A DNA stretch of 35,168 nucleotides from an uncultured Propionibacterium sp. (GTDB lineage Bacteria; Actinomycetota; Actinomycetes; Propionibacteriales; Propionibacteriaceae): positions 1 through 35,168 of the forward strand of contig CALMKG010000607.1 in NCBI GenBank assembly GCA_937867175.1, in the 5' to 3' direction. The position numbers were made by a program, and so were the translations under genes. Under the pieces are notes generated by a model. The model was given only the letters and a program-made list of their open reading frames with translations, did no database searches and was not told where the DNA came from. Below are positions 1-35,168 of the stretch, one piece after another; the stretch's first letter is position 1; every line of letters begins with the position of its first letter.

Positions 1-1297
1 CAGCCGGCTCCGCGAGCGTCAGCACGATCCGGCTGGAAGAGAGCCGGACGGAGAGCAGGCGAGGTGCAGGGGCCAGGCCGCGGAGCGCCGCATCTAGCTC
101 CTCGATCGGATGGGCGGTGACGGATCCCGACACCTGCACGGACCTCTCGACAGCGAGCAGCTCGTCTGGCGGTGGGGCGATGATCCTTCCGGGTCGGCGA
201 TAGCGGAGCTGGGTTCGCCGGTGCTGTCGCAGCACCAGCCAGAGCGACCCGGCCAGGAGCGCTCCAGCGCCGGCCAGTCCCGGGAGCAGCCAGGTCGGGA
301 TGGTCTCGTCCTCGGCGGAGTCGGCGAAAGCATGCTCGGGTTCGGGGTCGGATGCTTCAGGAGCGGGCGGAGTAGCTCCGTCGGTAGGTGGAGTCGCGTC
401 CTGCCGAGGCGGCTCCTGGACGTGCTTCGGCTTCTGCGCCTCGGCTGGATCCGGCTGTCCCGGGATCGTGAGCTTCCAGCCGGGGAGGATGAGATCCGGG
501 TCGGAGAGGTGGGCGCCGTTCGGCTGAGCAGTGCCGCGGGATGCTCGGAAGATCGACGGGTACGCGTCAGCGTCGCCCAGTTTGTCCTCTGCGATCTCGG
601 AGAGGGTGTCACCGGGCTGGACGACGTACGAGCCGCCCGAAGAGTCGTCCGCGACGGGGACCTTCAGCACGGTTCCGGGCAGGAGGAAGTCGGGACGCCC
701 GTCGAGGACGGCCTCGTTGAGGGCCACGAGCTCGACGTACCGCGTGCCGTCACCGAGTCGTTCTTCGGCGATCCTCCATAGGCTGTCGCCGCGCTTGACC
801 GTGTAGCGCTCGGTCTCCGGCTGGACCGTCTGCGCATGGTCTTCTGCTCGCGGCTCTGCCGGCGCATCCACGGCGACCGCTGCCTGCGGCTCGTCCGGCA
901 ACGGCGCGGCGACTGCAGCATGCGCCCGAGGCTGGGGCAGCACGGCGCTGACCGTGGGTACGGCGACGAACAGCAGCGCCGCGGCCGCGACCAAGCGGTC
1001 GGCGGCCAGCTGGGGAACCGCGAGACCGGGGAGGCGCGGCGTACGGATGCCGCGAGCCTGCGACACGATCGACGCGAGGAGCTGGCACGTAAAGACGGCC
1101 CACGCGATCCAGCAGACTGCGGTGATGACCTGCAAGGCGAGCGTGCCGTCGTCCTGCGACGTCAGCCTCGACCACGAGAACGCGCCTGGGTCGGGGATCG
1201 CGTCGATGGCGATGAGCACAACGGGTACGCCGACGACGAAGCAGACGAGCGTGAGTGTGGCCAGGAGGCCGCGCAGCCTGGAGTCGGTCTTGTTCAT
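1..1297 (-). CDS. LysM-domain membrane protein at the end of the Tad operon (3' end cut by window edge)
   Basis: The reading frame is open from an ATG at 1297 to the window edge, giving 432 codons without a stop, so the C-terminus is missing. Hydrophobic segments lie at about residues 12-30, 55-75 and 102-122. Two LysM peptidoglycan-binding repeats follow (about 164-215, with the motif YTVKRGDSLWRIA, and about 223-280, with YVVQPGDTLSEIA). Then come a Pro/Glu-rich linker, a fourth membrane segment at about 335-357 and a cytoplasmic-looking basic region. The start overlaps the upstream stop by four bases (ATGA), indicating translational coupling. Large LysM proteins, often with a C-terminal BTAD-type regulatory domain, are found at this place in actinobacterial Tad-like loci. 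The BTAD part would lie outside the window, so that is inference. The likely role is anchoring or regulating the apparatus at the cell wall. Confidence 0.85.
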   Translation of the reverse strand, partial: MNKTDSRLRGLLATLTLVCFVVGVPVVLIAIDAIPDPGAFSWSRLTSQDDGTLALQVITAVCWIAWAVFTCQLLASIVSQARGIRTPRLPGLAVPQLAADRLVAAAALLFVAVPTVSAVLPQPRAHAAVAAPLPDEPQAAVAVDAPAEPRAEDHAQTVQPETERYTVKRGDSLWRIAEERLGDGTRYVELVALNEAVLDGRPDFLLPGTVLKVPVADDSSGGSYVVQPGDTLSEIAEDKLGDADAYPSIFRASRGTAQPNGAHLSDPDLILPGWKLTIPGQPDPAEAQKPKHVQEPPRQDATPPTDGATPPAPEASDPEPEHAFADSAEDETIPTWLLPGLAGAGALLAGSLWLVLRQHRRTQLRYRRPGRIIAPPPDELLAVERSVQVSGSVTAHPIEELDAALRGLAPAPRLLSVRLSSSRIVLTLAEPA

Positions 1298-1713
1298 TGC
1301 TCGCTACCTCCGAGGGTGCGGACGAGTCGCGCGGTCGCGGTGCCGCTGACGTCGAGGCGGTTGATGCCGATGAGACCGAGGAACTGCGGGTCGTAGGAGT
1401 CCGTCACCGTCACGGTGATCGTGGTGCCGTCATTGATCGCCACAGTCCCGGTAACGCCCGCAGTGTCGAGATAGCGCTGGGCCGCGGCGCGGGCGGCAGC
1501 GGGGGAGATCGCCAGGTCATGACCCTGGATGGCGGAGCTTCCTTCGACCTCCTCGCCACCGGCCCGTGCGGCCTGCGCGGCGACGTCGTGGGCCCGCTCG
1601 TGCGCGTGGACCTGACCCCCGAGGTCGACCGCCAGCCCGACGAGGAAGATCATCACGAAGCTGGACAGGGCCAGCCACACGGTGATGGAGCCGCGCTCGT
1701 CCCGGCGGCTCAT
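1294..1713 (-). CDS. TadG/TadE-like pseudopilin-type membrane protein
   Basis: A protein of 139 aa starting MSRRDERGSITVWLALSSF. A short basic N-terminus is followed by one hydrophobic segment (about 10-30) and an exported domain of about 105 residues rich in Ala, Thr and Val. The start is chosen because its ATG overlaps the upstream stop by four bases (1710-1713); the longer open frame upstream is only the shadow of the neighbouring gene. The N-terminus matches the Tad pseudopilin layout with a Gly-Ser junction, but the glutamate expected at +5 is tryptophan here (RG/SITVW). It is therefore probably either not processed by a TadV-type peptidase or processed differently, as in TadG-like membrane-anchored proteins. 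It is the third of three consecutive TadE/G-like genes. Assignment to family is fairly secure; exact function is inferred. Confidence 0.82.
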   Translation of the reverse strand: MSRRDERGSITVWLALSSFVMIFLVGLAVDLGGQVHAHERAHDVAAQAARAGGEEVEGSSAIQGHDLAISPAAARAAAQRYLDTAGVTGTVAINDGTTITVTVTDSYDPQFLGLIGINRLDVSGTATARLVRTLGGSEQ

Positions 1714-2132
1714 CGTTCCCGCCAGGTGTCGATCGGGCTCGACATCGTCGCCCGCATGACCCGGGACCCGGGGGCGCCGGGAACAGCGAGATCGGACAGG
1801 TCGAGTCGGCAGGAAACAGTGACGTTCACCGAGCCGGGAACGCCCGGCTGCTTGTCGAAGTCGCTCGTGTCGACCGCAACGTCGATGGCAGAGCACCCGA
1901 TCTTCTGATTGGTGATGCTCTCCGTCGCTGCGGCGCGTGCATTCGCTCGAGCCACGTCGGCGTTGCGGGCGATTGATGCTGACCGGGCGGCGTCGGCGGC
2001 GGCGGACTGAAGCGCCTGATGGGTAGTCGCCGTACGGCCTCCGAAGATGACCAGACCGACGAAGAGCGCGAAGGCTGGTACGCCGATCGCCGCCTCGATC
2101 GCTGCTGAACCGCGTTCGTCCCGGCGGATCAC
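1710..2132 (-). CDS. TadE-like pseudopilin
   Basis: A protein of 140 aa read from a GTG at 2132 that overlaps the upstream TGA (GTGA, 2129-2132); no good ribosome site supports the longer ATG at 2189. The N-terminus, IRRDERGSAAIEAAIGVPAF, has a class III prepilin-like junction: Gly at -1, a small residue at +1 and Glu at +5, followed by a hydrophobic helix (about 12-30). The rest is an exported domain containing two cysteines that could form a disulphide (in IGCSAID and VSCRLD). TadE-type pseudopilins are minor components of Flp/Tad pili, cleaved by the TadV/CpaA peptidase and assembled in the envelope. It is embedded in the coupled run of tad genes. Confidence 0.85.
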   Translation of the reverse strand: MIRRDERGSAAIEAAIGVPAFALFVGLVIFGGRTATTHQALQSAAADAARSASIARNADVARANARAAATESITNQKIGCSAIDVAVDTSDFDKQPGVPGSVNVTVSCRLDLSDLAVPGAPGSRVMRATMSSPIDTWRER

Positions 2133-2545
2133 GGCGCGGTCACCTGCTCGACCGGCACGCTCGCGCTCTGCGTGATGCGGACCTTCCAACCGGGAATGAC
2201 GCTCAGGGAGAAGCCGCTGACCGTCACGGTGGCAGTGGTGGCGGTCCGGTTCGCGCTCGTCGAGGTCGCGGTGATGACGTCATCGCCGCCGGCTTCGTGG
2301 AGGAAGTCGTTGGCGGCGCCGACCCCGTCGGACTCCCGGCCCTGCTCGGCTCCGGCGGCTCTGGCGCCCTGCTGCGCAGCAGCGATTGCGACCGTCTTCG
2401 CGTGGTAGTAGAGCGCTGCCTGCATCCCGAGGAACATGACCGCGAACAGTGCGGGCAGCAGGACGACGAGCTCGATCGAGACCGAGCCCCGTTCGCCGCG
2501 CCGCTCGCGACGGCTACTTGATTTTGCCCGCTTGTGAGGTGACAT
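2129..2545 (-). CDS. TadE-like pseudopilin
   Basis: A protein of 138 aa: a basic N-terminus of about 19 residues, the junction ERGSVSIE (Gly at -1, Glu at +5), a transmembrane helix (about 22-45, VVLLPALFAVMFLGMQAALYY) and a secreted domain to the end. The long pre-helix heads and E+5 fit TadE family proteins. The start at 2545 lies 32 bases inside the preceding flp-like gene; no alternative in-frame start occurs before the conserved region, so the overlap appears real and implies coupled translation. The final codons overlap the next gene's GTG start. Predicted function is a minor pilin of the Tad apparatus. Confidence 0.85.
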   Translation of the reverse strand: MSPHKRAKSSSRRERRGERGSVSIELVVLLPALFAVMFLGMQAALYYHAKTVAIAAAQQGARAAGAEQGRESDGVGAANDFLHEAGGDDVITATSTSANRTATTATVTVSGFSLSVIPGWKVRITQSASVPVEQVTAP

Positions 2546-2708
2546 AGTTCGTGACAGCGAGGACCACGATGCCGACGATGCCGATGACTGCGACGGCCCA
2601 GAGGACGTGCTCCATCGTCACCGACCCGCGTTCACTGCGGCGGGATGCTCGCAGGTCGTCGTACTTGCTGAGTGCTGCGATCTGCAGCAGGACCAGTACC
2701 TTCAACAT
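2514..2708 (-). CDS. Small Flp-like pilin
   Basis: A protein of 64 aa with a strong ribosome-binding site: AGGAGG at 2715-2720 (minus strand), six bases before the ATG. The strongest Shine-Dalgarno noticed in this operon sits here, which fits a major subunit needed in quantity. An N-terminal leader of about 28 residues ends at ERG, followed by SVTMEHVLWAVAVIGIVGIV, with Glu at +5 and an uninterrupted hydrophobic helix. This is the layout of Flp pilins and class III leader peptides. The mature product would be only about 36 residues, a little short for Flp pilins but in their range. An unusual point is that the leader itself begins with a hydrophobic stretch (LKVLVLLQIAAL). It lies between tadC and the tadE genes, a usual place for such a gene. 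Confidence 0.75.
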   Translation of the reverse strand: MLKVLVLLQIAALSKYDDLRASRRSERGSVTMEHVLWAVAVIGIVGIVVLAVTNYVTSQAGKIK

Positions 2709-2714
2709 GGGTTT

Positions 2715-2720
2715 CCTCCT
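2715..2720 (-). promoter_or_regulatory. Strong ribosome-binding site of the flp-like gene
   Basis: The minus strand reads AGGAGG six bases before the ATG at 2708. Most neighbouring genes are started by stop/start overlap, so this consensus site marks independent and probably higher-level translation of the pilin within the polycistronic message. Confidence 0.7.
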
Positions 2721-2739
2721 GTGGATGTGTCCTTCCGTG

Positions 2740-3639
2740 TCACGAGTTCGTGAACATGCGAAGCAATGAGGGCGCGACGAGCAGCGCCATGAAGATCACG
2801 CCCAGTAGCGAGCCGGGCATCGACATGCGCTCGCCGACGGCGTTGGCCTGGGCGAGTTCGTCGTTGAGCATCGCCGTGCGCATGGCGGCGGAACGGGCGC
2901 GCAGGGTGGCGTACACGCCTGCTCCTTCCTCGCCCGAGAGGCGCATGATGTCGGCGAAGTCGTCGAGCTCAGGCAGTCCGAGCTCCTCTGCCAAGGTGTG
3001 CAGCGCGTCCCAGGGCGGCAGCCCCGACCACCGCGATCGGGTGAGCTCCTCGGACAGCCGCGTGAACACCCACGAGTCGCCGACCTCAGCCGCAGCCTCC
3101 ATCGCCTGTCGGTGGCCGATGCCGTTGTTCCGCTCCAAAGCGACCAGGTCGATGTAGGCGCCGAGCGCTCGGGCGAACTCGGTCCGTGCCTTCCTCGCGT
3201 CGTCGAGGGCGTTGTAGTTCGGGATGAAGAACATGACAGCGGCCAGCGCGAGCGATGCGACCGCCGGAAGCTGGAACGGGATGCTCAGCCCGAACGCGTT
3301 GAAGAGCGTGACGAGGACCGGCGGGATGACGAGGCCGAGCCCGGCGAACATCAGCTTCTCGCCGTAGAACTGCGCGACCGGTATCCGCAGCAGCGCGAGT
3401 TCGCGAGTCGGCGTACGAACCCAGAGACCAGGCGGCAAGACGCGCAGGCCCCACAGGCCGAGCCGCTCTTTGCTCGACCGCGCGGCGTCGGTGGCGGTCG
3501 AGCGCGGACGCGACGAGGAGACTCTCTCGAGTGCGTCGGCGAGGTCGGGCTCCGCGGGCAGAAGGCGGGCGACGAGAAGCACGAGGCCGAGGCCGACGAG
3601 GCCTCCCGCAAGGATCGCCAACTGCAGTCCGGTGATCAT
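2740..3639 (-). CDS. tadC: TadC-like inner-membrane platform protein (T2SSF domain)
   Basis: A protein of 299 aa. The start is the ATG at 3639, which overlaps the tadB stop by four bases; the open frame upstream to 4056 is an artefact over tadB. Hydrophobic segments are seen at about residues 3-25, two closely spaced ones at about 110-155 and one at the extreme C-terminus (GSLLGVIFMALLVAPSLLRMF). Between them is a cytoplasmic helical domain with the T2SSF/GspF-like signature region (LPELDDFADIMRLSGEEGAG). TadB and TadC pair to form the membrane platform on which the TadA ATPase acts. Start, size and position all agree with the family. Confidence 0.88.
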   Translation of the reverse strand: MITGLQLAILAGGLVGLGLVLLVARLLPAEPDLADALERVSSSRPRSTATDAARSSKERLGLWGLRVLPPGLWVRTPTRELALLRIPVAQFYGEKLMFAGLGLVIPPVLVTLFNAFGLSIPFQLPAVASLALAAVMFFIPNYNALDDARKARTEFARALGAYIDLVALERNNGIGHRQAMEAAAEVGDSWVFTRLSEELTRSRWSGLPPWDALHTLAEELGLPELDDFADIMRLSGEEGAGVYATLRARSAAMRTAMLNDELAQANAVGERMSMPGSLLGVIFMALLVAPSLLRMFTNS

Positions 3640-4493
3640 CGCGGCGCCTCCGCGACTGCGCGGGTCGCCAGGAAGCGGGGGAGCGGCTTGCCTGCGGCCA
3701 TCCGTCGCATCCAGATCAGGGTGGCGACGTACGCCGACAGGAGGAGCACGAGGAGGACTTGGCCGACCGGGGTGCGGTACGGCTCGACGTACGTCCCCGA
3801 CAGCGCAAGTACGACGAGCACGCTGGCGCTGATCAACGTGACCCACCGCGCGGTCGCTCGCGGCTTGGCCCGGTCTGCCTCGACCTGCCGCCGCGCGCGA
3901 ACGTCGGCGCCGACCGACTCGGCGAGTCCTTCGAGGACGCTCGCCAGCCCGGCTCCGCGTCGACGGGCGCCCAGGATCAGGTTGGCGGCGATCAGGTCGC
4001 CGGTCGCGTCGTCGAGCTCGTCGGCGAACGCGCGCAGAGCCTTCTCGGTGTCCCACCGTGCCCGCAGCCGGGTCACCAGTCGGTGGACGTCATCGGCGAT
4101 CGGCGCGGGCGTCGACCGCAGCGTGGCGACCAGCGCCTGCTCCAGGCCGATGCCGACAGTGAGGACTCCGGAGAGCGAACGCGTCCATTCCTCCATCGCT
4201 TCCAGACGCGCGATCTGCGTGGCGGCTGGCGGCGCGCTGAGCAGGACGGGCAGCCCGATGACGGCGACGGGCGCGATGACGAGCGCCAGGATCCAACCGG
4301 TGATGAGCCATCCGACGAGGCCCAGCGCGCCACCGACGAGAAGCAAGACGCGGGTGCGTCGGCTCGGTACGCGGCGCCGACTGGCGGCCTTGGCCTCCCG
4401 CGGCGGGATCGCGGTCGGGCGCACGCCGACGACCACCCCGAGGAGGCCCAGGGCGATCAGTCCACCCGCGAGTGCGGGAAGGATCGTGGTCAT
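3636..4493 (-). CDS. tadB: TadB-like inner-membrane platform protein (T2SSF domain)
   Basis: A protein of 285 aa. An N-terminal hydrophobic segment (ILPALAGGLIALGLLGVVV) is followed by a basic cytoplasmic stretch, two membrane segments (about 50-85, LLLVGGALGLVGWLITGWIL onward) and a T2SSF-type helical domain. The GspF-like part includes the line DLIAANLILGARRRGAGLAS and is followed by C-terminal membrane helices (about 215-255). The start ATG overlaps the tadA stop by four bases, and its own stop overlaps tadC. TadB forms the integral-membrane platform with TadC that couples ATP hydrolysis by TadA to pilin assembly or secretion. Confidence 0.88.
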   Translation of the reverse strand: MTTILPALAGGLIALGLLGVVVGVRPTAIPPREAKAASRRRVPSRRTRVLLLVGGALGLVGWLITGWILALVIAPVAVIGLPVLLSAPPAATQIARLEAMEEWTRSLSGVLTVGIGLEQALVATLRSTPAPIADDVHRLVTRLRARWDTEKALRAFADELDDATGDLIAANLILGARRRGAGLASVLEGLAESVGADVRARRQVEADRAKPRATARWVTLISASVLVVLALSGTYVEPYRTPVGQVLLVLLLSAYVATLIWMRRMAAGKPLPRFLATRAVAEAPR

Positions 4494-5965
4494 GTCCGGG
4501 CTCCCAACGGTTGACTCGCGAGGTACGCCGGGAGGTCGAAGCCGTGCTGCGCGAGCCGTCGGTACTCGTCCGGGAGGACGTCGGGGACTGCGATGCCGGT
4601 GGCATCGGCGCGGAACACGTGCGTGGTTGCGTAGCCGGGCTCCTTCTCGCCCGGGGCCAGCGCGATGACCTCGGCGACCCGCCTCGTCCTCTGAGCTCCG
4701 CCCGGCACGACCTTGGTCTCCAGGCTCAACTGGACGATCAGGTCGACGGTCGCCGCGAGCTTGCTGGTCGCGAGACCCTGCGTGACGTGCGGACCCGCCT
4801 CCATCGCGCAGGTCACGAGCTTGCGTACGGCGGCCACGGCGTCGGCCGCGTGAGTGGTGGAGATAGACCCCGTGCCGGACTCCATCGCCTTGATCATCGC
4901 CCAGATCTCCTTGCCACGGACCTCGCCGACGATCTGCCGCGAGAGGTTGAAGCGGAAGGAGTCGACGAGTGCCTCGTCGAGCGTGAACTCACCCGACTGG
5001 CGCCCGTCAGGACCACGTTCACCCGATCCGGGTCGGGCCTCCCAGGGGATGACCACCTTGTGCCGGCCGAGCTCGTGGAGGTGCAGTTCGTACTCGGTCT
5101 CGAAGGTGCCGATCGCCTCGAGCTCGTCGATCTCGGCGCAGAGGGCACGGACCAGCGTGGTCTTCCCGGCCCCCTGCGCCCCTGCGACCACGATCGAGCA
5201 CCGAGCACGCACCGCGGCTCTCAGGAACGAGGCGACGACGGGCGTCATCATGTCGCGCTTGACGAGGTCGTCCAGCGTGACCCGCATCAGCCGGTGCCGA
5301 CGGATCACGACCGAGGGTCGGGTGGTCACCCACGCCACGGCCGCCAGCCGCGAGCCGCCGTCCAGTCTCATGTGGAGGCTCGGTTGCGCCTCGGAGAACG
5401 ACCGCGCGTTGACCTCGCTGCGAGAGGCAAGGAAGACGAGGAAGTCGATCAACTCCTGATCGGAGTCGGCCACCGAGGGCCCGGGAACAAGCGTCCCGTC
5501 GATCAGCTCCAGCTGCACGTTGTCGTGGCCGACGATGACGATGTTCTCGATCCGGTCGTCATCCACCAACGGCTGGAGGCGGCCGAGGCGGAAGAGGGAG
5601 TCGAACACGGCCTGGGCGGTCGCCTGCTGCTTCTTGGGACTCCACGAACCGAGGCCGGCGTCGACATCCTCCGCCATCGCAGACTCGATGAGGTCCAGCA
5701 CGATCGAGCGGCCCAGCTCCTGCTGTGCCTCCTTGTCGAGATGGCCGCGGCCGGACTGCACGGCTTGGCTGAGCTGCTCGGAGGCCTGGGCGCGCAGTGT
5801 CGAGACGAGCGCCCAGTCGACATCGGAGGTGGCCGGGGGCGGTGACGCAACGGTCGCGTCGAGACTGCTCGGCACCTCGTGGGGGACGCCGTTGGACGTC
5901 TGGCTGAAGAGTGGCAGGCGCGTCAGGTCGCCGTACTCGTTCGCGAATCGGTAGGTCTCGGTCAT
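4490..5965 (-). CDS. tadA: TadA/CpaF-family secretion ATPase
   Basis: A protein of 491 aa, starting at the ATG at 5965, which overlaps the upstream stop. The N-terminal domain (about 50-240) precedes the RecA-like ATPase core. The Walker A motif GAQGAGKTT has its lysine at residue 268, an acidic box lies around 289-292 and the family hallmark VGEVRGKE is at 347-353 (Walker B region). The His box STTHAA has its histidine at 372. These are the catalytic signatures of type II/IV secretion traffic ATPases of the TadA/CpaF group, hexameric cytoplasmic motors that power Flp/Tad pilus assembly; VirB11 relatives serve conjugation. Everything needed for activity seems present. The flanking tadZ, tadB and tadC genes confirm the assignment. 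Confidence 0.95.
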   Translation of the reverse strand: MTETYRFANEYGDLTRLPLFSQTSNGVPHEVPSSLDATVASPPPATSDVDWALVSTLRAQASEQLSQAVQSGRGHLDKEAQQELGRSIVLDLIESAMAEDVDAGLGSWSPKKQQATAQAVFDSLFRLGRLQPLVDDDRIENIVIVGHDNVQLELIDGTLVPGPSVADSDQELIDFLVFLASRSEVNARSFSEAQPSLHMRLDGGSRLAAVAWVTTRPSVVIRRHRLMRVTLDDLVKRDMMTPVVASFLRAAVRARCSIVVAGAQGAGKTTLVRALCAEIDELEAIGTFETEYELHLHELGRHKVVIPWEARPGSGERGPDGRQSGEFTLDEALVDSFRFNLSRQIVGEVRGKEIWAMIKAMESGTGSISTTHAADAVAAVRKLVTCAMEAGPHVTQGLATSKLAATVDLIVQLSLETKVVPGGAQRTRRVAEVIALAPGEKEPGYATTHVFRADATGIAVPDVLPDEYRRLAQHGFDLPAYLASQPLGART

Positions 5966-6729
5966 CGCCGCGCCTCCTCGACGAGGGCGAACCGACCACG
6001 GGCGATGTGCGCCTGGACGGACTGGACCGCGGCCTGGAGCGCACGGACATACGAGCCCGTCTCGAAGTGCTTCGGAGGCGCCGCGCCACGGTGATACACG
6101 GCCGCGGCGGCCGGATCGTCCGGCAGGTCCGCGACGACGGGCATGCCGAGAACCTTGGCGATCTCGGAGGCCCGGTAGGGCTGGCCCTCGGCGACGAGAA
6201 GCAAGCCGGGGTGACGCCATCCGGCGGCGGGTTGCCGGACGCTCTCCGCCCACGAACGAGCCGCCGAGATCGCGGGCAGAGTGGCTCTGGTGACCAGGAG
6301 AGCCGCGTCGGCGGCGTCCAGCAACGGGGTCGGCGAGCCCATGAGGCCGAGCCTCCCGGCGTCGACGATGACGTCCTGTCCGTTGTCATCCAGATCGCGG
6401 AGTGCGGCCGCCAACGGCTCCCAGACGTCACGCAGCGCCGTGGCCTGAGCGTGCGACCGGATGCCGGCGACAAGGGAGACGTTCGGGCTCAGCGGCCGTA
6501 CGACCTCCCGCAGCGCGTCCGCCGCGCCGAGGGGTGAGAGGGCGAGCTCGATCAACCCGGTGTCGTACGGCGTCGTGCCGCGGAGGAATCCGGCGAGGAC
6601 GCCGGATCCGCCGGTCGGGTCGGCCTCGAGGAGAAGGACGGGCCGTGGCCAGCTGAACGCCATGCCCACTGCGGTGGTGGTGACGCCGGGCGAACCGGAG
6701 GCCGATGTCAGGCACACGATCGCCATCAC
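5962..6729 (-). CDS. TadZ/CpaE-like ParA-family protein with degenerate Walker A
   Basis: A protein of 254-255 aa. Both the GTG at 6729 (GTGA overlap with the upstream stop) and the immediately following ATG at 6726 are possible starts. The fold signature is ParA/MinD-like: IVCLTSASGSPGVTTTA at the N-terminus, VLLLEADPTGG at about 31-41 and DVIVDAGRLG at about 118-127. The Walker A loop has lost both lysines (SGSPGVTTT where KGGxGKTT is expected), so ATP hydrolysis is doubtful. TadZ/CpaE proteins are known as atypical ParA relatives that place the Tad machine in the cell. The gene sits directly before tadA, the usual order. Confidence 0.85.
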   Translation of the reverse strand: MMAIVCLTSASGSPGVTTTAVGMAFSWPRPVLLLEADPTGGSGVLAGFLRGTTPYDTGLIELALSPLGAADALREVVRPLSPNVSLVAGIRSHAQATALRDVWEPLAAALRDLDDNGQDVIVDAGRLGLMGSPTPLLDAADAALLVTRATLPAISAARSWAESVRQPAAGWRHPGLLLVAEGQPYRASEIAKVLGMPVVADLPDDPAAAAVYHRGAAPPKHFETGSYVRALQAAVQSVQAHIARGRFALVEEARR

Positions 6730-7403
6730 TGGGCTCCCGAGTCGAGGATCAGCGCGACGTTGCCGGTCGCAGCGCGTGCCGCGAGGACGCTCGCGTCGGC
6801 GTACGGCACCAGGACGTTGACGACGGTGTTGCCAGTGGTCTCGTCGATCGCTGTGTCGACGACCTCGGCGGCCGTGAACTGTGGCGCGCCGGTTGGGGCA
6901 TCGCCGTTGGCAGCAGGGGTGACGATGATGCGGACCTTGTCACCGCCGTGCATGGGGAGCGCTGGGACCTGGGCAGGGGTCAGCGAGATGCCGACGATCG
7001 ACTGGCCCTCCGGTGGCAGCGGTGCATCGGTCGTCGACTCGGTCGTGATCAGTCCGCCGGCAGAGATGTCGAGCGCGGCGCGCTGGCCGACGACCTCGTC
7101 GTACGCCGAAGCAGGGAGCGGTTCCAGAGCCGGGTCCCCGCTGATCCGGATGCGCCGGATGTCGTCGGCAGTGATGACCTCGCCTCGATGGATCGTGCTC
7201 GTCGCAGCGAGGACCTCCTCGGTGCTGGTCGTCGCGTTCCATGCCCAGGCACCGAGCAGGCAGCCGAGGGCGGTGACGACGACGGCGGCTACGACGAGTC
7301 CGGGCCGCCTGCGGAGCTTGGGCGGGGGAGTGACCGGCGGGCCGGCGTCGGGCGCGGTGCGGTGGGGGCCGGGCTTCCGGTCCTCTCGGGCAGTCGTGGT
7401 CAC
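6726..7403 (-). CDS. SAF-domain protein, CpaB/RcpC-like
   Basis: A protein of 225 aa from a GTG at 7403, preceded by GGAGGGA at a suitable distance. A Pro-rich cytoplasmic head (1-33) precedes a single membrane segment (about 35-57). The SAF domain follows at about 62-125 (STIHRGEVITADDIRRIRI, typical of the SAF beta-clip fold), then a second beta-rich domain with GGDKVRIIV and VVNVLVPYADA. Such proteins act on the outer face of the membrane in Flp/Tad assembly; in diderms CpaB/RcpC works with the secretin, which a monoderm would lack. It is the first gene of the coupled core run, 26 bases downstream of the PKD-like gene. Confidence 0.85.
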   Translation of the reverse strand: MTTTAREDRKPGPHRTAPDAGPPVTPPPKLRRRPGLVVAAVVVTALGCLLGAWAWNATTSTEEVLAATSTIHRGEVITADDIRRIRISGDPALEPLPASAYDEVVGQRAALDISAGGLITTESTTDAPLPPEGQSIVGISLTPAQVPALPMHGGDKVRIIVTPAANGDAPTGAPQFTAAEVVDTAIDETTGNTVVNVLVPYADASVLAARAATGNVALILDSGAQ

Positions 7404-7429
7404 TTCATCCCTCCCCGCGCAGGTGCTCG

Positions 7430-8392
7430 TCAGTTCACGAGCAGCTGCGCTTCGCCGATCCGGATCTCGGTCGAGCGGTTGAGGCCGTCGAGGCGGATCG
7501 TCCCGGTCTGGCCCGCGCCCGACCAGGTGATGACCCAGCTCGAGGTCGCGGTGACGGTGTACGCATCATCCGCCTTCCCCGCGCTCGACTTCTTGTAGGT
7601 GTGGCCGCAGTCGGGGGAGTCCTTCCGCCCGAACTCCGGCTTGTACGGCGTGCCCGCCGTGTCGCAGACGACCTCGGTTCCGTCGCCCATGTCCCAGGTG
7701 ATGTGCAGGACCTTGGCCGTCGCGGTGATCGTGATGCCGCCCGCCGACGCACTCTCGGTGATCGGGCCGAAGGTCTGGCTGCTCGGCGCCTTCGCCCACA
7801 TCCACACGGGCATGCCGACGAGGCCGACGCTGTCGGGACCGGGTTCGGGAGCGATGCCGATATCGATCGCCCTGAGGTGCATGCTCTCGATGGCGATCTG
7901 GGCGACCTCTCTCGGTGTCGGTCCCGTGCCGGAGTTCGGCGGCGGATCCTGCGTCCAGATCGTGATGAGCAGCCCGGTCTGCGGCTGGTCGCAGTAGTAG
8001 ACGGCGCCGTCACCGGGCTCGTGGCCCTGCCACGACGGGTCACCCGCGGGCGGCTGGGGTTGCACCAGCGAGATGTAGCAGTGGTAGGCGTTCGACCAGT
8101 AGGCGCCGTTCTTCGTGCACGGGACCGGCCCAGGCGGTGGATTCGTGACGCCCTGGCTGGTGCCGTCCCAATAGCAGGCTGCGCCGCTGCCTGTGTCCTC
8201 TGGCCCGTCGCCGCCCGGTGTTCCCGGTGTGCCGGGATCGCCCGGGACGTGGATCCAGATCAGGCACTCGCCCGTCGCCGGATCAGTCTGACCGCAGACC
8301 GTGCCGTCGGCGTACGACGTCCCGGACGCAAGGGTAGTAAGGCTGGCCGTGGCGAGGGTAGTCAGCAGGAGGCGAATCAGGAGGCTGCGCAT
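7430..8392 (-). CDS. Secreted PKD-like protein of the Tad operon
   Basis: A protein of 320 aa. The start is placed at the ATG at 8392, where a classic Sec signal peptide begins (MRSLLIRLLLTTLATASL, likely cut after the Ala at SYA); it overlaps the preceding gene by 16 bases. The mature part has a Gly/Pro-rich collagen-like stretch (PGDPGTPGTPGGDGP), several cysteine pairs and aromatic-rich motifs. The C-terminal half (about 190-320) contains ITWDMGDGTEVVCD, close to the WDFGDG signature of PKD beta-sandwich domains. Proteins of this form recur in actinobacterial Tad-like loci; the function is unknown, possibly a surface-exposed tip or adhesive component. The PKD assignment is by motif only. 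Confidence 0.75.
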   Translation of the reverse strand: MRSLLIRLLLTTLATASLTTLASGTSYADGTVCGQTDPATGECLIWIHVPGDPGTPGTPGGDGPEDTGSGAACYWDGTSQGVTNPPPGPVPCTKNGAYWSNAYHCYISLVQPQPPAGDPSWQGHEPGDGAVYYCDQPQTGLLITIWTQDPPPNSGTGPTPREVAQIAIESMHLRAIDIGIAPEPGPDSVGLVGMPVWMWAKAPSSQTFGPITESASAGGITITATAKVLHITWDMGDGTEVVCDTAGTPYKPEFGRKDSPDCGHTYKKSSAGKADDAYTVTATSSWVITWSGAGQTGTIRLDGLNRSTEIRIGEAQLLVN

Positions 8393-9003
8393 GGCGTCTG
8401 CTTGAGGTCCTGGCCCGTCGCCACGCGCCAGCGGCCGGTGGGGTCGGCGCCGTACTCGTAGTTCGCGACGGTGTAACGCGTCCACCCGGTGTCCGGGCGG
8501 TTGGGGGAGACGATCGACTCGCCGCTCTTGTCGAGCACGTCGACCTTGGTGACGTCCCAGCAGACGTCGATGACGACCGTGGGCACCTTGCCGGCGTCCG
8601 GATCGGAGTTGTCGAGGGTCACCGACTGGACCTTCAGCTCGCTGATGGCCGTGGTGCCGGTCTGGCGCTGGCCCTGATCGCGCTGCCGCTGTACGAGGGT
8701 CTGCACCGCGTTGAGCTGCGCGCCGATCGCGACGGTCTCGAGCTCCTTGAGATCGCTGGAGGGATCGGCCCGGAGCTCGTCGAGGACGGAGTAGTAGTCG
8801 GTCATCGCAGCCGTCGCATTCGCGGCTGCGGCGTCGTTCGGGGACGTCGGCGACGGGCTGGTCGTCGGCTCAGTCGACCCTGTCGGTGACGACGTGGCTG
8901 GCGTCGTCGGCGGGGGATCCGCGTCGTTTTCGGCACACGCCGACACTGCGGCCAACAGAAGTGTGCCGGTCGCCAGGAAGGTCAACCCGAGTCGATTCTT
9001 CAT
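8377..9003 (-). CDS. Lipoprotein, first gene of the Tad operon
   Basis: A protein of 208 aa from the ATG at 9003; the frame continues upstream, but the lipoprotein signal starts here. Residues 1-23 form a lipobox signal peptide (FLATGTLLLAAVSAC, lipid-modified Cys at 23). A Thr/Ser/Pro-rich spacer (about 27-58) follows, then a globular domain with a helix around 60-115 and a C-terminal beta-rich part with CWDVTKVDVLDKSGE and WTRYTVANYEYG. The overall shape resembles small actinobacterial envelope lipoproteins with an NTF2-like domain, but I cannot assign a family firmly. It heads the minus-strand operon, so its promoter should lie in the 9004-9380 region shared with the relaxase gene. Its coupling to the PKD-like gene suggests both act outside the membrane. 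Confidence 0.78.
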   Translation of the reverse strand: MKNRLGLTFLATGTLLLAAVSACAENDADPPPTTPATSSPTGSTEPTTSPSPTSPNDAAAANATAAMTDYYSVLDELRADPSSDLKELETVAIGAQLNAVQTLVQRQRDQGQRQTGTTAISELKVQSVTLDNSDPDAGKVPTVVIDVCWDVTKVDVLDKSGESIVSPNRPDTGWTRYTVANYEYGADPTGRWRVATGQDLKQTPCAAS

Positions 9004-9180
9004 GGAGATGGTCCTGCTTCCTCTCGCCCAAAGGCGATGAGGCGCGACGACGCCCCACGGGCGGTGCGTGCATCGTCTGAACCTCATCGTAAGCCTGATA
9101 CACGAATCCGGACCCGACGTCTTTTACCCGGGTCGCTTCAACGGGTCAGGTGCTCGTCTCTGCCCAATCCCGTCGTCCCA

Positions 9181-9310
9181 CCTCAGCCCTCCGTCCTCTC
9201 GTCCCTCCTTCAGTCCCTCTCAGTCACCTCGTCCTCTCACCTGCCCATCACCTCCTGCGCCCTCGCCCCGTCCTGCTTCCGCCCCTCCTCGGCTACCTCC
9301 TCCTCGCCTT
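9181..9310 (+). other. Polypyrimidine tract upstream of the relaxase gene
   Basis: By hand count only 24 of these 130 bases on the plus strand are purines, about 82% C+T, with runs such as CCTCCGTCCTCTCGTCCCTCC. Neighbouring coding DNA shows no such strand asymmetry. The transcript from this strand would be nearly unstructured, and the complementary strand is purine-rich. It could be a transcript leader, part of an origin of transfer or a triplex-prone element; the sequence alone does not decide. Confidence 0.6.
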
Positions 9311-9321
9311 CACACGGTGTG
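9311..9321. repeat. Perfect palindrome CACAC-G-GTGTG before the relaxase
   Basis: Five-base arms (9311-9315 and 9317-9321) around a single G, directly after the polypyrimidine tract and 60 bases before the relaxase start. It may be an operator or part of a transfer origin; the function is inferred from position only. Confidence 0.45.
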
Positions 9322-9380
9322 CAGATCGAGGGGGCTGTGGAGAAGGACGCGCACCTGAGCGCTGTGGGACGGAAACGGCC

Positions 9381-12300
9381 GTGACGGTCTCGATGCGCCG
9401 GATGTCCGCGGGCAGCGGCTATCAGTACCTGCTGCGCAGCGTCGCGGCCGGCGACGGCAACCGCGTCCTGTCGACGCCGCTGACCCGCTACTACTCCGAT
9501 GTCGGTACACCGCCTGGCCGCTGGCTCGGATCTGGTGTCGGTGCCTTCGGCGCCGGCCAGCTTCGCCCGGGAATGCACGTGAGCGAGGAGCAGCTCGCGC
9601 TGCTTGTCGGTATGGGCCGAGACCCGATCACGGGAGAGCAACTCGGCCGCGCGTATCCGTCGTACAAGAGGCTCTCGGACCGCATCGACGAGCGCGTCGC
9701 CGCTCTCGATCCGGAGATGACTCAGGAGGACTGCGCCGCCGAGGCGACACGGATCGAGGCCGAGGAGACGGCGGCCGGGGTGCGGCGAGCGGTGGCAGGG
9801 TTCGACCTCACGTTCAGCGTCCCGAAGTCGGTCTCCGTGCTCTGGGGTGTGGCCGACGCCGTCACCCAGGAGCGGATCGTCGCCGCCCATCATGTGGCGG
9901 TCGCAGACGTCATCGCGCTGTTCGAACGCGAGGTCGCCGCTACCCGTGCGGGCATCTCCGATGCTGACGGCGCCGTCGCCCAGGTCGACGTGGCGGGTGT
10001 CGCGGCTGTCGCCTACGACCACTTCGACTCCCGCGCCGGGGACCCGCAGCTTCACACGCACGTCGTCGTCGCCAACAAGGTCTTCACCGTCATGGACGGG
10101 CGCTGGCGAAGCCTTGACGGACGCCCGGTCTTCGCCTCGCGCACCGGCTTGTCTGCGCATTACGACGCACTCCTGGCGGACCGGCTATCGCACGACCTCG
10201 GCATCGAGTGGGAGCTGCGGCAGCGCGGGCCCGACCGGAATCCCCGATGGGAGATCGCCGGCGTCACTGACGACCTGATCACCGAGTTCTCCAGCCGCAC
10301 CCGCGAGATCGAGCTCAAGAAGGACGAGCTCATCGCGGAGTACGTCGCTCGCCACGGGCGGAGGCCCTCGGCGAGGACGATCGTCGAGCTCCGGGCGCAA
10401 GCCACTCTCGCCACGCGCCCGCCGAAGGAGGTCCGGTCGCTCGCCGACCTCACCGCGGGCTGGCGGCAACGGGCCGCCAAGCGGTTGGGCGCCGAGCCCA
10501 CGGGATGGTCGCGGTCGGTGATCGGCCGAGGCGGCGACCTCTTGACAGCGGAGGACGTGCCACTGGCTGCCATCGAGGCGATCGGCGCCGAGGTGGTCGC
10601 GGCTGTCTCAGTGAAGCGGGCTGTGTGGACGCACTGGAACCTGATGGCCGAGGCGGCGAAGCAGACGACGGATCTGAGGTTCGCGACGACCGAAGACCGC
10701 GAGGCCGTCCTCGGCCTCGTCGTGGACGCGGCGCAGGCACGCTCCGTCGTGCTGACGCCGCCGGAGCTCGCCGTCAGCCCGGCTCGGTTCCAGCGCGAGG
10801 ACGGCACGAGCCGGTTCCGCCCACGGCACAGCGAGAAGTACTCCTCGATCGCAGTGCTCGACGCCGAGGCGCGATTGTTGGCTCGCGCCGAGAAGATGAC
10901 CGCACCAGCGGTGTCAGCCGGGATCGCGCGGCGAGCAGGTGGCCGTGGCACGGTTTCGCTGACCGATCAGCAGCGGTGCGCGGTGGAGAGCGTCTGTCGC
11001 TCAGGGCGCCAGGTCGACCTTCTCGTCGGGCCCGCCGGGGCTGGCAAGACCACCACGATGAGAGCACTCCGCGCGGCATGGATAGGCGAGCATGGGCGGG
11101 GGAGTGTCGTCGGTCTGGCGCCGTCCGCCGCCGCAGCCCAGGCGCTGGCCGACGATCTCGGCGTGGCGTGCGAGAACACGTCGAAGTGGCTCCACGAGTA
11201 CGACCACGGCCGGACCGAACTCCGCCGAGGTCAACTGGTGATCGTCGACGAGGCGACTCTCGCCGACACGGTGACGCTGGACCGACTCACGGGGATCGCG
11301 GCAGCCGCCTGCGCCAAGGTGCTGTTGGTCGGTGACCCGCACCAGCTTCAGTCCGTCGACGCCGGCGGAGCCTTCGCACTCCTCGTGGACCGGCGTGCGG
11401 ACGTCCCGGCGCTGAATGAGATCCACCGGTTCGCCAACGAGTGGGAGAAGGAGGCCTCGCTCGCGCTGAGCCGCGGCGATGTCCAGGTCATCGCGACGTA
11501 CGGCCGCTACAAGCGGATCCGCGAGGGCCTCACCGACGAGATGGTCGATGCGGCGTACGGCGCATGGAGGGCCGACTGCGCTGCGGGGCTGGCCAGCATC
11601 CTCGTGACGGAGTCGGCTCGTGATGTCCGCGCGCTCAACGAACGCGCGCGGGCAGAGCGGCTGCTCCTGGACGGCGCAGTCGACCACCGCGAGGTCGACC
11701 TCGTCGACGGCTGCCGAGCCTCGGTGGGCGACGTCGTCATCACGCGCCAGAACGACCGCCGCATCCGGACCATGCGCGGAGGGTGGGTGAAGAACGGCGA
11801 CCGCTGGCTCGCCACCGACATTCGGCGTGACGGCTCACTCCTGGTCAAACGCCTCAACGCCCGCGGTGGGCGAACGGTCCTGCCGCCGGAGTACGTCGCA
11901 GAGCACGTCGACCTCGGCTACGCCGTCACCGCGCATCGCGCTCAAGGCGTCACCGTCGACACGGCGCACGTCGTCGTGACCGCATCCACGACCCGAGAGA
12001 ACCTCTACGTCTCCATGACCCGCGGCCGCGAATCCAACATCGCGTACGTCGCCCTCGACCAGCCCGACGACAGCCACTCCACACCGGAGGCGGACGACGT
12101 GACGGCCCGGAGCGTTCTGTACGGCGTCCTCCGGCACAGCGGCGCCGACCTCTCGGCCACGCAGACCATCGAAGCTGAGTACGAACTCCACGGAGGCATC
12201 GACCGCCTCGCGGCCGAACTCGAGACGATTGCCGCCGACGCCCAGCACGACCGCTTCGTCGACCTGCTCAGCCGCTCAGGGCTGACCGCCGAGCAGCACG

Positions 12301-12905
12301 CCGCGGTCGTCGAGTCGACAGCCTTCGGCCCGCTCACGGCGGCACTACGACGCGCCGAGGCATACCACCACGACCTCGAACGTCTTCTGCCTCGGGTCGT
12401 CGGGCAGCACGGTCTCGACGACGCCGATGACATCGCAGCGGTCCTCCGCTATCGAATCGAGAAGCTCGCAGCGGCCTCGCCGCGCGGCTGCCGTCTCCGT
12501 CCGCGGCTCATCGCCGGCCTGATCCCCGAGCCGCTCGGCCCGATGTCAGCCGAGGACCGACAGGCGATCGACCAGCGGAAGGAGCTGATCGAGTCGCGTG
12601 CACGGGCGCTCCTGGATATCGGCATCGGAGGCGGCGCCGCTTGGACGAACCGGTTCGGCGAACTTCCGCAGGATCTCACCCAGCGCGAGCAATGGGCACG
12701 TGCCGCGACGTCGGTTGCCGCCTACCGGGATCGCTACAAGATCACCAGCGACCTGCCCCTGGCCGGAGGCGCGGCCGACGACGCTCAGCGCGCAGACCGC
12801 CGGCGCGCCCAGATCGCGCTGAGGACGGCAGTCGCGCTGTCCAGCGCCAGCCGCAGTGAGTCCCGCGCCGTTCGAGCCGACCTCCGCGCCGTCCTGAGTC
12901 CATAG
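9381..12905 (+). CDS. traA: MobF-family relaxase-helicase (TraA/TrwC-like)
   Basis: A protein of 1174 aa from a GTG at 9381; the family's N-terminus (VSMRRMSAGSGYQYLLRS) begins here. The TrwC relaxase domain spans about 1-330: catalytic tyrosine pair Y37-Y38 in LTRYYSD, conserved GRWLGSG, and the metal-binding triad H214, H225 and H227 (DPQLHTHVVVANKV). A RecD-like helicase follows: Walker A GPAGAGKTT with K556, Walker B VIVDEATLAD with D623-E624, LVGDPHQLQSVDAGG, and the C-terminal motifs TAHRAQGVTVD and SMTRGRESN. The last 270 residues are helical and undescribed. The enzyme would nick the transfer origin, attach to the 5' end and unwind the strand for conjugation. It marks the region as a mobilisable or conjugative element. 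It is divergent from the Tad operon and followed by two small genes. All catalytic residues are intact. Confidence 0.93.
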   Translation: MTVSMRRMSAGSGYQYLLRSVAAGDGNRVLSTPLTRYYSDVGTPPGRWLGSGVGAFGAGQLRPGMHVSEEQLALLVGMGRDPITGEQLGRAYPSYKRLSDRIDERVAALDPEMTQEDCAAEATRIEAEETAAGVRRAVAGFDLTFSVPKSVSVLWGVADAVTQERIVAAHHVAVADVIALFEREVAATRAGISDADGAVAQVDVAGVAAVAYDHFDSRAGDPQLHTHVVVANKVFTVMDGRWRSLDGRPVFASRTGLSAHYDALLADRLSHDLGIEWELRQRGPDRNPRWEIAGVTDDLITEFSSRTREIELKKDELIAEYVARHGRRPSARTIVELRAQATLATRPPKEVRSLADLTAGWRQRAAKRLGAEPTGWSRSVIGRGGDLLTAEDVPLAAIEAIGAEVVAAVSVKRAVWTHWNLMAEAAKQTTDLRFATTEDREAVLGLVVDAAQARSVVLTPPELAVSPARFQREDGTSRFRPRHSEKYSSIAVLDAEARLLARAEKMTAPAVSAGIARRAGGRGTVSLTDQQRCAVESVCRSGRQVDLLVGPAGAGKTTTMRALRAAWIGEHGRGSVVGLAPSAAAAQALADDLGVACENTSKWLHEYDHGRTELRRGQLVIVDEATLADTVTLDRLTGIAAAACAKVLLVGDPHQLQSVDAGGAFALLVDRRADVPALNEIHRFANEWEKEASLALSRGDVQVIATYGRYKRIREGLTDEMVDAAYGAWRADCAAGLASILVTESARDVRALNERARAERLLLDGAVDHREVDLVDGCRASVGDVVITRQNDRRIRTMRGGWVKNGDRWLATDIRRDGSLLVKRLNARGGRTVLPPEYVAEHVDLGYAVTAHRAQGVTVDTAHVVVTASTTRENLYVSMTRGRESNIAYVALDQPDDSHSTPEADDVTARSVLYGVLRHSGADLSATQTIEAEYELHGGIDRLAAELETIAADAQHDRFVDLLSRSGLTAEQHAAVVESTAFGPLTAALRRAEAYHHDLERLLPRVVGQHGLDDADDIAAVLRYRIEKLAAASPRGCRLRPRLIAGLIPEPLGPMSAEDRQAIDQRKELIESRARALLDIGIGGGAAWTNRFGELPQDLTQREQWARAATSVAAYRDRYKITSDLPLAGGAADDAQRADRRRAQIALRTAVALSSASRSESRAVRADLRAVLSP

Positions 12906-12926
12906 CCCCTGCCCGCGCCGCGTTCT

Positions 12927-12946
12927 CCACAGGCGGCTTTCTGTGG
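12927..12946 (+). terminator. Hairpin after the relaxase gene (possible terminator or transfer-related repeat)
   Basis: CCACAG (12927-12932) and CTGTGG (12941-12946) form a 6-bp stem with an 8-base loop, 21 bases after the relaxase stop. No T-tract follows, so intrinsic termination is uncertain. Confidence 0.35.
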
Positions 12947-13007
12947 CGCCCCCCGGAACCTACGTCGGGCCTAAGCCGAGATGTGACCCCGTCAGAAGGG
13001 CGATCCC

Positions 13008-13367
13008 ATGATCATGCTGCTAGCACTCCCTGTCATCGCCGCCGTGGCACTCGTGCACCGGTACCTGGCGCTCTACGCCCGGTCGAACGTCCTGATCCGC
13101 CGGGTGCGGGCCACGGCGCCTGCCCTGAGCTGGGCCGCAGCGATGTTGGGCGTGGCATCAAGTCTGATCGTCGCGCTGAAGGCGGTTTCGGACGCCGTGG
13201 CGGCCGGAGCGCCCGGCTGGCTGAACCTCGTCGTAATCGTCCTTGCTTGGGACGCGATCAAGTTCGGATGTCTCGCAATCGCAGTCCTGTTCCGCTGGAT
13301 CGGCCTCGCCTCCCGGAGAACTCTCGGACACCGGAGTCGCCGACTCGCTGCCGGTTCCTACAGTTGA
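13008..13367 (+). CDS. Small membrane protein of unknown function
   Basis: A protein of 119 aa, ATG at 13008 with AAGGGCG upstream as a reasonable ribosome site. Three hydrophobic segments are seen: about 2-21 (MLLALPVIAAVALVHRYLAL), about 40-66 (ALSWAAAMLGVASSLIVALKAV) and about 72-98 (LNLVVIVLAWDAIKFGCLAIAVLF), with a basic C-terminal tail. I do not recognise the family. It sits between the relaxase gene and another small gene that begins three bases later, so the two are probably co-transcribed and belong to the transfer module. Actinobacterial conjugative elements commonly encode small membrane proteins of this kind near their transfer genes. Confidence 0.7.
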   Translation: MIMLLALPVIAAVALVHRYLALYARSNVLIRRVRATAPALSWAAAMLGVASSLIVALKAVSDAVAAGAPGWLNLVVIVLAWDAIKFGCLAIAVLFRWIGLASRRTLGHRSRRLAAGSYS

Positions 13368-13370
13368 CCT

Positions 13371-13688
13371 GTGACCGACGATCTCTCCCTCTTCGGCGAC
13401 GACGCGAGGCCAGAGCCTGTTAAGACGCCGAAGGCGCCGACTCCGATCGCAGATTGGCAGGTGGACCTGCTTCGCAAGGCACTCGACGCCCGCGGCCTGA
13501 CCTCCATGCAGCACCGCCAGGAGGCGATCGAAATGGCTGCTGGCCGGCCTGTGGAGTCGTTGCGCGCACTGACACATGAGGAGGGCCTCCAGGTGCTTTC
13601 GCGCCTTGGCGAGCAGCCCGCGGCCAGTGGACCGAAGTCCTCGGCCTGGAACGAGCGCGAAGAGGACACCTGGATCGATCGCCTCTGA
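13371..13688 (+). CDS. Small conserved-looking soluble protein of unknown function
   Basis: A protein of 105 aa from a GTG at 13371, three bases after the preceding stop. Acidic N- and C-terminal ends (DDLSLFGDD and NEREEDTWIDRL) flank a central helical region of about 50 residues (WQVDLLRKALDARGL, then ALTHEEGLQVLSRLG). That core loosely resembles the helical repeat unit found in phage GemA/gp16-type proteins and as a tail on some recombination proteins, a similarity I judge by eye only. No enzyme motif is visible. The likely partner is the preceding membrane-protein gene; both form the last genes of the relaxase module before the BREX operon. The start is supported by spacing rather than by a clear ribosome site. 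Confidence 0.65.
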   Translation: MTDDLSLFGDDARPEPVKTPKAPTPIADWQVDLLRKALDARGLTSMQHRQEAIEMAAGRPVESLRALTHEEGLQVLSRLGEQPAASGPKSSAWNEREEDTWIDRL

Positions 13689-13712
13689 GCGCAAGCAGCG
13701 TTCCGATTCGGT

Positions 13713-13756
13713 CCACAGTGACGGTGGGTTGTGGAAACATCTGCATCGTCCGTCAC
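13713..13756 (+). promoter_or_regulatory. Inverted repeats upstream of pglW, candidate BREX operator/promoter
   Basis: A perfect 7-bp inverted repeat, GTGACGG (13718-13724) and CCGTCAC (13750-13756), is separated by 25 bases. Overlapping it is CCACA (13713-13717) with TGTGG (13730-13734). This lies 45-90 bases before the pglW start, where the BREX promoter is expected. TTGTGG at 13729-13734 could be a -35 element, but no good -10 is obvious. No dedicated regulator gene lies in the operon. Confidence 0.45.
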
Positions 13757-13800
13757 ATTCACCCGCAGCCCCGGTGGCAGCAAGCAGATTCCAAGGATCC

Positions 13801-16800
13801 ATGAAGCCTGATTCCCCCAACTGGATCGTCATGGGTCCGCCCGCGACACCAGCGGAGGAAGCGGCGCTCGACGCGTTCCGTGAGTTACTGCCCGAAGACG
13901 GCATCACGACCGCGTGGGTGAACCTCACCTTCATCGACAACAACGGTCGTTCGGGCGAGATCGACGTCTTGCTGCTCACCCGATCGGGGCTCCACGTTGT
14001 CGAGCTCAAGGGCTGGCACGGACGCATCCACGGGAACACCCAGCGTTGGTTCCACAACATCCGGAACGTCGAGAATCCCTGGCTGACCACGGACCGCAAG
14101 GCCAAGCGCTTGGCGGAGCTTCTCAAAGACGTGGCGCCGAACGAGCAGGCCCGCAAGGTCGTGCCGTTCCTCCAGTCGAAGGTTGTACTGCACGGCCACG
14201 GGAGCGTCGTCGAGCTCGACGAGCGAGCCGCTCTCGGCGTGCTCGCTATGGACAAGTTCGATATCAAGGCGAAGCCTGCGCTCACCAAGGTCAGCGCCTT
14301 CCTGGGCGAACTCCCGAGGAACCCTCATCACGTTGTCGACTACCAGCGCGCAAAGGCGATTCGTGCTCTGTGCGGCAAGGCCGGTTTCAAGGCGACGCCT
14401 AAGACACGGATGGTCGGGGACTACAAAGTCGCGGACTCGACACCGATCGCTGAGGGCCCTGACTGGCAAGACGTACTCGTCGACAATCCTCACATCAGCG
14501 GGGTCAAACTCCGCCTGCGCCTCCGCGACCTGCCGCCGAAGGCATCTGCGGCTGACCGGCAGCGGATCGAGGACCTCGCGCAGCGCGAGTACCAGCTCAC
14601 CTACGGCATCCGCCACGACGGGATCGACGTCCCGACCGAGTTCAAGAAGACCGACGACGGCCCTGCGCTTGTCTTCGAGTACGATGACTCCGAGCAGCCG
14701 CTCGACGCCTTCATCTCATCCCAGCCGGACCTCTCGTTCGATCAGCGGATGGCGATGGTCATGCGCCTGGGCGAGACCATCCGGTTCGCTCATCAGCGGC
14801 ACCTGATTCACCGTGCCCTCGGGCCACAGCGCATCTGGGTCCGGAAGCCCGCTGGCAGGAGCGGCAAGGACGCCAACCCGCGACTGTCGATCCGGGATTG
14901 GTACTCGGGGCAGAAGGATCGCTCGAGTAGTTCCGAGACGCGATGGACCACGATCAGTGCCGGCGTGACCGACATCCTCGGGGTGGCCGCACACGAGGAC
15001 TGGATCTACCTCGCCCCCGAGGCACGCGTCCCATCCGACAATCTGCCCGGGGCTCCACTCGACATCTACGGTTTCGGCGCCGTGGCCCACCTCATCCTGA
15101 CCGGCCGGCCGCCGGCGGAGAGCCTTGCCGAGCTCGACCACAAGCTCACTGAGGAGAAGTCCCTCGATCCTCGCTCCGTCGCCGCCGGCATCCCTGACCC
15201 GATCGCAGATGTCATCGCGCTCATCACCAGTGCCAGCGAGACTGAGCGCCCGGCCACCATGGCCGAGGTCCTCGACTACCTCAACAGCGCATGGGACGAG
15301 GTCCGGCAAGGCGATGACGCCGAGTCGGCACCAACGGAGGTCGAGGATCCGCTCGACGCCCAGAGCGGAGACGCGATCGCCGATCGCTTCCTCGTGCTGG
15401 GGCGCCGCGGCGAAGGCTCGAGCGGAGTCGCGTTCGCGGTCAGCGACATGGATGCCGCCGATCCCGAACGCGAGGTGATCCTCAAGGTCTCCCGGAACCC
15501 GTCGGCAGACAAGCGCCTCAAGGCGGAGGCGGAAGTTCTCCGAGCGCTCGACCACAAGCGCATCGTCCGCGTCCTCGACGGCCCGATGGACGTCAACGAA
15601 CGCCGCGCACTTCTTCTGAGCGATGCCGGCAAGGAGACCTTGGCCGTTCGGCTCGCGAAGGAAGGACGCTCCACCCTCGAGCAGCTGCAGCAGTTCGGCG
15701 GCGACCTCCTCGACGCGATGGCCTATATAGAGACCAAGGGCCTCTTCCATCGCGACATCAAGCCGGCCAACCTCGGCATCATTCCCGACCCGGGGACCCG
15801 CAAGCCCTCCCTCGTCCTCTTCGACTTCTCGCTCTCCGATGAGAGCGTCGACAACACCGCGTCCGGCACGCCCGGCTACCTCGACCCCTACCTCGGCCGC
15901 GGCGCCCGCCGGCGCTACGACCGCGCCGCCGAGTTGTACGCCGTCTCCGCAACCCTCTTCGAGATGGCGACCGGTGGACTGCCTTGGTGGGGCAGCGGCA
16001 GCGGCCAGCCACTGAGTTCGACCGACGCGCCAGTCATCGAGCCGACCGCGTTCGAGCCAGCTGTCGCCGCGCAGTTCACCCAGCTCTTCCGCAAGGCGCT
16101 GCACCCGGATGCCAAGGCCCGATTCAGCAGCGCTCACGAGCTGGCGGTGGCCTGGCACGAGGTCTTCGCAACCCTCGATGCGAGCGATGAGACGGCTGAG
16201 GCCAACGACCAGCTCGCTGAGGCAGCCGAGCTCGACACGCCGCTCGAGAAGTCCGGACTGTCTGCTCGTGCTCGATCGGCGGTCGCCCGCCTCGACGTCA
16301 CCACGGTGGGAGGGCTGCTCGGTGTCCACCCCACGAAGATCAATTCGATCCGGGGCCTGGGGGAGTCTTACCGCAAGGAGATCCAGGCTCGGATCAAGCA
16401 GTGGCGCGCCCGCCTCAGCGTCCCGACGGTCACCGATGACTCCCTCACCGCCAAACGTGGGGTCGAGCGCGTGCTGGCAGGCCTGCTCGAGGTCCTCAAC
16501 GGATCCGACCGGGTGGTCGTCGACACCCTCCTGGGGCTGACGCCAGAAGCCGCGGAGGCACAAGCGACATGGCCTGCTGCCGCTGAGGTCGCCCGGGCGC
16601 TGGGCCAGACCCGCGAGCAGGTGCTCGATGTCCTCGATCGAGCGGTCGGCAAGTGGGCCAAGAAGAAGGAGCTCGACGGCGTTCGTCAGGACGCCGTCAC
16701 GATGCTGGCCAGGCAAGGCCGTGTGACGACCGTTCCGGCCCTGGCGGTGGCGCTGGCCGCGCACCGCGGATCCCTGTTGGACGGTGTCGAGCGCACCCGA

Positions 16801-17973
16801 CAGGCCGCGGCACTCCTTCGCCTCGTCTACGAGCTCGACGCCCGCGAGGTCGAGCCGGCCTTCGACCTGCGCAGAAGCGCCAAGCGCCCGGCGCTCATCG
16901 CCCTCCACGAGAGCGCGGACCCGGACGAGACCGGCCGCGACTACCCGCCCGCCGACGTCCTCATCGACGCAGCCGCCGAGCTCGGCCGGGCCGCCGACCT
17001 CCTCGTCGACGATGACACCGTCGTGCCGTACGCCGTCGCCACCCAGGCTCTGCGGGAGGAGATCGCCGACACCGCAGCGGCCGCGGTGATCATCGATGAC
17101 CGCCGTCTGGTCCGGCTGGCCGCCGAGGCCAGCGAGTCAGCCGAGCTCTCCGGGTTCGACGAGCTCTATCCGGCCACGTTGCCGGCCCAGATCGCCGTCG
17201 ACCTTGCACTGAGCGGCAAGCCCGGGCGCCAGATCTCCGAGGCCGCTGTCCGGAAGTCGGTGACGACCAGGTTCCCCGCCGTCGAGCTGCCCGCCAACAG
17301 CCATGACCTGGACACCCTGGTCGCCGCGGCGCTGCCCGGCATGGTGCGGCGCGACGGGATCTATGAGCCCGCGAGCACCAACCAGACCACCCTGACGGGA
17401 ACGCCAACCGCCTTCGGCACCAGCCTCATGAGCACGCCCGGAGCCGACGTGGTCGTGCGGCTGCGAGACTCCCTCCGCCGCCACAGCGCCCTGACGTTAT
17501 GTGTCCCCCCGAGTCGGTACGTCCGGCAGAGCCACGAGCTCGCCCACGACTTCGACGTCGAGCTCTTGGACGTTTCACACCTGGTCGTCCAGGCGACCAA
17601 AGAGCTGGCCTCGACTCACGGCATCGAGTGGCCCTTCGTCGTCGGCGTCGACGCCAAGGCGCGCGACGGCTCCGATTGGGCCAACCTCACCCGCCTCGTC
17701 CAGGCCGCCGTAGAACCCGCATGGGCCACCGCCATGGAAACCGAACGACCGCTGCTGCTCACCTATGCAGGCCCACTCCAGCGCTACGGCCTCGGCCACC
17801 TCCTCGCAAGCCTGCTCGACGTCGGTACGGAGCGCCCAGCCGCTCGCTGGCTGCTCGTCGCGATGCAGGCAAGTCAGACCGTGCCGATGCTCGACGGCAG
17901 GCCCGTCCCGCTCGGCCCTAGTGGGTGGCTCACGCTGCCCTCCGACCTTCCGAAGGAAACCCCGACCCCGTGA
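13801..17973 (+). CDS. pglW: PglW, NERD-domain serine/threonine kinase of type 2 BREX
   Basis: A protein of 1390 aa. The ATG at 13801 is chosen because the NERD domain starts soon after it and AAGGA precedes it; the open frame upstream lies over the small gene before it. Domains: NERD nuclease-related domain at about 20-130, with acidic/Lys residues E53, D55, E68 and K70 (VVELKGWHG); a first kinase-like domain at about 220-500; a second kinase domain at about 520-780; then a long helical C-terminal half, with a helix-hairpin-like segment near 810-870. The first kinase lacks the catalytic Asp (HRAL at 337-340) and looks like a pseudokinase. The second has K562, HRDIKPAN with D652, and DFS (675-677) in place of DFG. 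PglW is one of the four proteins of the Pgl (phage growth limitation)/type 2 BREX systems. Two TTA leucine codons occur. Its last four bases overlap pglX. Confidence 0.93.
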   Translation: MKPDSPNWIVMGPPATPAEEAALDAFRELLPEDGITTAWVNLTFIDNNGRSGEIDVLLLTRSGLHVVELKGWHGRIHGNTQRWFHNIRNVENPWLTTDRKAKRLAELLKDVAPNEQARKVVPFLQSKVVLHGHGSVVELDERAALGVLAMDKFDIKAKPALTKVSAFLGELPRNPHHVVDYQRAKAIRALCGKAGFKATPKTRMVGDYKVADSTPIAEGPDWQDVLVDNPHISGVKLRLRLRDLPPKASAADRQRIEDLAQREYQLTYGIRHDGIDVPTEFKKTDDGPALVFEYDDSEQPLDAFISSQPDLSFDQRMAMVMRLGETIRFAHQRHLIHRALGPQRIWVRKPAGRSGKDANPRLSIRDWYSGQKDRSSSSETRWTTISAGVTDILGVAAHEDWIYLAPEARVPSDNLPGAPLDIYGFGAVAHLILTGRPPAESLAELDHKLTEEKSLDPRSVAAGIPDPIADVIALITSASETERPATMAEVLDYLNSAWDEVRQGDDAESAPTEVEDPLDAQSGDAIADRFLVLGRRGEGSSGVAFAVSDMDAADPEREVILKVSRNPSADKRLKAEAEVLRALDHKRIVRVLDGPMDVNERRALLLSDAGKETLAVRLAKEGRSTLEQLQQFGGDLLDAMAYIETKGLFHRDIKPANLGIIPDPGTRKPSLVLFDFSLSDESVDNTASGTPGYLDPYLGRGARRRYDRAAELYAVSATLFEMATGGLPWWGSGSGQPLSSTDAPVIEPTAFEPAVAAQFTQLFRKALHPDAKARFSSAHELAVAWHEVFATLDASDETAEANDQLAEAAELDTPLEKSGLSARARSAVARLDVTTVGGLLGVHPTKINSIRGLGESYRKEIQARIKQWRARLSVPTVTDDSLTAKRGVERVLAGLLEVLNGSDRVVVDTLLGLTPEAAEAQATWPAAAEVARALGQTREQVLDVLDRAVGKWAKKKELDGVRQDAVTMLARQGRVTTVPALAVALAAHRGSLLDGVERTRQAAALLRLVYELDAREVEPAFDLRRSAKRPALIALHESADPDETGRDYPPADVLIDAAAELGRAADLLVDDDTVVPYAVATQALREEIADTAAAAVIIDDRRLVRLAAEASESAELSGFDELYPATLPAQIAVDLALSGKPGRQISEAAVRKSVTTRFPAVELPANSHDLDTLVAAALPGMVRRDGIYEPASTNQTTLTGTPTAFGTSLMSTPGADVVVRLRDSLRRHSALTLCVPPSRYVRQSHELAHDFDVELLDVSHLVVQATKELASTHGIEWPFVVGVDAKARDGSDWANLTRLVQAAVEPAWATAMETERPLLLTYAGPLQRYGLGHLLASLLDVGTERPAARWLLVAMQASQTVPMLDGRPVPLGPSGWLTLPSDLPKETPTP

Positions 17974-20900
17974 TCGACTCCGCCGCCCTCCTGAAGGACC
18001 TCAAGGCACAGCTCAAGCTGGTCCAGGCCGACCTTCGTCTCCGCGCCGACGACAAGGCCGACCGCTGGGGCGCCCGCTTGCAGGAGGAGTACGCCGAGGC
18101 CCGCCGCCGCGAGCGCACTGGCCACTCCTGGGTCGTGTGGCGCGACAACGAGGTGGACCAGGCAGCAGTCGCCTGGCTGATCGCGATGACGTTCGTGCGC
18201 TTCTGTGAGGACAACGACCTGCTGGCCGGTGCGCGCCTCGACGGCAACCCGGCACCTGTCGGCTGGATCGCCGGCCCGGGCGACCGCACCGCCCGCGCGG
18301 AGGAGAACCTCACCGCCTACTTCCGGGAACACCCGACTCACAACCGCCGCGACTGGCTCCGCCAGGCCTTCACGGTGCTTGCCGCGCAGCCGGCGGGCAA
18401 GGCCGTCGTCGACACCTCCCACAACCCCGTTTGGGTCGCCGACATCAGCGCCGAGCGCGCGACAGCGTTGATCGACTTCTGGCGCACCACCGACGCCGAC
18501 GGCAACCTCGTCCACGACTTCACCGACGACGCCCTCGACACTCGATTCCTTGGCGACCTCTACCAGGACCTCTCCGACCACGCGCGCAAGACCTACGCCC
18601 TGCTGCAGACCCCTGTCTTCGTCGAGGAGTTCATCCTCGACCAGACGCTGACTCCTGCACTCGCTGAGTTCGGCCTTGAGGGCATCAAGCTCATCGACCC
18701 CACCTGCGGATCGGGCCACTTCCTGCTCGGCGCGTTCCAGCGCCTCGTCGACCAGTGGCAGGCGGAGGCGCCCGCCCTCGACCCGAAGGAGCGCGTACGC
18801 CGCGCCATGGACTCCATCCACGGCGTCGACCTCAACCCCTTCGCCGTCGCGATCGCGCGCTTCCGCCTCACCGTCGCCGGTCTGCTCGCAATGGGCGAAC
18901 GATCCCTCGTCGGTGTGCCCAACCTCGGCTTCCACCTCGCCATCGGCGACTCCCTCCTCGGCGAGCTCGGCGGCGCGCCCGAAGGATTCCAGTTCGAAGA
19001 CGAGGAATCAGAGACCTACCTCTACGACACCGAGGACCTCAAGGAGTACGCCGGCATCCTCAAGCCTGGCCAGTACCACGTGGTCGTCGGTAACCCTCCC
19101 TACATCACGGTCAAGGACCCCGCGCTAAACGCCCTCTATCGAAGCATCTACAGAACGGCTTTTAAGGAGTACCAACTCACCGCGCCGTTTATGGAACTTC
19201 TCTTCCGGCTTGCCGTCCGAGGGGAGCCGGGTAAGCCCGCTGGCTTCGTCGGGCAGATCACCGGCAACGGTTTCATGAAACAGGACTTCGGCAAGAAGGT
19301 AATCGAAGACCTTTTCGGCGGTTTTCACGAAGGCAACCCGGTAGACCTTGCGCTCGTGGTAAATACCGAGGGCGCGCACATCCCTGGACACGGCACGCCC
19401 ACCGTAATTATTGTCGGTCGCCGACGTCGGCCATTCGGTGACTCTGTGCGCGCGGTGCTGCACCTTCGTGGCGAACCTAAGGAGCCGGATGACCCCGCGC
19501 GAGGAAAGGTGTGGACAGAGATCGTCGATCACTACGCCACGCCCGGATTTGTAGGAAACTACATCGCCGTTGCTGACGTCGCCCGCGGAATCCTCTCGAC
19601 TTATCCATGGCATCTGTCCGATGACACACGTGCGGCTGTTATGGAGCAGATGATTTCAGCCAGCTCCCGAAAGCTCTCGAATGCGGTCGACGTCTTTGGG
19701 TACACCGGGCAGACCAATGCCGACGGGGCCTTCCTGGCGCCTGCTAGCGCGCTCGCTCGCAGGAATGTGGAACCGGACTTGTGCCGCTACTTCCTTACTG
19801 GCGAGGATGTTCGCGACTATGTTGCGCGACCCGGCAAGGCTTCGCTTTTCCCATATCGCGGGGCAAAGCTTGTTGACATTGCGTCCGCGCCTGGACTGTT
19901 GAGATGGCTGTGGCCCGTACGCACCATTACGTGGGCGCGAGCGACCTTCTCGAAGAGGACATACAAACAGGAAGGGCGAACCTGGTGGGAGTGGCACCAG
20001 GTGTCCCCGGACCGAATGGGGACGTGGGCAATTACCTATCCCCGAGTTGCAACCGTTCAACATTTCGCCTTTGTTCAATTCGATCCGGCCTTCAACCGAG
20101 AAGCATCCTTCTTGCAGCTGCCGCCGGGATCCGGCGAGGGCGAACATCATGAGCTGTTGGGCTTGCTGAATAGCTCCCTGTCCACGTTCTGGCTGAAGCA
20201 GGTTTGCCACAATAAGGGCAATGGGGGCATCGGGGGCGGAATCGGCGACGAAGACTGGGAGCCTCGATACGAGTTCACCGGAACTAAGCTCGAACAGTTC
20301 CCCCTGCCAGCGGCCCTGCCGCATGAGCGGGGACGGGCGCTCGACGCCTACGCTCACGCACTGGAGGCCGCAAGGCCTCGCGAGGTAGTCGACAACTGGG
20401 TCAGTCGTGGATCAGGTGACCTGCGGACGGCTTTGATGGTCGGCGAGACAGCGTTCCGCCAGGCGCGGAAGGCGATGATTTTCGAACAGGAGGAGCTGGA
20501 CTGGGAGACGTACCAGCTCTACGGGCTCGTCGACGAGAATCTGACGTACACCAGTGGTGAAATGAACGAACTTGCGCTCGGCGAGCGCGCGTTCGAAGTG
20601 GCGCTCGCCCGTCGAGTGGAGGCAGGCGAGGAAGAGACCGCGTGGTTTGCCCGGCACAGATCAACGCCGATCACGGAAGTTCCAACCCAGTGGCCGCCGA
20701 GCTACCGAGCCGTGGTGGAGCGCCGTCTCGACTTGATCGACTCGGATCCGACCATCCGACTCTTGGAAAGGCCCGAGTTCAAGCGTCGCTGGCTAGTCAC
20801 GCCTTGGGACGCGCAGCTCAAGGAGGCGCTCGAGACTGCAATCCTCGATCGTCTCGACGCACCGGAGCTATGGCGCGACGGGCAGGGTCCGGTCACCCGG

Positions 20901-21578
20901 TCCGCGGCGGAGATCGCTGATCTGCTGCGCGGGGACGCGGTGCTTCGCGAGCTGGTCGAGGTCCTGACCGGTGACGCTGAGCCGGACCTCGCCAAGGTGC
21001 TGGGCTCGCTGGTGGCCGGCGAGGCGGTGCCATACCTCGCCGCTCACCGCTACAAGCCGTCTGGACTGGAGAAGTTCCGCGCCTGGCAACAGGTGTGGGA
21101 CCTGCAGCGGCGGGAGGACGCGGGGGAGAAGGTCGACATCCCGGTGCCCCCGAAGTACGCCACGGCCGACTTCAAGAAGGTCGAGTACTGGAAGGCCCGC
21201 GGCAAGCTCGACGTACCGAAGGAGCGGTTCGTCCTGTATCCGGACCTGCGCCGCGAGGGGGACAACACCGTCGTGCTCGGCTGGGCGGGCTGGGACCACA
21301 AGGACCAGGCGTTGGCGTTGGCGCGTGAGTTCCCGACCCAGGAGGCGCTCGGCGCCAGCGACGATCTGCTGACCCAGATGGTCGCCGGGCTGGTCGAGCT
21401 CGAGCCATGGGTGCACCAGTGGCACTCCGAGATGGATGCCTCGTTCGGTGTCAGTCCGGCCGATGCCATCACCGGCGTCATCGACCAGCAGCTCGGCCGC
21501 CTCGAGACGACCCGTGATGCGGTCACCGCTTGGACGCCGCCAGCGGCCGTCCGCGGCCGGCGTCCCAAGAACGCGTAG
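17970..21578 (+). CDS. pglX: PglX, adenine-specific DNA methyltransferase of type 2 BREX
   Basis: A protein of 1202 aa from a GTG at 17970, overlapping the pglW stop (GTGA) with GAAGGAAA upstream. The N-terminal helical region is followed by the SAM-binding motif LIDPTCGSGHFLLGAF (D243) and the amino-methyltransferase catalytic motif NPPY (375-378). The variable target-recognition and C-terminal regions follow. PglX methylates adenine in a non-palindromic site to mark self DNA, and it is needed for BREX defence. The segment from about 19110 to 20700 has lower GC and more A/T-ending codons than the rest (see separate entry), which suggests an exchanged specificity domain. The frame is unbroken through it, so the gene appears functional. 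It ends 15 bases before pglY. Confidence 0.95.
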   Translation: MIDSAALLKDLKAQLKLVQADLRLRADDKADRWGARLQEEYAEARRRERTGHSWVVWRDNEVDQAAVAWLIAMTFVRFCEDNDLLAGARLDGNPAPVGWIAGPGDRTARAEENLTAYFREHPTHNRRDWLRQAFTVLAAQPAGKAVVDTSHNPVWVADISAERATALIDFWRTTDADGNLVHDFTDDALDTRFLGDLYQDLSDHARKTYALLQTPVFVEEFILDQTLTPALAEFGLEGIKLIDPTCGSGHFLLGAFQRLVDQWQAEAPALDPKERVRRAMDSIHGVDLNPFAVAIARFRLTVAGLLAMGERSLVGVPNLGFHLAIGDSLLGELGGAPEGFQFEDEESETYLYDTEDLKEYAGILKPGQYHVVVGNPPYITVKDPALNALYRSIYRTAFKEYQLTAPFMELLFRLAVRGEPGKPAGFVGQITGNGFMKQDFGKKVIEDLFGGFHEGNPVDLALVVNTEGAHIPGHGTPTVIIVGRRRRPFGDSVRAVLHLRGEPKEPDDPARGKVWTEIVDHYATPGFVGNYIAVADVARGILSTYPWHLSDDTRAAVMEQMISASSRKLSNAVDVFGYTGQTNADGAFLAPASALARRNVEPDLCRYFLTGEDVRDYVARPGKASLFPYRGAKLVDIASAPGLLRWLWPVRTITWARATFSKRTYKQEGRTWWEWHQVSPDRMGTWAITYPRVATVQHFAFVQFDPAFNREASFLQLPPGSGEGEHHELLGLLNSSLSTFWLKQVCHNKGNGGIGGGIGDEDWEPRYEFTGTKLEQFPLPAALPHERGRALDAYAHALEAARPREVVDNWVSRGSGDLRTALMVGETAFRQARKAMIFEQEELDWETYQLYGLVDENLTYTSGEMNELALGERAFEVALARRVEAGEEETAWFARHRSTPITEVPTQWPPSYRAVVERRLDLIDSDPTIRLLERPEFKRRWLVTPWDAQLKEALETAILDRLDAPELWRDGQGPVTRSAAEIADLLRGDAVLRELVEVLTGDAEPDLAKVLGSLVAGEAVPYLAAHRYKPSGLEKFRAWQQVWDLQRREDAGEKVDIPVPPKYATADFKKVEYWKARGKLDVPKERFVLYPDLRREGDNTVVLGWAGWDHKDQALALAREFPTQEALGASDDLLTQMVAGLVELEPWVHQWHSEMDASFGVSPADAITGVIDQQLGRLETTRDAVTAWTPPAAVRGRRPKNA
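19110..20700 (+). other. Compositionally atypical central segment of pglX (likely specificity region)
   Basis: Hand counts of single 60-base lines give about 48% GC at 19141, 58% at 19321 and 52% at 20041, against about 68% at 18901. Codons such as TTT, ATT, AAT and ACT, almost absent elsewhere, are frequent. The change begins right after the NPPY motif and covers the region expected to contact the target sequence. Boundaries are approximate. Confidence 0.6.
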
Positions 21579-21593
21579 GGAAGGATCGGAACC

Positions 21594-24500
21594 GTGTCCG
21601 ACACTGTGATCAACCAGGGACTCTCGCTGCCGCTCCGTGATGCCATCAGCATCCCGGAGGAGGTCCACGACGCCGACTTTGTCCTGCAGATCGACAAGGC
21701 ACAGGACCAGCCGACCCAGACGCTCAACGACTACGTCGTCACACCTGGTATTGCCGAGGCGTTCCGCCAGGCGCTCGCCCTCGTTCAGGCTGCCTTCGAC
21801 ACCACCAGCGCACGCGGCACCTTCGTGCACGGCTCCTTCGGAGCAGGTAAGTCCCACTTCATGGCGGTGCTGCACCTGCTCCTCACCGGCAACTCCCACG
21901 CCCGGGCCTTGCCTGGCCTCCAGGACGAGATCGCGCGGTACTCCGGCGTGCTGGACCGCAATCTGCTGGCCGTCGACTACCACTTCGTCGGCGCGCAGAG
22001 CGTCGAGTCCGCTCTCTTCGGCGGCTACCTGCGCACGGTGAAGGCCAAGCACCCAGACCAGCCTGCGCCCGTCCTGCACCGTTCCGACGCGCTCTGGGCC
22101 GACGGCGACCGGCTGCGCGCCACGATGGGGGACGACGTCTTCTTCGCTCCATTCAAGGACAGTTCCGGTGGCGGCTGGGGTTCCTTCGGATCGGCAGTGA
22201 CCGCAGAGACCTACGATGCCGCGCGGCACGCCGCACCGACCGATCCTGACCGGCTGCGGATCACCGCCGAGCTGGTCAAGCACTACTTCCAGTCCTCGGA
22301 GGTCACCGGCACCTGGCTCGACATGTCCACCGGCCTGCACGCGATGACCCAGCACGCCAAGAGCCTCGGCTACGACGGTGTCGTGCTCTTCCTCGACGAA
22401 CTGGTGCTGTGGCTGTCGGGGCACCTCGCCGACAGCACCTTCATCTCCACTGAGACCGAGAAGGTCGCCAAGCTGGTCGAGACTGGTGGCGGCACTCTGC
22501 CCGTCCCGTTGATCTCCTTCGTCGCCCGGCAGCGCAACCTCAAGGACTTCCTCGGCGGCGGAACTGGGGGCGCCGAACGAGTCGCCCTCGACGACGCGTT
22601 CCAGTGGTGGGAAGGACGCTTCGAGCGCATCACCCTCCCCGCGGCCGACCTCCCGGAGATCGTCCAACGACGTCTGCTGACGCCCTCGAGCGAGGAGGGC
22701 AAGTCGGCGATTGGCGCGGCGATCGCCAAGGTGAAGGCCAACCCGGCGGCGTACCGCCACCTCCTCACCGACGAGGCCGGCTCGAGCGGAGTCGACTTCG
22801 AGAAGGTGTATCCCTTCTCGCCGGCGCTCGTCGACGCGATGATCGCGCTGTCGGCGATCATGCAGCGCGAGCGCACCGCGCTCAAGATCATGAGCGAGCT
22901 GCTCGCGCACGGTCGTGACGAGCTCACCGTCGGTGACGTCATCGGCGTCGGCGACCTCTTCGACGAGGTGGTGCTCGGCAACTCCGAGCCCCTCACCGAC
23001 GACATGAGGGCCGTCTTCAAGGCAGCACGCACCTTCTATCAGCTGAAGATGCGGCCCTACCTGCTCAACAAGCACAGCCTCACCGAGACCACGGCCACCG
23101 GTCTTCCACGGGACCACGCCTTCCGACGCGACGACCGGATCGCCAAGACGCTCCTGATCGCGGCCATCGCGCCCGGCGCGGCCTCGCTGAAGGACCTCAC
23201 GGCGTCCCGGATCGCCGCCCTGAACTTCGGCTCCGTGAAGTCGATGATCCCCGGCCAGGAGGCCACCCAGCTGACCACGCAGGTCAAGCAGTGGGCCAGT
23301 GAGTTCGGCGAGATCAATGTCGGGCAGGGCGTCGACCCGATCGTCACGCTCACCCTGACCGGCATCGACTTTGACTCGATCCTCGTCCACGTCGACACCG
23401 AGGACACCTCCGCTAACCGGCGTCGGCTCATCCGTGACCTGCTCGTCGCTGAGGTAGGTGCCCGTCCTACTGGCGCCATTGGCAGTGACTACGCCCTGAC
23501 GCATGTCTGGCGCGGCCAGAAGCGTGACGTTGACGTCATCTTCGGCAACGTGCGCGATCGCCAACTGGTGCCTGACTCCCTGCTCCAGGCCGAAGGTGGG
23601 CGATGGAAGCTTGTCATCGACTACCCGTTCGACGACGACGCCGAGCACGGGCCTTCCGATGATCTCGTGCGCTTGCAGGACCTCAAGCACGAAAAGTTCG
23701 TGTCGGACACGGTGGTGTGGGTGCCGAACTTCCTCACCAGCGCCCGCATGGACGATGTTGGCAAGCTCGTGAAGCTCGACTATCTGCTGACAGGGAGCCG
23801 GTTCGACCAGTACTCCACGTCGCTTCCGGTCGCCGACCGTGAACCTGCACGCAGCCAGCTCCAGAACCAACGTGACTCGTTGCGCGAGCAGGTGATCGGC
23901 GCGCTCCGTCAGGCCTACGGCATCGACGCCGTCCGCGATGACCAGATCGGCGCGCGAGTCCCCGATGGGCGCAACTTCGAGACCTTAGCCGTCGGATACG
24001 AGCCGCTGAAGGTGTCCGCCTCCACGTTCGCCGCCGCCGCAGAGGCCGCGCTCGGAGGCGGTCTCGACGCGCGCTACCCGAACCACCCGACCGTGGACCG
24101 CGGCACCGACGAGGTGAAGAGAGGGGACCTCGTCGCCGTACTGGAGCTGGCCCGCAAGGCCATGGCAGCAGGCGGACGCATCGAAGCGGTCGATCGGCCG
24201 ACCGCGACCAAGGTGCGTCGCGTCGTCGACGGCTACGGCGTGGGTCGACTGGCCGAGGTGACCTACGTGCTCTCCGCGCCGTACTTCCGCTGGAACGACG
24301 ACTTCACCAAGGCCGCCGCCGGGGGCGACGTCACGGTCGCCGAGTTGCACGCTGCGCTGGCCGACTTCGGAATGACCAGGGACGCCGAGGACCTCCTCAT
24401 CCTGGCGTGGGCAGCGATGACCGACCGCGTGTTCAAGCGCCTGGGGAGTCTCGTGCCGAACCCGTCGATCGGGTCACTGGTCCCCGAGATGGTGCTCCAC

Positions 24501-25391
24501 GAGCCGGTGCTGCCGACACAGGACGAGTGGGAGACCGCACTCGCCCGCGCCAAGGCTCTCTTCGGGGTCGGCAGCAACGAGTACCACCTCTCCAGCGCGG
24601 CTGTGGAGCGCCTGAGCGAGCTCGGAGGCAAAGTCAAGGAGCTAGGCCCTGGCGTCGCGCGCCTTGTCGCCGCGCTGACCGATCACGCCGCGACTTTCGG
24701 ATTGGACGAAACCAGCCCTCGGCTGGCAACGGCCAAGCGTGCCCAGGACCTCTTCGCCGCCCTCGATCGGGCAGGAACGGCGATGGAGCGGATCCAGGTG
24801 CTCGCAGAGTTCGACCTCCCCGCCGAGCTCCCCGCGTTGGGGAACTCCATCGCGTCCGCATCGGCCGTCGCCGCGGCGATCGAGGGCGCCCAGTGGACCC
24901 TCATCGACCAACTGCCCACGTTGGGAGGAGACGCCGCAGACGAGGCGCTTGCCAGGCTACGCGTGGTCGCGGCCCACGAGGAGATGCATGACAGCCTGAG
25001 GCCTGCGCTGCTCGCGGCGTCGGATGCCGTCACGTCGATCCTCGTCGCGCGGAAGCCTCAGGGCAGCAAGGATGACGAGGAACGGCGCAAGGCCGAGGAG
25101 GCCGTGGCCGCGGCCAAGCGCCGCGCTGAGGAACAGGCCCGCCTGGTCGCCGAGCAGGAGCGACAGATCGCTGAGCAGCAGGCTGCGCTCGCCGCGCAGC
25201 AGGCTCGGTTGGAACAGGAGCAGGCCGAGCTGGCGCGCCGGAAGGCTGAGGCACAGCGACGGGCGGAGGAGACCCACACCCTGGAGCTCAAGCTGGCTGC
25301 GCAGATCGATGAGCTCGCCCAGAAGCTGGCCCACGAGCTCCAGGCCCCCGTTGAGGGCAAGAGCCTCCGGGTTGACTGGAGATGGGAGTGA
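21594..25391 (+). CDS. pglY: PglY (BrxC-like) P-loop ATPase of type 2 BREX
   Basis: A protein of 1265 aa from a GTG at 21594 with GGGAAGGATCGG just upstream. The N-terminal AAA-like domain has Walker [12 protein letters not shown] (K86) and Walker [13 protein letters not shown] (D268-E269). A long middle region of several hundred residues carries no motif I recognise, as in the BrxC/PglY family. The C-terminus (about 1155-1245) is a charged coiled coil rich in Ala, Glu, Gln and Arg, with repeats such as [18 protein letters not shown]. PglY is the large ATPase shared in type by all BREX systems and is thought to form a DNA-associated complex with PglZ and PglX. The gene overlaps pglZ by ten bases. 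One TTA codon lies at 23985. Confidence 0.94.
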
Positions 25392-28057
25392 GCCAGCTCG
25401 TCGACCAGGCCGCGACACGCGCCGTGGTGGTCTCCGCAGCCATGCTGCAGCAGAAGGCCGCGGACCTCGTGGCGTCCACCAGACCGGAACGTGCGCTGAT
25501 CCTCCGGGCGCGCCCCGAGTGGGCGGGGGCAGACCTCACGATCGGTGACCACCTGGTCCGCGTGGTGCCTGGTGTCTCCCAGCTCGCGATCCTCGAGGTC
25601 CTGACGGCGATGGGGGCCGACGACTACGTCATCATCCTCACCGACCGACCGCGCTCGGACCTTGGCGACGCCGTGCTGGCAAGGGCCTACAAGAACGACA
25701 TCCAGATGCCCGACGAGTGGCGTGCCGTTCCCCGCCTCTTCGGTGCACGCGAGGTCAGCCGAGAACTGCGCCGCCTGGATTGGGCAGCGACGGCTCTGCT
25801 TGACCACCAGCCGGTCGGGGGCTGGCCGAAGTCGGCCGACATAGCCGTGACCGACACGTTCGCGATCCAATCCCTTCTCAACGCCGTCCTCGGCATCGAT
25901 GTCACGACCGAGCTGGACGCAGCGGTCCTCATGTCAGCTCTGGGCCGCGGCCAGGTCCGCAACCGGTGGGCGGCTGTAGATGCGGGCCTGCGCCGGCATC
26001 TGATCGAGTGGGTGGAGACGGCGATCGGCCCATCGGGGGCGTTTGCGTTGAAGGTTGCTCAGCGGACCGAGCACGTCACCCCGCTCGCTGTGTCCCTCGC
26101 CCTTGACGTCCTCTGGCCCGATGACGGCGTGGTAGCCGACGAGGACCAGGTGGCAGCCCGGGTGCGCATCGAGCGCTTCATCGACGGCACGACCGTTCCG
26201 GTCGAGGCCGCCAAGGCGGCGGCTCGCATCGCGAAGGCGATCGTCCTCCGCGCCGACGGTGAGTCCGGGGGCGAGATCACCGTTGCCCTCAAGCAGGCCG
26301 AGGCGCTGCTCAGCGATATCGGCTGGACTGCGGGCGCCGAGCGGTCCTCGGTGCTGCGACCCGGATATCAGGCCAGGGTGCGGGCCTTGGCTGCCGCGCT
26401 CCAGGACGGCGGTGACGTCGAGGCAGCCCTGGTCGATGTCCACCGGCACCGGGATCGTGCAGACTCTGCCGCGCCGGACATGGCGGTGCGTCTCCACCGT
26501 TGGCTCGCCAACCCAGAGGCGCAGGCCACGGACCTAGCAGGCGACCTGGACCTTCAGATGCGGGATGGCGCCTGGGTCGATGCCGCTATCGGCGTCCTCT
26601 GGAGCGCATCGGACGACCCCGCGGTCTCAGCAGCCTATGCGGCGCTCGCGACCCAAGCACGAGCGCGCCGGACCACGCGCGACGCGGCGGCCGCCCATCG
26701 ACTGGCGCAGGCGGTCACCAACGGTCCAGCGGCCGTCCTCGGCCGCTCACCCATCGGTGTCGAGCGGATTCTCGGTGATGTCGTTGCGCCTTGGCGCAAC
26801 GAGGGCGTCCTCCTCGTTGTGTTAGATGGCCTGAGCTCAGCCATCGCGGTCTCACTCGCGGCAGAGGTATCCCGTCTCGGGCTCATCGAATTCGTCCCCG
26901 CGACAACGAAGCGGCGGATCGGCGCAGTGGCTGCCCTGCCCTCTCTCACCAACATCTCCCGTACGTCTCTGTTCTGCGGCCGGATCGCCAGCGGCACCGG
27001 CGAGGATGAGCGCAAGGGCCTGGCCGAGGCGTTTCCCGGCTCACGCACCTTCCACAAGGACGGGCTTCGAGCACCGAGTGGCGCAGCTCTGCCCCCGGAC
27101 GTCTTAGCCGCGATCGCGTCTACTCCGACCGAGGTTCCGGTCGTCGGCGTCGTCATCAACGCCATTGACGACGCCATGCACAAGAATGACGTGTCGGGAT
27201 GGAGCTGGGAGCTGGCCCAACTCGCACCCCTGCGCGCTCTCCTCGAGGCGGCGCTCAACGCACGCCGCACCGTCGTGATCACCTCTGACCACGGTCACGT
27301 CGTCGAGCGGTCGAGCGAAACGCTCGCTGCCCCCGGTGCTGACGCCCGGTGGCGACCCGTCCAGGCTGCGGCCGGCGAAGGCGAGGTCACTGTCTCAGGG
27401 CCGCGTGTGGTCACGCCTGACCACTCTGCTGTCCTGCTCTGGCGCGAGGACGCGCGCTTCGGGCCCAGGCGGGCCGGCTATCACGGCGGCGCCAGCCTTG
27501 CGGAGATCACCGTTCCCGTACTCGTCTTCCACCCAGCGACGGCGCTCTCCAGCACGGCTGATGGCTGGGTCCAGGCGCCCCCGCAGGCTCCGGATTGGTG
27601 GAACGACCCGGTCCAAACCGCACCGGACATCCCTGCTCGCCCCTCCAAGACGAGGAAGAAGGCGGCTACCGCCCCGCCAGCCGATGACGAAGGACTCTTC
27701 AGCGTCGAGGTCGCGAGCCAAGCGGCCACCCCCGCGCACTCGAACGACATCGTCGGGGCATTGATCAGCAGCCCGGCGTACGCCAGCCAACGCGCGATGG
27801 CGGGCCGGCGCGCTCTCTCCGACGGCCGGGTCGAGACATTCGTGCGAGCGCTGGCGGAGCGCGGTTTCCGCGCTCATCGCGACACGGTGGCTGCAGCACT
27901 TGGGGTTCCTTCCACCGACGTCGGGCAGATTCTGGCCGCGGTCAAACGCCTGCTCAACGTCGACGGGTACGACGTTCTCTCGCTCGACAGCGATGGCGTC
28001 ACCTACAAGATCGATGAGCAGCTTCTCCGCGACCAGTTCGGTCTCGGAGGGCGATGA
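25382..28057 (+). CDS. pglZ: PglZ, alkaline-phosphatase-superfamily protein of type 2 BREX
   Basis: A protein of 891 aa. The ATG at 25382 lies within the end of pglY and is preceded by TGACTGGAG. The PglZ domain is in the middle: [10 protein letters not shown] (D482, the nucleophile-region metal ligand) followed by [16 protein letters not shown] and, near residue 636, TSDHGHVVE with its metal-binding Asp and His residues. The N-terminal 400 residues are helical. The C-terminal 130 residues include a basic linker and a winged-helix-like part ([19 protein letters not shown]). PglZ is the marker gene of every BREX type. It has two TTA codons (26822 and 27104), one directly before the catalytic Asp codon. 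Its stop overlaps the brxD start by ATGA. Confidence 0.95.
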
Positions 28058-29376
28058 GCATGGCCGAGGTGGACATCAGCCCGCGGCGCCGACGCGACAT
28101 CATCGACGCGCTTCGGCGCGGCACCGTCCCCCAGCAGGGACTTGACGTGCTCGCTGTGGGCCTATCGCGGTTCGAGCACGCCATCGACGGCGAGCTCGCG
28201 GCGGTCCGAGACGGCGGAGCCGGCTTCAAAGCCGTGCGTGGCGAGTACGGCTCCGGCAAGACTTTCTTTGCGCGCTGGCTCACTGAAAGGGCCAAGAAGT
28301 CGAACTTCGCCACCGCAGAGATCCAAATCAGCGAGACCGAGACCCCGCTGCACAAGCTCGAGACGGTTTACCGCCGTGTCGTCGAGAACCTCGCCACGCC
28401 AACGACCACCTCGGGAGCGATCCGAGACGTGGTCGACGGGTGGTTCTACTTCCTCGACCAAGACGCAGGCGACGCAGGAGGGCCGGGTTCCCTCGAGCTG
28501 CTCGACAGGCGGCTGGCCGCGGTCTCCCGTGAGGCGCCGGCGTTCGCCGCGGTCCTCCGCTCCTATCGCCTAGCGCAACAGGCGGGCGATGCTCCCCAAG
28601 CTGAGGGCCTGCTTGCCTGGCTCGGCGGTCAACCGCACGTATCTGCATCGGTGAAGCGCGCCGCTGGCGTCCGAGGCGACCTCGACCACTTCGGCGCGCT
28701 CGGGTTCTTGCAGGGCCTCCTCACGGTCCTTCGCGACTCCGACTACTCCGGCCTGGTCCTGGTGCTTGATGAGGTCGAGACACTCCAACGGATGCGATCC
28801 GACGTACGGGAGAAGTCCCTCAACGCTCTGCGGCAGCTGCTCGACGAGATCGACGGCGGCCGTTTCCCTGGCCTCTATCTGGTGATGACCGGGACGCCGG
28901 CGTTCTTCGATGGCCAGCAGGGCGTGCAGCGACTGCCTCCGTTGGCTCAGCGGCTCCAGACCGACTTCCAGACCGACGCACGCTTCGACAACCCCCGTGC
29001 CGTGCAGATCCGACTGCCCGGGTTCAGCGCTGACTCACTCGTCGAGCTCGGTGCTCGAGTCCGTGACATCTTCGCGGCCGGCGCCGGGGACCCCGAACGA
29101 GTACGACGCGTGGTCGACGACGCCTACGTCGCGACGCTCGCCAAGGCCGTCGGCGGCGAGCTTGGAGGACGCACAGGCGTCGCACCCCGACTTTTCCTCA
29201 AGAAGCTGATCGCCGACGTTCTCGACCGCGTGGACCTCTTCGATGACTTCGACCCCCGGCGCGATTACCGGCTGACTGTCGACCCGAACGAGCTCACCGA
29301 GGTGGAGCTTGCTGCTCGAGTACGTGGCGCCGGTGGAGCGGTCGAATCGGTTGACGACATCGACCTGGAGCTCTGA
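28054..29376 (+). CDS. brxD: BrxD, ATP-binding protein of type 2 BREX
   Basis: A protein of 440 aa whose ATG overlaps the pglZ stop by four bases. A P-loop lies at GEYGSGKTFFARWL (K69) and Walker B at LVLVLDEVETL (D239-E240), followed by a sensor-like stretch GLYLVMTGTPAFFD. These are the signatures of the BREX system ATP-binding protein family (DUF2791) in the AAA+ class. The C-terminal third is likely helical with a small winged-helix end. BrxD is particular to type 2 and closely related BREX loci and lies, as here, between pglZ and the helicase gene, with which it probably acts. The gap to brxHI is four bases. Confidence 0.93.
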   Translation: MSMAEVDISPRRRRDIIDALRRGTVPQQGLDVLAVGLSRFEHAIDGELAAVRDGGAGFKAVRGEYGSGKTFFARWLTERAKKSNFATAEIQISETETPLHKLETVYRRVVENLATPTTTSGAIRDVVDGWFYFLDQDAGDAGGPGSLELLDRRLAAVSREAPAFAAVLRSYRLAQQAGDAPQAEGLLAWLGGQPHVSASVKRAAGVRGDLDHFGALGFLQGLLTVLRDSDYSGLVLVLDEVETLQRMRSDVREKSLNALRQLLDEIDGGRFPGLYLVMTGTPAFFDGQQGVQRLPPLAQRLQTDFQTDARFDNPRAVQIRLPGFSADSLVELGARVRDIFAAGAGDPERVRRVVDDAYVATLAKAVGGELGGRTGVAPRLFLKKLIADVLDRVDLFDDFDPRRDYRLTVDPNELTEVELAARVRGAGGAVESVDDIDLEL

Positions 29377-29380
29377 GCGA

Positions 29381-31447
29381 GTGTCGGGCGCGACCGGCCT
29401 CGACCCTGCCGTCGAGTATCACATCGTCAACTCGCTGGGCTGGCCCGGTCTACGCCCCTTGCAGGCTGCTGCCGTCGCCCCCGTTCGGGCAGGTGATGAC
29501 TGCGTCCTGCTCGCCCCGACTGCGGGCGGCAAGACGGAGGCGGCAGCGTTTCCGCTGCTGTCGCAGATGGCCGCCGACGGCTGGAGCGGCACGTCCGTCC
29601 TCTACGTCACGCCTTTGCGAGCGCTGCTCAACAACCTCCTGCCTCGACTGCAGGGCTATACCTCCTGGCTCGGGCGGACAACCGCGCTGTGGCACGGCGA
29701 CGTCGGCCCCGCCGAGCGTCGCCGGATCCTTGCGGAGCGGCCCGATGTACTCCTGACGACGCCCGAGTCGATCGAGGCCATGCTGGTCTCACGCGGCGTC
29801 GATCACAGGCGTTTCTTCGCGGGACTTCGGGCCGTGGTCATCGACGAGCTGCACGCCTTCGCCGGAGCCGACCGGGGGTGGCACCTGCTTGCCGTCCTGG
29901 AGAGGGTCGAGCGGATCATCGGTCGCAGGCTGCAGCGCATCGGCCTCTCGGCGACGATCGGCAATCCGCAGGCCGTGGGGGAGTGGATGCAGGGGTCCAC
30001 CGGTGGACGCCGCCATTTGCGCGTCGTCGAGGGCGCCGGAGTCTCGGCCGGGCCGGATCCTGAGGTGACGCTCGACTATGTGGGCAGCATGGAGAACGTG
30101 GCCACCGTCATCTCGCGCATGCACCGCGGCGAGAAGCGCCTGGTCTTCCTCGAGTCGCGACGGCGCGCAGAGGAACTTGCCTTCCTCCTGCGCGAGCGCG
30201 ACGTGCAGACCTATGTCTCCCACTCGTCTCTCTCCGTCGACGAGCGCCGGCGCTCGGAACAGGCGTTTGCGGAGGCCCAAGACACGGTCATCGTGGCCAC
30301 GTCCACCCTCGAGCTGGGCATCGACATCGGCGACCTCGATCGGATGATTCAGATTGACGCTCCCCGAACAGTTTCGTCGTTCCTGCAGCGCCTCGGGCGG
30401 ACGGGACGACGCGTAGGTGGCCGGCGCAATGCCTTGTTCCTGGCGACGACCCTCGATGGTCTCTTGGATGCGTCAGCCCTGTTGCTGCTCTGGCGGCGCG
30501 GCTTCGTCGAGGACGTCGTGGCGCCACCTCATCCTCGCCATCTCGCCTCGCAGCAGTTGCTGGCGCTCGCCCTTCAAGAGGGGAGGTTCGGCCCGTCGGC
30601 TATCTCGGACTGGTGGGGCGATCTGGCACTGATGACCGACGGACCGCAGGTGCTCGACTACCTGCGATCGGCGAACTTCCTGGTTGAAGACTCCGGCCTC
30701 TTCTCGATCGGCCCCCGCGCTGAGGAGGAGCTCGGAAAGCGGAACTTCATCGAGCTCCTTTCCTCGTTCGTCGCAGCCCCTGAGCTGCGCGTGGTCGCGG
30801 GCACCAAGGAGATCGGCTTCGTCTCACCGCTGTCGCTTCCCGCGCCGACCGATCGTGAGGTGAAGCCGCTGGTCCTCGCTGGCCGCGGCTGGCACATCCG
30901 CGACGTGGACTGGGACCGGTTCACCGTCTGGGTCGAGGAGGTGTCGGCGAAGGGCGACGTGAAGTGGCCTTCCGACGCGATCGCGCTGTCATATGAGATG
31001 ACCCAGGCGCGCCGCGAGGTCCTGCTCGGAGCGACTCCAGGTGTCGAGCTCTCGAAGCGAGTGCCGCAGGCGCTCGGCCGCCTGCGCGGGGATCACTCCA
31101 ATGAGGTGAGTCCCCGCGGACTCGTGGTCTGGCGTGGTGCCGAGAGCCAGAGGATCTGGACCTGGGCCGGGCTCAAGGCCAATGCCACCCTCCTAGCCGG
31201 ACTTGGACAGAGGGCCAAGGGCGTGGAGAACGACTTCGTCGATCTTCCACTCGACCTTGACCTCCGTGACAGCGACAGTACGGCGGTCCCCGACCCCGGA
31301 CCGGAGGCTATGGCCGGCCTGAAGTTCGCGGTTGCACTGCCGCCAGAACTGGCCGCAAGGACTCTCGGCGAGCGCTTGGCCGACCAGACGGGTGCGTTAG
31401 AGAGTCTCGATCGTCAGCTCATCCACAATGTCTGTTCAGGTCGTTGA
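29381..31447 (+). CDS. brxHI: BrxHI, Lhr-like superfamily 2 helicase of type 2 BREX
   Basis: A protein of 688 aa from a GTG at 29381, with GGAG ten bases before it; the open frame to 29309 lies over brxD and is ignored. Helicase motifs run in order: Q-like region LRPLQAAAV, motif I APTAGGKTEAA (K51), motif Ib LLTTPESIEA, motif II DELH (155-158), motif III LSATIG, motif V TSTLELGIDIGDLD and motif VI QRLGRTGRR. This is the Lhr-type DEAD/DEAH arrangement. The C-terminal 300 residues lack the large Lhr extension but have their own accessory domain. brxHI is the last gene of the BREX operon; it ends 18 bases before the convergent DUF262 gene. One TTA codon lies at 31397. Confidence 0.94.
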   Translation: MSGATGLDPAVEYHIVNSLGWPGLRPLQAAAVAPVRAGDDCVLLAPTAGGKTEAAAFPLLSQMAADGWSGTSVLYVTPLRALLNNLLPRLQGYTSWLGRTTALWHGDVGPAERRRILAERPDVLLTTPESIEAMLVSRGVDHRRFFAGLRAVVIDELHAFAGADRGWHLLAVLERVERIIGRRLQRIGLSATIGNPQAVGEWMQGSTGGRRHLRVVEGAGVSAGPDPEVTLDYVGSMENVATVISRMHRGEKRLVFLESRRRAEELAFLLRERDVQTYVSHSSLSVDERRRSEQAFAEAQDTVIVATSTLELGIDIGDLDRMIQIDAPRTVSSFLQRLGRTGRRVGGRRNALFLATTLDGLLDASALLLLWRRGFVEDVVAPPHPRHLASQQLLALALQEGRFGPSAISDWWGDLALMTDGPQVLDYLRSANFLVEDSGLFSIGPRAEEELGKRNFIELLSSFVAAPELRVVAGTKEIGFVSPLSLPAPTDREVKPLVLAGRGWHIRDVDWDRFTVWVEEVSAKGDVKWPSDAIALSYEMTQARREVLLGATPGVELSKRVPQALGRLRGDHSNEVSPRGLVVWRGAESQRIWTWAGLKANATLLAGLGQRAKGVENDFVDLPLDLDLRDSDSTAVPDPGPEAMAGLKFAVALPPELAARTLGERLADQTGALESLDRQLIHNVCSGR

Positions 31448-31465
31448 ACGCGCTGACATCGGTCG

Positions 31466-32524
31466 TCATGACGCCCCCAGATACTTGTCGAGGAAGCGCT
31501 CAAGCACGCCAAGCCTGAAGGTGAGCGCGTAGCCGTCGTTGGGCGTCTGGGCCAAGCCGTCGAACTCGATGTAGTCCTTCAGCTCAGGCGGCAGGGCCTC
31601 CTCGTGCTCAAAGCGGTCCAGAGACCGCGCCTCGTTGAAGGCGACGAAGGCGGTGCGGGATGGCATCGTCTCGGACGCGCGGTGGCGCTTTGCGAAGGAC
31701 AGGAAGTAGACCGAGATCATCCCGACGTTGGCTAGCAACCTGTCGCCATCCTCAAACGCTGGAACCATGGCGTCGAGGACCGCTGTCACGGTGTCACTGA
31801 GCTGAGCCACGTGCGCCTCGTTAGCCGAGTGGGCATCCCAAAACTCGTCGAGTTGGCGCTTCTTCACGTCCGACGGCCCGCCGTGGTCGGACCAGAGCAG
31901 AAACTTCAGGGCAAGGTCGTAATGCCGATAGCGAGTGTTGTCGAAGGGCAGCTTCTTGACGAAGAATGGGTGGTCCACGAGGCCCCGGACAACTGGGCGC
32001 AGCGCACCGCCGCGACCGTTCCGCTTCTCCGCGGCATTGAGGGGCACTGCTTCGTTGAGGCGGCTAAACATTTCCTCGATCATCTCGACGTCATCCGTAC
32101 GGATGACGCACACGTCGAGGTTCATCGAGGTCAGAAAGGCGGCCAAGAGGTCGTCGGATCTCTCAAGCTCGCTGAAGGTTTTGCCAGCTGCTGTGGTGGA
32201 GCCATCGTCAAAGAGCACAAAATCGTCGGCCAACGCAAAATCTCCGTCCAGGTAGCCCCAGATGGCTTCGAGACGCTGCCTGCCGTCGATCAGCGAGTAT
32301 CGAATGCGTCGGCCGTCGACGACAAGTGGGGTCGAGTGCTCGTGGAGATAGATCTTCGGGATGTCGAAGCCGTTAAGAAGGCTGTCGAGCAGCAGCCGCT
32401 TCTTGTCGACCGACCAGACCGCGCCCTGGCGCTGGTAGGGCGGATCCAACTGGATCTGGGCCCGCATGCGGTTTAGATAGGCGACGTTGCTGTTCCGCAT
32501 CGCCGAGAGGGTGAACGAACTCAT
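31466..32524 (-). CDS. DUF262-domain protein (GmrS-like N-terminal fold)
   Basis: A protein of 352 aa, ATG at 32524 overlapping the upstream stop by four bases. DUF262 (ParB/sulfiredoxin-like fold) hallmarks are at the N-terminus: PPYQRQGAVW (28-37), LIDGRQRLEAIW (78-89, the DGQQR-type nucleotide-handling box) and, later, SRLNEAVPLNAAEKRN. DUF262 is the N-terminal half of GmrSD-type modification-dependent enzymes. The HNH nuclease domain (DUF1524) usually fused after it is not visible here, so this is a stand-alone version whose C-terminal half (about 200-352) is helical and of unknown role. Pairing with an FRG gene and position next to BREX suggest a defence function (inference). Base composition is slightly less GC-rich than the BREX genes. 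Confidence 0.85.
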   Translation of the reverse strand: MSSFTLSAMRNSNVAYLNRMRAQIQLDPPYQRQGAVWSVDKKRLLLDSLLNGFDIPKIYLHEHSTPLVVDGRRIRYSLIDGRQRLEAIWGYLDGDFALADDFVLFDDGSTTAAGKTFSELERSDDLLAAFLTSMNLDVCVIRTDDVEMIEEMFSRLNEAVPLNAAEKRNGRGGALRPVVRGLVDHPFFVKKLPFDNTRYRHYDLALKFLLWSDHGGPSDVKKRQLDEFWDAHSANEAHVAQLSDTVTAVLDAMVPAFEDGDRLLANVGMISVYFLSFAKRHRASETMPSRTAFVAFNEARSLDRFEHEEALPPELKDYIEFDGLAQTPNDGYALTFRLGVLERFLDKYLGAS

Positions 32525-33270
32525 TTCCGGTACATCTCCTTGATGTGGTCCGCCAGGTGCCCAAGATCGGGATACACGGTGCTTGCCGTCACATTCAGAT
32601 CTGCGAGCTCGCCAAGGATCGAGGCCTTGCTGGCCGCGGGGACCCGCCAACTCCGGACATTCGGATCCGAAACCAAGTCTTCACCCAGTTGGCAGATCGT
32701 GAACGTGCCGACCTGCGCAGTCACACGATCGAAGTAGCGCATCGACGTCACAGCCAAGGGGCCAATCCGCGGCCCCGCAGGCGCCTCGGGGAGATACGCA
32801 TCAAGGTGGTTGTCGTGGCCTAACACCAGCAATCCCGGGCCGCTCGGGTAGTTCGATCGGTTGAGGCCCTCAGGGTCCAGCTCGAAGAGCCGGCCGTCGG
32901 CCTGGCCGTCGGATGGTGTCTCGCAGGCAAAGAAGAGACCGACCAAGGGATGTTCACTCCAGTCAAGGAGGCGGGTCGGCAGACCATGGTGTTGGCCGAG
33001 CGCAAGCCATTCCCAACCACCCATCGGCCTGAGTGAAGTCCGATTGACGGCGTCCCTCATGAACTGTTTGAGCATCGTGACCTCGTCGTCGAGGTGGCCC
33101 GAGTTCCGAGCGACCCCTGGCTGCAGGCCCCAGTTGCTGTTGGCCTGGCCACGGAACCAGCGGCGGCCGGATGCCTGGGAACCAGCAACAGATCCCAAGA
33201 GATCCACGACGCTCCGGATCTCGATGTCCTCCGAGGATTCCGTCGCATCTGCCTTCGTGCTCTCGGCCAC
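32521..33270 (-). CDS. FRG-domain protein
   Basis: A protein of about 249 aa. The start is uncertain: GTG at 33270 is preferred, GTG at 33288 is possible, and the frame further upstream is only a shadow of the integrase gene. The FRG signature is clear: RRWFRGQANSNWGLQPGVAR (residues 37-56), then WLALGQHHGLPTRLLDW (88-104) and LVGLFFACE. The C-terminal half is beta-rich, with an acidic/hydrophobic end. FRG proteins are widespread in mobile islands; their biochemical activity is not established. The stop overlaps the DUF262 start (ATGA), so the two are translated together and probably act together. Confidence 0.85.
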   Translation of the reverse strand: MAESTKADATESSEDIEIRSVVDLLGSVAGSQASGRRWFRGQANSNWGLQPGVARNSGHLDDEVTMLKQFMRDAVNRTSLRPMGGWEWLALGQHHGLPTRLLDWSEHPLVGLFFACETPSDGQADGRLFELDPEGLNRSNYPSGPGLLVLGHDNHLDAYLPEAPAGPRIGPLAVTSMRYFDRVTAQVGTFTICQLGEDLVSDPNVRSWRVPAASKASILGELADLNVTASTVYPDLGHLADHIKEMYRK

Positions 33271-33346
33271 GACGCAAGTCTGCCGCACCGAATGGCCGCC
33301 CGGATGTGATCGGCCGAATCCAACCGACGACGGAGCGGCTCCTCCG

Positions 33347-34663
33347 CTACTGAGCTCCACGCGAGGCCCCGGGCCGCCGCCCTTCGAGGAGATCGTCGAG
33401 AGCCGCGGCGGCCCGTGACTGGGCGTCGTGCAGAAGGTGTGCGTAGGTATTGAGAGTGACTTGGGCGCTCGCGTGCCCGAGCCGCTCCTGGACGACCTTG
33501 ACGGATTGTCCTGCCTCGAAAAGCAGCGAGGCGTGTGTGTGCCGGAGTTCGTGGACCGTGAGGACCGGTAGATCTCGGTCGGGGTGCGCCTCCCGGTAAT
33601 GCTTCTGCACGCGCTTGAACGCCGCGTGGAGACTTGACTGGGTCGCCGCACGCCCGGGCATCGGCGGGAAGATCGGGTCGTCGGCACGGAGCCCGCGTAG
33701 CGGAGCGACGTTCCAAGTCCCGCCCGCGAGAAGGCCAGGCAGCTCCTTGCGCCAGCCCTGCAGCAGATCGGCGCAGGTCTTGTCGAAGGTCACCGTCCGC
33801 GGGCGCCCACCCTTGACCCGGCCGATCGCGTAGCGCTCGCCGAGGGGGAGCGTCTCGTCGTAGTGCAGCGCTCGCTCGACGCGCATCTCGTTCTTGTTCA
33901 TGTCGAGGTCCCCCCACCGGAGAGCAAGGATCTCGCCGGAGCGGAGCCCGGTCCGGCTCAGGACGATCCAGGCCCGCGCGAAAGGCTCGTCCTCGGCGAG
34001 TGCCCAGTCGCAGAAGTGCGTCAGCTGATCGACGTTCCAGATGACGAAGGGCTTTACGCGCCGCGCGCTCTCGCCGCGCGGTCGGCCGGCGTGCTTGGAG
34101 TTCGCGGGATTCTTGAGGATGAGACCCTCGTCGACGGCGGCGAGGAAGATCGAGTTCACCCAGTTCGCGTAGCGCGCGACGGTCGATGGCGCGAGGCCCT
34201 TCTGTCGCCTCTTCCGAGACGGGATCTGTTTCGTGCCGTTCTCGATACCTCGGTAGGCGGCGGCCAGGTCGGTGGGGCGGATGTCCGCCATCCGCACCGA
34301 GCCGATGTACGGGTCCATCGCCTCGAGCGCGCGCTGGATATACAGACGGGTGCCGTTGCTGACGGGATGCCCTTCGAGCCAACGCCGCCCGTAGGCGCCG
34401 AACGTGTCGCGGCTGACGATCTGAGGCACGCCGCGCAGGGTGTCGGCCCGGAGCAGCGTCAGTCCGTCCTCAGCGTCGGCATAACTGGTGAACCCCGCGC
34501 GCGACACCGTCCGCGTCCCGTCGTCGGGGCGCCGCGGATCGATCGGGACCTCGATCTCGTACCGCCACCGCCTGCCAGCCTTGGTCTGGTACGCCGTGAT
34601 CGACCCCGTGCCCTTCTCCCGGCGACTGCGCCCGCCGGCGCTCACCGGCCGCCGGCCGGTCAT
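33347..34663 (-). CDS. int: Tyrosine-recombinase integrase
   Basis: A protein of 438 aa from an ATG at 34663 that overlaps the excisionase-like gene's stop by four bases. Three domains are seen: an N-terminal arm-binding beta region (about 18-75, GTGSITAYQTKAGRRWRYEI), a core-binding SAM-like helical domain (about 85-190) and the catalytic domain (about 205-420). Catalytic residues are R241 (TGLRSGEIL), K284, H371 and R374 (HELRHTHAS), H397 (GHAS) and the nucleophile Y407 (NTYAHLL). It should integrate and excise the element at a site close by, since int genes usually lie next to the attachment site. Transcription runs into the element, away from the HAD gene. Confidence 0.95.
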   Translation of the reverse strand: MTGRRPVSAGGRSRREKGTGSITAYQTKAGRRWRYEIEVPIDPRRPDDGTRTVSRAGFTSYADAEDGLTLLRADTLRGVPQIVSRDTFGAYGRRWLEGHPVSNGTRLYIQRALEAMDPYIGSVRMADIRPTDLAAAYRGIENGTKQIPSRKRRQKGLAPSTVARYANWVNSIFLAAVDEGLILKNPANSKHAGRPRGESARRVKPFVIWNVDQLTHFCDWALAEDEPFARAWIVLSRTGLRSGEILALRWGDLDMNKNEMRVERALHYDETLPLGERYAIGRVKGGRPRTVTFDKTCADLLQGWRKELPGLLAGGTWNVAPLRGLRADDPIFPPMPGRAATQSSLHAAFKRVQKHYREAHPDRDLPVLTVHELRHTHASLLFEAGQSVKVVQERLGHASAQVTLNTYAHLLHDAQSRAAAALDDLLEGRRPGASRGAQ

Positions 34664-34893
34664 GCCGACCCCGACGAGGTGATGCCGAACGCGGCCAAGA
34701 ACAGCCGCCGGGGGATGAGCACGCGCCGGCCCAGTCGGATCGCCGGGATGGTGCCGTCCTCGATGGCGTGGTCAACCGTCCGGGCGTCGACCGTCAGGAG
34801 CGCGGCCACCTCGGCCCGGTTCAGGACCTCGCGGTCGGTCGTTCGTGCTTCCGCCCAGGTCGTGATCGGGGCGGCGATCGTGTGGTTGCTCAT
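34660..34893 (-). CDS. xis: Excisionase-like small HTH protein
   Basis: A protein of 77 aa if read from the ATG at 34893. The frame is open further upstream, with an ATG at 35001 as another candidate, but the conserved part needs only the short form. A MerR/excisionase-type helix-turn-helix covers about 22-70: VLNRAEVAALLTVDARTVD, then IPAIRLGRRVLIPRR, the recognition-wing pattern typical of Xis/HTH_17 proteins. Such proteins bend DNA at the attachment site and favour excision. It is coupled by ATGA to the integrase. The palindrome at 34894-34906 directly abuts this start and would cover its ribosome site, suggesting control of this gene. Confidence 0.85.
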   Translation of the reverse strand: MSNHTIAAPITTWAEARTTDREVLNRAEVAALLTVDARTVDHAIEDGTIPAIRLGRRVLIPRRLFLAAFGITSSGSA

Positions 34894-34906
34894 GCACCTG
34901 AGGTGC
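34894..34906. repeat. 13-bp palindrome, copy 1 (GCACCTGAGGTGC)
   Basis: Six-base arms around a central G. It is 11/13 identical to copy 2 at 34987-34999 and directly upstream of the excisionase start. A candidate operator or accessory-protein site at the element end. Confidence 0.6.
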
Positions 34907-34986
34907 GAGCGGGCGACCACTGGAGGGATCTCAACCCCGCCAGATGTCAGCCGTTCACCGGGATGCCCGTCAATGGGGCAGGGGGC

Positions 34987-34999
34987 GCACCTAGGGTGC
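34987..34999. repeat. 13-bp palindrome, copy 2 (GCACCTAGGGTGC)
   Basis: Five-base arms GCACC/GGTGC around TAG. Its centre is 93 bp from that of copy 1. Two near-identical copies in this short region suggest one binding protein, with the excisionase-like protein or an element repressor as candidates. Confidence 0.6.
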
Positions 35000-35021
35000 A
35001 TAGTCGCATCGATAGTCGCAT
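35000..35021 (+). repeat. Tandem 10-bp direct repeat ATAGTCGCAT
   Basis: Two exact copies at 35000-35009 and 35012-35021 with a 12-bp period, close to the second palindrome and just before the HAD gene. They could be arm-type integrase or excisionase sites, or lie in the HAD gene promoter. Short spaced repeats of this kind are common at phage and ICE attachment ends. Confidence 0.5.
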
Positions 35022-35041
35022 GGAGCTTGTTGGAGGGCATT

Positions 35042-35168
35042 CTGAACACCGCGTCTTCTCGTGAACCTGCAGGTCAGCACGAGGAAGCTGGTCCGAGGCT
35101 GCCCGCCGTTGTCTTGTGGGACATGGACGGCACGTTGGTCGACACCGAGCCCTACTGGATCGACGCCG
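35042..35168 (+). CDS. HAD-family phosphatase, 5' part only (flanking host gene)
   Basis: The last 42 codons in the window read in one frame to the haloacid dehalogenase motif I, VVLWDMDGTLVDTEPYW, with nucleophile and acid Asp residues (27 and 29 from the listed start). This fits the beta-phosphoglucomutase-like/phosphatase branch. The start is unclear. GGAGG at 35032-35036 precedes a CTG at 35042 (followed by AACACCGCG), but TTG at 35027 or 35030 is also in frame, and no in-frame ATG or GTG lies in the right place. I list the CTG because of the spacing. The gene is a common housekeeping type in actinobacteria and probably marks host DNA beyond the element's end. Confidence 0.8.
   Translation, partial: MNTASSREPAGQHEEAGPRLPAVVLWDMDGTLVDTEPYWIDA

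Follow-up and report, generated by a model that had tools for sequence, protein, structure and literature searches.

The 35,168-bp stretch of DNA analysed here (the window) is, in our judgement, probably one end of a T4SS-type ICE in which a Tad operon builds a contact pilus that is added to a complete DNA exporter. The window is the entire contig C607 of a 4.3-Mb source genome assembled in 607 contigs (completeness 93%, contamination 7.8%). The first-pass annotation had described a 12-gene Tad/Flp operon (1–9003, minus strand) divergent from a full-length MobF relaxase gene (9402–12905, plus strand), and was right in both content and coordinates. For comparison, a TadA alignment was scanned against one genome per species (84,980 species), which gave 80 loci. 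Gene calling and clustering revealed a nearly constant twelve-gene order across these loci. In the window, the twelve genes occupy the minus strand between 9003 and the left contig end, with their ends overlapping or almost touching. Outward from the relaxase gene they are:

8377..9003, minus strand: lipoprotein (from the sequence; lipobox VSAC by eye), in 63 of the 80 loci
7430..8392, minus strand: secreted 320-residue protein with PKD-like motif MGDGT...CGHTY, kept in 68 of the 80 loci
6726..7403, minus strand: SAF-domain RcpC/CpaB-like protein (PF08666, E = 2.3e-9)
5962..6726, minus strand: TadZ/CpaE-like MinD-type ATPase (TIGR03815, E = 2.5e-10, under cut-off)
4490..5965, minus strand: TadA/CpaF pilus motor ATPase, 491 residues (T2SSE PF00437, E = 2.7e-22)
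3636..4493, minus strand: TadB platform protein (T2SSF PF00482, E = 1.9e-10)
2740..3639, minus strand: TadC platform protein (homologues at the equivalent place in related loci; clusters with TadB)
2514..2708, minus strand: Flp major prepilin, 64 residues (from the sequence), with a G/XXXXE processing site (G/SVTMEHVLW), kept in 74 of the 80 loci
2129..2545, minus strand: TadE-like pseudopilin 1 (PF07811, E = 3.5e-11; G/SVSIE motif by eye)
1710..2132, minus strand: TadE-like pseudopilin 2 (G/SAAIE processing motif by eye), family in 70 of the 80 loci
1294..1713, minus strand: TadG-like minor pilin or pseudopilin (PF13400 Tad, E = 3.8e-10)
2..1297, minus strand: LysM-domain membrane protein, N-terminal 432 residues, gene cut by the contig end (LysM PF01476, E = 5.7e-16)

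The core of a Tad/Flp (type IVc) system is thus present in one operon: a TadA ATPase with an intact Walker A motif (GAQGAGKTT, by eye) and two T2SSF-type platform genes, tadB and tadC. The pilin component consists of Flp and the TadE pseudopilins with their G/XXXXE site, while TadG has no Glu at position 5 of the processing site. TadA also matches TIGR03819 (E = 8.7e-35) and VirB11 (E = 3.8e-26), both under the family cut-offs. No prepilin peptidase (TadV) was identified within the operon, and this enzyme would therefore have to be supplied by the host. Its location outside the tad operon is usual in actinobacteria (PMC4322843). Between the window and three relatives, dN/dS is 0.09–0.38 for nine genes of the operon and 0.15–0.37 for MobF, with synonymous sites partly saturated in both cases. 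Judged from these ratios, the Tad module is evolving under purifying selection.

The secreted protein encoded at 7430..8392 is a candidate for a pilus-associated surface protein. On pCPRO01, the annotation of the gene at the corresponding position reads PKD domain protein. The structure model of the protein is weak (pLDDT 61, alignment rows from genome loci only); a PDB structure search with this model gave no match below E = 0.001, and we do not claim a fold.

On the other side of the intergenic region, three features were found:

9312..9331, plus strand: non-coding motif ACACGGTGTGCAGATCGAGG, 90 bp upstream of MobF, conserved among MobF upstream regions
9402..12905, plus strand: MOBF (TrwC/TraI-like) relaxase-helicase, full length (TrwC PF08751, E = 4.4e-90; AAA_30 PF13604, E = 6.3e-59)
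13008..13367, plus strand: small membrane protein downstream of MobF, in 29 of the 80 loci

The product of 9402..12905 is a MOBF relaxase according to its TrwC domain, its HUH motif (QLHTH) and N-terminal Tyr region, both intact by eye, and its SF1 helicase. The upstream motif has the consensus ACRC-N4-6-GCA-N4-GAGG. Of the 74 upstream regions that are distinct, among 78 distinct contexts in all sequence examined, 59 contain it, at 54–135 bp from MobF. It is found in Tad-carrying and Tad-less elements as well as on plasmid pYJNG. Being common to elements with and without Tad, the motif therefore travels with the relaxase, and the region around ACACGGTGTGCAGATCGAGG is a candidate for oriT/nic.

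The remainder of the window contains cargo and a recombination gene pair:

13801..31447, plus strand: BREX type 2 cargo, consisting of PglW, PglX, PglY/BrxC, PglZ, BrxD and BrxHI (PADLOC models, best E per gene 0 to 8.1e-194)
31466..33270, minus strand: cargo, a GmrSD-N protein and an FRG-domain protein (PADLOC PDC-S15)
33347..34893, minus strand: tyrosine integrase and HTH (excisionase-like) gene (PF00589, E = 3.3e-22; HTH_17, E = 5e-7)

All six genes of the BREX type 2 set are present (PADLOC). The integrase/HTH pair may be part of the window's element or of a neighbouring one. No tRNA genes were found within the window.

The neighbourhood of Tad and MobF is not accidental, because it recurs from both directions of search. 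A divergent MobF gene lies upstream of Tad in 38 of the 80 TadA loci, on the opposite strand in every case. The reverse search, starting from MobF in 98 Nocardioides genomes, gave 32 close matches, three of them at contig ends. The Tad operon was beside and divergent from MobF in 25 of the 29 informative loci. The four MobF loci without Tad (G178, one copy in G180, G222 and a truncated copy in G141) indicate that some copies lack the module. The pair is repeated on two other contigs of the source genome, C553 and C304, and the same arrangement is present on pYJNG. In most copies a single intergenic region separates relaxase and Tad operon. The pairing that the first-pass annotation had noticed is thus real, and so is its assignment of both parts to one element. 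An end of the element between Tad and MobF (9003 to 9381), which it had named as counter-evidence, is ruled out by retention of the pair across genomes and in the MobF tree.

No VirB4/TraG-type gene had been seen in the window. This is true of C607, where profile searches with PF02534 and PF12846 found no place, but it describes the contig rather than the element: VirB4 and VirD4 are absent because the contig breaks off within the LysM gene. The source genome as a whole has 14 VirD4-type places. A search with the full LysM protein, which is about 1004–1040 residues long, located the C-terminal remainder (residues 415–1003) on contig C432. C432 ends in the same 55 bases with which the window begins, exactly at both contig ends, and the LysM reading frame is continuous across the join. 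The overlap is consistent with a shared assembly k-mer, and on this sequence basis we regard the join as firm. Beyond LysM, C432 carries a gene for a 372-residue protein and then the beginning of a gene for a primase-polymerase. The 55 bases with which C432 starts recur once, inside the primase-polymerase gene on contig C376, where the assembly branches. The join between C432 and C376 is therefore at a branch point; it appears likely, with other paths possible. C376 encodes the primase-polymerase, a short protein, a 282-residue protein, a ParB-like protein, a VirB8-position protein, an NlpC/P60 protein, two DUF6112 proteins, VirB6/TrbL, an SCO6880 protein and VirB4. These genes have 91–93% nucleotide identity to Nocardioides albidus and Nocardioides caeni, and the Tad and MobF region of the window is at an equal level.

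The complete element is found in relatives. We established gene-by-gene layouts for five named Nocardioides genomes: N. caeni, PD653-B2, N. phosphati, N. albidus and N. aequoreus. Each of the five layouts continues beyond the Tad operon, without a change of strand, into the primase-polymerase, the ParB-like protein and the T4SS genes up to VirB4. VirD4 is contiguous beyond VirB4 in all four with sequence that far (N. caeni, PD653-B2, N. phosphati and N. albidus), an SSB-like protein comes after VirD4 in two of these four, and integrase-like genes lie past VirD4 in N. caeni and PD653-B2. The backbone of the complete relatives consists of MobF, the Tad operon, primase-polymerase, ParB-like protein, VirB8-position protein, NlpC/P60 cell-wall hydrolase, two DUF6112 membrane proteins, VirB6/TrbL, SCO6880-family protein, VirB4, ArdC-like protein, VirD4, SSB-like protein and integrase. 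The terms ‘primase-polymerase’ and ‘VirB8-position’ are labels from sequence and place, as the profile libraries gave no name. Profile matches for the transfer genes include NCBIfam CD1110 for VirB4 (E = 2e-15, under cut-off), SCO6880 (E = 2e-139) and DUF6112 (E = 4e-29), SCO6881 (E = 3e-28) and TrbL (E = 1e-4), the last two both under cut-off, and for VirD4 TraG-D_C (E = 1.5e-26) and T4SS-DNA_transf (E = 2e-20). No VirB11 gene was recognised in the T4SS of this ICE lineage.

The order from Tad to VirB4 is repeated contiguously on contig C457 of the source genome itself. In 19 loci, a comparison of coordinates placed VirB4 (at least 84% identity) on the strand of TadA and 17–35 kb downstream of it, with a shared contig confirmed by length for five and assumed from coordinates for the rest. 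Among the marks of a T4SS-type ICE, VirB4 is thus contiguous with Tad in the relatives and on C457, and is linked to the window's copy via C432 and C376, the latter join being the branch point. VirD4 and the integrase are present in the relatives. The leftward extension proposed in the first-pass annotation reached VirB4, with the branch-point join; VirD4, the SSB-like protein and the integrase lie in the relatives' complete copies. The idea that Tad replaces missing transfer genes finds no support, since a VirB4-type operon lies directly beyond Tad, both in the relatives and via C432 and C376. A complete type IV transfer operon elsewhere in the element, which it had itself named as counter-evidence, is present in the relatives and, with the caveat of the contig joins, in the source genome.

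Nine MobF loci from the source genome's taxonomic family were sampled as sister elements. All have the same backbone from the primase-polymerase on, up to VirB4 in eight of them; the examined stretch of the ninth (G075) was shorter, and VirB4 lies farther along. The Tad operon between MobF and primase-polymerase is absent in all nine, and variable genes are found there instead. Tad is dispensable for this type of transfer machine, because the Tad-less sister ICEs keep the same relaxase and secretion system. In a MobF tree (quick method), all Tad-carrying copies form one clade with full support, and a single change separates the labelled Tad-carrying from the Tad-less rows; as the Tad-carrying rows were sampled through TadA, this clade may include unseen Tad-less members. 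The tree is consistent with a single gain of the Tad module in this ICE lineage. The operon occupies the gap in which Tad-less sisters hold variable cargo, as plain cargo would, an observation that speaks against a contact role.

By what is known of these families, relaxase, coupling protein and VirB4/VirB6 channel would be enough to process and export DNA. MobF would nick the element near the relaxase gene, and VirD4 would hand the strand with its bound relaxase over to the VirB4/VirB6 channel for export. The Tad operon may make an Flp pilus that extends and retracts, with the LysM protein as its anchor in the cell wall and with the secreted PKD-like protein and the lipoprotein as further parts. 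Such a pilus could catch or hold recipients so that the channel can engage. Flp with its processing site, the LysM protein and the two conserved exported proteins would fit this contact role, and Tad probably helps donors to hold recipients rather than to export DNA. Of the two functions that the first-pass annotation had suggested for Tad, mating-pair contact thus fits best, by analogy with plasmid R64. More tentatively, and with slightly less than even confidence, we consider Tad a working conjugation part: a type IVc pilus that was acquired a single time, sits between the relaxase and the transfer operon and would pull recipients to a monoderm T4SS, and whose TadA, a VirB11 relative, might act on the T4SS.

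The main rival to the contact role is that Tad is accessory cargo which aids the host in adhesion, biofilm formation or colonisation, has no part in conjugation and became fixed by host benefit and hitch-hiking. Known Tad pili are mostly adhesins, the same gap holds variable genes in the Tad-less sister ICEs, and BREX and further defence genes are among the window's cargo. However, other cargo varies from copy to copy, whereas Tad is kept in 25 of the 29 MobF loci and in the whole MobF clade, in a constant position divergent from MobF and in line with the transfer operon. Tad operons are also near VirB4-type genes on further replicons, namely pYJNG, pXCEL01 and a plasmid of M. paraoxydans. We thus consider the cargo explanation rather unlikely, though it is the strongest of the alternatives. 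On pAL1 and pFiD188, the annotation within 15 kb of Tad includes no gene named VirB4 or conjugal transfer, and closeness of Tad and T4SS is therefore not universal on plasmids.

The first-pass annotation had raised, as its stronger reading, a hybrid apparatus of relaxase and Tad in which the Tad machine itself exports DNA. The relationship of TadA to VirB11 traffic ATPases and the common intergenic region of relaxase and Tad operon in most copies agree with this, but we know of no case of DNA export by a Tad machine. VirB4, VirB6 and VirD4 in relatives and the extended flank, together with sister ICEs that have relaxase and T4SS without Tad, make such a hybrid highly improbable, and rule out Tad as the sole DNA exporter. 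Scarcely more probable is a Tad pilus for DNA uptake, giving the host transformation as a second route of gene transfer: what Tad is linked to in these elements is a relaxase gene and an operon for conjugation. The precedent is Micrococcus luteus, where transformation needs both tad clusters (PMC4322843), but these operons are chromosomal.

The contact pilus proposed here has counterparts in diderm hosts, where the type IVb pili of the IncI1 plasmid R64 (thin pilus) and of PAPI-1 are experimentally proven to serve mating contact. Both likewise combine a complete conjugation T4SS and a separate type IV-family pilus on one element. They differ in pilus type, host and proof: the present pilus is of the Tad type (IVc), belongs to monoderm actinobacteria and is predicted from its genes. 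T4SS-type actinobacterial ICEs with MOBF relaxase, VirB4 and VirD4 are represented by 17 elements in the survey by Ghinet et al. 2011 (PMC3218068), and share with the present elements the integrase, the TrwC-domain relaxase, the VirD4-like coupling protein and the VirB4-like ATPase. The text of that survey does not contain TadA and uses ‘pilus’ once, about VirB4, whereas the present lineage has a whole Tad operon fixed. Linear plasmids of Cutibacterium acnes also unite a tad locus with transfer genes (VirB4, TcpC, FtsK-like) on a single replicon, and are conjugative by their authors' suggestion (PMC5696575, PMC3666418). A pilin was detected on the surface, and Tad was assigned to adhesion and colonisation (PMC5696575). 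Unlike in the present elements, a linked MobF arrangement is undescribed for these plasmids, and the word ‘relaxase’ is absent from PMC5696575. The tad-1 and tad-2 loci of M. luteus, which are chromosomal and used in DNA uptake, differ in the same respect, as the part of PMC4322843 considered describes no link to a relaxase. Our search of the literature on Tad with ICEs, relaxases or mating pairs, which covered few subscription journals, found no paper describing the arrangement. MOBF T4SS-type ICEs are already known, while the fixation of a Tad operon in a lineage of this kind is apparently undescribed, as far as this incomplete coverage reaches.

Little is known about contact between donor and recipient in actinobacteria, which are monoderm. 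An ICE lineage with a pilus and its nearest sister lineage without one, sharing relaxase and exporter, form a natural comparison, and whether a Tad pilus aids conjugation is now directly testable in culturable soil strains. Our results suggest that, where Tad loci occur on mobile DNA of actinobacteria, they should not automatically be read as factors for colonisation only.

Two explanations are offered for the high similarity to Nocardioides: mis-binning of the contig, or a recent move of the element between families. The source genome appears to belong to a family other than that of Nocardioides, because TadA identity to the window is at most 68% in sampled members of the family (source genome itself excluded) as against 96–98% in the named Nocardioides.

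The genome of the window (4.3 Mb, estimated contamination 7.8%) carries ten MobF genes, about seven close TadA genes and VirD4 at fourteen places. The contigs concerned are C607 (the window itself), C553, C304, C457, C505, C303, C334, C294, C383 and C352. These numbers therefore point either to many related ICEs or to several strains mixed in one assembly. On contig C383, remnants of SAF and TadZ (3222–3942 of locus L031) were seen close to a divergent MobF, which looks like a Tad module in decay. The MobF protein at this locus is very long (1975 aa).

In complete relatives, integrase-like genes are located at the VirD4 end, whereas in the window they are found at the relaxase end:

33347–34893, integrase and HTH gene

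This pair may belong to a second element in tandem, or to a separate island. The cargo adjoining the relaxase in the window comprises all the genes of a type 2 BREX (Pgl) system for defence against phages (13801–31447), followed by genes for GmrSD-like and FRG-domain proteins.

At the position of the cell-wall hydrolase (loci L191–L208), the Tad-less sister ICEs have a gene of about 540 aa, in contrast to the 370-aa NlpC/P60 protein of the Tad-carrying ICEs. In one sister (genome G094), a C-terminal M23-like region was recognized by eye.

Plasmid pYJNG contains two differing Tad operons (17556–30990 of locus L043 and 9710–24411 of locus L042). One includes a prepilin peptidase and is close to a conjugal-transfer/ATP-binding/M23 gene set, the other is divergent from MobF. 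Tad operons closely resembling the Nocardioides ones were also found within bins labelled Mycobacterium and Acidimicrobiales (L088 and L081), apparently because mobile contigs were mis-binned.

Follow-up and report, generated by a model that had tools for sequence, protein, structure and literature searches.

How does a six-gene defence system come to lie between a conjugative relaxase and a tyrosine integrase in an uncultured Propionibacterium sp.? We addressed this question in a window of 35,168 nucleotides, which is the entire contig C607 of a 4.3-Mb assembly in 607 contigs, and in which a sequence-only reading had recognised a complete type 2 BREX (Pgl) operon and proposed that it is cargo of a transferable element. 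Our analysis indicates that the window very probably belongs to an ICE of a family with a MobF relaxase and Tad and T4SS genes, inserted in a HAD-hydrolase gene after metH and carrying, in a swappable slot, the complete operon together with an FRG/DUF262 gene pair. What the sequence itself establishes is which genes the element carries, where it ends and is inserted, its synteny and the variation of its slot (features of the window in Table 1).

Six intact plus-strand reading frames, open from end to end and in the order pglW-pglX-pglY-pglZ-brxD-brxHI, occupy positions 13801-31447, just as the sequence-only reading had described. When each product was searched against type 2 BREX profiles, all six matched in PADLOC over nearly the full length of the model (PglW 3-1393 of 1403, PglX 2-1187 of 1189, PglY/BrxC 5-1227 of 1240, PglZ 7-908 of 910, BrxD 3-439 of 440 and BrxHI 5-692 of 698), with E-values from 7.6e-194 to 0. 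The NCBIfam cut-offs were passed by PglW (1135.6 bits vs 990), BREX-2 PglX (1478.6 vs 400), BREX-2 PglZ (708.6 vs 200) and BrxD (626.7 vs 350); PglY scored 877 bits against the BREX-2 PglY model, under the cut-off of 1700 but full-length in PADLOC, and BrxHI matched no BREX model in the NCBIfam search. The motifs claimed for each gene were likewise found: GEID..ELK of the NERD domain and HRDIKPAN of the kinase in PglW, with DFS replacing DFG, DPTCGSG and NPPY in PglX, P-loops in PglY and BrxD, SDHGH in PglZ, and DELH in BrxHI. Translation of pglW starts at ATG 13801, that of pglX most likely at GTG 17970 (a GTGA overlap with pglW) and that of brxHI most likely at GTG 29381, not at 29309; given these starts, the intergenic gaps are 15 bp or less. 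Such a six-gene match to type 2 BREX is far beyond chance, and the operon comprises the full gene set of this type, i.e., the core of pglX, pglY/brxC and pglZ along with pglW, brxD and brxHI.

Table 1. Features of the window (positions counted from its first nucleotide).
Feature	Position	Strand	Basis
LysM-domain protein, larger gene truncated at the contig end (C-terminal part present)	2..1297	-	Pfam LysM; 92% to N. guangzhouensis element; synteny
Tad/Flp-like pilus genes (TadE/G-like proteins, small pilin-like ORF)	1294..2708	-	Pfam Tad, TadE; adjoin relaxase in sister elements
TadB/TadC-like genes (T2SSF), frames approximate	2740..4493	-	Pfam T2SSF on ORF 2740-4056; ORF 3636-4493 83% to sister
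TadA-like secretion ATPase	4490..6253	-	Pfam T2SSE; 94% to N. aequoreus, 82% to N. guangzhouensis
SAF-domain protein and two secreted-type backbone proteins	6726..9087	-	Domain search; synteny
MobF (TrwC) relaxase-helicase	9150..12905	+	Pfam TrwC E=4.4e-90; NCBIfam MobF 239.7 bits, cut-off 100
Small backbone protein, 119 aa	13008..13367	+	24 tblastn matches
Small conserved protein, 105 aa, family borders methyltransferase-type defence modules	13371..13688	+	Homologue searches, neighbourhood reading
pglW (NERD nuclease-like and Ser/Thr kinase)	13801..17973	+	PADLOC PDLC02512 E=0; NCBIfam NF033442 over cut-off
pglX (BREX-2 adenine-specific DNA methyltransferase)	17970..21578	+	PDLC02529 E=0; NF033451 over cut-off
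pglY (BrxC-like ATPase)	21594..25391	+	PDLC02488 E=0; NF047891 E=2.8e-263, below cut-off
pglZ	25382..28057	+	PDLC02565 E=6.7e-219; NF033446 over cut-off
brxD (AAA+ ATPase)	28054..29376	+	PDLC02494 E=7.6e-194; NF033438 over cut-off
brxHI (DELH helicase)	29381..31447	+	PDLC02503 E=1.3e-265; Pfam DEAD, Helicase_C
DUF262 (GmrSD_N) protein, second defence-like cargo	31466..32524	-	Pfam GmrSD_N E=4.7e-14; PADLOC NsnA, PD-T4-2_A matches
FRG-domain protein, ATGA overlap with DUF262 gene	32521..33270	-	Pfam FRG; PADLOC PDC-S15 E=4e-48
Tyrosine integrase of the element	33347..34663	-	Pfam Phage_integrase E=3.3e-22
Excisionase-like HTH_17 protein, overlaps int	34660..34893	-	Pfam HTH_17 on enclosing ORF
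22-bp tandem terminal repeat ATAGTCGCATCGATAGTCGCAT, candidate integrase/Xis arm sites	35000..35021	.	Second occurrence C223:174-195
attR, 21-bp core TTGTGGGACATGGACGGCACG	35114..35134	.	Sole other genome copy C223:35-55 (attL)
Chromosomal flank, HAD-hydrolase gene past element end	35135..35168	+	Sequence read; compared with relatives

The compact operon recurs with identical gene order in G356, G178, G242 and G005. Its closest relative, in G356, comes from the same order but a different family (identities: PglW 84%, PglX 66%, PglY 81%, PglZ 72%, BrxD 88%, BrxHI 78%); homologues of both small genes lie upstream of BREX there, and an integrase ~13 kb downstream. The DNA alignment with G356 has a gap in PglX at ~19.3-21.1 kb, which would be consistent with a diverged target-recognition region. 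BREX also lies within ~18 kb of a relaxase in G191 and, in two copies, in G039.

The relaxase on one side of the operon and the integrase on the other were both confirmed by Pfam. The right end of the contig enters the HAD-hydrolase gene (WDMDGTLVDTEPYW) behind the core TTGTGGGACATGGACGGCACG, which has exactly two copies genome-wide with up to 2 mismatches allowed, one in this gene and one on contig C223 beside the metH end. On C223 the core comes after GYDPED and a stop codon, the C-terminal end of what we take, from its sequence, to be metH. The HAD gene directly follows the same metH end in the relatives G051 and G012, whereas genomes of the same species yielded no empty site. Because the core is shared and metH-HAD is uninterrupted in these two genomes, C223 and the window most simply carry both junctions of a single insertion within the 5' portion of the HAD gene. 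Moreover, the ATAGTCGCATCGATAGTCGCAT repeat sits just inside both ends of the element. C223 also encodes an IS256-type transposase that adjoins attL, an SSB, a TraG/VirD4 coupling protein and an ArdC-like protein. Hence, the integrase is accompanied by directly repeated att sequences that mark a defined position in the chromosome, by a relaxase in the window and by a coupling protein on C223. A tRNA integration site was ruled out, as the window holds no tRNA, and so was a circular plasmid closed by terminal overlap, as the contig ends share none.

Two alternatives place BREX outside an integrated element. The contig might be a free conjugative plasmid, and close relatives of its relaxase do occur on actinobacterial plasmids; however, it runs into the HAD gene behind an att core common to the metH-side contig and lacks terminal overlap, so that we consider a free plasmid very improbable. 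Even harder to credit is a core-genome BREX with the relaxase and the integrase as unrelated neighbours. We found no supporting points for it, while only 23 of the 391 genomes from the order have BrxD (E<=1e-60), metH adjoins HAD in relatives, and the same backbone bears other cargo elsewhere. An uninterrupted core genome, with the relaxase and BREX conserved at this site in all relatives, is thus not what the comparison revealed; the att cores, the metH-HAD region lacking the insertion and the sister backbones with other cargo support the view that BREX is carried by an element, the mobility of which we infer.

The sequence-only reading can be refined in two respects: the Tad genes to the left of the relaxase are part of the element, and the element runs past the left end of the window onto other contigs. 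A Tad locus forming conserved core beside the insertion was ruled out, as the nearest copies of this locus accompany the relaxase. In N. guangzhouensis, a single contig (G415:C84) carries in succession cargo, the small protein, the relaxase, the Tad cluster, T4SS-like genes, the coupling protein, SSB, an Xis-like protein and the integrase, and the window and C223 match opposite sides of it without overlap; the backbone synteny is also present in G416. On this synteny with the Nocardioides elements we base the pairing of C223 with the window and the assignment of Tad and relaxase to the element. The coupling protein encoded on C223 shares 92% identity with its N. guangzhouensis (G415) counterpart, as compared to at most 72% for other copies in the same genome, and the relaxases of the two elements share 85-88% identity. 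Nevertheless, the assembly consists of 607 contigs, its contamination is estimated at 7.8%, and the element is spread over more than one contig, so that the joining of C223 to the window is a probable rather than a directly read connection.

Most of the gap between the two sides is covered, at 89-92% DNA identity, by C376, a candidate middle contig that continues past its T4SS-like genes into a catabolic-looking block; if it belongs, the element would be ~80 kb long. The evidence for a T4SS consists of the syntenic T4SS-like genes on this candidate contig and a weak TrbL/VirB6 match in a sister element. The search for VirB4 (PF12846) gave no convincing match in the own genome, where one was subthreshold, and another match lay on a different contig of G415. 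Since an IS256-type transposase lies at the left end and the integrase at the end opposite to that in N. guangzhouensis, the element could be rearranged or immobile. Both features, along with the lack of a clearly found VirB4, would suit a decayed ICE, in which excision and transfer have been lost in this strain and BREX is in effect a fixed chromosomal locus. Yet the two att cores are intact, as are the genes for the integrase, Xis, the relaxase and the coupling protein, and the candidate contig C376 retains T4SS-like genes; we regard decay as rather unlikely.

The 12.4-kb backbone (Tad and relaxase) shares 89.7-90.8% DNA identity with N. aequoreus and 83-87% with N. guangzhouensis, and further gene order matches in G415; the DNA homology stops in the 3' end of the relaxase, at ~12610. 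In place of BREX, the N. aequoreus element (L119) carries DISARM/Mza-like genes (DrmA- and MzaA-like) and that of N. guangzhouensis (L120/G415) carries Druantia genes (DruE1, 2012 bits), and the G415 integrase is a different one (27%) and lies at the other end. Among more distant relatives, those in the genome of the window itself have the slot occupied by HmaABC or Hma genes (C303, C553) or Gabija (C334), but the coexistence of several copies in one cell is uncertain, because these are separate contigs of an assembly with the contamination estimated above. Others of these more distant relatives have type III RM (G006), IIG fragments and HEC-05 (G010), a cytosine methylase (G034) or a BREX-3-like set (Mumia quercus, L176). 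For 57 relaxase loci whose flanks were adequate, the one largest ORF on the 3' side was compared with the PADLOC models, and approximately 18 gave a match (E<=1e-20), a lower estimate obtained without a matched control interval and approximate because the tally is by family: IetS (5), HamB (2), LmuB (2), PDC-S06 (2) and others seen once each. Other members carry non-defence cargo, so that the slot does not serve defence alone. Collectively, these comparisons suggest that the slot is swappable and that different defence systems ride near-identical backbones.

Two small genes mark this region. The 119-aa backbone protein is conserved on the 3' side of the relaxase gene and, in relatives, borders the cargo slot at either its near or its far end. 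The 105-aa product had no Pfam or PADLOC match; its homologues are found in G356 (BREX-2), Mumia (BREX-3-like), G028 (BREX-3, with PglXI, a BrxHI/HII-type helicase, PglZ and BrxA) and on Arthrobacter-group plasmids. In all seven plasmid regions that were read, the homologue lies near a methyltransferase and/or AAA/helicase module, although in two of them (H53 and H55) the AAA-type cluster alone is visible in the stretch that was read and the methyltransferases are presumed from the sister cluster in H51. The family has a conserved LF-containing N-terminus and a C-terminal REEDTWID-type (REEDTWIDKL-type) motif, and AlphaFold2 predicted three helices and a C-terminal helix (mean pLDDT 72.7) in a small, uncertain model. 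An origin of the gene from phages or viral contigs was ruled out, as the search there gave no relatives. We suggest that the protein may be a regulator or accessory factor. Tentatively, and as a reading that falls somewhat short of probable, we propose that in a Tad/MobF ICE family of Propionibacteriales and relatives whole large defence systems are exchanged in the slot by the relaxase while the backbone stays almost constant, and that the 105-aa family acts with, or regulates, the methyltransferase-type defence that conjugative elements carry.

In the Streptomyces Pgl system, PglX is toxic without PglZ, resistance requires the PglW kinase and the PglY ATPase, and PglW is believed to relay the signal of infection (PMC4365076). 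BrxD may load or activate BrxHI (PMC12839542). Carried over to the operon in the window, this mechanism would have PglW sense infection and signal via phosphorylation, PglX act as an adenine methyltransferase kept in check by PglZ, and PglY, BrxD and BrxHI provide ATP-driven DNA handling. The element was very probably inserted by its tyrosine integrase near the beginning of the HAD-hydrolase gene, at its 5' end and downstream of metH, and holds the BREX operon and the FRG/DUF262 pair in the slot between relaxase and integrase. BREX would most likely shield the host, and hence the element, from phage, as Streptomyces Pgl does. Excision and transfer of the element and phage resistance conferred by BREX are predicted properties.

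Type 2 BREX has been reported in 1309 taxa (PMC12839542), Pgl has been known on a genomic island since 2007 (PMC1934918), and TrwC ICEs of actinobacteria are already described (PMC3218068). The components found here are those of S. coelicolor Pgl and of the type 2 definition, pglWXYZ with brxD and brxHI (PMC4365076; PMC12839542); however, in S. coelicolor pglWX and pglYZ form two loci on a ~30-kb island absent from S. lividans (PMC1934918), whereas here one contiguous six-gene operon resides in a probable T4SS-type ICE. BREX-2 is also extrachromosomal in Rhodococcus opacus (pLP414) and Streptomyces sp. NBC_01334, with BrxD 61-64% identical, but on large linear plasmids instead of an element that brings its own integrase and has a known att sequence. 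Actinobacterial T4SS-type ICEs (PMC3218068) and P. freudenreichii clusters (PMC5644110) likewise have a TrwC/TraI relaxase, TraG-type coupling protein, SSB and tyrosine integrase; unlike them, the present subfamily has a Tad/Flp-like cluster beside the relaxase and a defence cargo slot. In the literature searched, we found no description of a Tad-bearing actinobacterial ICE or of such a slot. Islands and plasmids are established carriers of type 2 BREX, and the swappable defence slot and the gene at 13371-13688 are the newer points.

A survey of actinobacterial defence counted plasmids (3.4%) and prophages (2.0%) alone as mobile carriers and left ICEs out (PMC10482375). A defined ICE with BREX-2, together with sisters bearing Druantia or DISARM/Mza-like genes, offers a concrete, testable exchange route, and the slot comparison illustrates one way in which large defence systems spread among actinobacteria. 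The small flanking gene, in turn, might encode a novel factor that controls methyltransferase-based defence arriving by conjugation.

The FRG and DUF262 (GmrSD_N) genes adjoining the integrase are likely a second defence pair, and were matched by PADLOC to PDC-S15 and NsnA/PD-T4-2_A. The small protein encoded upstream of BREX belongs to a conserved family which, in the places inspected, neighbours BREX-2, BREX-3 and methyltransferase/AAA/helicase modules; no member was found in the phage and viral collections.

Features of the element and of contigs of its source genome (G000)
Feature	Location	Remark
Small protein gene	window 13371-13688	
FRG + DUF262 (GmrSD_N) genes	window 31466-33270	overlap ATGA
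IS256/Mutator-type transposase	L091 (G000:C223) 573-1820	adjoins attL
Pieces of brxD and brxHI	L090 (G000:C560, 6.1 kb) 4800-5700	degraded remnant of a second BREX-2
Aldehyde dehydrogenases, aminotransferase, transporter	L266/L269 (G000:C376) 17000-33000	

In the sister element of Nocardioides guangzhouensis, an integrase occupies the position held by the transposase in C223. The source genome contains additional Tad/relaxase element contigs (C553, C304, C303, C334, C457 and C505), some with Hma or Gabija cargo, and contaminating strains may be among their sources. On the candidate middle contig, C376, the cargo looks catabolic, and this block immediately follows T4SS genes that are syntenic with the element.

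Follow-up and report, generated by a model that had tools for sequence, protein, structure and literature searches.

A recurrent FRG–DUF262 gene pair beside a BREX cluster as a candidate two-gene antiphage module

In a contig of an uncultured Propionibacterium sp. (35,168 nucleotides, the whole of which is here called the window), an FRG-domain gene is followed by a stand-alone DUF262 gene. The present analysis suggests that the two genes form an autonomous, horizontally moving abortive antiphage module in which the DUF262 protein gates an FRG effector, a reading to which we assign a probability of about 0.6. Taken part by part, a defence role for the pair is likely, a division of roles in which DUF262 is the gate and FRG the effector is probable, and NAD+ as the target of FRG is a guess at about even odds. 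The pair is read as a module because its gene order is constant and the genes are coupled, because they are co-inherited and occur in defence and prophage settings, and because both proteins have conserved motifs and folds assigned by homology or modelling. The initial annotation had already proposed a possible separate defence module, and its interpretation as a whole is partly supported.

The pair and its surroundings in the window

The features of the locus are collected in Table 1. The initial annotation described two genes sharing a 4-base ATGA overlap, lying opposite and convergent to BREX and between it and the integrase; the overlap is present and the coordinates confirm the arrangement. 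The pair is convergent to BREX because BrxHI (plus strand, stop at 31447) and DUF262 (minus strand, stop at 31466) end toward each other, with 18 bases between their stops. GTG codons at 33288 and 33360 are also in frame with FRG, and no clear ribosome-binding site was seen before the GTG at 33270. Within 31380–33400 no sigma-70-like promoter was found, and the single terminator-like match there represents no excess over shuffled sequence; a search for att-site repeats gave none that was convincing. A TrwC-type relaxase/helicase is encoded at 9150-12905, upstream of the BREX/Pgl cluster, and, taken with the integrase on the far side, is suggestive of an element, mobilisable or conjugative, that bears both defences.

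The window is a complete contig from a genome assembly that is fragmented, and its FRG gene is the only one in that genome. There are eight further DUF262 matches, all outside this contig and in longer GmrSD-like frames; contigs C228 and C428 each carry two long tandem DUF262 genes (~620 and 770-820 aa), which are GmrSD-like enzymes.

Table 1. Features of the FRG–DUF262 locus and its flanks
Feature	Position	Strand	Basis or remark
FRG-domain gene	32521..33270	minus	249 aa, GTG start likely; Pfam FRG, PADLOC PDC-S15 and model
Stand-alone DUF262 gene (GmrSD_N, ParB/Srx fold)	31466..32524	minus	352 aa, ATG at 32524; Pfam, PADLOC and model
ATGA stop/start overlap of FRG and DUF262	32521..32524	minus	translational coupling
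Tyrosine integrase, directly upstream of FRG	33347..34663	minus	Pfam Phage_integrase, 79.5 bits
Excisionase-like HTH_17 protein, overlaps integrase	34660..35049	minus	HTH_17, 29.1 bits
BREX/Pgl cluster: PglW-like kinase, PglX, BrxC/PglY, PglZ, BrxD, BrxHI	13576..31447	plus	context, outside module
FRG motif W38-F-R40-G41, first core strand (E38-42 in model)	33148..33159	minus	R40 G41 family-wide, 33/33 pairs
FRG motif Q93 H94 ... T99 R100 L L D103 W S/T105	32956..32994	minus	conservation
FRG motif R182 ... A185 Q186. G188. F190	32701..32727	minus	conservation
DUF262 motif D80 G81 R82 Q83 R84, counterpart of DGQQR	32273..32287	minus	D80, G81, Q83, R84 in 33/33 pairs

Distribution, inheritance and genomic settings

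A lack of conserved adjacency in other genomes had been named in the initial annotation as grounds for abandoning the proposal; FRG and DUF262 are neighbours in 35 loci, so that objection fails and the pairing is not due to chance. A query with DUF262 alone found FRG directly upstream at 16 of the 19 species-genome loci and at 15 of the 26 viral-contig loci; these pairs, together with the window, L086, L087 (longer-flank loci that supersede L011 and L049) and a Hymenobacter plasmid, make up the 35. Near copies (L029 of L028, L061 of L060) were dropped before counting, and 33 pairs are distinct, falling below 85% DUF262 identity. In all 35, FRG comes first, the genes share one strand and their spacing is -11 to +16 nt. 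By record titles the pairs are found in at least five bacterial phyla, namely Actinomycetota, Pseudomonadota, Bacteroidota, Bacillota and Chloroflexota. Among the viral contigs, all 15 loci scoring at least 354 bits with the DUF262 subfamily profile have FRG and none of the 11 scoring 221 bits or less does, a split that follows in part from the making of the profile, for which paired members were the main source; in the species-genome set, L038 and L039 score highly without FRG.

Among five plasmid records examined, one (L021) carries the pair, and phage records gave seven weak DUF262 matches. An FRG query of the viral contigs returned 21 pattern matches, none confirmed as a relative, and E. 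coli genomes searched with the DNA of a Pseudomonas pair gave no match. In a sample of the phylum, 13 of 396 genomes encode FRG; the pair is present in 2 of these 13, so that 11 FRG genomes are without it; among 147 genomes of the family, the window's DUF262 type is confined to its own genome, and two others have distant DUF262s with different neighbours. Such a patchy distribution is that of mobile genes. In L033 (5892-6974), the FRG frame extends upstream into the apparent beginning of a sugar-hydrolase gene, an arrangement reminiscent of an insertion of the pair at this site.

Distance matrices of FRG and DUF262 are correlated across the pairs (Mantel r 0.78; 0 of 5000 permutations as high). 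When the 33 paired FRGs are placed in a tree with 20 solo FRGs (L088–L105, used in place of short loci, plus L023 and L024), they group together with one long-branched solo (L088), and the paired/solo label changes twice, compared with 16.3 times under shuffling. The DUF262 tree contains the same subclades, with the FRG-less L038 and L039 nested inside paired clades, as expected of FRG loss; DUF262 can therefore persist alone. The nearest relative of the window pair, in Knoellia flava (~77%/72% identity), adjoins restriction–modification genes, and DNA similarity to it is confined to the pair (31701–33186). Measured against this copy, pN is 0.16 for FRG and 0.19 for DUF262 and pS is 0.79 and 0.76, with synonymous change saturated; by this sequence comparison (pN < pS), both genes appear to be under purifying selection.

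Defence genes and mobile elements recur around the pairs. Gabija adjoins L043, a DpnI-like REase L032, type II restriction–modification genes L026, L027 and L073, and Dcm, Vsr and a weak Eco29kI match L086. Eco29kI-type restriction enzymes with C5 methyltransferases adjoin L027, L073 and L086 (the L086 match being weak), one of which belongs to a different DUF262 subclade. An integrase lies within 3 kb in at least 6 of the 33 pairs, the integrase counts being lower bounds because the profile missed at least one (L075). Several pairs are carried by prophages: L062, L066 and L077 have repressor or S24-type genes alongside, tail tape-measure genes adjoin L062 and L063, and terminases adjoin L070. 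L031, L035, L087 and others have ordinary-looking chromosomal neighbours with no defence gene in view.

Of the 33 pairs, 9 have a C5 cytosine methyltransferase gene no more than 3 kb away, against 0 of 20 solo FRG loci and 0 of 15 FRG-less DUF262 loci. The Fisher p values are 0.0097 against the solos and 0.0008 against all 35 controls, to be read with a methyltransferase profile built from eight of the nine pair-linked enzymes and with flank lengths and lineages that differ between the sets. The FRG-less controls are 15 of 18 DUF262-without-FRG loci, L058 and L059 being left out for short flanks and L084 as a near copy of L083; the GmrSD-length DUF262 genes L002–L009 stand outside these 18. 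The nine linked pairs belong to two subclades, a split noticed after the fact. One contains L026, L086, L027, L060 and L062 and, as a sixth member, the window pair, which lies next to BREX; the other contains L069, L072, L073 and L077. The other 23 pairs are without a C5 methyltransferase. At L069, L072 and L077 the methyltransferase gene immediately precedes FRG at a distance of 2 to 15 nt, and no restriction enzyme was recognised. At L060 a 178-aa gene (1617-2153) with no Pfam match lies between methyltransferase and FRG, and it is possibly an unrecognised restriction enzyme. Clade-specific scans and a class-wide genome search yielded no new intact member of either subclade, so the methyltransferase link stays post hoc: L114 is truncated by the start of its contig, L112 is without FRG, and L110, a further pair near L064–L066 by score and outside the counts, has no C5 methyltransferase. 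An adenine methyltransferase motif occurs in 2 of the 33 pair loci, L070 and the window (with L029 taken for its near copy L028).

The two proteins and their relatives

The identification of the first protein as FRG holds: a Pfam scan finds FRG (PF08867, 87.5 bits against a cut-off of 25) and nothing else, and the protein matches 14 PADLOC PDC-S15 models, the best at 162.3 bits. PDC-S15, which from its name we take to be a single-gene candidate, is the same FRG protein type and is uncharacterised in PADLOC, whereas here FRG has a constant DUF262 partner. The structural model of FRG (pLDDT 79, pTM 0.78) has no significant Foldseek match in the PDB (best E 0.32), and a sequence search of the PDB with FRG profile A2 gave no match. 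When the model was re-aligned to PDB structures, the best score was a middling Z of 5.8, to Tpt1 with ADP-ribose-1''-phosphate, and values of Z <8 may reflect a common structural arrangement; judging by their titles, we take all 50 matches in that list to be proteins of the ADP-ribosyltransferase (ART) fold. The predicted structure thus agrees, at weak Z and short of proof, with the published placing of Frg in the ART superfamily (PMC9503650).

R40, G41, H94, D103, S/T105, R182 and Q186 occur without exception in the 33 pairs and, among the 20 solo FRGs, in 19 or 20; R40 is in 19 solos, with one gap, D103, S/T105, R182 and Q186 are in all 20, and Q93 and R100 are likewise in all 33 pairs. R40, S/T105 and Q186 may together form an ART-like site. 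Transferase-type ARTs carry Glu where FRG has Q186, and FRG catalysis may therefore differ or be absent.

The DUF262 protein matches GmrSD_N (PF03235) at 53.9 bits against a cut-off of 33.2. The Pfam scan found no second domain and no DUF1524/HNH half, and a DHIYP-like motif is absent, as the earlier description of a stand-alone protein implied. Its model (pLDDT 90) resembles BrxU (Foldseek E 9.6e-5, Z 8.6), SspE (Z 7.9) and ParB (Z 6-7), and sulfiredoxin was also matched. The protein has in common with GmrSD, BrxU and SspE the DUF262 domain, the DG[Q/R]QR motif and the ParB/Srx fold, but lacks the DUF1524/HNH half. A PDB sequence search with DUF262 profile A1 returned three polyketide synthase rows, which we took as chance. 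The best PADLOC model for DUF262 was NsnA (80.7 bits), a partial match over residues 18-232 of 352; NsnA is presumably a Menshen (Nsn) gene name. The PD-T4-2_A model scored 45.2 bits.

Menshen thus shares an NsnA-type DUF262 with the window pair, with partial coverage here, but in the available part of its description a predicted OLD nuclease stands beside DUF262 (PMC10952713), whereas here the partner is FRG and there is no third gene; the neighbours of the window pair are FRG, the integrase and BrxHI, and an OLD-type nuclease or other Nsn genes are absent. PD-T4-2 likewise joins DUF262 to an effector-like domain, which is listed as HEPN (PMC10952713) and here is FRG; deletion of PD-T4-2 from its native strain is reported to have greatly increased T4 plaquing. 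The statement in the initial annotation that neither protein has an established function was too strong. The portion of PMC9503650 available treats Frg as a clade of the ADP-ribosyltransferase superfamily, a possible antiviral NADase and a proposed immune effector, with no mention in that portion of a DUF262 pairing; PMC10952713 describes the DUF262 of BrxU and of SspE as a switch with NTPase activity; and PADLOC lists the PDC-S15 candidate.

Stand-alone DUF262 relatives also occur beside other kinds of partner. SIR2_2 adjoins DUF262 in L025 (a Sinorhizobium plasmid) and L044 (Aquisphaera), where DUF262 is followed directly by a ThsA-like SIR2 gene (L025:3953-5855, L044:6965-8880). RiboL-PSP-HEPN adjoins it in L059 and L082, the latter a viral contig in which DUF262, RiboL-PSP-HEPN and a CAP12/Pycsar-type TIR protein lie in a row (4842-8246). 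RelA_SpoT adjoins it in L058, from the window's own family, where a stand-alone DUF262 gene is followed by a RelA/SpoT-domain gene (168-2292), possibly a further DUF262-gated effector pair. Known defence systems use SIR2 effectors against NAD+ and HEPN effectors against RNA. Across these loci DUF262 is the constant element and would seem to be the switch, with the changing partner as the weapon.

A proposed mechanism and its alternatives

We propose that the FRG and DUF262 proteins would form a complex in which DUF262, as an NTP-dependent sensor with a ParB/Srx NTPase fold, would keep FRG off until a phage-derived signal arrives, probably DNA in a particular state; in GmrSD, BrxU and SspE, this part reads modified DNA and triggers nucleotide turnover. 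Released FRG would consume NAD+ or ADP-ribosylate a target, thereby aborting infection, and the same DUF262 switch would be common to sister modules with a SIR2, HEPN or RelA/SpoT effector. For the two methyltransferase-linked subclades only, a tentative and rather doubtful extension is that DUF262 reads DNA methylation, the wrong state releasing FRG onto NAD+ or its target. In this form of restriction without cutting, the adjoining methyltransferase would mark self, the pair would replace or back up a restriction nuclease, and BREX would supply the mark in the window.

Two coupled genes in constant arrangement, carried on islands, plasmids and prophages and including a predicted ART-like toxin fold, would also fit a toxin–antitoxin system in which FRG is an ART toxin, DUF262 its antitoxin, perhaps acting via its NTPase, and any defence results from toxin release. 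We consider this unlikely, in that DUF262 is a large protein whose nucleotide-handling motif is complete in 33 of 33 pairs and which resembles sensor or switch enzymes, FRG occurs without DUF262 in many genomes, and two DUF262s persist without FRG. A toxin gene in first position, as FRG would be, is moreover the less usual toxin–antitoxin order. Less probable still is that DUF262 is itself a nuclease or nickase and FRG an accessory for phage recognition or regulation: ParB/Srx proteins are reported as nucleases or nickases in the available parts of two papers (PMC12839542, PMC11980606), but the FRG core residues are conserved like a catalytic site, solo FRGs included, and the exchange of FRG for SIR2, HEPN or RelA/SpoT points to the partner as the effector.

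The 18-base gap between the BrxHI and DUF262 stops, on one island, and the example of BrxU, a DUF262 protein that works beside BREX according to the part available of PMC10952713, might suggest an accessory of the neighbouring BREX. We rejected this highly improbable reading: none of the 34 other pair loci matches the window's BREX proteins (tblastn E<=1e-5), and the nearest relative resembles the window at the DNA level over the pair only. The proposal that the module is separate from BREX is upheld by a pair that is kept without BREX, is co-inherited, appears to be under purifying selection, and lies near restriction–modification, Gabija and integrase genes and in prophages.

The autonomous, DUF262-gated FRG module that we favour would be a Menshen/PD-T4-2-like system with a new partner. 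Its novelty is provisional: no paper treating both the FRG domain and DUF262 was found in the open-licence literature, which does not cover work on Menshen domain polymorphism (2025) in which FRG may figure. If the methyltransferase link is true, it joins DNA-modification sensing to metabolite-depleting abortive defence. FRG, a large uncharacterised domain family, acquires a role that can be tested and a partner that is conserved, and DUF262 is supported as a general switch for unrelated effectors, namely HNH, OLD, HEPN, SIR2, RelA/SpoT and FRG.
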